From Tilletia caries (lineage: Eukaryota; Basidiomycota; Exobasidiomycetes; Tilletiales; Tilletiaceae): 64,000 nt of DNA. The stretch covers positions 434,001 to 498,000 of the forward strand of contig JALUTQ010000001.1 in NCBI GenBank assembly GCA_032718865.1, given 5' to 3'. Made by a program: the position numbers and the translations under genes. Below are positions 1 through 64,000 of the stretch, piece after piece; position 1 is the first letter of the stretch; each line of letters starts with the position of its first letter. The notes beneath the pieces were generated by a model that did not search any database, was not told where the DNA came from, and saw only the letters and a list, made by a program, of their open reading frames with translations.

Positions 1-849
1 CCAAGGACGACGTCACAGCTGGCATGTGATCGCGTTCTCTCCTGCCCCGACCCACCTCCGACTTCTGATCTACCCTTTTCACAACACCCTTCATCGATAC
101 CTTGCCCCGAGCACTCGGCCCTTCGGCCATCACGACTCTCTACTCGGCCTTCTTCTCATCAGCTTCCCGGACTTGTTTTTTACGCACTCGTCACGAACCT
201 TAGGGCTTCTTTACACTGTCTGTGCTCCTATCAGACGCACTCAATACTGTACTTTTAGCACAATTTCCCCCTTCCTGTTCCGCTTCTCTTCCAACCCCCC
301 GCCCCCTCCACGATGCTTCTGCCATACTGCCATAGAAGGACAATACATTTACCATATCCAACACGAAGGAAGGCGGGAGAGGGGGATTGCAGCAGGCGAC
401 CGAGCCAGGCAGACTCGCGCCTCCGATGCGCCGCCCTCATGAAGCTGGACTGGTGGAGGCATTTCACAGGAACGAGAACCATCACCGCGCACATCTCAGA
501 TGGGAGTCGAAAACACCTTTGCAGCGATGCCCTATTTATTTCTGACTATCCTAGCTGCTCCGCGTCTCGTTTACATCTGTGGCAATCAGGCGGTGTCGGA
601 GACGACCAAGTTATGTCAACTCCAGGTCCAACCGGCCTCCAGTGGCACTTGCGCTTGCCTAGTACGAAGGTGCTGGTCGATTGTCGACAAAACGAAGCAC
701 AGCGTCGGCTCCTTGCGACCCCTCGCCCTCAGAAGAATCAGGCCAGTACAGGCGTGCCTTGAAATGGGCATGTTATCTTGAGATTGAGCGTCTGACAGCT
801 GTCGGAAGGGAAACTTTGGCATGAACCAGAAGCTCCCTCTCATGTTCGC
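1..849. other. No gene recognised; left flank of the copia insertion
   Basis: Open frames exist on both strands here, the longest about 150 codons, but none shows a recognisable domain, a convincing start context or a coherent splice structure. Before the retrotransposon arrived, this DNA was contiguous with the sequence just upstream of the methionine aminopeptidase gene, so part of it is probably that gene's old distal promoter. Nothing else can be assigned. Confidence 0.4.
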
Positions 850-1113
850 TGTTGGACTTTTGACTAAGGCAAGCCACGCGGTCCAATGTATTCGTATCGA
901 GGCCTTGGTAATCTCGCGGAGAGATGCTGAGAAGGTAATACGAATGCCTGATGTTCTGCCTAGATTGAGCGGTGGTCTGGGTCTGCTAAGGGTCTCTTAT
1001 ATACTGTGTGTGCTAGTGGTCTGTGCGTCTTTCCAGAGGTTTCCACCGCCCACGCCGTGTGAGAGTCCGGCGCCATATGAGATTTCCATACCATTCGCCG
1101 ATGGTCTCCAACA
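850..1113 (-). repeat. 3' LTR of the copia element
   Basis: 264 bp, starting TGTTGG and ending CCAACA on the plus strand. On the minus strand a TATATAAG box lies at about 996-1003. It matches the LTR at 6377-6640 at all positions but one. The purine-rich tract at 1114-1122 abuts its inner edge. Confidence 0.96.
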
Positions 1114-1122
1114 CTCCCACCA
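1114..1122 (-). other. Polypurine tract of the copia element
   Basis: On the minus strand the bases just before the 3' LTR read TGGTGGGAG, a purine-rich run at the position expected for the plus-strand primer of reverse transcription. Identified by position and composition only. Confidence 0.6.
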
Positions 1123-1174
1123 TGGCGCCGTGGCCGAACCGCCTCCTTCCAACACCCAAGCCCCGTCACCCCGA

Positions 1175-4100
1175 TCAACCGCTGAGCCCGAGTCGTCGAC
1201 GCGCTACTTCCAGCTTCCCGCGCGGCAGCACCTTTGTGAAGATGTCCGCAAGGTTGTTGTCGGTATCCACCCGGCTGACTGTGAGTTGTCCGCGTCGCAC
1301 TCGATCGCGTGTGAAATGATACTTGAGATCGAAGTGCTTGCTTTTCCCGAATGCCGCAGGCTTATTTGCGATTGTGGTTGCTGCTTCGTTGTCGCAGTAG
1401 AGTGGTGTCGCTGCCTTCTGCTGCATGCCGAGTTCGCCGAGGAAGTTGCGGATCCACAGTGCCTCGCGTGCGGCCTCGAATAGAGCCATGTACTCTGCCT
1501 CGGTCGTCGACCACGCTGGCGTCTTCTGCAACTGGGACTTCCAAGACACCGCGCATCCGTAGACGAGGAACACCCATCCGGTGGTACTCTTCATGTCCAC
1601 GCGATCTCCACCATGGTCGGCATCGGCGTAGCCTTTCAGCACGATGTCCGACGACGGCTTGTATGTGAGTTTGAGATCCGATGTCTTGCGCAAGTGCCGA
1701 AGCAACTGCTGAGCGTCCTGTGCTGCTTCCTCATCCGGTGATCCCATGTTCATTGCCAGAACTCCCACCGCGTAAGTGTTTCTTGACTTGCTCGCATTCT
1801 TCTCGGCTGGGGGTGAAGATGAGGATGTCATCGACGTATACCCCGAGGACAACGATGCGCTTCCAGTCTTTCGGGTTCCGGACAAAGATGCAGGGCTCAG
1901 AGTCAAGTTGGGCGAACCCAGCCTTGATCAGTGCAGCAACTAACACCTCGTTCCATTCCCTACCACTCTGCTTCAGCCCGTATAGAGCTCGCCGCAGCAG
2001 AAGCACGTCGCTTGTTCCGTCCTCGAAGCCTGGGGGCTGCTTCATGTACACGGTGTCGTGCAGCACGCCGTTGAGGTAGGCGGTGACGACATCGGACTGC
2101 TCGACAATCCAGCCAAACTTGGCTGCAAGGACGAGCAAGATGCGCAGACTGGCCATGCGAGCCACCGGGGAGAACGTCTCTCCATAATCGATGCCGGCTC
2201 GTTGCGTGTTTCCCATGGCTACCAGTCTCGCCTTGTGCCGGAGCGCCTTTCCCATTGCGTCCAACTTCAACTTGTAGACCCACCGACTCCGGATTAGCCT
2301 CTTCGCCTGACGCCTCGAGACCTTCTCCCAAGTCTTCTTCTTCACTTAAGGATCTTCCCGGAGTAGGCCCCGGAGTAGCATTCCCCGGAGCTCCGCGGAC
2401 TCCGGGGGACGCTCTGCACGGGTACGGAGCACGGAGCGAGATTTGAGCGTTTTTTACTAGCTTTAGATTTGCGGAGCTACTCCGCGAAGGTATGGCTGCC
2501 ACGCCCCGGAGCACGGAGTGAGTTTGCTTGCATTGTCAAAAAAGCCCCGGAGTACGGAGCAGACCCCGGAGTCCGACGGAGCTCCGGGGATGGAAAAGTG
2601 AGTCACGTGATGGCCAAAAATGAGTCACGTGACCGGTTTTTGAGGGATTTCTCGGCCGAATCAGGTCGAAATACTGTGTATTTCAGCTTTTTTGGGGCAG
2701 TAAACCCTCGGAAAGAAACGATATAGACTTCTAAAGCTGCGATTGAACTGTTTCGATGAGATTTAACCTTCTCCTGAGCCCATGTTGGACTCATTTAATG
2801 ACACCCCGGAGTACCCCGGAGTCCGCGGAGCTATTTTTCGGAGCACGGAGTCCGCCTGTGAAAAATATACGGAGCACGGAGTAGATATTTGTGCGCAACC
2901 GCGACTTCGACGGAGCACGGAGTGCTCGCCAGCTGATCACCCAAAATTTTGCGGAGCGCGGAGCTGGCCGAATCTCAGACGGAGCTGAGCGGAGCGCCGC
3001 CCCGGAGTCCGGGCTCCGGGGATCTACTCCGGGAAGATCCTTATCTTCACTAGTGAGTCATACTCCTCCTGCATGGCGCTTCTCCACTTGTCCCACTCTG
3101 GGCGTGATCTTGCCTCGCTTAGAGTCTTGGGCTCAAGTGGTACACCATCGGCGCTGACCCTTCCTCCCACCAACAGCGCACCCCGGACCGCCATCGCGTA
3201 CGCTCGCACCATCTTGGCTTGGCCGTGTTGCTGGTGTAAGCGCGGTGATCGCCGCGTCGGTTCGCGGCTCTCCCGGATGCGCTTGATGTGCGCGCGCTCC
3301 GCCTCCGGGATTCGGTCGGGTGGTGCTGCTGTTGCCGTCGGTGCCGGTGGTGAGTCCTGAGGTTGCGTCTGTGGGTCGCTCGGTGCTTGCCGGTTTGGGT
3401 CGCTGATCGCTGGCGCCATCGCCTCTTCGACCTCCAATCCTCCTCAGAACTGGGAAGGCCGTCGATTTGGGCGCGCAGCAGTAGCTGCTCGAGGTGAGCT
3501 GTCTCGTCGGGCTCTTCGTCCTCCTCCATCTCACCTCCATCCCCCACTCCTTCCGCATTCGCATCCAGCTCCGCCACATCTCCCGCATCCTTCTCCGTCG
3601 ACTTCACCACCCTCCGGTCATCCGCCTGCCGCTCCTCCTGAGCGCCGTCCTTGGTGAGTCTCCCCTCACCCTCTACTTCCACCGGTCCTGCCGCCTCTTC
3701 CGCTCCTGCTGCTCCAACTCCTTCTCCCGACCACTGATCTCCCCGCTCCTCATCCCTGTCCTCCACCAGACTCCACTCATCGTGCCACTCGAGCACGTCA
3801 TCCAGGGAGCCCGTCTTCCGGGGGGGACCGGAAGGTCCTGGTACCGACGATCTTCGTCGAAGATGACGTCCCGGCTGGTGCTCATCCGATGGGTGGACTT
3901 GCTCGGTATGTACACCTTCCATCCCTTTGTCGTCTCTCCGTAACCCAGGAACACAGCTGGGACTCTCCGCAACGCAAGCTTACCCTTTCTCTGCGCACTC
4001 TGAACCAGAGGCCAGCACAGGCAGCCGAACACGCGAAGGTTCGAGAGGTCTACCTTGCGCCCTGTCCAGATCTCCTCGGGTATGCGCCCTCCGTCCTTCA

Positions 4101-5253
4101 ACCGTGGAGTACGGTTCAGAACGTAAGCAGCTGCTCGCATTGCGTGTGGCCAGTACGAGTTGTCCAGTCCTGACGTCAGGAGCATGGCTCTCATTCTGTC
4201 CTGCAGTGTCCGGTTCCATCTCTCGGCGACTCCGTTCTGCTGGCTGGTGTATGGGTTAGTGGTCTCCCACCAAACCCCGAGTTCCTTGGCCCAGTCTTGG
4301 GATTGTCGGTTGATGAACTCCCCCCCGTTGTCTGACCGAACCACCACCAGCTGCTCGCCCGTCTCCTTCTGTGCGCGGCGCACCCAATCGAGAAACACCG
4401 TCAGTGCGTTCCCCTTTGCCGCCATGGGATACGCCCACACCTTCCGGCTTGCGCTATCGACAATGGTGAATGTGTATTTCTCCCCATCCCCACCGGTTCC
4501 CTCCTCCATGGGACCGATGACGTCCACATGGACCAGGCTCAGCCGACGATGCGAAACCGTCTCTGAGTGGGGGAACGGTGCGCGCACGCCTTTCCCTTGC
4601 TTGCAGTCGTCACAGTCGTGACTGGCCTGGATTAAGGCACTCTTGCTGACTGCCGTTCCCTTCGCGCAGCCCTTGTCCCACATTACGCCCGCGACCTTGG
4701 GAGAGGAGTGTCCCGTCCGTTGATGAAGCAGACGAGCTTCCAGGCTCGCGCCTCCCGTGCGCACGTATTGCGCCGTCGCTTGCCATCCCTTGATTTCCGT
4801 GGTGAGTATGCACCCACCCCGCTCCTTGACATGTGGGGCCAATACTGACATGTCTCCCTCACAACCCATCCGCATCCCTCCAGGTGCCATCTCAAACCTG
4901 ATGTCTCCCTCCACAGCCCGCATGACGGACAGCAGATTCGACGTGAGGTTGGGCACCCAGAGCACGTCGTGCAGTCGCAGCACGCGCTCCCCATCTTCCC
5001 CAGCTACCTTGAGAGTGAGTTTCCCCATTCCCTTGATAGCAAGCTCGCTATCGTCAGCTAGACTGACGCTTTCGAACTCTCCCTCGTCCAACTCATCGAA
5101 CAGGGCCTTGCACCAAGTCATGTGGTGTGATGCAGCCGTGTCGAGTATCCATTGGTACCAAAGGTGAGCTCTCAGACCGGGCGGAACCTCCGCTGCTAAG
5201 CATGCACGAGAGAAAGAAGCTGACGCTCGTATATTGCTAGCAGTGAGAGGCAC
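1175..5253 (-). pseudogene. copia Pol: protease, integrase, RT, RNase H, interrupted
   Basis: From 5' to 3' on the minus strand: an aspartic protease motif WILDTAAS (the family usually has D-S/T-G-A), a GAG-pre-integrase HHCC finger (LLHQRTGH...CDDC), an integrase core with VDVIGP, RSDNGGEF and QQNGVAERW supplying D,D,E, a hydrophilic linker, RT with ETFSPVAR and YVDD, and RNase H with YADADHGG, STTEAEYMA and YHFTRD. Breaks: frame changes near 3825 (C run) and near 3440, a nested element at 2347-3043 that splits the start of RT after QEEYDSLVK, and a junction near 1770 where about 100 residues of the RT thumb/connection are missing and the frame shifts. The element therefore cannot encode an active polymerase. 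Gag and Pol would need frameshifting or fusion in an intact relative. Confidence 0.9.
2347..3043. mobile_element. hAT-like non-autonomous transposon nested in copia pol
   Basis: 697 bp bounded by near-perfect inverted repeats starting TAAGGATCTTCCCGG, with an exact 8-bp duplication tcttcact at 2339-2346 and 3044-3051. Eight-base duplications are typical of the hAT superfamily. No open frame of substance. The interior is dense with CCGGAGT/ACTCCGG units in both orientations near both ends, like the subterminal repeats bound by hAT transposases, and holds two GAGTCACGTGA boxes at about 2600 and 2620. Removing the element and one duplication rejoins the RT frame, which proves a later insertion. 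The hAT label rests on duplication length and structure only. Confidence 0.88.
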
Positions 5254-5255
5254 CG

Positions 5256-6372
5256 CACCGAGTCCCTATTGGCGAGAAATGGAGTCTCGGCCCTTGTTGG
5301 CTCGGGCCTCGGTGTTGTGAGTGTTTGTGTTGTCGGTGCCGACAGCCGACTTGTCGAGCTTCGGGCAATTTCGCTTGATGTGCCCCTTTTTCCTGGCACT
5401 CGTAGCAGATCGGGTCACCTTTGCCACGACGACCACCACCTCCGCCGCCAGAGTTTCCGTTCCCTTTCTTGTGAGTATTCGCTGCCTTTGCCGTCGCCGA
5501 CACATCCGCCTTGGTGCGATCGTTGAACATCTGCTCTTCTTGCTTGAACTTCTCCAGAGCCGAGTGGAATGTAATAGGTTCGTGCCTGTCGAGTGCTTCC
5601 AGGATTGCCGACCGACGCGACGCGTAGCGCTCAGTGACAGCCCTCACCAGATAGACTACCTGCTGACGCTCTGACAACTCTATTCCCGCATTCTCTGCGC
5701 GCTCGAACAGCCCTAGCAGCTTGTCTCCGAGCTTCTGAATAGATTCGCTCTGTTGCCGAACACCAGTCAGCTCGTCCTGAATGCGTATCCGGTATCTGGG
5801 AGGCCGTGTCACTGGACGAAACATGTCCCTTGAGCGCCTGGTGAAGGTATGTGATACGACTTCCCCCTTTCCGAATCAGACGCATAGTGACATTGGTTAG
5901 CGTCGGACCCACAGTGTTGACAAACAGGGTACCGAGCGCAGCGTCGAGTTCGGGGTCGTAGCCGTCGGATTGCATCGGTGCGGGGAAATCGTCGCCGTGT
6001 CGTTGGAAGCCCTTCGGATATTCATCGCCGTCGAAATGTGCCAAGGCACCGGGGATCGACTGAATGTGAGTGCGGAACCGATAGTGCCAAGTGGCATAAG
6101 TGTCGTGATCAAGCTTGGGGACGAGGGTAACCGTTCTTGCTGCAGTGTGATACATCGATGTTTCGAGCGGCGAAACTTTCTTTTTCAGGTGCACGAGGCG
6201 GGTCACTCAGGGCTCGCTCAACACGCTCACCCGTCGCAACCACCATCACCTCACGGAGGGCATCTTCCAGCGGCGTTCCCTCGCGGGTCTTCCGGGCAAG
6301 CTCCTCCAGCACCTGCTTCGTGCGGTCGTCGCGATCGTGCTCCATACTCTCGGATCGAGTAACTGAGCTCAT
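5256..6372 (-). pseudogene. copia Gag, frameshifted
   Basis: Reading starts at the ATG embedded in the primer site (MSSVTRSES) and must change frame near 6185 (A-rich run), near 5800, and in the zinc knuckle. The central part carries the Gag-like helical region (LVPKLDHDTYATWHYRFR; LERAEN-like segment near 5700). The nucleocapsid motif should be C-x2-C-x4-H-x4-C. The sequence gives CYECQEKG, then shifts because a run at about 5382-5385 holds one base too many on the minus-strand reading; with one base fewer the H and last C fall in register. A Gly-rich linker precedes the knuckle. Gag forms the virus-like particle and binds the element RNA. In this copy it cannot be made as one protein unless the shifts are assembly errors. 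Confidence 0.85.
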
Positions 6373-6376
6373 AACC
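6357..6376 (-). other. Primer binding site complementary to the initiator tRNA anticodon arm
   Basis: Directly after the 5' LTR the minus strand reads GGTTATGAGCTCAG. This complements CUCAUAACC, the anticodon loop and stem of eukaryotic initiator methionine tRNA, rather than the tRNA 3' end. Drosophila copia is known to prime from an internal half of the initiator tRNA. The ATG at 6370-6372 in this site, the complement of the CAU anticodon, is also the first ATG of gag. Complementarity beyond the anticodon arm is weak. Confidence 0.75.
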
Positions 6377-6640
6377 TGTTGGACTTTTGACTAAGGCAAG
6401 CCACGCGGTCCAATGTATTCGTATCGAGGCCTTGGTAATCTCGCGGAGAAATGCTGAGAAGGTAATACGAATGCCTGATGTTCTGCCTAGATTGAGCGGT
6501 GGTCTGGGTCTGCTAAGGGTCTCTTATATACTGTGTGTGCTAGTGGTCTGTGCGTCTTTCCAGAGGTTTCCACCGCCCACGCCGTGTGAGAGTCCGGCGC
6601 CATATGAGATTTCCATACCATTCGCCGATGGTCTCCAACA
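6377..6640 (-). repeat. 5' LTR of the copia element with TATA box
   Basis: Identical to the other LTR except at 6450. Read on the minus strand it has TATATAAG at about 6523-6530, placed to start transcription toward gag. The outer edge is followed by the target duplication ttcgc at 6641-6645, then the 5' region of the methionine aminopeptidase gene. Confidence 0.96.
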
Positions 6641-6797
6641 TTCGCAACTGTTTGTATGTTCGGAAACCTACGGCCCGACGCACCGGCGAGGTCGCTCAGC
6701 TCGCAATAAATTTGTCGCTACTTGCGCACAGTGCAGCTTGAGAACCACGACTGCCAAGGCATTTCACTCCATCTGATCGAAGTGAATGCAAGGAAAC

Positions 6798-8561
<1,764 letters not shown>

Positions 8562-9308
8562 ACGATGGAGAGTAAGCGACTGTACGAAAGGCCTGGCCGT
8601 TCTCCGCTTATGAGGACGAGGCGTGGAAAAGCGATGCCTTGGCTCGTACCTTTCCTCGATCTCTCCCCCCACATTCCCTTCCACTCAAAAAGAGGAAGCT
8701 GCCGAATCCATCTGGTGACCTCGGGGGCTCTTGGCTTTCAAACTGTGTTTTTGTTTTGTTTGTGTCCCTTGTCCCTTGTCCCTTTTCCCACGCAGCAAAT
8801 CTACGCTTGCCGACGATGGCGAAGACGATACATACTATGAACGGCATTGAGACTGGTGGAAGCGCAAAAAGTATAAGTTCTCGTTCGATCCTTGTGTCTC
8901 GGAGCCCCACGCGCGACCGTCTCCCGTCTCTCAGCCTCCGTACGGCGGCCTGACTGACTTAAACTGGGCTCCTGCCACAGCTTCCGCTCTCCGATGGGGT
9001 CAAGCTTCGGCCGCTTCATGTTATTCGTTCATCCGAGACCAGCATGATGTCGTCCTTCCTCTTCACGCACAATAACTTGCCCTGGGACGGATCCTCGCTA
9101 ACCCTATAAGATGGGAAAAGCCTGACGCCTCACAGTCTTGAACCCATGCTCGCACGCTCGAGAACATATGATAGCAGGCCGGTCCATTCTTTGAGCGTGA
9201 GCTGGATCACCGATCACAGCATACATATACGGTATACCTCCACGGCCATGGTGGCTTGGAGCTTGGGAAGGGTCGGAGATGGGAAGGATGAATGCTTGGG
9301 TATTTATC
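8562..9308. other. Intergenic, no assigned gene
   Basis: Downstream of the aminopeptidase stop. A plus-strand frame at about 8580-8953 reads through AWPFSAYEDEAWKSDALA and a basic Pro-rich tract but has no in-frame ATG and no recognised domain, so it is not called as a gene. The rest shows nothing recognisable. Confidence 0.4.
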
Positions 9309-10259
9309 GGCACTACGGAATTTTACAGTGAGGTTTTACAGTACTGTAAAAGTCATGCTGTAAAAGTCTTGGTCATGTTAGGGTGAAGGCGAATTTTACA
9401 GTGCCTCGGAGGGTTTTTTTACCGCACGAACGCCAACTTTTTACAGTCAGGGCCAATTCTTACAGCCACTGTAAAGGCTCCCGGCGGTAAAAGTCCTGCC
9501 CCACTTGGTTGAATCGGAATTTTACAGTACATTCGCAACTTTTACCGCCGCTGTAAAGGGCCCGATGCGGTAAAAGTCCAGACAGCGGCTTCCGCAACCT
9601 CATTTTTACCGCACGATGACCCTTTTACCGCACTATGAGAAGACCACGTGGCACTGTAAAGGTCTGAATCAAAATCGAAAGTCCCCACCGCACGGGCGCT
9701 TAAAATAATTTCAGTGGTTTAATCAAGGCCTCAGTTCCTCAGATGCCGGAACGCTGAGACTTCCGGCCGAGTAGAGACCACGGATGCCCACACCATTACC
9801 TCTCCCTCAATGTAAGTGGCTATGGCTCAGAAACCTGGACAAAAAGAGCGGGAGTGAGCTGGGTAAGCCTAGGAGCCCCATCTGCTCTTTTTTTCCATTC
9901 TTTATCGCATGCTGTTTTTGATGCAGGAGGGCCAAGAAAAAGGTCCTGGAAACCGGAGTCTGGCTTATCAAGACCATCAGTCTCAAGTCTCGCAATTGGA
10001 CAGATCAGGCTGTAAAAGTGGGAAGTCACGCTGTAAAATTGCTGGGTCTATCCAGGTCCAGCGCACTTTTACCGGATATGACAGCCATTTTTACAGTCCC
10101 TGTAAAGGACTCGCTGTAAAATTCGGCGTTTAGCGCTGTAAAACGGGGGGTAGCACTGTAAAACTCAGGGCCACCATAGGCTTGAGCTGAATTTTACAGG
10201 GAGTCTCACAACTTTTACCGCCGCACTGTAAAACCCTGACTGTAAAATTCTGTACCCTC
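9309..10259. mobile_element. Motif-rich non-autonomous element (TTTTACAG family)
   Basis: About 951 bp packed with more than 25 copies of TTTTAC(A/C)G or its reverse C(T/G)GTAAAA, concentrated toward both ends and sparse in the middle. The two ends are imperfect inverted repeats: the left has GGAATTTTACAGTGAGG and the right, reversed, has AGAATTTTACAGTCAGG. A 10-bp direct repeat ggtatttatc flanks the block at 9299-9308 and 10260-10269 and is the best target-duplication candidate; 9-11 bp would suggest a Mutator-like element, 8 bp of it a hAT. No coding frame is credible. The boundaries rest on this repeat and could shift by a few bases. Confidence 0.65.
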
Positions 10260-10421
10260 GGTATTTATCCGAAGGCGCATGGATGGCGAAGTCACGAGAC
10301 TCGGTCGCGTGGAGTCAACAAGCCAAGCGCGTCTCCCATTCATTTTGAATTTTTGGCTGTTGGTCTCGGCTGTTCGGACATTCGGGCTCCCTGGCCAGGC
10401 ACGAGCTGCATGCTGCTATTG

Positions 10422-10428
10422 TATAAAA
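10422..10428 (+). promoter_or_regulatory. TATA box of the 10514 gene
   Basis: TATAAAA lies about 90 bp upstream of the ATG at 10514, with a Pro/His-codon-like CGCACC hexamer array between them in the probable 5' UTR. Confidence 0.55.
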
Positions 10429-10464
10429 GTGCAGCGAGCCATCACCGCATCACCGATCACCTAT

Positions 10465-10510
10465 CGCACCCGCACCCGCATCCGCACCCGCACCCGCACC
10501 CGCACCCGCA
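10465..10510 (+). repeat. CGCACC hexanucleotide microsatellite
   Basis: About seven near-perfect CGCACC units (one CGCATC) immediately before the ATG at 10514, in the presumed 5' UTR. Confidence 0.9.
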
Positions 10511-10513
10511 ATC

Positions 10514-11809
10514 ATGTCGACATCCTTTGACTCCCGCCTGGCCCTGACCTCGTCCCGCCGCTCCCTGCGTGCGTCTGGCTCCCTCGAGTCCGTCAGCAGA
10601 CAGCGCAGTATGACCGAAAACATCGTCCTCGAGAAGCCCACGTCCCGGAAACGCTCCCTGCCCGCCTCGCGCTCCATGCCTGTCGTCTGGGCCGAGTCGC
10701 AACAGCAGGGCGGCGAGGGCAACAGCTCCTTCCTCGCCGACATCACATGCGTGGGCAGCACGCCGACGAAGGACATGTCCTGGCTCGAGCACCGATCCAA
10801 CTCGTCGCAGTCGACAGTGCTGCAACGGAGCATGCGCAACAGCCGACGCAGCAATTCCAGCAGCAGTAGCAGCAGCAGCAGCACCGGCAGCTTCTCTCCA
10901 TGGGTTGGTTCTCAGAGCTGCTCGCCCTCGCCCGTGCTCGCAGACACCGCAAGAATGGAACCTCCGGCACCCTGGGAGCAGACTTTCGATTCGTACGATT
11001 CGCAGCAAGAATATCTGCAACAGCACCAGCACCAGCACCACGAGCGCGCACATAGTGACCACATCGTCGACCATCTCGCCGACCTGGACCGCTCCATGAC
11101 TCTCTCCTCCGATTCCGACGAATACATCGAAACACTCGATTATTCACCCGCTTTTTCGGCCGCGCTCCTTCCACCCGCATCTCTGCAGTCACCCTCTGCT
11201 TCATATCTTTATCTGGGCGAACCTACCGCACCACAGCCGCCGTCGGACCCGGCCCATTTGATACCAGGAAACCGAGGCCGTCGGGTTCCGTTGGCTGAGA
11301 TCCCACTCTGGTACGCCGATGTGCGAGGAGAGGCCATCAGGAGGGGAAAGCACGAGCGATCCAGTCTCTCGAACTCGATCGACTTTTCTTCACCTGTGAG
11401 TATACTGCCCCTCTGTCTCTGCTTACGCTTGGATCAGAACGAAGCACAGGAAAGGTGAAAAAGAGTGCATACATGCTGAAATTTTTTAACCCATCGTTCA
11501 CAGCATGTTCTCTCTGACAACACATCGCACAATATTCCTGGGAGCGATTCATACTACCTATCTCCATCCCAGGCGTCCTCCCAATCGTCGTTCTCGGTCG
11601 GAGCAGAACAAGGATTCGGGAACTTGTCCTCGATTGCAGAAAACAGCGGCATGTACGATGGCCACCAACTCTTTGTGCTTCCGGACGACGAGCAGCTTCA
11701 AGTCGGTGGCAGTCCACGTCGGAAGGAGCTGAGGTCGCTACGACGCCAAAGCATCTCGGAGCAACACCCGTACCCGAGCAAGAAGACGATCGCCGCTCGA
11801 GGTCGGTGA
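10514..11809 (+). CDS. Ser-rich protein of unknown function
   Basis: I do not recognise this gene. Two exons, 10514-11395 and 11504-11809, join in phase 0 to give about 395 residues. The start is the first ATG after the TATA box and CGCACC array. The protein is low complexity and probably disordered: Ser/Arg-rich N-terminus, a poly-Ser run near residue 118, a Gln/His block (YLQQHQHQHHE) near 175, then an acidic Ser segment (SSDSDEYIE). The most fold-like stretch is RRVPLAEIPLWYADVRGEA near residue 255, followed by the intron and a basic tail. Many S/T-P and R-x-x-S sites suggest a phosphorylated regulatory or scaffold protein, which is inference only. Frame continuity across the intron and third-position GC support it as real. 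Confidence 0.7.
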
Positions 11810-12038
11810 CTCGGTGACGACTGCTCGTACGTCTGAGCATCACTCGGCGGCCTGGATCGGGAGAGGCGGCTTATCACCTTTCGAATCCTCGGACAAAATC
11901 ATCACGGACTGCACTCGGACACGCTGCAAATGTTCGAGGGTGAGACGGAACTATTTATACCCACGTCACCCGGCCCTTTCTCGGAGAACGGGACAAGCTG
12001 CTTCCTGGGCGGGGGAATCACGAACTACTGAATCACGA

Positions 12039-12077
12039 ACGAAACGAAACGAAACGAAACGAAACGAAACGAAACGG
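12039..12077 (+). repeat. GAAAC pentanucleotide microsatellite
   Basis: About seven tandem GAAAC units in the intergenic region downstream of the Ser-rich gene. Confidence 0.9.
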
Positions 12078-12367
12078 AATGGACGGTCGAAACTTGACAT
12101 ATAGATCGCGTGTACTGGTTATATACTCGTTACCTTGGAGCACCGCCGCGGGATGATGAACGATTTATCGCATACATATGGGAGTTGTCTTCCCAGAACT
12201 CAAGGAGGCGGACCTTGCTTCTTCTCTTCCTCGATCAGGGAAAAAGAAAAGGGTGCTTCTGACGTCTTTCTGGGAGTAAACCAGAGGAAAGGAGTGTGGA
12301 AGTGGAAGTGTTGGATCGTGCATCTATTTCGCCGGAGCATTTCGCCGTGCTGGCGCTATGGCGCTGC

Positions 12368-12860
12368 TCGCGGGGAAGACCCTTATCGCCTTCCTCCCCA
12401 ATGCCACGTGTTATCGGTGATTCGGCGATCGGGACGCGCGTTAGCGCGATTTGACCACTATCTTTAGCACGCACACGTTGCATATGCTTATGGATTACAA
12501 ACAATTGGGACCGACATCAACTTTCCCTCGTAGTAGAGCGGTTAGTGATGCGGCTTGCGGTTCTGCAGGTCTGCGGATAGATTCCGTCCGTGGCCATGCT
12601 TTTTCTTTTTTTCCCTCTTTTTTTCGACTTGGTCGCCAAGTTAGGATAACATTCACCATTTTTTTTTTTTGCGGGTTAGAGTTAGCGCGTAGCGGGCAGG
12701 ATTAGACATGATAGCAATGGAGACGGACAAGACTGTCCTTTTGGTTGGGGGGGTTCCGGGGGTGCAAAGCCCCCCCGCCGAGCTGGAAGTGGGGTCACGT
12801 GATCTAGTTTTGCTCCCACGTGGAATTGGGGAGGAAGGCGATAAGGGCGTCCCTCGCGGG
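12368..12860. repeat. Inverted-repeat-bounded segment, possible MITE
   Basis: Arms at 12368-12410 and 12817-12860 are inverted copies sharing CCCTTATCGCCTTCCTCC and then CCAAT-CCACGTG with a single mismatch across about 30 bp. The segment between them holds a tRNA-like sequence and a G-rich/C-rich hairpin at about 12747-12778. No target duplication is clear and there is no open frame. The element class is unknown. Confidence 0.55.
12526..12595 (+). ncRNA. tRNA-like sequence, probably degenerate
   Basis: An A-box-like TAGTAGAGCGG and a degenerate B-box GGATAGATTCC (two mismatches to GGTTCGANTCC) are spaced as in a tRNA. Anticodon-like stem CTTGC/GCAGG and T-like stem GCGGA/TCCGT can form, but the loops are 6 and 5 nt instead of 7, and the acceptor stem does not pair well. 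T-runs follow at about 12601-12630. It looks like a decayed tRNA or the head of a tRNA-derived SINE inside the inverted-repeat segment, not a functional tRNA. Confidence 0.3.
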
Positions 12861-12877
12861 TGCGGAGACAGAGAGAA

Positions 12878-13244
12878 GTGCAGACTTGGACCGCCTCGCT
12901 TTGGACAAAGGACTTGAACGAGGTCTGGACGCTGGACTCTGACTTGGCGCCGTCGTTACTCGGTACTCCTCGTGCTTCCGATCTCCTTAACTTGGTCGCC
13001 GTTGCGCTTGGATCTCCTTCCTGCTCCAGGCTTCAGCGTGGTGTCAGATTCAGTTGGGACACAACTGACTCTGCACGACCGCGAAGTTACATATCGGTTG
13101 TTCTTCCGGCCCCCTCCCCCCTGTCTGCCCGTCGTCTCACTTTTCTTCCCTCGTCTCGCTCGCTCGCTCGCTCGCTCGCTCCTTCGTTCGTTCGGCCTTT
13201 TCTCGCCTTGTCCCGCGGTGCAAGGGCAACCGCACGCAACAGCG
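12878..13244 (+). promoter_or_regulatory. YAE1 upstream region with CTCG microsatellite
   Basis: The stretch before the YAE1 ATG holds a run of about seven CTCG units near 13156-13190, then a pyrimidine-rich tract, as in many fungal core promoters and 5' UTRs. The open frame continues upstream of 13245 without stops to 12972, but that part is low-complexity and lacks the domain. Confidence 0.5.
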
Positions 13245-14450
13245 ATGAGCAACGGCTTCCGGAGCGGGATGAGCCGAAGCCACAGCGACAGCGCCAGCGT
13301 CGCCAGCTTTAGGAGCAGTCCCAGCGGCGGCGGCGGCGGCAGTGGCAGCTTGAGCGACAGCGACATCTTCGCAGACCGCGATCCACCCATGTCCATGCCC
13401 GTGCCGCCGGTCTCCATGTCGGCCCGCTCCCGGCCGCTCACGATGGGCGAGCGCGACCTCAACAAGATGGAGGCGCAAATGGAAGATGTGAGTTGTTGTG
13501 CTCCTCACCCCTCCCTGGTGCCGCGCAGCTGTAACAAAACTCATGCCTATATTCCCAACTTTGCTCAGGCTGGATATCGAGAAGGCATCACAGCCGGCAA
13601 ACTCAGCACCTTCCAGTCCGGTTTCGACGAAGGCTTCAGCACCGTCGGCGCTCCCCTTGGCCGGGTCGTCGGACGGCTCCGGGGCGAAGCGACGAGTCTG
13701 TGCGTCTATGTCAGTCGACTGGCTGCGGATCTGCAGCCGCAGCCCGCAGGTCCAAGCGCGCGTGAGGGCTCATCGGGGCACGGCGCGGTGAACGACGACG
13801 ACGACGGAGAAGAAGAAGAAGAAGAGGAGGGTTCGAATGAGGACGGGCCACAACAGCATATCGAGCTACAGTATGAAGACGGAGATGTGTTGCCCGGTCG
13901 GCAGGGCAGGGCGGTCAATGGACACGGCGGACAGCACTCGTCGACAGAAGCTCTTCATCCCATCTTCGCCAAAGAGGACGTCCCTCCCGGCCCCGGTCGA
14001 GCACGAGTCCGCTTAAAGAGCCGAGGAGCGACGATTACTTCCTCCACACGACCATCAGGGAACCAAGGCGGAAGTGGAAGCGGAAGCGGACGACGAGGTG
14101 TCGGAGGCGCAGTCCCATCGAGCCGGATGCTCGCTAACAACCCTACGACAGCCCATCTCAAGCCTGCGGACATCTTGACACTCCTGCGCGAAGCGCAGGC
14201 ACTCCTCAAAGACACACAAGAGCTCTCGCTCGAAAAGCTCGCCCCGCCGGACGAAGAGGCGTTGGCGCACGAGCACGAGCACGCCATGATGGCCGCTGCA
14301 GGTGCTGCGGATGGGGATGCGCGCGCGGGTTCTGGGTCCTCCGTGCATTGGACGCGGGAGAGTGAGGGCGAGCGCGCGAGACGGGAGGCCATCTTGCCGG
14401 GGCTGTATGCGCGCTTGCATGCGGTCAAGACGGTTTTGGGGCTCGTCTGA
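13245..14450 (+). CDS. YAE1: Yae1-domain protein
   Basis: Yae1 with Lto1 acts as an adaptor of cytosolic Fe-S assembly for the ribosome-recycling ABC protein Rli1. Exons 13245-13487 and 13569-14450 join in phase 0 for about 374 residues. The signature deca-GX3 region AGYREGITAGK...QSGFDEGFSTVGAPLG lies right after the intron, near residues 82-115. The protein is longer than yeast Yae1 because of an acidic Asp/Glu run near residue 185 and a disordered Gly-rich linker. The C-terminal helix TAHLKPADILTLLREAQ may be a second conserved segment. The start at 13245 was chosen because it precedes a Ser-rich leader with the frame intact; upstream in-frame ATGs lie in low-complexity sequence. Family assignment rests on the GX3 repeats. 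Confidence 0.75.
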   Translation: MSNGFRSGMSRSHSDSASVASFRSSPSGGGGGSGSLSDSDIFADRDPPMSMPVPPVSMSARSRPLTMGERDLNKMEAQMEDVSCCAPHPSLVPRSCNKTHAYIPNFAQAGYREGITAGKLSTFQSGFDEGFSTVGAPLGRVVGRLRGEATSLCVYVSRLAADLQPQPAGPSAREGSSGHGAVNDDDDGEEEEEEEGSNEDGPQQHIELQYEDGDVLPGRQGRAVNGHGGQHSSTEALHPIFAKEDVPPGPGRARVRLKSRGATITSSTRPSGNQGGSGSGSGRRGVGGAVPSSRMLANNPTTAHLKPADILTLLREAQALLKDTQELSLEKLAPPDEEALAHEHEHAMMAAAGAADGDARAGSGSSVHWTRESEGERARREAILPGLYARLHAVKTVLGLV

Positions 14451-14862
14451 TCACTCTCTTTTTCTCTACGACACCTTTCTGAAATGGTCACGGCAATTCA
14501 ATCCACACGGGTTGCTCTCTTGCATTTCGCTCGCTCAAGCTGGCGGGTCCTTCACTCAGTGCCCTGGCATTCAAGTTCCAGCTGGGGAACGCTTCCTGAC
14601 GGGACGGGCTCCGCTGTCCTCAAGATCAGAGCGGCACCACAGCAGCCCCTTTCAGGCTGATGAAGCGTAAGCTCAGGTCGAAAGAGGGTTCGTTGCGGCT
14701 GCGATAGAAACGTAGGATGAAAGAGAACGGAGAAGAGACGGCGGAGTATGCATGGAAGTGTCGACAGAGGGAGAAATGCGCTTGCGATCATTCGAAGTGT
14801 TAGTCTCCTAACTCCTTGTTCCTCTCGTTCCACATCGCCGCTTTCGCAGGATCGAAATCCAA
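14451..14862. other. Convergent intergenic region YAE1/ESS1
   Basis: 412 bp between the two stop codons. No gene, repeat or RNA recognised; it should contain both 3' UTRs and terminators. Confidence 0.6.
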
Positions 14863-15566
14863 TCATGCCGTACGGAGGATGACGTGCGTCCCGCTCTCGG
14901 TGTTGATGATGTCGCTCAAACCGCCGACGGGCAGGGCATATGTCGCTTCCTCGAAGGGTTTCTGCATCTGTCCGCGGCCGAAGAAGCCGAGGTCGCCGCC
15001 CTTGGAGGCGGACGAGCAGTCGCTGTTTGCTCACAAGGATATGGTAAGCAAGGAAGAAAGGGAAACTGGAGCGCGCGGAGGGTTCTTTTTGGACTCTCAC
15101 CTGTGCACGCTGGCGAGTTTTCCGAATTCCTCTGCTGATGGGTTGGGGCCCAATGCATCGATGTGCTGTCGGATCGTCTGTTCAGCTTCTTCTTGCGATC
15201 GCGTGATATTTTGCTGCATGTGCGGAGAGAAGAGAGAGCGCGTGTGTATAAGCCGCATATAGCTCAGGCAAACAAAGAGCAACGCATAAGTAAACTCACC
15301 TCCTTCCAGCTGGACGGCCGTCGGCTGCCACGGTGCTTGACGAGCAAGTGAGATGCGCGGACCTTGTCGGAGCTAGCACCGCCTGCGCCAGAAGCAGCAT
15401 TGGCAGCCTGCTGTTGGAACTGGTGTGCTCCCGGCAGCTGTCTGATGTCGTCCTCGCTCAGGCCTGCAGGAGGCTCCCACGAGGACTGGTTGGAGGCCGT
15501 GTTGTAGAAGTACGGGAGCCTGTGCGTGTTTGAGAAGCGGACTTCCCACTGCTGTGCGTCGCTCAT
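14863..15566 (-). CDS. ESS1: Peptidyl-prolyl isomerase, Pin1/Ess1 type
   Basis: Parvulin isomerase acting on phospho-Ser/Thr-Pro bonds, notably in the RNA polymerase II C-terminal domain. Three exons (15300-15566, 15101-15213, 14863-15022) give 179 residues, close to yeast Ess1. The WW domain comes first: [16 protein letters not shown] with the second Trp in SSWEPP. Then a short Gln/Ala/Gly linker and the rotamase: [19 protein letters not shown] with the phosphate-binding basic residues, then [18 protein letters not shown] with the catalytic Cys, [12 protein letters not shown], and THVILRTA at the C-terminus. It is divergent with UTP18, sharing a 272-bp promoter. Confidence 0.95.
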
Positions 15567-15838
15567 GCTGGCAAGAAGATGTTGGCTGTTGGCTGTCCGG
15601 GTCGAGACTGTCGGTGATCGTGGTCCGCACGTTGCTCTCATCAAGCGCGTGTCTGTGCGTCGAGGACCGAGGTGTTTATTTTGTGGAGTCCCGGAAGCCG
15701 GAACACGCGGGCCGATCGACCGGGATTTGCAGCTTGGTCCCGAATCCCGATGCCACCCAGGGACAAAAAAATTCGAGCTTCGAGGATGAGCGGCGAGCGC
15801 GTCGAGCTCATCAACTGGATTCACTGGAACACGTAGAA
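15567..15838. promoter_or_regulatory. Bidirectional promoter ESS1/UTP18
   Basis: 272 bp separate the two start codons, so both promoters must overlap here. No clear TATA box was seen. Confidence 0.6.
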
Positions 15839-18168
15839 ATGGCGAACAAGCGCAAGGCTCACGACAGCGGACGGCGGAGAGGCGCGGAGGTCGACAAGCT
15901 CCAGCAGCAGGAGGACGATCTCGTTGCCAGTCTCTTCGGCGGCACCCCGGCGGGCAAGCGCATCAAGACCGCTCCCAGTGTTCCCACAGCAACGACGGCG
16001 CGGAGGAGCGACGGAATCGAGCAGGACGGACAGGATGGGGACGACGACAGCGATGATCTCTGGACGGGGCTCGAGCATGTCGACAATGGTCAAGTGAGTC
16101 TGTACCCAGAGCTGCACGCATAACCCGCATATAGGCTGACCGCGAGAGGTCTTCCCGTTTAATTTGCCCCACCATAGCTATTCAGCGTCGACGGTGGCCT
16201 AGACTCTCAAGAATCCGACGAAGAAGACGGAGAAGAGCTCGAAGATCTGAGCGAGATCGACTACGAGGCCGAAAGCGAGGAAGAGGAGGACGTCGACAGG
16301 GAGAAGGAGGAGGAGACAGCAACAAGAAGAACATCCTCCGCCAAGCGCGAACCATCGGGTCGGAAAAAGGCAGCATGGACCGATACAGATGATGCACAAC
16401 TCGTCGTCGCTCTTGCGGGAGCCAATTCGCGCGCCGCAGATGGGAGCTTCGTCGGGACGAAGCGGTTACGCAAGTTGCGTCAACACGCCGACGAGAAGGA
16501 GGTCAGTGGACTCGAATACGAGGCCCGGCTGCGCAAGATGTGAGTTGATTCCTTTTGCTGGGGTTGGCGTGAGCATGCGAGGATCCTGACGAGTCTTGTT
16601 GTCGTGGCATTTTCTCAGCTTTGAGAAGTTGCACCCTCGGCCCTCATGGGCATCGCGAACTCGCAAAGGAGATATCGACTACAACATGGCCATCCCACCC
16701 GCTTCCACGGACGCGCTCCTTCTCTCGGAACTGCTCTCTCGGGATAGCGGTCTGGTTGCTCGCGCGACGGGCCAGAGCAAAGTCCGCGCTAGGCTGATGC
16801 CAGATGGTCTCGAGATGGAGCGGCTGCGCAATGCGAACGAGTCTCAGGGACGCGACGACGATGCTGCGGTGGAGAGCGTAGGCTTTCATCCTACCTCAAA
16901 TGCTAACATCCTCATATCGGCCACCCGCAATCGCAAAGTTCGACTGTTCCAGGTACGTCGTTGAGCGAGCACAGAGGCACGCCAGGTAGCATTTACTTTG
17001 GTATTTTCATGGGTCTAAGCTCTACTGACCTCCCCTCAGATCGATGGCAAAGCCAACCCTCTGCTTCATACCATCAATCTTCCCGACCTCACTCTCCAAA
17101 CCGCGCTCTTCCACCCATTGGGCACCACAGCATTCTTCGCCGGCGCACGTCCCTTCTTCTACACTCACGACTTCATCACCGGCACCACCACCCGCAGTCT
17201 TCCCTGGAGAGGAACCGTAGACGGCGCCTATGACGGCAGCGAAGTCGAACGTGATCTCAGCTTTGCGAGATTCCAGCCTTTGCATGGCACGGGGAACCTG
17301 CTGGCTATTGGCGGTAAGAGGGGCACGATCCATCTCTTGGACTGGGGGAACAGCGCTAATTCGGCGTCAGGCACCACCGGTCGAGGCTCCCTCGTCGGCT
17401 CGCTGCGCATGAATGCGCCTCTGGTTGGGATGGCCTGGGACCCCTCGGACTCGGCCGGTGGCAATCGCCTCGTCACGCTCTCCAAGGAAGGGCGCGCCCA
17501 CGTATGGGATATCCGGAATATGCGCTGCGAGGCAGTCCGGCTTGATCTCGGCCTGTACTCCCCCAAGGGTCTCGAAGTCAGTCCGACTTCGATCTTGTCG
17601 GGAGATTCTATCGCGGGCAACTCGGGCTCGTCGCATGCTTGGCTCGTCGGGTCGGAGGCTGGCATTGTCAGCGTGTACGACGACAAATTTGCGGCTGTCG
17701 GCGGTGATGTCTCTGCCACGAGTGCACGCGGGGGCGTGTCGGCAAGTTCTGCGGTGGTGGAGGTGCCCAACTTCACGTCGCGAGAGACGATGTCGGCTCG
17801 TAAGACGGTTGACAACCTCACCACGGCGATTACGACTATGAAGTTTAATCACGACGGGCAGATCTGTGCTGTGGCCAGTCGGAATAAGAAGGACTCGCTC
17901 AAGGTGGTGAGTTGTTTTTTGGCTCTTGTGTTCAACCCAGAGTATTGTGCGAAAGTTCGTCATGCTCAACACCACTCCCTTCCCTTTATCGTGTACCTGT
18001 CGACAGCTGCATACATCGACGCTGCGAGTATTTCCCAATTGGCCGACCTCCGGGACACCGTTGCACCACGTCACTGCCATCGACTTCTCGCGCCGGGGTG
18101 AATTCGCTGCGATTGGCAATAGCAAGGGTCGCGTGCTCTTGTACGAGGTCAAGCATTATGCTTCCTGA
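15839..18168 (+). CDS. UTP18: U3 snoRNA-associated protein Utp18, WD40
   Basis: A subunit of the small-subunit processome (UtpB) needed for 18S rRNA maturation in the nucleolus. Five exons: 15839-16093, 16178-16539, 16619-16952, 17040-17906, 18007-18168; about 659 residues. The N-terminus is basic then strongly acidic, followed by the conserved lead-in YEARLRKMFEKLHPRPSWA, then WD40 blades: VESVGFHPTSNANILISAT, LFHPLGTTAFFAG, SFARFQPLHGTGNLLAIGG, GMAWDPSDS, RAHVWDIRNM, AITTMKFNHDGQICAVASR, and the final NWPTSGTPLHHVTAIDFS typical of Utp18. A low-complexity insertion occurs around residue 520. It converges on UBR1. Confidence 0.93.
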
Positions 18169-18581
18169 GGCATCTTCCTTTGTCGTTCGAACAGTGATAA
18201 CTATATTTGGCAATCGCACGAGATCGCAGTTCCTCAAGCGGCTCTACCCACAGCTTCGGCAGAAGACAAGGCACCCTCCAGCTTTCCGTTTCTTTGCCGG
18301 GACGATGGACCTGCTCACAAAGTCACAAGCATCTCGGGCCGTTCTCCGGAGGGCCGCGATCGTCCTTCGGCCCGTCAGGTAAAGACGCCCTGTCTTCCAG
18401 ACACTTCTGAGGATACAACTGGGATTTCTTTGCTCACGATATCGATGACAGAAGATGGAGTAAAGGAGAAGAGTGAGGGAGAGGAAAAATGTTGGGCAGT
18501 CAAAAGGGGCGTAGAGAAGAGAAAGTATGTGAAGTGACCGAACGCTGGGAAGAACTTCAGAATGCTGTCCAGCCTCCTTCG
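18169..18581. other. Convergent intergenic region UTP18/UBR1
   Basis: 413 bp between two stops; frames here are short and show no domain. Nothing recognised beyond presumed 3' UTRs. Confidence 0.55.
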
Positions 18582-21500
18582 TCAACGTCCTGGGCAGATC
18601 GATGGCGGTGTATGAACATTTCGATCTGTCAGCTGCGTTTCTTCCTCGAATCATGGATCTGGGAAACCGACTCACCGCCTCCAACTTTCGGGCGACAACG
18701 GTCGCGACAGTGTGACCGAGCCAATGTCTCCGCACCTCGTCGTAGCGTTGTTGGTGTAACTTCTGGGGTCGGCCACGTCTACTTCCACAGAAGGCCTTTG
18801 GTGGTTAGCTTTCGCCTGTCTTGGGAAGTGGGGAACATATATTCTGAAGATCTGCGCAAAACGTACCTCAGTCCGACGTCCATCTCGCCGTGGGTGTCGA
18901 GGTAAGGCGACGCGAGGAAGCTGCCGTTCCGGTGATAGAGTAGCAACAGACAGTTGGAATTCGACTTGAAGTAGATTCCTACCGCTCCGGCACATCTGAA
19001 AGAGCGAGTAGATAGGAAAGAAGTGGCGAGGACAAGTCAGTCTTCAGGCTCTGCGGACTCTGGCCATAAGTCTCCGGAAACTCACTCTCCCATATGCTGG
19101 AAACACTCCCCCTTGGCGTCCTCATCGCCCTCCTCCTCCGTCTGGCAGCAGATCATCTGGCAGCACTGCACCTCCGCGCACATGAGACAGATCGCACTCG
19201 ATGTCGGTATCGTTCCGCATCGGTTGCAGACCTTCTTCTGCGCCTGCTGGAGCAAATCCGCCAGGTCGTCAGGCAAAGCGACAAGCTCGTAGATGTGTGG
19301 ATGCTCCAACGCAAGCAGTCGCTGTGTTGCTCGGCTGGTCGGGTTGAAGATGGAGATGGGAGCGGGTCGGAACAGAGAGCTGAGCGGTGCAAAGGCGTGC
19401 CGAATCCAGCCTTCTATCAGACTAGACATAGGAGTCTGGCGCTCGCCTCTCTTGGGCAGGGCAACGCGCGGCGAGGGAATCTTGAGGGCGGTCAACAGTC
19501 GAACGTACTCGCTCCTGTCTCGCATGTGAGCAGGAAGGGCTGCGACAGAACCCTCGCCGAGTGCGACGGAGTGTAATATGGCCGCTCGGCGGAGGAAAGG
19601 TAGTGTGTAGCTGCTGATCGTTTTTGCCAGGCAATCGTCATCCCACTGGTCGATCCCAATCGAGAGGTTACCGCGAACGTAGCCTACCACTTGGACGACA
19701 TTCGTGATGAGCCACTTGACGTCCGGGAACACTTCTCGCGCTGTCTTGAGATCCTCTGGGTCGACATGGCTGGCGCGCAAGTACTGGGACACACGATTGG
19801 CGCCCGCTGACTGGCCCTGCGACCAGACGATCGACTGCGCCAGACCGTAAATAACCTGGACGATGGTTACGTAGTACATCAACGATGTGACGTGAGTGAG
19901 GCAGTCGGGAGCCAAGATCGCAGTTTCGACCAGGATGGTGAGCGGGTCGCGAAGCAACAGCGGCAGTTTGACCGCATCTTCTTGGCCCCAATGGGGCAAA
20001 AGTCGCTTGATCAAGCCCCTGCGCATGTCCATCAAGCCAGTCTCCCCGTGCTTGTCCGAGACTGCCAAGCTGCGGAGACAGTGCAGCAATGAGCTCAACA
20101 GCCGCACCGTCTGTTCGGACAGCCCACCAGCCACGGTACGCGCCAGGCCAGAATTGGCATTCGCTGAGATGCTCGAGTCTCCCCCCATTCCGCGATGAGA
20201 GACTTCCAGCATGCCAATCGTGTACGCAACCAATTCCTCCGGGAGATACATCTTCGGACTCGGCAGTGCTGTAATGCTCCTTGCCTGCCAGTCCTTCCGA
20301 TCCGCCAAGAGCTCGGCTGAGAGCGGGCCTACCACGCTCACAAGTCGATCCAACATCTGAAACTCGGGAGTACCGGTATCGGTCCGCATCGAGCGATGCG
20401 GCCGGAACGCCTTCTCCGCTTCTTCAGCATACCACTGCAGGAATGTACCTGTGCCGTGCTGAGTGTCCTGGAAGTCGCTGGCCGATACACGCGACTCCTT
20501 CAGGATATCGATGTCGATCTTGCGCAACCAGTCAGAGAACGTAGGCGAACTGGTGGCAGCCGCAGCATTCTCTTCTTGCTTCGGACCGGGAGGTATGGGA
20601 AGAATGACGTTGCCAAGGCTTTTGCACAACGGACACACAAACTCGAATCGCTCCAAGTCTTCCGGTTGGTTCCGTGCCACCTGGCTGTTGTGTCGCTGCT
20701 CCGTCGATTGGCAGTAGCTCTGGAAGCAGGTGACATGCATCAGATGCCCACACGTCGAGGCGTGCAGACCGAAGCGATGTTCTGAGGTTGGGAACATCCC
20801 TGTCGGTGTGGGGCCGGCAACATTCGGCCGCGCCTCTGGACGCGCACGCACCCGCTTCCCATCCGCGCCGAAACGATCGAGAGTGAGTGGAGTGTCGACA
20901 ACTTGTTGAAAGTATCGACTCTCGTGGTACGGCGTCAGTCGCATGGTCCGACTCGTCTGCACATGCACCAAGCTTCCAAATGCTTGAGAAGAGTCGAGCT
21001 CTTCCTGACACATGATGCAGCTTCCGTAGCTCGGCTCAGCTGGCTTCGTATCCTCCGCTCCATCCGTTTCTTCATCCATCTCCTCATCGTCGTCGTCGTC
21101 TTCGTCCCCGTACGCCTCGAGAAGGCTCTTCTGCTGGGCAGAGAACTGCAGCATGATTGCTGCCTGTCGCGCCTTCGCCGCAGCTTTCTTTGCATCCTCC
21201 GCCGACTTGGCCTTGCCTACATCGCTGTCCTGCTTGCGATAGGTTCGCAGGGTGCTCGTACAGTCGATGAGTGTTGCCGAACGCTCGATGATCCAGGTAA
21301 TCCGAGGCTTGAACGCCTTGAAGTTGGCATCACTTTCCATCCGGCACAAGAGTGACAGGACATCGGCGGGGTTTTCGGTGTTGGAGGACGCTGGGTTTGT
21401 GCCGGCAATCCGCGCCGATGGACCTGTAAGCCATGCAGCAAATGCAGCCTCCTGCTCTACAAGACCGATGGTGATCAGGTGAAGAGTGGCCTCTACCAGT

Positions 21501-24500
21501 GTATCGGGAACGTCCTCCATCGCATAGTATGCGTTGGCGAGAGCGACGAACACGATCTCTACAAATGTCGATGTCACCACCGTGCTCGACAGCCGGCCAT
21601 CTGCAAACGGTCCGTACGGCACGTCCATCTTCTGGGGCAGCCCGACAGGCTCAGAGTCTGGCAAGCCCTTCTTCCGCTGACGCTGCTGCAGTACCTCCTC
21701 CACCTGTTCCCGCTGGTTCCGGGAGTAGTGGTAGAAGAAAGGCTGGACCTCGTCGTAAAACTCGTCCTTGAGCTCGAAGATGCCGAGATCCGCGGTACCA
21801 TCAGGCGCCCGGAAGTTGGACACCTGTGTGAGGACGCGGTCAAAGTTGCAGCTTTCGGTCAGACGCTCCGAGATGAGTTTGGTCACTTCGGAGTAGGTGC
21901 CTTGGCCGAGGGCCAGAGCATGAATAATCTCGCGCCGAAGATGACGCTCGACCTCCCACTCGGCCGCTCTGGAAGGTTCGGAGAGGAGACCGATCAAGAG
22001 CAGCAGGAACTCCTCAACGATGTAGATGAGCTGTTGTGCATCGAGAACGTCGTGCTCAAAGTCGCCGGAGAAGAACTTGACGACGTCGAACCGGTCCATC
22101 AGCGTCGCGAGCCACTGCTCCTGGTTCACGAGCACGAATCCGCACTGCAACATGAACAGATCCTGGTCGTACATGGTGTCCCTCATGGTCACGTCGCGGT
22201 AGTGATGCGACTGCTGCCGGATCGCGTAGCCGTTGCGTACCCAAAGTCCTGACCGGATTTGCGCAACCTTGACGCAGACACGAAGTGGGAAGTCCATCAT
22301 AGACAGGATGTCATCGGTGTCGAAAGTCCGCGTCAAAATTTCCGACACGTCCTTGAGGCCGTGCTGTTCGAGATTATCTTGCGACAGCAACTTGCTGTGC
22401 CGGAATAGGCCTGACAGGAGCCAGTGCAGAGGGTGATGGAAAGAAACCGGCTGCCTGTCGACGCGGAAGCGAAGCACACGCCACTCCTTTCCTCCAACCT
22501 CGACAGTGTGGAACGCAGGCTCAAGGCCAGGTTCTTCCGCATCCCTGACCAAGTTGGCATCCTTTGTTGCCAGTTGGGTGGTCGCCTCCTTGATTCTCTG
22601 CGCGGTCACATTGATCGCCCGCACGAGGGAAAGGAGATCGCCCTTCGCATACGCGACTGCCAAGAGCTGGGCAAAGCCGCCAAGACGGGACAGTACGTGA
22701 AAGACGAGCCACCAAACGTCCATCTCGTACTCGACGTGCAAGTCGACCGCCCGTTTCTCGGGCGTGACCGCGTTGAACATCTGCAGGAAGCTGAGAAAGT
22801 CCTCGAGGTGCCGGGGTTCTTCCACGATGAGCCGCTGCACGCCATCTGCCGCGATCAGATATCGAAGATGACAGAAGATATGCCAACACCGCTGTCCCTT
22901 TAGGAGCGACCACCGAGTTTCGATCGGTCCAGTGTCGGTAATTGTAGGCGGTAGTTCCAATCTCCGGAACTTCTCTTCTGTCGGCATTCCAGTCGTGCAG
23001 CACACTTGGAGGAGCTGCAGCATCTTCTTCAAATAGTCGTGCTTGGACACAAGCTCGAGGGCAATCGATGGTACCGTGAACAGTTGCACTGCCAGGAAGT
23101 ATACGGTCTGGTCTGGCTCGCGGTCCCTGAAAATGAATGTTTCGGCTAACTTGGCGTAGACTTGGGCGAAGCGGACCGCTGCGCACGCTCGTCAATAGCA
23201 GGCGATCATTCTGTCAGTCACCGTAACAATACATCTTAAGAGGAGCGAGGGGAAATGCACTCACCAATTTCGCGACGAATCTCCTTCAGTGTGGTCAGAG
23301 CCAGGAGGATGCTCTGGCAGCACATACGCGCCTCCTTCCACATCTTGTGGTCAAGTAAGAAGATCCCATCCACGCGACGCAAGTCCGCCGTATTGAAGAA
23401 TTCCTGACTCATTTTGCCTTGGTTGACCGGCCGCTGCGGCGTCCAGGGTATCAGGAATTGCGCAGTGAGCAGTGCTCTCAGCGTTGGAGCCGCGGACTCA
23501 AGCCGGTTCTCCTTGCCTGCGTCCGGTGGAGAAGATTGCTGTGTCGGGGGGATGAAAACTGTCGCGTTTGCGAGATCGAAGATGTAGTCTAGTAGCAGTC
23601 CCGCAAGGTCTTCCGCGAAAATGTCGTATGCGGGTCTGATAGAGACGGCGAGATCGATGGTGCTCAGCCTCTGCGCCATCACGGTGAGCTCCTTGAGCGA
23701 TGCCGATGTTCTGATGACTTGTCGCCCCTGTTTGCAATGAGATACAGGATGGCATGAGCACCTCCTCAATTTCATCTTGAGAAAGGTTTGCACCACTCGG
23801 AAGAAGACACATCCTACTCACATGCGCATCTACACCATCCGCTATCACCCTTGCCTGCTGCTTGTTGAGCCGCGTCGAGTTCTGAGTCACCTTCATGACC
23901 TGGTTGATCACTTCGTTGAAAGTGTGACTCTCGTCGTTCCACAGCACCAAGCTGTACATTCGCGGACTTTCAGCGTCGAGTGGTGAGCGCAGTGTCGGGA
24001 GTGACGACGCAACCTGCTCGCCACGAATGGCTGATACATTTCCGAGCGTCTCTTCAGGCGCGTGCTCGACGGTGTCTAGGATGAAGTCGAGCACTTCGCC
24101 GACATGCCTGGAGATGGCGCGAGCGACCTCTGGTGGGCATCGATCTAGCAGTGGTTGTAGACTGCCAAAGAAACTGTGCACCGTTCCGGTCTCCTCGTTG
24201 CCGGCGTCGACGTCGACGTCGATGTCGTCTTTCATGTCCTCATCTGCGGCCGATGCCTCGAGTTCGTCCAGAGGCTGACGCGAAGATGAAGCCGATGCTT
24301 GGGTTTGATCGTGGTCGTGATAGAGGCACTTGACAGGCTGTTGCCAAGCCTCGTCATCACCACAGTCGCAACACCCGCCCGTCTTTTCGCAGAGAGAGAA
24401 AACAACATCATGATGTTCCTTGAGGTGAATAGACGCGTTGAAGCATGGCGCGCATTGCACACATGTGTCATCAAGTGCACAGTCACTGTAAAGAGAGTGA

Positions 24501-25086
24501 TACGCGCCAAGAAGGGGAAATTTCATGTCAGTGACTCACAATCGCGGTGCGGGAAACGGAAGTGAGGAAAGAACAGAAGATGGAAGAAGGAAGATGGAAC
24601 GTACCGGCAGCGGTAGATGGCTTCTCCCTTAACGAAGACGTGACCGCATGGCATTCCCTTGCGATCCGGCCCATATTCTGGTCCCAGCTCGAGAGATGGG
24701 TCGGGCTCGGAGTTGTTAGGATCGAGGGGACGGAGAGGTTGCTTGCCCTTCTCTGCGGCCAACCGCTCCTGCTCGGCGGCGCGCTTCTGCGCCTCGGACA
24801 GCTTCCAATCGCATGCGCGGAGGTGGGACAGCGCTGTGCTCACTGACGTCCCGACGTTCGATGGTAAGAGGTCTGTCGGGGAAGGAAGGTCGTCGAACAG
24901 CCGAGAGTAGAGGGAGTCAAATAGTTTGGCCCGAACGGTGGAGGAGACGATGTAGTTGGACGGCACCGCGCCGACGTGAGCTGCAATGAAGTCGGCGGCT
25001 GTCTGTTTCTTGGCTGGCTTGCCTTCTTGAGTCGCGAATCCCTCGAGGTAAGGAGCCCCTGAATTTGCGCCAGGTCCGACCCACAT
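18582..25086 (-). CDS. UBR1: N-recognin E3 ubiquitin ligase Ubr1
   Basis: Recognises destabilising N-terminal residues (N-degrons) and ubiquitinates the proteins with Rad6-type E2s. Seven exons, about 1,994 residues, matching yeast Ubr1 length: 24605-25086, 23822-24485, 23265-23727, 19086-23178, 18867-18995, 18676-18778, 18582-18632. The UBR box starts at CGHVFVKGEAIYRCRDC and continues with the Cys/His ligands to GGCCDCGDDEAW. The ClpS-like domain follows: YSLVLWNDESHTFNEV. The large middle exon contains the winged-helix region and a RING-H2: SCIMCQEEL, then CGHLMHVTCF and FVCPLCKSL. The C-terminal UBLC region ends with CAGAVGIYF, SPYLDTHGEMDVGL and RGRP. The first ATG is 25086; a 5' UTR intron upstream is possible. 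All splices keep frame. Confidence 0.95.
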
Positions 25087-26156
25087 GATGGGCGATGGGC
25101 AGTAGCTCGAAGGGGCAGTTTACCTGGAGCAGTGCGACAGAAGGGAACAAATGTCAGCCGCCCCCCTTTACTGCTGAATTGCGCACCGCGAGACGCAGGA
25201 GCTCGTGTGACTGTGGGCTTACCTGAGAACAACAGGGAAAGAAGGACAGGAGACGCCCGACACCGCGCGGCTTGATGCTGTCTTCAATTCAAGCAGTAAA
25301 TTTCGCTAGACCTTGCGCGAGCGAACGCGGTTCTCTTGGAATCGGAGACACAGGCGGAGCGAGGTGATGGGTATACCGGCAGACAGCGATGTAAGATGGT
25401 GGCAGGAGGATGATCAGCTTTCCCGATGGCAGCTATGATTCGCAGCGCTCAGCAATCAATGAGGCTGCAGGCGGGAGAAAGGAGTTCCGGGCTGGCCGTT
25501 GACGTGTCCCCTCTCTGCTGTTGTTGGTTGGGATGATGACTGCGCTCCAGCGGCGCGGAAGCGGGGCGGAAGCGGGCAGAAGAACAATACGAGCAGGCAG
25601 GAGGTGTTGGAAGCGAAGCCGGTCAAGCTCCATCACGCAGGGACCGAACATGAAGCAAAGTCAACATCATCACTTTCCACGGCTCTTCATCTTGCTCGAG
25701 TGCCTACTGCCTGATGATGAGCAATCGCAACAGCTACGAGATACATGTATGCCTGCCTGCGCCCTGCACTACATACAGATTCCCGGAACCACTGGCCTGA
25801 ATCATGAGTCCAACAGCTTCCAGGTCACATCCGAGATTTGCGAAGTGGTTGCGACCCTTGCCGCCTTCTTGTTCCGCAGACTTGGGCCATCAGCAAATCT
25901 CTCCGTTCGAGTGGAGCAAGGATTTAAGACCCCGCACAACCCGGAAAGGACGAGCGGAGATCTCACTTATCTCTGCCGTCGCCCGTCGTATAAAAGAACA
26001 TCCTGTCCGGTTAGAAGGCGTGGTCCATTGGCTTTCGCCAAGTCGATCTGCAGATTTGCGCCCCGTTCCGTCGTTTTCGGTAAGACGATCTTGCAGGCGG
26101 GGAGGTACACCAGTCACCACCCATCGCCCGTAATGTCGGGTCATCGGAAGTCCCCA
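25087..26156. other. Intergenic region UBR1/DPH2
   Basis: About 1.07 kb between the UBR1 start and the DPH2 stop, both on the minus strand. It should hold the UBR1 promoter; a candidate 5' UTR donor (GTAAAC) occurs near 25120. The plus-strand frame 25521-26462 is mostly antisense to DPH2 or non-conserved. No other feature recognised. Confidence 0.5.
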
Positions 26157-28456
26157 CTATTGATGACCGCCTTCCGCGTCCCCACCAGCGTGCGCGTATC
26201 CACCCGCTATCCCCGTCCGACCCACCTCCAGCACAGACGGCACATACCGATCCACACCCTCCGGCCGCGTCAGCCCACCCCACTCTCGTTCCGTCAGCCG
26301 ACCGCCGATGTGCGTCAGACCCGAGGCGGATTGGATTACGGATACCTCCTGGCCCGCTCGAAGCGCAACCGTCGTTCCCGGCTTTCCTGGTGCATCGTCC
26401 TCGTCGTCGGCAGCCGTATCCCGATATTTCGTTCGGGATACGTAGGTTCCCGTCACGAATGAGTAGTGGGGCCGGTCCTCATCATCGTCTTCGTCGTCCT
26501 CGTCGTCGGTATCTCCATTTTCGGCATCCTCATCAGAGCGGCCGACGGGAGCATCACTCGTCTTCTCGAGCTTGTCCGCCAATTTTGCCAGATCCACCTC
26601 ATATTCGCCCGTCCAGACGCCCTCTGGTCCCAGTGCTAATTCCATTTCGAACGGAGTCACGATCGGCCTCCAGAAATCGCCTCCATGTCCGTTCGCCCCA
26701 CTCAAGCCGCCGCTCCCGCCTGCGCCGGACGACCCAAGCCCAGACTTGGATCCCACCAGCGAGTTCTCTGGACAGGCAATCAACACCCACACCTCGATCT
26801 CCTGGAAATTCGCAAGCTTGGCCGGGTTCAGCTTGCCTATGCTGACCGTGTACACCTTCCGCCCACCGCTTCCCTTCGTGCTGTTCTTCTTTGCCGTCTT
26901 CGCGTTGCCAGTATTGCTAGATCCGGTTAGGCGAGCCCGAAGTCGATCCAACAGAGGCAGGTATGAGGCTACGCCGAGCGTGCCGACCAGCAACCCGACA
27001 ACAGATGCATCACGGGCGCGTTGGACCATGGCATACCGCTGCATCAACAGACGATTCGTTTTGCCAGTCTCAAGTCGGACTGGCGCCGCAGCAGAAGAGG
27101 AAGAGGGCGCATCTGGTTGGTACCGAGTCGGGTCGTACGACACCACGGGAAATGAGGGACCGAGGTGGAGCAGGAGATTGGTCAGAGCGCGCGACTCGGG
27201 TCCAAGATAAAGCACGGTGCTAGATGAGGCCTCGAACGTCCTTCCACGCGGTACGTTGACAGATCGACCCGAAGTAAGCGGTATTCTGTCGAATTCTTGT
27301 TTGGCGGCTTCCTGAGGCGTGTTCCCGTCGGTGTTGTTGCTGTCGTCGAGGGCAAGACTTGCGACTTGGCTCTCAGTATATTCCGTTGACTCAAAAGCAC
27401 TCGCTGTAGAAGGTTTGCTCGACTGCATGCATCCGCCGTCTTGACAGCCCGAACAGGTCTGGCCCCGGTCACCGGGTGCAGTGTTACAACAAGCACCATC
27501 AGTGGCACCAGCACAAGTTGACTTTTGTACACCACGAACCGTCCTCTTCCGAACCTGGTCTTGAAAGGACCTGCGCGTATCAACCTCCATGGAAAACACT
27601 TCCCACCCCGCCTCCTTGAGTTCCGTAGAGTTCCGAAGTCCTCCAAGGACTGCCTCCGAGGCATGCGCGTACGCGACGTCGTAGGTGAGGACGAGAGTCT
27701 TGGATCCGCTGGCCTCAGATTTGACTTTGTCAAGCACAAAGCTCGCCAGTGACTGCGCCGCGTGCGTGACGTCAACGGGTAGCTGTGGAAACACGTATAG
27801 GGCGGGGAGGTTGGCGGTTCTGTGCAGGAGAGGGGGCATCGCAGAGCTCAGCATGAGAGCGAATTTTAGACAATACTTCTTCCGCTTCCGCATTCAGAGA
27901 AACTCACGGGCTGAGGCAGGTGTGTCCATAGTGAACAACGAGATCGGCATCGACATGGGCGGCAGCGACTTCGTCTACACAGCAGCTACAGCGCAGAAGT
28001 GACGAAGGTGGTGTTTAGTGAATTCATCATCGTCCAGCACTGATCGAGGCTCAAACAAACTCACTTGCCATAGCTTGTATCCGCAAGAATGTATAGCTCC
28101 GGCAACGCATCCTCCTCCATCGCTGTTGCAGTGTTCTTCCTGCCCGCGCCTTGTGAGCTAGGCCCGGCACGTTGCTCTTCAGACTGGTCGGAGCGCTTCT
28201 GCACCTTCAACTTTGCAGAAAGCTCATCGCGCAGCGCCCAGTACACAGGCACGCTATCGATGAGCGCCTCGTCTGGGAACTGAAGCGCTATGCTGCGGAA
28301 TCCATGTTGAAGAATGGTAGAAGCTGTGCGTTCGATGTCGTACAGCGTGCGGATATCGATGGACTGGGCGGCCGAAGTTGCGGCCTGCAGGAGCGGGTCG
28401 AGCTCGATCGGCGCGGTGAGGATCGCAGTGTCCGACGTAGAGAATGCAGATGCCAT
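26157..28456 (-). CDS. DPH2: Diphthamide biosynthesis protein 2
   Basis: Dph2 pairs with Dph1 in the radical-SAM Fe-S enzyme that transfers the aminocarboxypropyl group of SAM to a His of elongation factor 2, the first step of diphthamide synthesis. Three exons (about 28065-28456, 27908-27985, 26157-27819), near 710 residues. Conserved blocks: [58 protein letters not shown] with [10 protein letters not shown], and [14 protein letters not shown]. The tail [16 protein letters not shown] and [16 protein letters not shown] is Dph2-like. It is longer than yeast Dph2 (534 residues) because of low-complexity inserts, one of them Cys-rich ([10 protein letters not shown]), and an acidic run. A frame-compatible upstream extension to 28621 is less likely. 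Confidence 0.92.
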
Positions 28457-28781
28457 CGCGACTCGCTCCTCTGCCTTGACGTTGCTGTTCGTCTTCCGAC
28501 CCGTTGGAAGCTCGCGAAAGGGAAATTTCTCGGGACAGATGTTGTGCTCGGAGCCTTTTCGCTGCACTTTCTTGACTTTCTCTTTTATCTGCCGTGTTTT
28601 ACCGTCGAAATGCGCATACATCCCCACGAATCACCCCTGCCTGGACGGTCGAAGCGTCTTTCCTGGCTCGAGAAGGGCTTGTATAAGTCTAAACATGCGC
28701 ATGGTGCGTTCCGATAGGCGCCCGACGCGTCCGCGCTTCGCTTTTGGTGGGTCTATAGCTGAATGTACAACGTTGTGACCC
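28457..28781. other. Short intergenic region DPH2/TLG2
   Basis: 325 bp between the DPH2 start and TLG2 stop, tandem on the minus strand. It must contain the DPH2 promoter and TLG2 3' end; no motif was recognised. Confidence 0.5.
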
Positions 28782-30180
28782 TCAAGCAGGTCGATCTCCG
28801 CCCGTCCCCGATGTCGGCGGCTGTGGAGGGACAGGACTTGGCGGGGTTGGCGAGCTTCTCCACAGCGGTTTGGTGAAGATGAGCGTGATAAGCAGGGCGA
28901 TGCACAGTAGCAAAAACAGGATGCACTGGAACCGGCCCGTCCTCCGCTGGGTCCGGGAGGCCGTGTTCAGCTCTTCGACCGCCTTGTGCATCTCTTGACC
29001 CATCGTCTCCACGTTGAAGTCGATCCGGTCTAAAAGTGTCCCCTGGTCGATGACGAGCGCGCTCAGGTCTTGGAACAGCTCTGCGAGGTCTTGGATGCTC
29101 TTGGCGATCTGTTGGATCTCACGGTCACGTCTTGAGAACTGTGCCGTGTCGGAATCTTGAGGGGCGAGCTCTTGTTCCTGAAGCAGAAGCTGTGAGTCGG
29201 TGGTTCGTGACGATGCTTGACGCGTCTGCAGATTCCGAAAGCCAATGGCGTCAGTGCAAGTCTTCCCGCGCTGTGGGAGCTCGATCAAGTACGCACCAGC
29301 TCGACATCCTCCAGCACAGCTTGCTGACTGTCTCGGGTCAAGTTTCTCCCACCGAGTCCACTCGCCGCCTGAATGTCCGCTTGCCGAATCTCCAACCCAC
29401 GCATACGTTGCATGTAGACCGACTGCTTCTTTCGGAACACGCCGCTCAAATCTTGGACGCGAGTCGCCAACGCTGTTTGCACATTCTGTGCCATCGTCGT
29501 CTCATGAGAGCTCGCTTTGCCTGCCGCAGCGAGCGCGTTGGTCTGCGAGGCCAGTTGTCCTATTAGCCTGGAGCTCTTGCGGAATTCCTGCAAGGCACGA
29601 AGTAATTTCAGCGCACAGAGCAGAAATCGAGCAACATAGCAAGGCGAGTCAAGCTCACCCTCGTGATCCCTTGGGTCAAGTGCTCAATCTCTCGCTCCTC
29701 TGTAGTCCGATCTGAAAAGCTCGGTAGCAAGTGCTTGGAATGTAAGCGATCAAGCTGAGTGATCTTGGGCTTGATGGCCGCCAGGATGGAATCCACCTCG
29801 TCCGAAATATCTACCCATTTGGGAGGTAGCGCGCTCATATCCACAGCAGCTGACCTCGGCCGCGGTGGGTAGCCAGCCGGGTCGTCCGCGCTCTCCAAGA
29901 GACCAGCTGTCTCCGCCTGTCCACCCTCCGAGTAGAGTTCGCCCGCCGAATCGAAGTAGGTCCCCTTGCGGCGTGCGTTCCCAGGTCCACGCGAGGACTC
30001 GCCTGCGCCATTCGGTATGAACGGCGCTGAGGTGGCCCCAAAGCCTCGAGATGCGCGTGGCGCGGACTCCCGGAAGGAGAGGAAGAGATTGGTTCTTGAA
30101 CGGGTGACGCCGAGCCAGGCTGGTGGATGTGATCCTACAGAAGAAGGCCCTGCATGGTTGTAACCGCCTCCGCCCGACAT
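28782..30180 (-). CDS. TLG2: Qa-SNARE of the Tlg2/syntaxin-16 type
   Basis: A t-SNARE for endosome-to-trans-Golgi fusion. Three exons (29659-30180, 29297-29587, 28782-29225) give 418 residues. The start of the Habc region is PPKWVDISDEVDSILAAIKP, typical of syntaxin-16, followed by Habc helices, then the SNARE motif with QIAKSIQDLAELFQDLS and the zero-layer Gln in VIDQGTLLDRIDFNVE, and a single C-terminal membrane anchor ILFLLLCIALLITLIF. A short Pro-rich tail follows the anchor, as in Tlg2 orthologues with a lumenal extension. The N-terminal peptide TRSRTNLFLSFRESA resembles the Sec1/Munc18 (Vps45) binding peptide near the N-terminus of this family. Divergent with the TBC gene. Confidence 0.93.
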
Positions 30181-30489
30181 TGGTGGCCGAGCTGCGTGCT
30201 GTCTATCTTCGTGCGCGAGAGGCAGAGGGCGTGCTTGAGTTGGTGATCGTGGTCATGGCTCTTGAGCATGTTGCCCGTGCATGATGCTTCCAGGGACGGG
30301 ATCGACAGCGAACTCCTTGCTCATCCTTCCACCACACATCTTTCACAGTCGAGCAACGAGCTCCCATTCCGCGCAACGCTCCGCCCGCCGAATCCATCCC
30401 AAGTTCGTCCTCGCTTGGTCCGTGTGCGAGGTCGTCACTCAGGCTGGGCAAGCAGCCGCATTCATTGACTTCGTCTCTCGATTCAAACC
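30181..30489. promoter_or_regulatory. Divergent promoter TLG2/TBC gene
   Basis: 309 bp between the TLG2 start and the proposed TBC start. No TATA box seen. Confidence 0.45.
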
Positions 30490-32821
30490 ATGAGGTGAGC
30501 TTCAACCTAACCCTAAGGCGAGCTGGCAAGGGCGGACGAGTCTGACCATCAGAGTGAGCGTGTTGGACCCCTATCCTAGGCCTGACGAGCGGCTTCACGA
30601 GAGCGTCAGCCACACGCTGTCCTCCTTGGCCATCCGAGGTCTGAAGGGCGAGGCTGCCGCTCCGCGCTTTCTGCTTTGGAAGGTGCGTGAATGAGCCTCT
30701 GGCATTCTGAAGGTGTCTTCATGAGATCTAAGGGCTGACTTTATGTTGCCTTGTCTGCAGCTCTGGCATTCCCACCTGCCCCTCGCCTCGACCTCCTCTT
30801 GGGATGTGATTCTCGACGATGAGCGAGCTTCCTACATCACTGCTCGAAAGGACGCCCTTCGTGCCCCGGACGGTAGCCTACCCCCGGAACTAGATGCAGA
30901 CTCCAGCATCACTACTGTAGCAAGGCCGTTGGGGCGAACGCAGACGAGCTCGAGTGGCAAAGTGGACAATCTGCAAGTGAACAACCCGCTCAGCCTTGAA
31001 TCTTCCAACCCTTGGCCCGAACATTTTGCATCTTTGGACGTACTTCAAACCATCAAGAACGATGTCGAGCGAGCCTTTCCCGACTTTGAAGCGGAGAACA
31101 CGGAGGGAGATGCTGGCGCTGATGATGAATCACATTCGGGATTCTTCAAACAGGGTCGGGTAGCACAAGGGTTGACGCACATACTCTACGTCTGGTCGAA
31201 GATCAATAGCGACATTGGATATCGACAGGGTATGCACGAGCTTGCCGGAGCTATCTGGCTGGCCAGGGAACGGATGAGTGTGGCACAATCGGCGGATGAG
31301 GGTCAGGACCTGCTGTCCAAATTTGGCGACATCCGTTACGTTGAACACGATACCTACAGCATCTTTGACGAGCTGATGCGGACACATCGCCAATGCTTCG
31401 AATGGAAGCAGCCCGCTGCGCCCGTGGCTCCTCCTGGTCAGGAAGCACCACCATCGAAGCCCACAGTCTCGGCTATCATTCAAAGATGCGAGCAGGTTCA
31501 GGTTCTGATCCGGCAAGTTGATCCGAGCCTTGGATCCAAGCTTGACGAGCTCGACATCGAACCACAGCTTTGGGCGATGCGGTGGATCCGGATGCTGTTC
31601 CTCAGAGAATTCGATCTCCTCACCGCATTCAGGCTTTGGGATGGTATCTTCATCGCGGACGCCCACTCACTCGACTTGGTCAACTTTCTATGCGTTGCCA
31701 TGCTTTTGCGGATACGAGGCAAGCTATTCGGCGCGGACAACAGCATGGCCCTACAACTACTGCTGCGCTTCCCTACGGATCAAGCTTTCCCTACCGACAA
31801 GCCGGAAGCGGTTGATTTGCTCATTGCACAGGCGAGGCAGCTTCAATCTGCACCCACACCCTCGACTGGTGTACAGGTTGTCATGCAAAACCGGGACGAG
31901 CTTGGGATCCAAATCGAGCAGCCACCATCAGGCCCCATTGTTTCCGATCCGCCAAGATTGCGGACAGTGGCCGCCACAATGGGCCCCTCCGGTATGCGAC
32001 CGGGCGAAGCACGGACTGTGTCTGGCGCCCGATCAGAGCGTCGCCGAATCGCGCTTCCGGATCGAAGTGGCACACAACCTGGCGTTGCGTCCCCGACTTC
32101 TCCATCGGGTCCCTTTGCGAATTTCTTGCCGACGGGAGTAAGTGAAGCAGCGAAGGGCCTGTACGAGCGCTCTGAAAGTCTCGGCATCAATCGGGCGCTG
32201 GCGAATACAGTCACGAATGTGCAACGAACGGTAAACGCATACGCACAACAGGGTGTTCGGAGCGGAGGTGCGGTTGGGAGTGATGGATTTCCGAGAGGGT
32301 TCGACAACTTGATACCCAGTACGCGTGCCGAGAGGGAGCATTCCGCTACCACCACGATCTCTCCAGTTGCCAGTCCTATCACTTCTTCTGTCGACTCCGC
32401 ACCTGCGGTAGCTCCCAGACCCGCTCCCGCACCACGGCAAACCAGCACACGCGCCTTCCAACGATTCGAGTCACCTCCTCCGGCTGCATCCTCGTCATCA
32501 CAACTTCAGTCGACTGCCCAGTCGCAGTCGTCGCCATCCGGACTTTTGCCAACCGCTCTCGGTGGGCATGAAAGGATGGTACCAAGTTACGCCACGTACA
32601 CACGGACCAAAGGACGCTCTGCAGTAGCTGCGTCCGGGACGTACCCGCCTGATCGGAAGGTCGGCGAGGAGCAGCAGCGAAGCGCACATGACGCGACAGC
32701 TGGTGTCGGCCGACAAACCGGACCAGTCATCACTGCCGCTGGGACAGGACCGCCCGTTCGACAGCAGACGGCCAAGCCAGTGGCTCCACCTTCACCCGGC
32801 GATCCTCTCGGTGCTCTCTAG
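30490..32821 (+). CDS. TBC-domain Rab GTPase-activating protein (TBC1D5-like)
   Basis: TBC proteins accelerate GTP hydrolysis on Rab GTPases. Exons: a very short first exon 30490-30494 (ATGAG), 30553-30682 and 30761-32821, about 731 residues. The 5-nt exon gives an in-frame ATG but is the weakest part of the model. TBC motifs: FLLWKLWHSHLP at the start, the Arg finger in IKNDVERAFPDF, the Gln finger in GYRQGMHELAG, then EPQLWAMRWIRMLFLREF and LWDGIF. The loop between the finger motifs and the long disordered tail match the TBC1D5 layout more than Gyp1. The tail is Ser/Pro-rich and ends DPLGAL. The transposon nest begins 124 bp past the stop. Confidence 0.88.
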
Positions 32822-32951
32822 TACCGTACTACTTTATATCCTTCATCACGCTGTTTGCAATGTTATCCCTGCCGCCATACATAGGACGGACGTGAACTTC
32901 TCCGACTCTGAGGTTCAGACTCCCGCCCGCTTGTCTGCTACCCCCCAAGTG

Positions 32952-35900
32952 TATGGAACGCCGTTTGGGTCAGCCTTTCAGGTCGCCCAACATTTTTTCC
33001 AGGGTCGCCTACCACCAAAACCACCATCACAGCGAATCAATCCTCATCCACCGAGCATCTTCACATACACAAACACACCTGCGCACATGCGAGCATTGCG
33101 TCCTACGCCTACAGCAGCTGCGCGCGTGCTGCACCGAGCCCAGAACTTGCGTGCGCTGATCGCTGACGTCTTTCGACTTTCTTTCACCCTCTCCTCCCCA
33201 GTCCTCCTCTGCTCCTTCCGCCTGCTCTGCAAGTCACTCAGCGCGCACTACTTACTCTCTTCCTTCTCAACCTCTCCCCAGCAAACAGATACGAAACAGG
33301 ATGGATCCATTCATGTGAGTGCCCTAATCCAAGCAAACAAGTTTTCTCAATCTTGTGCTGATGCTCTTCCCCCTCTTCTTCCCCACTCTGGCACCATGAC
33401 AGAAGTCTCAGCCCGCCCAGCATTGCTGCTTCTGGCATTCATGCTCTGCTTCTGCCCGGCTGCCTTCTTTTCTCGGCTACCCTGGCCCTTGAGTCGTTGA
33501 GTGCGTCAGTGAGTGGACAGGCGGCTAGACGCTAGTTGCTCAGCGCAGGCCGAAGGGACCATGCATGACCTTGTTGACCTCCCGAACACTTCTCTTTGCT
33601 TCCTACAGATACTTTGGCCACGTCCGTACGTCTACAATGCCGTTCCTGCTCCTTCGTTGCCTCCATTCGCACTCATCGTTGGTGACATGCTCTCAGTTCT
33701 GGTATTGCTCAGGCCAGCTAGGTCCTACAAGCCTATATGTACACAACAGTCGCATAAGTGATAAGACGTAACCCACTCACTCGTTCCTTGTTCGATGATG
33801 ACATGATGGATGCGTGATAGAGTGCCAGGAAGCACAGAGCTGGGTGGCGAGGTTATCAGTCAGTGGAGTGAAGAGGTCAAGAGGATGGATGGGCTGGAGG
33901 CATCATTTCAATGTGCCGTTCTCATTTCAGTGCATGATCATGCCCGTGCATCGTTATGTGTCGCCATAGGTCGACGCGGGTGAGAGGTTGGGGGTATGCA
34001 ACCCGGGGACGAGTCTGAAGAGGGGAGGTGTAGGTGGTCAGTGACTTGGTGCAGTCCCACGCGCAGACATGAATGGTGGAGCGACAGCTTACCTGCTTTG
34101 GCCTTTGGGATCTGAAACGGCGCAAAGCACAATATACAAAAGCTGTCAGCAGAGCATCGCACCGCGTGCGCAGTTCGTTGCTGCGCGGTCGTGTGGCTGT
34201 AAGGCAGGGTGCAGCGCAAGAGAATGGTGATGAGCATTGAGCACTGTGCATGTAGGAAAGCGGGGCACTCACCTCAGGTCTAAAATGGATGGCCCTTGAA
34301 GCCTGCCGCCATGACGAGATTCGAGAGCGCGCAAAGCGCAAGCTGTAGCCGGCAAGGAGCAGGCGTGAAGATCCGAAGAGGCTGCAACAATAAGGATTGA
34401 ACAAGGTTGGAGATGACTGGCGAGAGAAGAAGTGATCAGCGATTGGTACCAGCAGTAAGCACCCAGCTGGACAGCGGCGGAGAAAGGAGAAGGGTCCGCA
34501 GAGTCGGCAGAAAAGCGCGCGCGAGACGTGCTGCAAGACAGGCGCAGACGGATAGGCGCAGCAATGGGCGTTGCGTGGGTTTGAGGATGGGTAGGGGTGA
34601 TTGGGCAGTGGTATACTTAGTAGTGGAAAGTTTGGGCGACCCTGGAAAAATGTGGGGCGACCTGAAATATGGAACGCGTATTATGGAACGCCGTTTGGGT
34701 CAGCCTTTCAGGTCGCCCCACATTTTTCCAGGGTCGCCCAAACTTTCCACTACTACTAAGTATACCACTGCCCAATCACCCCTACCCATCCTCAAACCCA
34801 CGCAACGCCTATTGCTGCGCCTATCCGTCTGCGCCTATCCGTCTGCGCCTGTCTTGCAGCACGTCTCGCGCGCGCTTTTCTGCCGACTCTGCGGACCCTT
34901 CTCCTTTCTCCGCCGCTGTCCAGCTGGGTGCTTACTGCTGGTACCAATCGCTGATCACTTCTTCTCTCGCCAGTCATCTCCAACCTTGTTCAATCCTTAT
35001 TGTTGCAGCCTCTTCGGATCTTCACGCCTGCTCCTTGCCGGCTACAGCTTGCGCTTTGCGCGCTCTCGAATCTCGTCATGGCGGCAGGCTTCAAGGGCCA
35101 TCCATTTTAGACCTGAGGTGAGTGCCCCGCTTTCCTACATGCACAGTGCTCAATGCTCATCACCATTCTCTTGCGCTGCACCCTGCCTTACAGCCACACG
35201 ACCGCGCAGCAACGAACTGCGCACGCGGTGCGATGCTCTGCTGACAGCTTTTGTATATTGTGCTTTGCGCCGTTTCAGATCCCAAAGGCCAAAGCAGGTA
35301 AGCTGTCGCTCCACCATTCATGTCTGCGCGTGGGACTGCACCAAGTCACTGACCACCTACACCTCCCCTCTTCAGACTCGTCCCCGGGTTGCATACCCCC
35401 AACCTCTCACCCGCGTCGACCTATGGCGACACATAACGATGCACGGGCATGATCATGCACTGAAATGAGAACGGCACATTGAAATGATGCCTCCAGCCCA
35501 TCCATCCTCTTGACCTCTTCACTCCACTGACTGATAACCTCGCCACCCAGCTCTGTGCTTCCTGGCACTCTATCACGCATCCATCATGTCATCATCGAAC
35601 AAGGAACGAGTGAGTGGGTTACGTCTTATCACTTATGCGACTGTTGTGTACATATAGGCTTGTAGGACCTAGCTGGCCTGAGCAATACCAGAACTGAGAG
35701 CATGTCACCAACGATGAGTGCGAATGGAGGCAACGAAGGAGCAGGAACGGCATTGTAGACGTACGGACGTGGCCAAAGTATCTGTAGGAAGCAAAGAGAA
35801 GTGTTCGGGAGGTCAACAAGGTCATGCATGGTCCCTTCGGCCTGCGCTGAGCAACTAGCGTCTAGCCGCCTGTCCACTCACTGACGCACTCAACGACTCA

Positions 35901-36439
35901 AGGGCCAGGGTAGCCGAGAAAAGAAGGCAGCCGGGCAGAAGCAGAGCATGAACGACAGAAGCAGCAATGCTGGGCGGGCTGAGACTTCTGTCATGGGAGC
36001 CAGAGTGGGGAAGAGGAGGGGGAAGAGCATCAGCACAAGATTGAGAAAACTTGTTTGCTTGGATTAGGGCACTCACATGAATGGATCCATCCTGTTTCGT
36101 ATCTGTTTGCTGGGGAGAGGTTGAGAAGGAAGAGAGTAAGTAGTGCGCGCTGAGTGGCTCGCAGAGCAGGCGGAAGGAGAAGAGGAGGACTGGGGAGGAG
36201 AGGGTGAAAGAAAGTCGAGGAGACGTCAGCGGTCAGCGCACGCAAGTTCTGGGCTCGGTGCAGCACGCGCGCAGCTGTTGTAGGCGTAGGACGTAATGCT
36301 CGCATGTGCGCAGGTGTGTTCGTGTATGTGAAGATACTCGGTGGATGAGGATTGATTCGCTGTGGTAGTGGTTTTGGTGGTAGGCGACCCTGGAAAAATG
36401 TTGGGCGACCTGAAAGGCTGACCCAAACGGCGTTCCATA
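32952..36439. repeat. Long palindrome formed by A1 and A2
   Basis: Arms 32952-34666 and 34707-36439 are inverted near-identical copies separated by a 40-bp centre that contains the first bases of C and A2. The left arm is about 1,715 bp and the right about 1,733 bp; the main length difference is a 14-bp duplication. Confidence 0.95.
34682..36439. mobile_element. Element A2, copy of A1 in opposite orientation
   Basis: Bounded by TATGGAACGCCG... and ...CGGCGTTCCATA, flanked by cgcgta at 34675-34680 and 36440-36445 (one extra t at 34681). It is an inverted near-copy of A1 (roughly 95-99 percent by eye along its length), differing by scattered substitutions and a 14-bp tandem duplication near 34820. 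It inserted at the junction of C's end and B, after B arrived. No credible coding region. Confidence 0.9.
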
Positions 36440-36443
36440 CGCG

Positions 36444-38151
36444 TATGGAACGCCGTTTGGGTCACCATCTCAAACGCAGTTTTTGAAATCGCAATCGCAA
36501 AATACAAAGGTGTCCAAGGTGCTAGAATCAGACTGTCAACCACCATTATCCTTCACACACCCCAGTCAACTCAACCCAACACAGTGCCAGACAGCTTCTA
36601 ACGCCGCTCAATAGTCCACGCATTCATCCCGAGCCAAAGATCGCTCATTTTCCGCCTCCCTGAGTTACTCGGCGGATACGAAGGAGCTCGCGGCTGACCT
36701 CTGATGCCCAGTGCTACTGACCAATTTTCCCCCCGCTGTTGCCCCCCAAGAGTCTTTCTACTCGCTTGCTGCTGTTGCTGCTATGCCTAGCTCACACTTT
36801 CGTCGTTGCATTTTGATTTATGGTGATCCTTTCTAGTCCGGCTAACGTATCTTCTTTCCATCTGCCTCGAGTAGCTATGTTCACCCTTCTGCTGTCTTTG
36901 ATACCTCCATCTTCACCACCCAAGCTTCCAGAGCTTTTCTGCACGTACGCGGCCATCATCTGCCCTCTCTCCTGCCTGCCTGCGCTGCATGCGCATCTCC
37001 GGACACCGTCGTCCCCTGTGTCTACGCGTCATGTATGCCTTTGATCAACCCGGGCAGGCTGCTAGCCTCCTCCGCTGCGAGTCACAGTGGACGCACATCG
37101 GGTACAGTCGCAGACGCCCATCGTCCTCTGTCCGTTCCTATAAGGATGGCCCGACAGATATCCGTCTCCCGAGGGGTGCGTTATCTACATATGTATATAT
37201 TTACACCGCTCCTGCCATAGCATACATGTGCTGGGGCAAACGGCAAACCACGTGGTGAAGTTATCTTATCTTATCCATCCTTATGAAGTTACTGGCAATT
37301 TAAAGCGCATTTCATATTTCCACGTGGCCCCTTCATTGGGGAGCAGCTACCATGGCCATGCCATCATATGTATGCTCGACTCTGACCAGGCGGGCTCGGA
37401 GCGCTGTTGTACCCCCTCTACTTTACACAACAGAAAGGCAGCTGCGAGCCGACAAGTCCGCTCACCTGTATCAGCGCCATGCGCATCCCCTTCGGCTGTC
37501 TCGCCATGGTCTTTGACCGTCGAAGACATCGGCCTACATCCTTCTGCTTTCTCCCGAGCATTTCCTGCCAATACTACGTGCCTCTTCCTCGCGCAGCTGC
37601 GCGCAATATTATCTGTATGCATTGGGTGGTCTATGAGCTCCAAGCAGGTGTCTTTTATCATGAATGAGAGGGTAGACGGGAGTTGAAGAGTGAGGATGGC
37701 CTGAAGAATTAGGAATAATCAGCATTCTCAGCTTCAATGTGCTGCCTCGGACTCTCAAATCAGTCCCTGCGGCCGCGAGAACCAGCACAGCGCTCAGCCA
37801 GATACATGCAGATGTGTATGAACGAAGATCTATGCCATGTTTACTTGGTGGAGAAAGAGCTGAGCTGTTGTGAAGCTCGAGAGGCAGGGAAGGTACACGA
37901 GTGCGCGGCAACGGCTCTGGAAGCTCGAGAAGACGGCTTGAGCAGCTGTGGCGCGGCGGAACAGGAAGCTGGTACCTCTGGCTCCACTTGCATCTGGGCC
38001 GAGTTGTTGCCTGAATGCTGTGTGCAGTGTGATTGAAGATCAAGCGGAAGATGGTGAGGAGTTCCATAGCTCATGCTCTGCCAACATTTCCTGCTTGCGA
38101 TTGCGATTTCAAAAACTGCGTTTGAGATGGTGACCCAAACGGCGTTCCATA
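36444..38151. mobile_element. Element B, related non-autonomous copy
   Basis: 1,708 bp with perfect inverted repeats of about 57 bp beginning TATGGAACGCCGTTTGGGTC and continuing ACCATCTCAAACGCAG. The first 21 bases equal those of A, then the sequence diverges. Duplication aacgcg: the right copy is at 38152-38157, the left copy at 34673-34678 is now separated from B by A2. B therefore inserted 5 bp inside the left terminus of C. No protein-coding frame is convincing. Confidence 0.92.
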
Positions 38152-38625
38152 AACGCGGAACCCGCCATGACGCCGAACGTCCAACACCAATCGCCGAACG
38201 ACCAACGGCCACCAGCCCACCACTCTCACTACTGAGTTCGTCGACCTCATCTACAGACTACAGCCCCCAGCGACGTCAAGATCACTGTAAGTGCCTCTCT
38301 ATCCCCGTCCGAAGCTCTGAAGTTACTGACACGGTTCTATTCTACATTTTTCTGCTTACTACAGCCTCTTCGCTGCTGCCTTCCCTCGTCCTCGCGCTCG
38401 TCCCCGGCTCGTCCCTGCTCGCCGCCCGCTCGCGCTCGCGCTCGTCCCCGGCTCGTCCCTGCTCTCGGCTCGTCCTCGCGCTCTCGCTCGTCCCCTGCTC
38501 TCGGCTCTTTTGCTCTCTCTCGACTCGGCTCTTTTGCTCGCTCTCTCTCGACCCGTCGCTCTCTCTCGACTCGTCTCTTTCGCTCGCCCTCTCTCGGCTC
38601 GGGCTCGCGCTTGTCTTCGGTCTCC
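38152..38625. repeat. Left long inverted repeat of element C
   Basis: Matches the reverse of 46863-47318 closely. The inner part is a GC-rich run of CTCG/GCTCGTCC-type short repeats with length variation between the two ends. Confidence 0.9.
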
Positions 38626-38680
38626 TTTTTGTCTTTCAGGTGCGAGTGTTCCTCTGCGCGTTCACCACACACGCGCTGCC

Positions 38681-40542
38681 ATGAATCTCACGTCATTTTA
38701 TGCATTCCCTACACAGCGTACAGCCGTATACGTGGACAATGAATCTGATGCGCTGCTGCCGGCGGAGGTTCTGATCATTTTGGAAGAGGCACGAACCGGC
38801 CTCCGCCCGTTTCGGACATTCATCGAGGATACCGAGCGCGATATAATGGTCATTCCTTCACATCTCGTGGTCTTGCAGGAGCTCATTGACGCTTTTGCGT
38901 CACTGGTCAGCGTTCTTCCGGCTCGAGAATACGATTCCACCATGCGTCAAATGATTTTCCTTCGTGAGCAGCTGGACACCCTGGAACATTCAATGCCCCA
39001 GAGACCGACCGAGCCACTATGGCAACGCACCATGAGCGGACGACTGCGCGTATACATCGACAGCGACACACTCTGCGAGCTGGTCGAAAAGGAATCCACC
39101 GACGATGTCATTGCCATTATGCTGGGAACCTCATTGCGGACGGTTGAACGGCGTCGCGCAGAGCTAGGGCTTCGGAAAAGGGGAGGACCTGCGGTTAGCG
39201 ATGATGAACTTTATGCTGTGAGAATGATAACGCTCCTGGAACGGTCTGCATATGATACACCGCTAACAGACCTCTCTCTCTCGTTTTACGCTGCAATTAC
39301 GTATACAGGCCATCCGCTCCACGTACGCCTTGGGCTTTGAGGCCGGTGAACGAGGGATGCGTGGAGCCCTTCGGTCTATCGGGCTCAGAGTCAGCCGAGA
39401 GCGTCTGCGCGTGGCTCTGCGGGAGGTCGACCCCCAGAATTTGCAAGCCCGCTGGGCCAAAACAATTCGGAGACGAGAATATTACGTGCCTTTCGTGAAC
39501 AGCCTATGGCACATTGACGGGCACCACAAGTTAATAAAATACAAGATCGTCATTCACGGTGGCGTCGACGGTAAAAGCAGAACGGTGACCTTTATGCAGG
39601 CTTCTCCGAACAACCGGGCAGAGACGGTCACTGCCTGTTTCCTCGCGGCAACTCAACAATGGGGCTGGCCCAGTCGCGTCAGAGCGGATCATGGCGGAGA
39701 AAATCTGGGGGTTAAGGGCAAGATGGAGGAAGCGCGTGGTAAGTAGAACACTGAGCAACGTTGTGCCCATTCTGCACCGCTGTCTTATTACATTCCATCT
39801 GTCTACGTCTGCTGCTTGGCTGCTCAGGTGTGCGTAGGGGATCATTCATACAAGGTCCTTCCACGCGAAACCAACGCATCGAACGCATGTGGGTGGACGT
39901 GCAGCGATGGACGACAGCGAAATACAAAGCCATCTTCACGCAGCTCGAATCCGATGGGCTGCTCGATGTCAGCTCCTCAGTGCACCTCTGGTGTCTGCAC
40001 CTCGTCTTCCTTCCTCAATTGAACGATGCCCTTGCGCACTTTCAAGATTCGTGGAACCGCCACCCGATGAGGACCGGTCAGAAAAACTGGAGCCCGGAGC
40101 AGATGCACACCGCGGGTGAGTATATGAATACGGTTCATGTGAATTGCGAAGCACGAAACAAGTCTGAATTGCCACTTATCGGACTTTCTTTCCAGGCGTT
40201 CTGGAAGCAGAGAGGAAGGGCTTTGATTTGCGGCGGAGGCCTGAGATGTTGGAGGAGGTGGATGCTTCGGACGATATGAGGGTGCATGCTCTACGCGACT
40301 TTGCAGATTATGGAGCAGACGATGGGAGAGAAGAGCGTGTGCGGAGAGAGGACGATCCTCATGTCGCGGTTGACCCAGTCGAACGTGATCTTCCAACCCC
40401 GCTTCTGGATCCAGCCGTTCGGAGTTGGATTGAGAGTCAGGTTCCTTCAACCTGGCCCCCTGAGGAAGATTTGGGCTTGAACAGGTACTCACGGGCGCTG
40501 CAGCTGGCGTCACAAGTACTAGAGGAATCAGGATGGATGTAA
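38681..40542 (+). CDS. Integrase-core D,D,E transposase of element C
   Basis: Four exons (38681-39217, 39309-39738, 39828-40115, 40196-40542) keep frame and give 533 residues with no stop or shift. The N-terminal half contains helix-turn-helix-like DNA-binding segments (MLGTSLRTVERRRAELGLRK). The catalytic core has the first Asp in NSLWHIDGHHKL, the second in VRADHGGEN and the Glu in RNQRIERMWVD, the arrangement of the rve/integrase fold. This protein type is frequent in agaric fungi and fish as an integrase core domain protein. The ATG at 38681 follows the long inverted repeat and an acceptor-like tract. It is expected to cut and join the TATGGAACGC ends. The gene looks functional in sequence. 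Confidence 0.87.
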
Positions 40543-40778
40543 TGGTCAGAATCATGAATTTTGTCAACCAGACTGGGGTCTTCAAAGCCACTCACTCTAC
40601 GGCCCTACTTGTTCTTGGCGATAAGGCCTGCCTCCTTGCACACGCCGCATCGCCAAGCCTTTCCCTTACGAGGCATCTCTTGCCTCATACCATCCTTTGG
40701 GATGACGCTAAGGCAGTCGGAATGATACTGTAGTTGATACAAGATTGTCAGCAACAAGCTCATTGATATTTTGCAGTC

Positions 40779-43700
40779 CTATACTGCTCGAGACCTTGAA
40801 GCTTGAACCATACGCACCCACTGCTCGCAAGAAGGGACGCCGCAGCAGACCCAGAGAATTTCCTGACGGAGACGAGTAAAGATGAATGTAACATGATCAG
40901 CGCGATGTGGATCCCTGTCACCAAGAGAAGAAACAAATTACTCACTGCAGCCTTCCCCTTACTTGTGTATTGATTCTCGTCCTCCGACCATGGTTCCGGT
41001 GTCTCCTTCTTCCCGCACACAGGGCAAACCTGCTTCGTCTCATCTTTCTCCCTTTCTTTCTCGCCGTCTCCTTCGTTCTCGACATCCCCAGCTGCGACAG
41101 CAGCAGGAAGAGCACGCCGGAGGCGACTCGTACTCTCCTTCGCGCTGGAGGCCTTACGCTGTAGAAGAGCAGAAATATCATGAGTCAGCTTCATGTAGTG
41201 CGCGCCAGCGCGCTTGAGTCTTATGCCGTTCATTACCTTCTTGGGCGCCTGTTTTTCAGGAGACATGGTAGGGACCAGAGAAGGGGTCTCCCCAATTTCC
41301 TCATCGCTGGAGAGGATTTCAATCTGCCAGTAAATCAAGGATTCATAACCAGTTAGCGTTGCTGTATTGGAGTTGGAGGCTTTGCAGATCCGCTCACTCA
41401 CTGCATCGTCGATAGTGTTGCTGCTCTTTCCTTTCTCAACCTTCACATTTTCCATCTTCACGCGAGCGAGACGACATTCGTGACCGGCCAAAAACCGTGG
41501 AGGCATGACGGCGGCACAGGTGCCGCACTGAGATGTGCCCGAAGAAGCACGGGGCGTGGTGGTGGCACGTCCTGAGCTTGGGCCGTGGCCGACCTGAGAA
41601 ACTTTGACCGTGTCAAATGCCGCCTGTAGTGGTGGCGCTCCTGCTGGCAGCGGCGGAAAGATGGACTGGGGAGGGTCTCGTCGCATGGAGACTATGTATG
41701 CCTGCTTCCTTGCGTAAATGGACTGCAAAGCGTTTCCATCAGGATAAAATGCGTCGGACGACGCTCCAGCGTCGGCCACATCAATGCCCTGCTCATCCAA
41801 AGAAAAGTAAGACAGGCGGTGCCCCGTTCCGCTCCCATTAGTTGCGCACCATCTGTTAAGCAATCGCAGGTTCAATGATCAGCTCATCAATCATCCGCAG
41901 AATCGCAGCAGTCGGCGAGTATAAGAAGACTGGGGCAGGCGAGGGATCATGTTCATCTCACCGGAATCCAAATTGAGTCAAATCATCCTGATAGGGGCGC
42001 AGCGAGGCGTGCAGGCACTCCCACACGTCGTCGCTGGTGGACAACGTTGTGATGTTTGGAGCCACAATCACACACTTCCACTGAGCCAGCACTTCGTGAA
42101 AGTTGGGCCCGGCGACTCGCGCTCCCACTTTGTTCCACGGAAGGTATTAGATCTGAAAAGAGCGGCAGGATCGCGTCAGAACGGAGAAGGCTCAATCAAA
42201 AAAGAGATACTTACGCTTTCCTTGTGGAGCTTGATCTTCGTGGCCTCCGGCGGTTGATGGCGGGCCGCCATGGCTGTGAGAGAAGAGTCATGCGAGGGCC
42301 CAGCGGCGGCAGCAGCAGCAGCGCGCACCGGGCCGGCTTGGAGACCGAGACCGCGGAGTCGCTGCGCTGCATGGTGGGCGGGCGCAGAAAGAAGAGAGGC
42401 AGAGTCTGGGGCGACCGTTCTTGCTGTGTACGCCTGCGTGAGACCCGGACGCGCCGGAATAGTTGACACTGCGGACAGGGAAGACGTTGATGAGAATGGC
42501 AGCACGCTGTTCATCTTGATTAGGGCCTGTACAGCTGCAGCGTCACGCGTGACGCTGCTAATTGAATTTGCGTCATGTGATAAAGTTGTCACAGTTGCGT
42601 CATGACTTGTACAGCAGACTCTCCGTGACGCAAAAACTTGCGTCATGATAACTTTTTCCTAGTGAAAATTTGCGTCCAGCTCAGACCTGGACGCAGTCTG
42701 ATTTGACGCACCGTCGGAGATTCAATTCGTTCGCAGCGTCTCATGCCCAGGATCCTCAGATTTTTTCTCTTCCTCTCACATGTACCATCATCCACGCTCG
42801 TCGCAATGTCTTCCTCTTCTTCTGAAAGCGCTGCTCAAGAGACGCAGACTCAAAGTCAAGGTGAGGCCCTTTCGCAGGCGCCGCTCGCTTCCGCCACCCA
42901 GGCGGGTCAGCGTAAGGAGAACTGCTTCTGGGCTTCGACAGAGGACGAGAAGCTTCTTGATGTCCTCGAAGAAGGCAAACAGCAGGGTAAGGCTAGTGGA
43001 GGAGGCTTCAAAGTAGGTATCTCTCTCGCCTTTGTTTTTCGTCTCTTTGCTCGATCCCGAGCCCTCTGGGCTCTGAGCCCTGGATGGGGTCCCTTGACTG
43101 GGCCACGTCTCTGGGCTATCTTAAGAACTGCTGCTGATCAACTCCCAATTTTTATGTTACATGTTCCTCAGCCCGAGCTCTGGGTTAGGGTCCTTGAAGA
43201 AATCGAGCCTTTGCACGAGAAGGGTCGAAAAAAGGCCCTTGCCGATGTGAAGAACCATTACAGGAACGTGAGTAGGCTCTCCCTTCCTTCCTTCTATCTT
43301 TCCTTTTTCTTCCTTGCCCGTTGTGCTCAGCCCGATGATCCTGCAATGACATCTCTCGTTGTATTCCAGCTTAAGGCCCAGTACAAGGAAGTGAAAGAGC
43401 TGGTTGATATGAGTGGGTTTGGATGGGATGAGGATAAGGGCGTGGCCACGGCCGACGATGCGGTGTGGGATGACCTGGTGAAAGTGAGTAGACTCCGATC
43501 CCTTTCCTTCCCTGGAATTTGAGGTGAGAATGGAGCAGGGCCGCATGGGCATGGGTGGAAATACGATGGAGAATCAGCTTCGTTCCTGTCTGGACTCTGG
43601 CTGGATGTGTTTGGAATGTGGACCCTGATGCTCTGACAGGTTCATATCAGTGGTGCGATTGATGATCTGACCCCTTGCTCTCTCTCTGTCTGAAATTCTA

Positions 43701-46700
43701 TTTGTTCTAGCGTCGCCCCGAGCTCAAGAAGTGGAGACACAAGTCGTTTCCCTTCTACACACAGCTGGACAGCCTCAACTCGAAGTCTACAGCCACAGGT
43801 GCCCTTTCTCGGGACGTTGGTGCAGAGGGAGAGGCCAGCAGCGACTCCGAAAACGACTCTGAGAAGGGGGACAAGGAAGGCAGTGACGATGAGAATGATG
43901 TGGGTAGCTGTGGTTATGGTGATTTCATCTTTCTCCTTCTCTCATGGTGACTGGTGAACGTTGCCAATGCTGAGAATTGATTGAATCTGAGCCTTCCTAT
44001 CTTCTATGAACATTGCAGGGTCAAATTCCTGCCTCCCGCAAGCGCAAGCGCCCCCTCCGGCGTTGGTGCCCTGGCGGAGATCGCCACTGCGCTGCGCGGG
44101 ATGAGCAACCAGGACGAGGGACTGGGAGAGGCCATTACCGAGCTTCTGGATCGTGACAGCGAGGCATTTGAGGTCGACGAGCTTGCGTCTCTTGGACTCG
44201 CGCTCGCCGACAAGCCTCGCCTTGCCTCTGTGTACAAATCGTTTGCAGAGAGACCTGATCTTCGTCAGGGCTTCCTGCGTAAGATCCTGGACTCGGACGC
44301 TTGATATCACTTCCTTCTTCGTTTCCCTCCATCACCACTCATCATGTCCTCGTCCTTTCATTCAAATACTATGTCCCTATTGATGTTTCAAATCCATTGC
44401 TTCAAATTTGGGTTCGGTACTTCTGCCACATTTTGTTAGAGATACAGTTGCGGTAAATAGCCGCCCGACGTGCCTCGGCCGTCTGAGTATGCTGATCCCC
44501 TCGCTGCTGACCCTGATCCCGCCGCTCCTGTCCCTGAGAGTGAGCGTCGAGGTCTTCTGTTGGGTCGTGCTCTCGGATGACGTTGTGGAGAAGGGCCAGG
44601 GCCGGGAAGATGTCTGCCTGGGTCTGGATGTCAAAGTTACATCCTGCCACGAGCACCCGAAAGCGGGCTTGCAGTACCCCAAACGTACGCTCCACCACAT
44701 TGCGAGCTCCTGCGTGACGTCTATTATAAAGTTCTTTGGCATTGCGAGGTCTGAGAGAAGAGAAGACAGTCAGGACTAGGTTCGTGCGACGAGGTATGGA
44801 GTATGGACATGGGACCATGGGGGGTAGAGAATCAAGGATGTGTACTCACCGCTGCATTCCTGTACCAAACTCTTTGAGATGGTACCGCACGCCTCGATAG
44901 GGAATCAAAAGTCTTTGGCTCAGGGGAAACCCCGCGTCCCCCAGAAGTCGTTCCTTGCCTCTGAGGCGGAGACCAGATCCGAGTGCCTTTTTCCATAGAA
45001 AGCTGTCTGACGTGCTGCCCTCCCATCCGCTCAGAATGTAATGATCTTCATGTCGAAGTCGCATGCGGCAAGCACGTTGAAAGACGTGTAGCCTTTTCGA
45101 TTCCAGAATCGATCGCGCATATGAACGGGAGCATGGGCAGGGACGTGAGACCCATCGATCGCGCCGATAACGGTCTTGAAGAACGGGTATAGAGCTGGGT
45201 CCTCTTTGATACGCGTGGGAACTTCCTGGAGACGGGACGGAAGGCTGATGTATTTCTGATATAGCTGTGGATCGAGCAGGGCACGAATGACAATCTTGAA
45301 TGATCTGCGATGTTCAAAAAGACCGTCAATGAAAGTAATCATGAGTTCATCGTAACCTCCAGTCTCTACTGACCTTCCTATCGTCACAGGGCTATGTCCA
45401 AACACGTCTGCTGCTTGTCGACATGAAGTAGCAAAGCGACTCATGTAAAGAAAGATTCACAGTCGCTCCGTTGCAGTGATATTTCTGGAGTTTGACAGCT
45501 TCCCAGTACCCTTGAGAAGTCGTAGAAGCTCTTGGAACGTCTCTGGTCGCATCCCCAGCATTTCCCGTCCAGTAGATCCCCGTGCGGTGAGCCATTGCCT
45601 CACTTTCGCGTATCCATGGCCGTATCGAGCGTGTCCTGCTTCTTTGATCAAGAATCGATTGGCGTATAAAGCAGCAGCAACGCCTGCAAGTGTTGCCGCT
45701 TTGTGTCTGTACGATCGCCCTTTCCTGTCGTAAACCATATTCCTTCCTTCCTGTGTGTAAAGAAGGGTTATTTTATGAGATCTCAGCAGCAGGTGTCGCA
45801 GCTGTAAGGGATGATGGCTCACAAGCAGAGAATCTGTGGGGTCGTGGGCTGGGGCTCGGGGAAGGAGGTCGACCAACTGTCGAGAAGCGTAGAGTCGAGA
45901 CTCAAGCGCGTGCGGGCGTGCGGCGTCGGGCGCAACCCTCGGCAGAGGAGGAGCGTGGGCGTGGGCGGTGGGACTGTGGGAGACGGGGCTGGTAGGGAGC
46001 GCGCACCTGAAGAGAAGAGTCAGAAGATGATGAGGGGCTGTAAGTCACTGCGCGGGAGAGAAATGAGGGAGTTAGCAGAGACGTACGCTGTGAGGAGACT
46101 GGTAGGAAGTGGCCTGGTGGTGAGCCGATGAACGCTGGTGAGTGCATCCTGTCAGGTGGTCAGCTGTACGGGCTCGTGGCTTGTTTTTGACTTTTGCGTC
46201 ACATTTCAGATGATTCCTATTTTTGTGTTTTGTGATATCTTTCAGCGTCATAGGACGGTGCAGCTGTACAGGCCCTTAATGACAGTCATTATATCACACA
46301 CTCACTGTAGGTGGAGCTCGGCGGAGCTGGCACTGGATGCGTCAGTCGTTCATGCAGCTGAGTGCGCAGCGTGGTGTTCTCCGTTCTCAGACTCCGATAA
46401 TCTTCTCTCAACAACTCATAGTCGCGTCGGGAAACTAGCTGTTGTGCGTTGTACAATCCCAGTGCGAAACATAAGCCTGCATTAGTATAGGTTCTTTCCA
46501 GTCCAAGAGAGGCCAAGAGGGACATGGTGTTGCAGAACATCCGAATCTGAAGCTCACCACTTTCGGGGAATCGGCAAGGTCCGCTGCTGGTGCGGTCGAC
46601 CGTGCTGTAGAGCATGAAAACAATCAGTCGCGTCGTCAGTAGTAGGCATGCCGCATGAGAGGAAGATTGAGCTGCGCAAGACTCACGAGGTGAATGATGG

Positions 46701-46711
46701 TTGAAGGAATG
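40779..46711 (-). CDS. Accessory gene of element C, zinc-finger-like, with Harbinger in an intron
   Basis: Function unknown. On the minus strand exons can be chained from about 46550 (coiled-coil segment RDYELLREDYRSLRTENTTL, ending at a GTGAGT donor near 46304) across the Harbinger element to 42472 downward (STIPARPGLTQAY), then 42153-41965 (VIVAPNITTLSTSDDVWECL), 41850-41410, 41330-40946 and 40779-40862. The protein has CGTC...HEC and CPVCGKK, and the last exon adds WVCCGVPSCEQW, so the C-terminus resembles a PHD-type zinc finger. One junction puts an in-frame TAA at 42147-42149 directly after the acceptor, so this copy may be broken or my splice wrong. The 5' end is uncertain (46711 or 46613). 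Confidence 0.55.
42806..44304 (+). CDS. Harbinger Myb/SANT-like DNA-binding protein
   Basis: Partner protein that recruits the nuclease to the transposon ends in this superfamily. Exons 42806-43012, 43172-43267, 43370-43483, 43711-43899 and from 44019 on. The trihelix is seen as FWASTEDEKLLDVLEEGK, ELWVRVLEEIEPLHEKG and NHYRNLKAQYKEVKEL with the expected Trp/aromatic spacing, then RPELKKWRHKSFPFY, an acidic Ser stretch and a basic RKRKRP. The last exon changes frame in a run of five C at about 44050: with one base fewer it continues SGVGALAEIATALRGM to ILDSDA at 44304. So either a one-base insertion disables the tail or it is an assembly error. ATG 42806 was preferred to 42743. Confidence 0.8.
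44402..45738 (-). pseudogene. Harbinger DDE nuclease (transposase), broken
   Basis: HARBI1-like nuclease that excises the element. From ATG 45738: an N-terminal region up to ERL, an in-frame TGA at 45457-45459 where relatives continue into IFLY, an intron with GTCAGT donor, then the catalytic part: first Asp in VIGAIDGSHVPA, RKGYTSFNVLAACDFDM, LSGWEGSTSDSFLW, second Asp in LLGDAGFPLS, and after the last intron (PRNAKELYN) the Glu in NVVERTFGVLQARF. A frameshift near 45046 separates CDFDM from LSGWEGS. The TGA could come from a CGA by one C-to-T change. With one stop and one shift this copy should be inactive. Confidence 0.88.
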
Positions 46712-46862
46712 TTCCATTGGTTGAATTTGGATGAGGAATGGTTCGGGTGGAAACGGACAACGGTGGACAAGGCGAAAGACAAGGGCGAGCAAAGAGAGGG
46801 AGTGCGAGGCAGTGAGTGGCCGCGCAGAACCGAGCGTGAGCGCGAGCCGCTGGAATGAGGGA

Positions 46863-47318
46863 GGAGACCGAAGACAAGCGCGAGCCCGAGCCGAGAGAGG
46901 GCGAGCGAAAGAGACGAGTCGAGAGAGAGCGACGGGTCGAGAGAGAGCGAGCAAAAGAGCCGAGTCGAGAGAGAGCGAAAAAGCCGAGAGCAGGGACGAG
47001 CGCGAGGACGAGCCGAGAGCAGGGACGAGCCGGGGACGAGCCGAGAGCAGGGACGAGCCGGGGACGAGCGCGAGGACGAGGGAAGGCAGCAGCGAAGAGG
47101 CTGTAGTAAGCAGAAGAATGTAGAATAGAACCGTGTCAGCAACTTCAGAGCTTCGGACGGGGATAGAGAGGCACTTACAGTGATCTTGACGTCGCTGGGG
47201 GCTGTAGTCTGTAGATGAGGTCGACGAACTCAGTAGTGAGAGTGGTGGGCTGGTGGCCGTTGGTCGTTCGGCGATTGGTGTTGGACGTTCGGCGTCATGG
47301 CGGGTTCCGCGTTCCATA
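46863..47318. repeat. Right long inverted repeat of element C
   Basis: Inverted partner of 38152-38625; ends in CGCGTTCCATA, followed by the duplicated ctgaaa of element A1. Confidence 0.9.
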
Positions 47319-47348
47319 CTGAAAGGCTGACCCAAACGGCGTTCCATA

Positions 47349-48631
47349 CAAGTGATGATCTTCTCGAGTTTAGATCGCTGAAAGCTATGTGTGAACCGTG
47401 CATGCAAGAAGCTATGGAACGCCGTTCCCTTCACCTTTTTCATTTTCATTTCGGTTTCCATTTCCATTTTGATCTTCACCACCACGATACCTTCCACGCA
47501 CACGGCACACCAGTCACTCGTCCACATCTGTGGGTATTGGCTGACTTTCCGCATGCTGACACTGATCAGCAGCTGCTAACATACTTCCTCGTTCCTCGTC
47601 TTCTTTCCCCTCCCATCCCATCTTCTTCTCGCAGACTGCAGCTGCCGCTGCTATCACCACCGCTGCCGCTGCCGCTGCACCACCGCTGCCGCTGCCATCA
47701 TTGCTCCCGCTGCCGCTGCTGCCATCACTGCTGCTGCTGCCGCTGCCGCTGCCGCTGCCAGCACCGTCGTTTTTTGCCAGACCACTCTCAGCAGCGGCGC
47801 GGGGCGCCGCCGTCGTCCGTTACACGCTCATCAGTACGTCTCACGCGATGTATGGCAGTAAACCTGTGCCGCGTACATACAAACAGCTGACGGACTTCTT
47901 CCCTTGTGCAATTCAGACTTGTACCACTCAGAATCTATATAGTATATCTACCCAATGGACACGTCGTCAATATCGCCTGCGGAGGCCATCACTCTGGGTG
48001 CTCTTGCAACCCAATCAATGGAGCCATTTCAACAATTTCTGGAAACAACGGGAGAGACTGGAGTCCGGACTCTGGATTCTGGAATGAATGAAAGATGAAG
48101 ATGGATGAGGAGACTCACGAGGCGGCGTTTTTGTCTGACATTGTCAGCCAGTGCAACAATGTACTTGCGCAGCAGAAGAGTCAGCGGAGAACTAAGAAGG
48201 CGGCGGGTGGGTGTGGTGTTGCCGTGTTGGTGCCTTGGTGATGGGAACGAAGACGAACGGGAGAGGTGGTGAGTGGTGACAAGGTCGATGTCAAGCAGGC
48301 ATGGCTACCCCAGAGGACCTAAATAGGACAGACAGATGAAGCATCTGGATGTACCTAAAGGGCTGCATCTGGAGTGGCGCAAACCTGTTTCAGCGGTTTA
48401 AGAAGGTTGATCTCGCTCTATGGAAATTAAAACTCTTGCCATTCCACCGCACCTGTACGCAGCACGTGACTCTGGCAGCTGTGGCAATCCATCGGGCTGC
48501 CTTGACATCCACGCCATGCTCTATCACGTGATCTTGCACATGGATTGCATCGGGGCGATCACCACGTGGTTGATATCTTATCTCTCCTTATCTATCTTGC
48601 CTTTACATATGCCCTCACGTATTCTGCATAG
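47349..48631. other. Right flank of the nest with a solo TIR end and a microsatellite
   Basis: After the caagtg duplication, TATGGAACGCCGTT occurs again at 47413-47426, a fifth terminus of the same family without a partner in the window. A GCTGCC/CTGCCG microsatellite spans about 47634-47765. Frames in this stretch are short and not conserved; no gene is called. Confidence 0.5.
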
Positions 48632-48808
48632 CAACACCCTCTCCTATCGGATCGAGACGGGCGACCGTTCACGAACAGCCAGCTGTTGAACGATATTTCC
48701 GGAGGAAAGGCGCTGCTGGCGTTCGCTCGGGCGACGCTCGCATACGAGGCAACCACACACTCAGGGCGAGATGAGGTAGATCTCGATGAGGTGCTGGAGA
48801 AGGAATAA
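48632..48808 (+). pseudogene. Orphan terminal exon of an unknown gene
   Basis: After a TAG acceptor at 48629-48631 the frame reads QHPLLSDRDGRPFTNSQLL and then GGKALLAFARATLAYEATT, DEVDLDEVLEKE and TAA. It has coding-like composition but no ATG and no upstream exon that I can connect, the upstream DNA being transposon-derived. It may be the 3' remnant of a host gene whose 5' part was displaced. Not recognised as any family. Confidence 0.35.
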
Positions 48809-49421
48809 TCAACACACAGCAAACACTATACGACCACGAGCACCCAACCAACAACCACACACCCAGGCTCCGTCTCCGAACCCCATCCAACTCCAGGCCC
48901 CCTCACTCGTCCGTCATCTCTCTTTCCATTTCTCTTCCAACAACCTCCTCGCATGGTGACGCCCGCTCTGGGGTACTGGACTCCGCCGGTTGATCAGCGA
49001 TAGGAGCGACGAGACTCGAGCCCGTACTGCGCTCAAAAGGCTACAGCGCTGCTGTTTTATCCTTCATTGTACTTGATTAGGACACCATTGTGGTGTGCGT
49101 GTCGTCTCGACGCGCGCCGTTTTGCTGCGCCACTTGCGCGGTTCTGGCCAATAGATTTTCTCTCTCTCTCTCACCCTGCCTCCGCTTTTGCACGACACAC
49201 TTTTCCTCGCTCTCATCCCCACCCTTCTTGATCTCATCATCCGAGATCCCAGGAGTGGCTCACTCAGCGTGCTGCTTGATGTTACCGTAGCTCGATTCTA
49301 AGCTGTACTTGATCAACTACGCCGGCATGTTCCATTCATGTCTCCTGAATCCTGATTGTAATAACCATATAAGATAAAAATTTCCATGAGACATCCCACA
49401 CTGCGTCAAGAATGTGCAGTA
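48809..49421. other. Intergenic, nothing recognised
   Basis: About 0.6 kb of AT-richer sequence before the stop of the next minus-strand gene. No repeat or coding signal stands out. Confidence 0.5.
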
Positions 49422-51203
49422 TTAGACGCGCTTTAACACCAGGGTGTTCATGTTCAGCGCCTCTTGAACCGCCTGTACCTCGCTGCCTTTCCACCTTGAA
49501 GTGTTCCGAAGACTTCCCGCCGTAATCGTGAAAGTCGAGCTTGATGTTGTTGTACCCTGGACCGTCACTTTAACGTCCCCGTCCAACATCTTGTTTGCCT
49601 CGATTGGCCAGCCCTGTACGCACAGGCCTGTGTCATTGATCCTCTTGAAAACGCCCTTGTAAATCATACTCTTCAGTTGTTTGGTGTCCTTCATCCATTC
49701 AGATTCCTTCTCCTTGCTGATCGAGCGCATGCCATCGTTGATCCATTTGATGAGGTTCAGTACCAACGTTTTCGATGCCGCTTTGGAGGGTATTTCCGTT
49801 GGTACTTTCGTGACCTTCTCCACCACCTTGACGGCCTCTCCTTCGCCCAGGGCGTTCAACCGTTCGGTGGCGATGACCCATGCGGGAGGAGGATTATTCT
49901 TTGTCGCTGCACCGAACAGGTTGGCGAATTTGGCTACAGTCCCAGTAGCGTTTAAGTTTTTGACGCATCCGTCGAAGAGGTCCTCGCTGTGCTCAGAGGC
50001 CACCACCGCGGCCTTCACATCGGGGTCTGGATGTGCCAGAACAGCGAATCCGCAGACCCCGTAATCCTGCTCCATGTCCCACATTAGTTTCGTTAGGACT
50101 TTGTGGGCCTGATTGTAGTTTGCCATTCGCTCCTCGTGCGGCGCCGTTACCAGGTGTAGCGGCCACCAGTCCTCGAACTCCTTGCGAACTATTGCCGATG
50201 CGTTCGCGTAGAACTTTGAGATTCGTGCGGAGTGACTTGCTCCTGGCGTCGATACCGCCGGATTGGCCGCCTCCCAATCCGTCAAACGCTCAGGATGGAA
50301 TTTGATCCACTTCTCCAGCTTGTTCCATGTGTTGACTCCGCGTGGGATAGGCCTGTCCAAGTCCAGGCTCCGATGGTTCGATTCCATGCTGAGTCCCACC
50401 TCTGAGGTTGCAGTGCTCGTAATGTGGTCGATCCGAGCCCGTGCATCGTCACCTTGACCCTCTTCCTCTCCCACCTCCTCTCCTTCGCCAGCCACTGTCT
50501 CATTTTCGTCCTGAGTCACGCGTCTACGCTTGGTGGCAGCAGACGAAGCCTGACGCCGCAATTCCATCTGTTCCTCGGCGAATTGACCTCCGTTCCGCTG
50601 CCAATCCAGAGTACCCGGATAAGACGAGCTTGCGCGAGTATCCTGGTCTAAAAGGTGCGTCGCATGTGCTTGAGGTGCAAGATTGCCTGCAAGTTCCATC
50701 ATAGGTGTCGATGGGGCTTGCCCGGACGGAGGCGGTTGGGCCGGGTTGTAGTGATTGAAGCGATTGTTGAATCCAGTCGCGCCATGCGGGTCCATGGAGG
50801 ATCCGGGAAGAACGTGGCCTCCGCCGTACTGCCCGTCCATGTTCGCCGGACCGTGAGAGTGTCTTCCATATCCGTAGCTGTGCTGAGAATGCTGACGCTG
50901 ATGCTGGTGCTGACTTTGTATCGGCGAAGGCTGACCCATACGTTGGGCGTTCGGCGCCTGCTGACCATGTCCATGCTCCGCTGCCAGACCCTGCCCGTTA
51001 TGATGGCCAGAGCCCGGGATCCATCTTGCTCCTGCGCCGCTTGCGAAGTTCATAGCGGTCGTACGTGATATGATTGGCGATCGCAGGCTGGTGTTCGTGG
51101 CAGCCAGATGTTTTGATGCGAAGTCTTTGCTCCCGATCTCACCGTCAAACATGCACAAACCATCGTCGGCATCATCGAGGATTTCGATCTCTCCGTCCCC
51201 CAT
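49422..51203 (-). CDS. Uncharacterised 593-residue protein
   Basis: I do not recognise this protein. A single uninterrupted frame from ATG 51203 to the stop at 49422, which for this genome supports a real gene or a mobile-element gene. Residues 1-230 are disordered and rich in His, Gln, Gly and Pro (SQHQHQRQHSQHSYGYG). A basic patch TKRRRV is followed by an acidic run. The C-terminal half is globular: TWNKLEKWIKFHPERLTDW, FYANASAIVRKEFEDWW, KVLTKLMWDMEQDYGVCGF, then Lys-rich helices and a last Ser/Thr beta-like stretch. It is divergent with the SHQ1-like gene. Its neighbourhood of transposons makes a mobile origin possible, but no transposase motif is visible. Confidence 0.65.
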   Translation of the reverse strand: MGDGEIEILDDADDGLCMFDGEIGSKDFASKHLAATNTSLRSPIISRTTAMNFASGAGARWIPGSGHHNGQGLAAEHGHGQQAPNAQRMGQPSPIQSQHQHQRQHSQHSYGYGRHSHGPANMDGQYGGGHVLPGSSMDPHGATGFNNRFNHYNPAQPPPSGQAPSTPMMELAGNLAPQAHATHLLDQDTRASSSYPGTLDWQRNGGQFAEEQMELRRQASSAATKRRRVTQDENETVAGEGEEVGEEEGQGDDARARIDHITSTATSEVGLSMESNHRSLDLDRPIPRGVNTWNKLEKWIKFHPERLTDWEAANPAVSTPGASHSARISKFYANASAIVRKEFEDWWPLHLVTAPHEERMANYNQAHKVLTKLMWDMEQDYGVCGFAVLAHPDPDVKAAVVASEHSEDLFDGCVKNLNATGTVAKFANLFGAATKNNPPPAWVIATERLNALGEGEAVKVVEKVTKVPTEIPSKAASKTLVLNLIKWINDGMRSISKEKESEWMKDTKQLKSMIYKGVFKRINDTGLCVQGWPIEANKMLDGDVKVTVQGTTTSSSTFTITAGSLRNTSRWKGSEVQAVQEALNMNTLVLKRV

Positions 51204-51587
51204 ATTGTCCCTTCAGCTGTCGCCACGAACGTTGCCCGCATCCTCCGCCCGCGACTTCTGCAACCTGGACATCATCATGACGGCCGAACAGCCAATGCCA
51301 ATCGCGGGAATGTGCCGCCGGGAGTTCCGACGAAGGCACTCGTCCGCTCAGCGAACGAGGACACGAGGTCACATCCAAGCATGGCTGTTTCGTCTCCTAT
51401 ACGTCCGTGTATGGTTCTCCCTCGGAAACTGGACGTGCCGCGTCCCTCACTCTGCCTTCTTCCTTTTAGATCGTTACCCACCCCCCTTCTCTCTCTTTCA
51501 AAAGGTCCAGCGGTCAAAGTCGAGCGCGTACCCCTGGAAGTTGCGCAACACTGAGGACGGCAGTCCCCTCCGTCCGGTCTTAGAATC
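51204..51587. promoter_or_regulatory. Divergent promoter, unknown gene/SHQ1-like
   Basis: 384 bp between the two start codons. No TATA box recognised. Confidence 0.4.
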
Positions 51588-52882
51588 ATGGCCACGTCTC
51601 CGAGCGCGACCACGACCGTGCCCTCGTACAATCTCAGCCAAGACGACCATACCATCCAGGTCCGCATTCATTGTCCTCTCGCACCGGTCGGTATCCTTCA
51701 GCACGCTCAACCCTCAGTGTACCCCCTTACTGACAGATCCAGTCTGATATCCGCATTAACAGCCAAACTCTAAGCCTAACGTGGTCTCCGACGGCCAGAT
51801 CTTTGGGTTCACCTGCCCGAAGATGGGCCGGTCTCCCTACTACCTCCCGCTTTACTTGCCCATGCCCGTCCACTCGCCCACTCTGGTCCGCGACCCGGCC
51901 AGGAGCGCACTGATCGTCACCCTCCGCAAACCTCAGCCTGGCGTGCACATCCCGGGGCCCTCGCTCCTCCAGCCTTCACTCCACCCAGACCTGCCCTTCA
52001 TCCCCGAAATAATGGACAGCGGCGCAAAAATCCCTGTCAGCTCGCCGGACACCCTCGACAACAGGCAAAGCTACCTCGGAATCGACTGATGCGAGCCAGA
52101 TGAACAGTCGAGCCGCGAATTTTGCCGCATTGTTCCCTCCCATGGGTACCCACTCAGGCGCATTTGTCGAAAGTGCAGGAAGTGAGAAATTAGACACCCT
52201 TCACAACACTGGACACGGCAGGTTGACCTCTCCTTTTGTTTTTCTCACAGCTGAAGCCAGCATAACCTCATCAGCACTGTCCGCAGCTGGCGATGATGAC
52301 GATGATCAGTCCAGCGCCGCCGCCAAAGATGCCGGGGTCAGGGACGCGATCGCGGCCGCTGCTCGCGTTGCTTCCTCGCCCTCTCCCGGCAAGATCTACC
52401 CATACGGCTTCTGCGGCGCATTCACTGGTCCCTTCCCCCCTTCATCATCAAACATCAGCTTGGGCGCTGCCTCCGTCACTGGCAGCGCAGGCCGCACAGT
52501 GGAGAGCGCCAGCGGAAACGCGTCCCCCCATCCCGTCCGTAGCAGGGTACACGAACTTCAGCAAGACGTCCGGCGGCTTGCGTGGGGACGTCGGAGGAAG
52601 GTTGCTCAGCTATGTGAAGAGGAGAAGTGGGACGAGGGAAGGTATCTGGACGGTTACGTGGATGAGTTTGAAGAGGTGTCGGAAATTCTCGCTTGGGTGC
52701 CAGAGGACCGACCCGGCCCTTCGGCCGCCTACCTCGCCCTCACCAACCAGTCCGAGGCGGAGGAAGCCCCGTCACTCAAGCCGTTCGACAAGACGGCGCG
52801 CGAGGCTCAACTAGCTGCGCTCCAGTTCCTCGTTGCGTACGGCTACGACTGGCGAACGACGCAGGGCGAGCACAGTGCTTGA
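51588..52882 (+). CDS. SHQ1: SHQ1-like box H/ACA snoRNP assembly factor
   Basis: Shq1 chaperones the pseudouridine synthase Cbf5 during H/ACA snoRNP assembly. The start at 51588 reads PSYNLSQDDHTIQ, the first strand of the CS-like domain; an intron with an unusual donor precedes PNVVSDGQIFGFTC, then SPYYLPLYLP, SALIVTLRKPQPGVHIPG and PFIPEIMDSG, as in Shq1 N-domains. The C-terminal domain has YPYGFCGAFTGPF and EEEKWDEGRYLDGYVDEF followed by ILAWVP, matching the Shq1-specific region. Between them the frame must change: a run of five A at about 52026-52030 with one base removed links SGAK to SLSARRTPSTTG and on to NSRAANFAALF. Otherwise an unseen intron is needed. Identity is likely, structure uncertain. 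Confidence 0.65.
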
Positions 52883-53779
52883 GTGTACTCTGTCGGAGCT
52901 TGGTCACCCAGTGTCCCATTGAACCCGCTTCCACTGTGGTCCCGCGGGCGACGTCCCCGAGTGGGAGTATCAGCACACCGGCCATCATCACTTCATCCGA
53001 CGACCTTTCTAGCGGCGCCATCCCGCGTGCTGTCAGTCCTGCCTCGAGCATAACGGGCACATCCGGTTTTGCGCACCAGCCACTGGACGGCGCCATGTTT
53101 GCGAACACGGTGATGTCCGGTACGCCCATCTTGCGGGGTGCGTCCCCTGATCCTGTTGGTTTGTTTGCCAGTACCAGCGTGGGCGCGAATGCTCCCATTT
53201 CCATTGCGGGCACGGCGGGGATCGGTGCGGGTGGGTTCGGATCGAGCGGCGCTATACAAGTGCGACGCGAGCTCCCTACACCAGGGAAATTCATCCCCAG
53301 CAGCCGATTCCGATGCTCATTCCAAGCTTCGTTGGCGAACGTCCCGACTCCCGCCCAAACGTAACCTGTTGCGGTATCTACCAGCAATGTGCGATGTTCA
53401 ACTTCCGCGGATACTCGGCCTTAAGAAGAAGATGATTATTCGGACGTCCGCGCAATCTTTCATGCACACATCTCCCAATCATAGCCACACGCGACGTGTA
53501 GCACTTGCAAGGCTCCTTGGCTTCATTTCGATGCGCTTGTGTTGTCATGCTTGTACGATATCCGCGCACCGACTGCAATCTCACTTTTCTCTTTCACAGA
53601 TCTAACCTTCCCCTCGTCACCTCGTCGTTCGAGTCCACCATCTTTCTGACATCTCTGGGCGATTTGACGCGGCCAACATATCAGATCAGCGGTAGGCGTC
53701 GAAACCATGGTAAGTACACACATCTATGGCAGTTGGTTGGAATACGAGAACTGATGACTCCTGTTTCCTGGCCACGATG
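52883..53779. other. Unassigned region
   Basis: Overlapping low-complexity frames of about 200 codons occur on both strands (Ser/Thr/Ala/Gly-rich on plus), with no recognised domain. I cannot tell whether either is coding. Confidence 0.4.
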
Positions 53780-56700
53780 ACAGCTCCGAGGAGTTGGCTG
53801 CCTGGCGCCATCATTCAACGTCTGAGGTTATCAACGCCTCGACAACGCTCACTCCTCAAGCATCACATATTGGTACATCACAGATCAATCCCAACATTGC
53901 GGCGATCCAGACAAGGTGCGTCGTCAATTGAACACCAACAGAGTCTCGCCTGTGCGCTGAACCATTTCCCTACAGTCACGGCCTGGCGTCAGAAATCTAC
54001 TTCCTGCCCATCTCCCCCGAATACGTCCCGTATGTGCCCGAACAGGAGCGCCCGGACGGCGTCCTGCTTACCTTCGGCGGTCAGAATGCGCTCAACGTCG
54101 GTGTCAAGCTGGACAAGATGGGAGTTTTCGAGCGTGCTCGGCAGTCAGGTTGACGTGCTCAGGATGTGCGAAGATCGCGATCTCTTCGTACAGGCGCTTG
54201 ACCGTAAGTCGCGCGATTCTTAAACTTCACTTGGGTGTAGCAAATGCGACTGACAGGAACGGCATGTTCTTCCTTACAGAAATCAACATCTCCGTCGCCA
54301 AATCGGAGGCTGTCTCTACTGTGCCAGAGGCACTCCGGGCAGCATCAGAGATTGGGTACCCCGTCATCGTCCGCGCTGCCTATGCCCTGGGAGGTCCCGG
54401 CTCCGGCTTTGCGGACCATGAGGATGAGCTCCGGGATCTTTCCGCCCGCTCCCTGAGTCTGTCGCCCCAGATCCTGGTCGAGAAGAGTCTCAAGGGTTGG
54501 AAATAGAGCGAGTACGAGGTGCTCCGTGACCAGGAGGACAACGCGATCATCTCCTGCAACATGGAGCACTTTGATCCGCTCGGTATCCACACCGGTGTCT
54601 CCATCGTAGCTGCGCCGTCGCAGAACCTTTCTGACGACAACTACCACATGCTCCGCACGGCTGCATTGAAGGTCATCCGCCATTTCGGCATCGTCGGAGA
54701 GTGCAACATTCAGTACGCGCTCAGCCCAGACAGCCGCGAGTACCGCGTCATCGAGGTCAACCCGCGGTTACGTCGGTCTAGGTGAGCTTAGATGACGTTA
54801 AACCTTTCAAGCATCTCAGGCGTCAACATTCAAACGCGTCTTTGAGTCCTATCGGTCCCGACTGACACGCGTCTTTTCGCTCTGGCGTACGCTATGCTTG
54901 AGAAGGACTACTTCGTCGAGCGGCTGCACGAGCTGACCAGGATCGACAGGTGGTTCCTGTACAAGAGGGACAACATCGTTCAGACTCACTGACAGCTGAA
55001 GGAGCCCGGTTCCTTGAGTGCCATCGACCATGAGCTGATGCTGCTCGCCAAGCAGCGCGGTTTCTCTGATAGGCAGATTGCTCATCTCGTGGGCGCGAAG
55101 GAGGTCGATGTCCGCCGGGCCAGAAAGGCCTTTGGCATCACGCCTTGGGTCAAGCGCATCGATACCGTCGCAGCTGAATACCCGGCCCACACCAACTACC
55201 TCTACTCTACACCACCTACAACGCACAAGCCCACGATGTAGAATTCGATGACCAAGGCACCATGGTCCTCGGATCCGGTGTATACCGAATCCGCTCTTCG
55301 GTCGAGTTCCCCTGGTGTGCCGTTACATGCGCTCGCTGGATCCGCGGGATGGGGCACAAGACAATCATGATCAACTACAACCCCGAGACAGTCTCGACCG
55401 ACTTCGATGAGGCTGACCGCCTCTACTTCGAGGAGCTCGGCTTCGAGCGTGTTATGGATATCTACGAGCTCGAGCGTGCAACGGGTGTGGTCGTTTCGGT
55501 GGGTGGCCAGCTGCCCCAGAACATTGCCCTTCGTCTGAAGGACGTGGGTGTGAAGGTTCTCGGTACGGACCCTCTCATGATCGACTCGGCAGAGGACAGG
55601 CACAAGTTTTCGTCCATTCTGGACAGCATTGGGGTGGACAAGCCTGACTGGACGGAGGCCACCACGGTAGACACGGCCAGGAGTTTGCAGCGCTGGTTGA
55701 ATACCCTGTCTTGGTTCGATCCAGTTACGTGCTCAGTGGTGCGGCGATGAACGTCGTTTGGGACGAGTCCACCCTCGAGCACCACTTGACTGCTGCCGCG
55801 CAAGTGAACACTGACTACCCGGTTGCCATCACCAAGGTGAGTACTTGCAACTTCAGCGCGACTCGACATTTGTCTAGCAGCTGACATTTGGTTCCTGTCA
55901 GTTCATCGATGGCGCCCAAGAAATCGACGTTGACGCAGTCGCACACAAGGGCAAGCTGATCGTCCACGCTGTGTCTGAGCACGTCGAGAATGCGGGTGAG
56001 CACTCTGGTGACGCAACGCTCGTCCTCCCACCATCTTCTCTTAACCAGAACGACCTTGCTCGACTGAGGGTTATCGCCCAGAAAGAAGGTTGCGAAAGCC
56101 TTCAAGATTAGCGGACCTTTCAACATGCAGGTCATACGGAAACCTCCGGGCGAGGGAGAGACGGAGGCCCCACTCAAGGTCATCGAGTGCAATCTCCGTG
56201 CCAGTCGCAGTTTCCCCTTCGTCATCAAGGTGCTGGGCAAGAAGTACGTATTGTTCTTTGCTTTCTGCGAATCGCGACTGTGACAGTAAGTTGACCCATT
56301 TCTGTTTCCCGATCTTTTCAGCTTCGTTGACATTGCAACATGCGCCATTGTGGACCAAGACGTTCCAGAACCCATGGACTTGATGCAAGTCGACCGTGAC
56401 TACGTGGCAGTCAAGGCGTCTCAGTTCTCGTGGACGCGTCTTGCGGGCGCAGATCCTTCCTCGGTGTTGGTGAGTCGATTTGATACTAATGAAGGTGCTT
56501 TATCGTCTGCTCACCCGTCCGAATCTCTCATGTACCGTTTTCAATCACCAGAAATGGCCAGTACCGGTGAGGTCGCGGCGTTCGGCAAGGACATCTACGA
56601 GGCATACTGGGCCTCGATCGCTTTCACAACCGGCTTCCGCGTTCCTGAGGCGAATAAGGGTGTGTTGCTCGGTGGCGACGTGACAAAGCCTCAATTCGTA

Positions 56701-56865
56701 GAGATTGCGAAGAAGCTCTGCGGCCGTGAGTTCGATCCATTACGTGTTTCCACCCGTGAACTTACCATGATACTGAGATATCTTTTCTCCTACGAACCTA
56801 CCAAAGTCGGATCCAAGCTGTACTGCTCGAACGCAGAAGTGGGCTTAGACTCTGCTGAGTCGTGA
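53780..56865 (+). pseudogene. CPA2: Arginine-type carbamoyl phosphate synthase large subunit, decayed
   Basis: Fragments follow the order of Cpa2: [173 protein letters not shown]. The wild-type enzyme makes carbamoyl phosphate for arginine synthesis. Disruptions: frameshift near 54125, in-frame TAG at 54504-54506 after SLKGWK, loss of the middle of the first half after VNPRL (about 54775), TGA near 54990, and a frame break near 55700. Introns are still recognisable (for example near 54210, 55837, 56246), so it is a decayed gene, not a retrocopy. The Cpa2 rather than Ura2 type is suggested by PEPMDLM and LAGADP surroundings. Confidence 0.85.
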
Positions 56866-57350
56866 GCCGACAACTTCAGCCTCGGCCCCACCATTGGCTT
56901 CCACCTCTGGCCAGTCTTCACTGCCTGAGCGGCCATTCAAACTTGCGTCCGATCCTTCCCGCTCCACGGCCCCGTCGTCCAACGAACTTCACCGTTGCGC
57001 ATCCATCGTTCGTTCTTCCACTGCCCCCGTTGTTTCTGCTCTCTCCTCTTCACTTTTGGCGCTCGTCCACAGTAAGCACACACACCCCACCGCCGATGAG
57101 AACTGTTCCACGCCGTATCATGGAGAGAAGGTCGAATCCAGCGTCCTCCAGTAAGATCGTTCCCTGAATCCTGTTCAGGTCGTTCCTTGTCCATGTTTTG
57201 CTCATACGCTTTCCACTTAGCTCTTCCGCACGCATGCCCTACCCCCGTAGCATCATGTCGATCACCCCAGACACTACTCTGACCTGACCGGGAAGAGCGA
57301 ACCCACACTCGGATGCCGACCCGACATGGGAGTATGCCCCGCCAAAGCCC

Positions 57351-57512
57351 GTAGGCTATTCTGCAGGCTACGTGCCCAAATCCCCTCGCAAAGGAAGGGA
57401 TAGCCTACATTATAGCTTACAACACTCTTGCGATAGCCTACAGATTAGCCTGCACATCCCCTCAGCCTGTCGTCTTTCCATCACCCTCTGCAAGATAGCC
57501 TACAGAGTAGCC
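57351..57512. repeat. Array of TAGCCT(A/G)C motifs upstream of the 57685 gene
   Basis: Eight copies of TAGCCTAC, TAGCCTGC or their reverse (GTAGGCTA, GCAGGCTA) occur in about 160 bp, several as pairs about 12 bp apart. The array ends roughly 75 bp before a TATA box. It may be a binding-site cluster or the end of an uncharacterised short element. Confidence 0.6.
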
Positions 57513-57587
57513 TGCACCTCAGTATCCGCCCCAGTCTTCGCAAGAGTCGATGGCGACGGAGTCTCCACTCGCCGTTCACGAAGAAGG

Positions 57588-57595
57588 TATATAAG
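57588..57595 (+). promoter_or_regulatory. TATA box of the 57685 gene
   Basis: TATATAAG, 90 bp upstream of the ATG at 57685 and just downstream of the TAGCCTAC array. Confidence 0.6.
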
Positions 57596-57684
57596 CTGGT
57601 TGCAATCAGGTATGTTGCGACCCTTCCAATTCCTCAAAACTCCCCTTCTCATCCCTTTCATCCTTTACCGCCTGACATCTTATC

Positions 57685-58569
57685 ATGACGTCTACTAATC
57701 CCATCGTCATCGGTTCGTCGTCTCCACCCCCGCCATACTCACCTCGTCCTCCAAGATACACTTCCCCTTCACCTTTTCGTGTCTTGCAGCCCGTTCTCAC
57801 GTACGCAGCTGTTGTTGCCCGACGCCCTGTTGGAGGTTCGATCCCGGCCCCCGCTTTTCCTCGCCACCCCCCTCTCACGGTTCAGACCCCCTCCTCCGTA
57901 GGTTCGATCCCGGGTCCCGATTTTCCCCATCATCATCCTCCCACGGGTCAGACATCCTCTTCTGTTCCCGTCGTTCACGTGATCCCCGACTCTCGAGCTC
58001 CAGTCAGAGGTACACGCCCCCTTTCCCCGGGACCCTCGTTGAGCGACGATGACCTCGCTTTCACTCCTGTGCGGCGCCGCTTGCCAACGACTCAACGTGG
58101 TCGGGTCAGCCTGGTTTTGGAGGACGAGGCCGAGTCGGATGATTCTCCGTCCAGTGACGAAGTGCCCCCCAGCCAAACTTCGGAAGGGCCAGGTGACGAT
58201 GTGCCTGATGCCGAGGCCATGTCAACGGATGGAGACGAATCGGGCGCATCTGTGCAAGCTATGCTCAAGGATGACGGCGAATCAGAGTCCGAACCCGAAC
58301 CTGATACCGACGAGGATACTGCTGTATCCACGCCCCCAGGAGACCAGAATGAAGCCGAGGACGTCGATAACGCCAAGGCGGAGATCATCAAGGCGCTCCG
58401 CAATCCTACCGGGACATGGCGTCCCTATGCAGCTGAGAATTGCTCCACGCGCAAGGTCGGGGTCAAGTCCAGCAAGACTCAAGGCAAGAAGCAAACACAC
58501 CAGTCCTCCCAGAGCAAAGGCAAGGGCAAACGCCGTCGATCTCCCTCGCCCATCCAGCAAGATTTATGA
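57685..58569 (+). CDS. Pro/Ser-rich acidic protein, unknown
   Basis: A 294-residue single-exon frame behind a TATA box. Not recognised. The N-terminus is Pro-rich with an internal duplication (GGSIPAPAFPRHPPL / GSIPGPDFPHHHPPT), the middle is strongly acidic and Ser-rich (VLEDEAESDDSPSSDEV; ESESEPEPDTDED), the C-terminus basic (KGKGKRRRSPSP). Likely disordered. The stop overlaps the start of the next frame (ATGA at 58566-58569). Confidence 0.5.
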   Translation: MTSTNPIVIGSSSPPPPYSPRPPRYTSPSPFRVLQPVLTYAAVVARRPVGGSIPAPAFPRHPPLTVQTPSSVGSIPGPDFPHHHPPTGQTSSSVPVVHVIPDSRAPVRGTRPLSPGPSLSDDDLAFTPVRRRLPTTQRGRVSLVLEDEAESDDSPSSDEVPPSQTSEGPGDDVPDAEAMSTDGDESGASVQAMLKDDGESESEPEPDTDEDTAVSTPPGDQNEAEDVDNAKAEIIKALRNPTGTWRPYAAENCSTRKVGVKSSKTQGKKQTHQSSQSKGKGKRRRSPSPIQQDL

Positions 58570-59063
58570 CCGCTGGCGACCTACATTGGCTGGGCTTTAT
58601 GGACGACAACGACTCCCCCGATGTGTCACTCGCGTCGTCATCATCATCATCATTCTCGTCTTCTACCGCGCCTTCGTCGGCCTCGTCGGCATCTTCGTCT
58701 TCACCCTCGAAGAGAATACGATTCAACCCGTCTGAGGACAATCCGGACGTCGTCTATGAGGTGAGTTTTCATCAATACGGACGAGCAGTGTGTTAGAGGC
58801 TGTTGGCTCAATGATTCTTTTTTGCGATCCAGTGGATTCACGACGATCGATCCGACGAGCCTCTGTTGCCCTGGCGCCACGACGACGTCGGCAAGACTAG
58901 AGCTGACGGCCCGGGCCTTTTCCCCGCTCGTCGCCTGTCTAACGGGGAAGTTCAGATTCAGTATTTCCCCAAGTTCTGGAGTCCATGTTGGCGTCTCTCT
59001 TTGAGGCGCGCCGCTCGCGCGCCGGTGTGTCCTGGATACTGTCAACAGGCAGTCTTCCCATAA
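58566..59063 (+). CDS. Small downstream frame, unknown
   Basis: Two exons, 58566-58760 and 58833-59063, splice in phase 0 (GTGAGT donor, CAG acceptor) to 141 residues. Reads MTAGDLHWLGFMDDNDSP, a Ser-rich run, then WIHDDRSDEPLLPWRHDD and GEVQIQYFPKFWSPCW. The ATGA overlap with the upstream gene means it could be a continuation by frameshift, a separate gene, or reinitiation. No family recognised. Confidence 0.4.
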
Positions 59064-59519
59064 ATGCCTATGTCATTCTCCATTCTCCTGTAGGCTGCAA
59101 CCCAGCTTCTGCTCTCACCCCTGCCCCTGGCACTTTCTTCTGCGACCAGCACGTATCTCTTCACCACGCTCGTGCATGTCCTTATTTTTGCGTCATGAGC
59201 ACGCTGTGACTCGATCGTCCTCACATGTAGAGATGTTTGCAATCCAACTTTGGGTTTACGTATGCTTTCCTTGATTTGAACTTCAGTAAGAGATAAAGGA
59301 AGCCGTGAAGGGAACCGCTCGCCTTCCGTTTGCGTCGGTGCCGGCCCCGCCGCCGTTGCTGCTGCTGAGGACGATCCAGCCGCGTCCGACGCACCACCGC
59401 TCGGATCCGACGTCGAAGGACGAGAAGGACCCTCCGTCTTATGCGTGTGAAGGCCCGTCTTAGCGTCCGTCGGCCCAGGAACGACGCTATCCATTCCCGC
59501 CGGGTACGCAGGCGGCAGT
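59064..59519. other. Intergenic, nothing recognised
   Basis: Between the stop at 59063 and the stop of the minus-strand membrane protein gene at 59520. Presumed 3' UTRs only. Confidence 0.5.
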
Positions 59520-60745
59520 TCACCTTCGAACCCGTGACTCGTCATCGATGGCACCCATGGTAGAGGAGCCACCATACCCGTCGTGGGATTCATACCCGGA
59601 AGCCGCGCCGCCAAACGCGCCACCGGCGGCCAAGCTTCCCGGATGAACAGTAGGCTCGGCATGAGAGCTGTCGTGCATGATCGGGTTGAACAGCTTGCCG
59701 CGCCCGGGCCCTCCGGCGCTCGACTGACTAGGCCCATCCCAGTCCATGGGCTCATCATGCTTATTCCTCCGACGCAGGCAGAAGAGGAGCAGGAAGCCGA
59801 GCAGAGCCAGGCCAAGGACACCTCCGACCACGCCTCCGGCGATGGCGCCGGCATTTGACCCTCCGCCGTTGCTCTGGCCTGAACCTGAGCTGGGAGGAGA
59901 GCTGGTGCTCGTTGGCGTTACCGTGATGACGGTGATGAAAGTGCTCTGCCCTTGAGTGGCCGTCGCAATGGCGGTGAAAAAGGTGAAAGTTCCCGACGTA
60001 GATGAGGCGATCGTACTCGCGGTACTGGTAGGGGCCGCGGTAGTCGTCGTAGGCGTGGTAGCTGTGGCCGTGCTCGTGGAGGTGCTCGTCGTGGTCGTCG
60101 TCGTAGTTGTACTGGTAGTCGTAGTGCAGGTGCCGAGGTTGGCAGTGAGGGTGACCTCCGACGTGGACGACGAGTTGGTAGCAGGATCGACGACGACATT
60201 GCCCCCGGCATCAAGGACGGCGTACTATGGAAATTCGAGATGCGCAGCGATTCACAGGTCAGATTGAGCAAATGTGGAAATGAGGCGTGAACATGGTGAG
60301 GAATTCCTGATCACTCACCACTGCTTGGGCCTCACCACCGCTGGTGAAGGGCGTGGCCCAGGTCGTAGTAATCGAAGTTTGAGGTGTGGTGGATGAAATG
60401 CCCGCGGATTGGAGAGACTGAGAAAAAAGACCGAGGTGGATGAAACGTGTAAGATGAGATGCAGTTGGGGGACACTTCGACGAGCTGCAGGACCATCGAA
60501 GATCAATCCAAAACACTCACAGTCTCAGCCGGCTTTGTCTGTCCGTTCGCGCCACCGCTGCTCATGGTGAACCGGATCTGTGAACCCTGCCTGATTTCGC
60601 CTTCAGTCAGGGTTACAGTGTAGACGCAGAAGCTGCACGTGAGCTGCGTGATGCTGACTTCGAGGCCGTTTGCTGAGCCGGGGAGGAGGGCCGACACAGC
60701 GATAAGGGCGAGAGCGCCCTTGCCGAAGAGACGCATGGCGCGCAT
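59520..60745 (-). CDS. Mucin-like single-pass membrane protein
   Basis: Three exons (60521-60745, 60319-60417, 59520-60224) in phase 0, 342 residues. A signal peptide is evident: [20 protein letters not shown] with a cleavage-like SANG. The ectodomain begins [19 protein letters not shown] and [19 protein letters not shown], a small beta-like domain seen in secreted or surface fungal proteins, then a Thr/Ser-rich stalk of near-pure Thr, then a Gly-rich hinge, a transmembrane helix [20 protein letters not shown] and a stop-transfer RRRNK. The cytoplasmic tail is 100 residues, hydrophilic. The layout recalls cell-wall stress sensors (Mid2/WSC), without the Cys-rich WSC domain. The start could be 60745 or 60736. 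Confidence 0.8.
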
Positions 60746-61249
60746 TGTTCGTACTTTGTGCCACTTGGGTGGGGGAGAACGTCGGAGGCGAGAAATCGAA
60801 GAATACGCCTTCGTCCACTGGAACGCTCGAACGTCAAGTCGATCTTCTCGTACACCCTGCTGAGCGTTGTCTCCATCATGACGCCACACTCGCCCTCACT
60901 CGTCTCCCTCACATCTTGCAGATTGTTGATGCCGTTGCACCACTTGTACACGAGCAAAGGCGGTGGCTCCTGGGGGAGAGCGACAGGTGACCCGGTCCTG
61001 GCAACGGCGAAGAGGTGGCAGGTAAAGAGTAAGGGCGTCACCACCGTCGTCGCCTGCGGACGCTGTTCCACGGCTAAGGAGGAGGCAAAAGAGAGGGTGT
61101 GGACGAGAAGAGTGGTGTGGTCGGGTGTGGGTTGGAGCAGTGTAAGGCGAAAGACGGAAGGTCGTAGAGTTCCGTGAGGAGGTCGAGTTCCCGTCGGACT
61201 TGCTTGGTGAAGGTTGGTGAGAGGGGGAGGGAGTGGGAGCTTTAAGCAA

Positions 61250-61925
61250 ACGATGCACGAGGAAGACGGTGCAGTCGCAAAAGGCCGAGATATGCGCCGC
61301 TGCAGCCGGCCGAAATTCCAGCGCATTGTTCTGAAGTGCCTTGGGGAAGTCGGCGAGGAAGCAGGCAGACGCGGCCTGGGTAGGCGCCTAGATGGACTCG
61401 GGGACCGTGACTAGGAAGAGGACGATGGTGGAGAAGCAGAGTTCCGGCGTGCCGCCACACCCGGTCTGTATCCACTTCTCGAAAGCTGAGAACGAGGGGC
61501 TCGAAGAAACTCCGCCTTTTGATTTCCGCTGGGATGGGCCCGCGCCTTCATCCTGTGTTCCTCCCTGACTGCCCTCCTCTCCATCCTCATCATCATCCTG
61601 ATCCTCGTCTCCGCCTAGCGCCGAGTCCGCGACGCGCCATGTTTCTGGCAGAGCGCGGAGAAGAGGTAGGAGCGAGACGAGCATGTTCTTCTGCACGAGC
61701 TGATCGCGTTCCTCCCAGGCGCTGACGAGAGCGATGGGGGCCACGATGCTCAATGTATGCGCCTTGACCAACCCAAGATCGGCAGTGACAAGAACCTTGA
61801 GTAAGTCCCAGGCACGTTGACGCGTCGGCGGTGACGCCAGCCCAAGGAAGGGCAGTTGTTCCTCCTCTGAGCCGCCCGTGTCAAAGTTGGCGGGCGCCGA
61901 CGTGGACCAGAGAATGGGAGGGAGT
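61250..61925 (-). pseudogene. Fragment resembling E3 ligase listerin (Ltn1/Rkr1)
   Basis: The minus-strand frame has LPFLGLASPPTRQRAWDLL, IALVSAWEERDQLVQKNML, LLPLLRALPETWRV, an acidic insert, then FEKWIQTGCGGTPELCF and [14 protein letters not shown], closely resembling the N-terminal HEAT-repeat region of Ltn1. An in-frame TAG at 61388-61390 follows, after which the frame continues [18 protein letters not shown] and [15 protein letters not shown] before losing similarity. Ltn1 is normally over 1,500 residues with a C-terminal RING; none is present here. So this is a truncated duplicate. The poly-Gln frame upstream (61941-62171) is not demonstrably part of it. Identification is by motif memory. 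Confidence 0.5.
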
Positions 61926-62373
61926 GTGGTGGGGATGGTGTTAGGCCGACGATGAGGCGTAGTGCTGCTGGTGCTGGTGACGGTGCTGCTGCTGCTGTGG
62001 GTATGCGCTGGTTGGCGGCGAGTGGTACGGGTACGGAGGGTGGGTAGGGTGACGATGAGCGTAGTGCTGTGGCGGCTGGTGAGCGTAGCGTGGGTGCTGA
62101 TGTTGCTGCTGCTGTTGCTGATAATCGTATGAGGTTGCGTACGTGGGTGAGGCAGTTGGTGTTGTGAACATTCTACCACTATACTAAAAGGTGAGACCAG
62201 TCTCGACCCAAGTGTCATGGATGATGCATATATCCAACAGTTGGCTGCGGCGGCGGCAGACCTGGGTGGTGAGGCGAGGATGGAGAGGAGGAGGAAGTGG
62301 CTGGAGGTGCTGCTCCTGACTGAATGGGGCCGAGGGTGGTCGGAAGCAGGGCCGATTGTGACTCTTTCGAGAA

Positions 62374-62443
62374 GACGTTCGCCAGGCCACGGCCCTGCGC
62401 TCGGACCCAGAGGGACGTTCGCCAGGCCATGGCCCTGCGCTCG
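62374..62443. repeat. 30-bp direct repeat
   Basis: GACGTTCGCCAGGCCAYGGC and the following CCTGCGCTCG occur at 62374-62403 and 62414-62443, one mismatch, 40-bp period. Confidence 0.85.
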
Positions 62444-62451
62444 ATCTTCTC

Positions 62452-62970
62452 TCAAGAGGGTTGATCTAATGCACCTGCTTTTTGGCGACGTTTCTGGTTC
62501 TTCTTCCGCTCCAGTTGGCCGGCCCGGTTCCCACGCCGCGCCTTCTTCTTGGGCCGCCCACCCCGTTCGATGCCGTCCATAGCGTCGACCGCGTCGAAGT
62601 CTGGGAGAGCTTGTTCCTCGTCTGATGGGTGTGGCTTCATTTCAGCTGGAGGCAGGCAGGGAGAGGCGGATTGCTTCTCAATTTTGACTGGCGTCGGTGC
62701 CCTTTCGTGGGCAGGCGGCTGTATCAGATTTAGCTCGCGTCGAATGCGACGCTGTCCCCGCATCCAGGCTTTCATTCGTATGTAGAGATGCCTGGCGAGA
62801 GTGGGGTCTGCGAAATCCTCGAGGTCAACCCAAGTACTATTCCAGTGGACGTGAAGTTGCTTGTTGCCCGACGCCGGGTCGATCCTGGCGTCGGAGACGT
62901 AAAACCAGGGGTGTTCGCGCAGCTTCGACAGGGCATACTGGTTGCGAGGGTGGATGGGACGACGTGGCAT
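62452..62970 (-). CDS. Small basic protein, unknown
   Basis: From ATG 62970, about 172 residues, single exon. An N-terminal conserved-looking segment YALSKLREHPWFYVSDARI and HVHWNSTWVDLEDFADPTL leads to basic helices (RMKAWMRGQRRIRRELNLI) and a strongly basic C-terminus (GGRPKKKARRGNR). Possibly nuclear or RNA-binding by composition. I do not recognise the family. The frame extends upstream to 63063, but 62970 has a better-conserved leader. Confidence 0.5.
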   Translation of the reverse strand: MPRRPIHPRNQYALSKLREHPWFYVSDARIDPASGNKQLHVHWNSTWVDLEDFADPTLARHLYIRMKAWMRGQRRIRRELNLIQPPAHERAPTPVKIEKQSASPCLPPAEMKPHPSDEEQALPDFDAVDAMDGIERGGRPKKKARRGNRAGQLERKKNQKRRQKAGALDQPS

Positions 62971-63145
62971 CTTGATTGTGGTGGTGATTGAGGGAAGTTT
63001 GCGGTGGTGGTCGTGAGTCACGAGGACGAGGGAAGGCGAGGGCAAGAACACCACAACAGACAAACCAAGCAGACTGAAGCAATAGAAAACTCTAATGGAT
63101 TCCTTGCAGCGAAAGACTTACATGCCTGCAGGCGTGTGGTGCCCG

Positions 63146-63883
63146 TCACGGTCCTGGCCCTGGCCCTACTGGCGAGGTAGAGGATAAAGAATGGGAAGGA
63201 TAATCATCGGTGTCGAGCGAGGAGACGCGTATGGATCGTTCGGGGGGGGGGGGGGGTGGTCGTGACAGTGTGCTTGATCTGCGGTCGCGGGTTACGATAT
63301 CGCTGACCCCATTCCGTTGTCGCGCCGAGCCCGAGCCGGAGCCTCTATGAGCAGCACCAGTCGTCGTTTCGGAGGAGGAAGATGATTGAGCTAGGTTGCC
63401 GGACGTGCGTGGGTCGGATTCCTTCAGACGCTGTTTGATTAGCGTGAGCTCGAGCTCGATGGTCTTCATGATGATGCGCAGCGAGCCTGGAAACGGAAAG
63501 GGAAGGAAGAAGAAAGGGAGGAGGGGGGGGGTTCAGTGCTCCTCTTTTCGAACTGCAAGGACAGAGGTCGAAAACTCACGCTTCTCCCACTCCCCACCAA
63601 CGAAAGCGCTATACAGCATCGTGGTCCCCGTAAAGCCCGCGCCGACCGCCAGAAGCACAAACAAAGCATACACAACACCCAACGCCGCACTCCCCGTCCT
63701 CCCCGCGCCCACCACAGGCACCAGGATGCCCGCCAACACAATCAGCACAACCGCAGCGCCTACACTGGCGAGCAGGGCGAGGTAGTGGGTGTGCTGGAGT
63801 TTGTGGGCGATATGGGAGGCGCCAGAGAGGGGTTGTAAGGCCGAGGTCAGGGTCTGGAGCGTACGGGAGTCGTCCCTCTTTCT
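63146..63883 (-). CDS. Two-span membrane protein, 5' end incomplete
   Basis: Minus-strand exons 63580-63883 and 63146-63486 join in frame. The first encodes LQPLSGASHIAHKLQHTHY, two hydrophobic helices (LALLASVGAAVVLIVLAGIL; LGVVYALFVLLAVGAGF) and MLYSAFVGGEWEKR; the second a coiled segment TIELELTLIKQRLKESD and a Ser/Pro tail with a poly-Pro encoded by a run of 15 G at 63242-63256. An acceptor CAG at 63884-63886 suggests upstream exons beyond or near the window edge. Family unknown. Confidence 0.55.
63242..63256. repeat. Mononucleotide G run, 15 bp
   Basis: Fifteen consecutive G, within the coding part of the adjacent minus-strand gene as poly-Pro codons. Length is likely polymorphic or error-prone. 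Confidence 0.85.
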
Positions 63884-64000
63884 CTGTATGGGTGGGCTCA
63901 GTCCTGCGCCGGTACTCTTCGCTCCCGTCGGGGGGCGCGCGCCCCGTTCGGCGGGAGGAGGTAAGAGTAGGTTTTACACCCCATTTGCTTATTGCACGAT

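What the first reader, a model, noticed from the sequence alone, without database searches (positions are those of the whole stretch)
32946..47354. Base-resolved nest of at least five transposons
Every boundary can be read with its own target duplication: A1 caagtg, C ctgaaa, B aacgcg, A2 cgcgta, Harbinger TTA. Rejoining each duplicated site restores the host element, which fixes the order A1, then C, then B, then A2, with Harbinger entering C separately. Such complete reconstruction inside one 14.4-kb block is rare.
Basis: seen in the sequence. Interest (0 to 1): 0.9.

Follow-up and report, generated by a model that had tools for sequence, protein, structure and literature searches.

The report
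Nested fungal transposons joined at ends
In a wheat bunt fungus, four related jumping elements and one unrelated one sit inside each other in an order that can be read base by base, and the related ones landed almost exactly at each other's ends, which may reflect a preference worth testing.

Summary
Other genomic copies match the predicted empty sites: A1 without C, 64/64 nt in eight copies; C's left end, 51/51 nt in two; C without Harbinger, 79/80 nt. The order A1, C, B, A2 stands. Genome-wide, 8 of 101 gaps between non-partner neighbouring IS3EU ends are under 100 bp and none is 100-1000 bp; random placement expects 0.03-0.05 insertions within 70 bp. These 8 lie at four loci; a fifth was found later. 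Target-motif scores explain this only partly, and one Harbinger also ends 68 bp from an IS3EU end, so self-directed insertion is plausible but unproven. A1 and A2 share an identical 1.1-kb tract, best read as gene conversion.

The parts
32946..32951 (.). left copy of A1 target duplication caagtg (right copy 47349-47354)
32952..34667 (+). element A1, left part (IS3EU-type, about 1.7 kb without C; taken as non-autonomous, no transposase gene recognised)
34662..34667 (.). left copy of C target duplication ctgaaa, 25-30 bp inside A1's right end (right copy 47319-47324)
34668..34678 (+). first 11 bp of element C (TATGGAACGCG), cut off by B and A2
34673..34678 (.). left copy of B target duplication aacgcg, bases 6-11 of C (right copy 38152-38157)
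34675..34681 (.). left copy of A2 target duplication cgcgtat, 7 bp, spanning the C/B boundary (right copy 36440-36446)
34682..36439 (-). element A2 (same family as A1, opposite orientation)
36444..38151 (+). element B (IS3EU-type, taken as non-autonomous, 57-bp terminal inverted repeats)
38152..42522 (+). element C, middle part, with long terminal repeat and transposase gene
38681..40542 (+). transposase gene region of C (exon limits estimated by eye); PF24764 rva_4 integrase-type DDE domain at about 39480-39740 and 39815-40129
   Evidence: E 3.7e-33 and 1.9e-30
40760..41875 (-). open frame of C's second, opposite-strand gene; no Pfam family at E<=1; its relative in L071 finds four proteins, all Tilletia
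42523..46275 (.). PIF/Harbinger element, TIR GGGCCTGTACAGCTG, TTA duplication (42520-42522, 46276-46278), Myb/SANT gene and DDE_Tnp_4 gene
46276..47318 (+). element C, right part with right terminal repeat
47319..47348 (+). element A1, last 30 bp (first six are the duplicated ctgaaa)
47349..47354 (.). right copy of A1 target duplication caagtg
47413..64000 (+). start of a sixth IS3EU-type element, D (G000 C1:481413-507418, running past the window end), duplication agaagc on both sides
33438..34538 (+). tract of A1 without any difference from A2 (about 34852-35952), with shared private changes

Best explanation
Four successive insertions of one transposon superfamily, IS3EU, plus one PIF/Harbinger, by ordinary DDE-type insertion with staggered cuts of 6 or 7 bp (3 bp for Harbinger). 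A1 landed in host DNA. C, which carries a transposase gene, landed 25-30 bp inside A1's right end. B landed 6-11 bp inside C's left end. A2 then landed across the C/B boundary. Harbinger entered C's interior at an undated time. Shown: junctions, order, superfamily-level features, and concentration of IS3EU insertions at IS3EU ends. Inferred: that transposase bound to a resident end holds the incoming element close by and so directs it there (about 45%), and that A1 and A2 were afterwards homogenised by gene conversion between inverted arms (about 80%).
For: Junctions and duplications. Empty-site matches in other copies: A1 without C 64/64 in 8 copies; C left end 51/51 in L071 and at both ends of L072; C without Harbinger 79/80 in L071 and 76/80 in L072; B left end 39/40 in L022, L029 and L047. 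Shared ends, 6- or 7-bp duplications in 56 of 71 pairs, transposase domain in C, 82 PF24764 matches genome-wide, 81 over the cut-off, exon by exon. End proximity: 8 of 101 non-partner neighbour gaps <100 bp, 0 at 100-1000 bp, 5 at 1-10 kb, two of these five inside this nest. Random placement of 123 elements gives a mean of 0.028 insertions within 70 bp with elements as points and 0.052 with two ends each, at most 2 in 20,000 runs either way. Other loci: C5, where D-type and Y elements have duplications gcccaa and tgacat 6-11 and 15-20 bp outside X's end; C40, duplication AAAGTG 8-13 bp outside an end; L030, duplication CGTTTG at bases 11-16 of the outer terminal repeat. Of six self-targeted sites scored, three have ordinary target-motif scores, and the A terminal repeat averages at background.
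Against: One Harbinger (C27:204037-207792) also ends 68 bp from an IS3EU end, itself expected only about 0.02 times by chance, so the end bias may not be IS3EU-specific. Half of the 8 close gaps are in this one window, which prompted the test. The other three of six scored sites do fit the target motif well (88th-99th percentile). The C4 case (L020) has one right end for two starts, and its outer duplications differ at one base. 15 of 71 pairs lack an exact duplication, three of them by a single mismatch. No tree of the transposase was built.
Confidence: 0.85

Rival explanations
1. Ordinary chance nesting: elements pile up in tolerated DNA between genes and the end positions are coincidence.
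For: The block begins shortly after a TBC-domain gene, so it lies in intergenic DNA already holding transposons; nests are common in fungal genomes (general knowledge).
Against: Regional tolerance should also fill the 100-1000 bp bin, which holds 0 of 101 gaps against 8 under 100 bp. Counting five insertions in the outer 50 bp of a resident (C, B, A2, L020 tentative, L030) against at most three interior ones gives P about 3e-7 if uniform (rough and post hoc).
Confidence: 0.12
2. Target-sequence preference: terminal repeats simply contain good target motifs.
For: The 6-bp sites show a palindromic bias (C at 1, G at 6), and the L030-inner, E and B sites score at the 99th, 92nd and 88th percentile; the C terminal repeat averages slightly above background, -1.76 against -2.23.
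Against: C into A1, D into C5 and Y into C5 score at the 46th-55th percentile; the A terminal repeat averages at background, -2.25. C5 and C40 insertions lie outside the resident element.
Confidence: 0.15
3. Open DNA at transposon ends attracts any transposon, not only IS3EU.
For: A Harbinger end lies 68 bp from an IS3EU end on C27, expected about 0.02 times by chance.
Against: It is the only one of 48 Harbinger-type end matches within 1 kb of a listed IS3EU end, and no two Harbinger ends lie within 300 bp of each other. Harbinger in this window entered C's interior, not its end.
Confidence: 0.25
4. Assembly artefact or recombination made the apparent nest.
For: A1 and A2 form a near-perfect inverted repeat with a 14-bp spacer, a difficult structure to assemble.
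Against: Five separate duplications fit insertion and the empty sites match; the matching published assembly was built from about 317x Nanopore reads (passages of PMC10684912).
Confidence: 0.03

Closest known systems
IS3EU (IS3EU/GingerRoot) DNA transposons
   Same: TA..TA ends, TAYGG..CCRTA in rusts, 6-bp duplications, terminal repeats over 30 bp, integrase-type DDE transposase (PMC12730594, PMC10045372, passages read)
   Different: 8 of 71 duplications are 7 bp; the second gene of C shows no Pfam alpha-kinase, unlike the TET-bearing rust families; end clustering is not mentioned in the passages read
Styx of Zymoseptoria (IS3EU-derived)
   Same: Fungal wheat pathogen host, transposase traced to IS3EU, 6-bp duplication setting and solo terminal repeats mentioned (PMC10853768, passages)
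   Different: The word 'nested' does not occur in the main text held
Bacterial IS30 / IS911 (IS3 family) inverted-repeat targeting
   Same: Elements inserting beside their own ends, a second kind of target choice (PMC9333248, passages)
   Different: There the reaction abuts ends into an IR-IR junction; here the resolved cases have normal duplications and lie inside the repeat or a few to 64 bp outside it, and none of the 8 close pairs is directly abutted
Fusarium oxysporum Helitron self-insertion; Drosophila P{lacW} self-insertion; plant LTR autoinsertion
   Same: Elements inserting into their own kind, in one Helitron case 2 bp from an end (PMC5148889, PMC4744444, PMC6911290, passages)
   Different: Other element classes; nested plant LTR elements favour the 3'UTR of the resident, not its ends
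PIF/Harbinger
   Same: TTA duplication, Myb/SANT protein plus DDE_Tnp_4 transposase
   Different: nothing notable seen

Membership tests
IS3EU | TA..TA termini (TAYGG..CCRTA in fungi) | tested here: met
   TATGGAACG..CGTTCCATA on A1, A2, B, C and D
IS3EU | 6-bp target duplication | tested here: met
   48 of 71 pairs 6 bp, 8 of 71 7 bp, 15 of 71 neither; in the nest A1, B and C 6 bp, A2 7 bp
IS3EU | terminal inverted repeats longer than 30 bp | tested here: met
   B 57 bp; A about 58 bp; C several hundred bp
IS3EU | integrase-type DDE transposase | tested here: met
   PF24764 rva_4 in C; A-type-ended elements L026, L033, L064 and L067 also overlap PF24764 matches. The genome-wide PF24764 search lists no match inside A1, A2 or B
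IS3EU | transposase groups with IS3EU/GingerRoot in a tree | not tested
   no Repbase reference sequences used
IS3EU | alpha-kinase gene opposite the transposase (reported for TET-bearing families) | tested here: inconclusive
   PF02816 finds nothing in the genome, but the control genomes rang nowhere either
PIF/Harbinger | 3-bp TTA duplication | tested here: met
PIF/Harbinger | DDE_Tnp_4-type transposase and Myb/SANT protein | tested here: met
   PF13359 6.3e-08, PF12776 2.9e-08
IS30/IS911-style IR targeting | directly joined IR-IR junction at the targeted end | tested here: not met
   0 of 8 close pairs abut; B, C, A2, D-type (C5), Y and E carry ordinary 6-7 bp duplications

The most novel reading that the evidence does not exclude
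IS3EU transposons in this fungus home to the ends of their own kind: new copies are steered to within about 60 bp of a resident IS3EU end, inside or outside, by end-bound transposase. This would be a eukaryotic counterpart of bacterial IS30/IS911 end targeting but with ordinary target duplications, and would build end-to-end arrays and nests while sparing genes.
Probability: 0.42. Interest if true: 0.7.

Novelty: new member of a known kind. Interest (0 to 1): 0.52.

Why it matters
A nest whose every intermediate is predicted gives a relative clock for one transposon superfamily. The repeat table of the matching T. caries paper (PMC10684912, passage) lists 283 DNA transposons covering 43 kb and no IS3EU, while the 87 paired elements here span 395 kb in union, nested foreign DNA included, or 294 kb counting only the 80 under 12 kb. 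If end-directed insertion is real, it links eukaryotic IS3EU to a target choice reported for bacterial IS30 and IS911, and suggests how a compact genome can absorb many copies.

Tried and rejected
Alpha-kinase search gave nothing and is uninformative because its control was silent. The IS30/IS911 mechanism as such was rejected because no close pair is abutted and the resolved cases have normal duplications. Target-motif explanation judged insufficient, not excluded (six sites scored of nine close cases; A2, A1/D and L020 were not scored). 'A2 is simply a copy of A1' was set aside: A1 was already split by C before A2 arrived, and their identity is patchy. One-mismatch end matches inside elements were not treated as ends, except L030 where both ends and a duplication fit. 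L062 (a 7-bp gcttgtg on both sides if its end is five bases further out) and L078 were left unresolved. A paper search for 'rva_4' was useless (the listed papers are about unrelated subjects). No paper in the library holds both Tilletia and IS3EU. My first random-placement test treated elements as points; a two-ended version about doubles the expectation and changes nothing.
Full report
Observation. The end motif TATGGAACGCSG occurs nine times in the window at <=1 mismatch, against 0.27 expected. Reading the junctions gives A1 32952-47348 (caagtg), C 34668-47318 (ctgaaa), B ending 38151 (aacgcg), A2 34682-36439 (cgcgtat, 7 bp) and Harbinger 42523-46275 (TTA).

Empty sites. A1 without C matches 64/64 nt in eight other copies. 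C's left end without B and A2 matches 51/51 nt in L071 and at both ends of L072. C without Harbinger matches 79/80 in L071 and 76/80 in L072. B's left end matches 39/40 in L022, L029 and L047. Since C's duplication comes from A1, B's from C, and A2's spans C and B, the order A1, C, B, A2 is fixed. Harbinger's time of entry relative to B and A2 is not. The empty site of A1 itself in host DNA was not tested.

What the elements are. A1, A2, B and C share their first ten end bases and have 6-bp (A2: 7-bp) duplications. C carries a gene with PF24764 rva_4 (E 3.7e-33 and 1.9e-30; weak PF00665 rve, 2.7e-4, below its cut-off). The fungal IS3EU description (6-bp duplications, repeats over 30 bp, TAYGG..CCRTA; PMC12730594 section 3.1.3, passage read; TA..TA, usually 6 bp, PMC10045372, passage) fits all four. 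A-type ends also bound longer elements that overlap PF24764 matches (L026, L033, L064, L067), so A is plausibly a deletion derivative of such elements (inference). C's second gene on the opposite strand has no Pfam match, and its relative in L071 finds four proteins, all Tilletia.

Host. A transposase frame from L036 is 93% identical to a T. laevis protein and the TBC-domain gene next to the nest is 99% identical to a T. controversa protein. Contig C7 is 2,689,501 bp and C36 is 1,798,756 bp, equal to the largest contig and N50 of T. caries TC1_MSG (PMC10684912, abstract and passages). The paper gives 38.18 Mb in 46 contigs; G000 has 38.10 Mb in 40. Its repeat table, as seen in the passage, lists 283 DNA transposons covering 43 kb and no IS3EU. 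Another study of these species reports larger repeat fractions, 7.8-13.7% (PMC9172201, passages). T. caries is a wheat pathogen; nothing studied here concerns virulence.

End clustering. Ends listed give 210 ends; they pair into 87 elements with 36 ends unpaired, some of which are likely chance matches. The listing was cut at its limit, so ends on the last contig may be missing, although several were added. Of 101 neighbouring gaps that are not an element's own two ends, 8 are under 100 bp (5 to 65), 0 are 100-1000 bp, 5 are 1-10 kb (two of them inside this nest), 16 are 10-50 kb and 72 are longer. Random placement gives a mean of 0.028 insertions within 70 bp with elements as points and 0.052 with two ends each, never more than 2 in 20,000 runs. 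The 8 lie at four loci: this window (4 gaps), C5 (2), C40 (1) and C4 (1). At C5, read across the duplications, X's end is followed by gggga, the D-type duplication gcccaa, gga, then Y's duplication tgacat. At C40 the duplication AAAGTG lies 8-13 bp beyond an A-type end. A fifth locus, found by a relaxed scan and so not in the 8, is L030: an element with TATGGAGCG ends and duplication CGTTTG sits at bases 11-16 of the outer terminal repeat.

Is it targeting? The palindromic target bias (C at 1, G at 6; 37 training sites) does not clearly single out terminal repeats: of six self-targeted sites scored, three lie at the 46th-55th percentile and three at the 88th-99th; the A repeat averages at background and the C repeat slightly above. 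That leaves proximity to an end as the better account. The control with Harbinger ends (48 matches at <=1 mismatch) includes one Harbinger 68 bp from an IS3EU start on C27, expected about 0.02 times, which speaks for a general openness of such places. The clustering is therefore well supported, the self-directed mechanism only moderately. It resembles bacterial IS30/IS911 end targeting (PMC9333248, passages) in outcome but not in the kind of junction.

A1 and A2. Against 13 other A copies, one of them (L011) only 79% identical, A1 and A2 differ at 18 columns in A1 bases 1-486 and again after base 1588, but at none in 487-1587, where they share a deletion of about 228 bp, a 1-bp deletion and a substitution absent from all 13 (Fisher P 4.5e-10 for 18 of 486 against 0 of 1101). 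One further shared private base lies at 374, outside the tract. Gene conversion between the inverted arms is the simplest reading; a shared private ancestor followed by conversion from other copies is not excluded.

Prior work. Library searches for IS3EU with transposon, Tilletia with IS3EU (none), IS911 and end insertion, nested transposon or own terminal inverted repeat, preferential or self-insertion and IS3EU with nesting or site preference showed, in the listings and passages that I saw, no report of IS3EU inserting at its own ends. Listings were capped, and most subscription papers are not held.

Noticed in passing
L105 119-197 (G000 C34:1325818-1325896): A 79-bp IS3EU element, almost nothing but its two terminal repeats, with duplication CGTCTG: perhaps a minimal mobilised unit.
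   Followed up: partly
window 47413-64000 and beyond (G000 C1:481413-507418): Element D spans 26 kb between matching ends with duplication agaagc; its interior was not studied.
   Followed up: partly
window 46279-46330 and 42480-42522: By eye the Harbinger may sit in an intron of C's second gene (GTGAGT on the minus strand upstream); not tested.
   Followed up: no
L030 229-1396: An IS3EU-like element with variant ends TATGGAGCG inserted at bases 11-16 of another's terminal repeat, duplication CGTTTG.
   Followed up: yes
L020 210-257: The first 47 bp of a terminal repeat stand twice, head to tail, perhaps a self-insertion later collapsed by recombination.
   Followed up: partly
L062 92-97: Doubled TATGG at one end, with gcttgtg on both sides if the end is taken five bases further out.
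   Followed up: no
G000 C27:207792 and 207860: A Harbinger end 68 bp from an IS3EU start.
   Followed up: partly
window 32952-36439: A1 and A2 make a near-perfect inverted repeat of about 1.7-kb arms with a 14-bp spacer, a structure usually thought unstable.
   Followed up: partly
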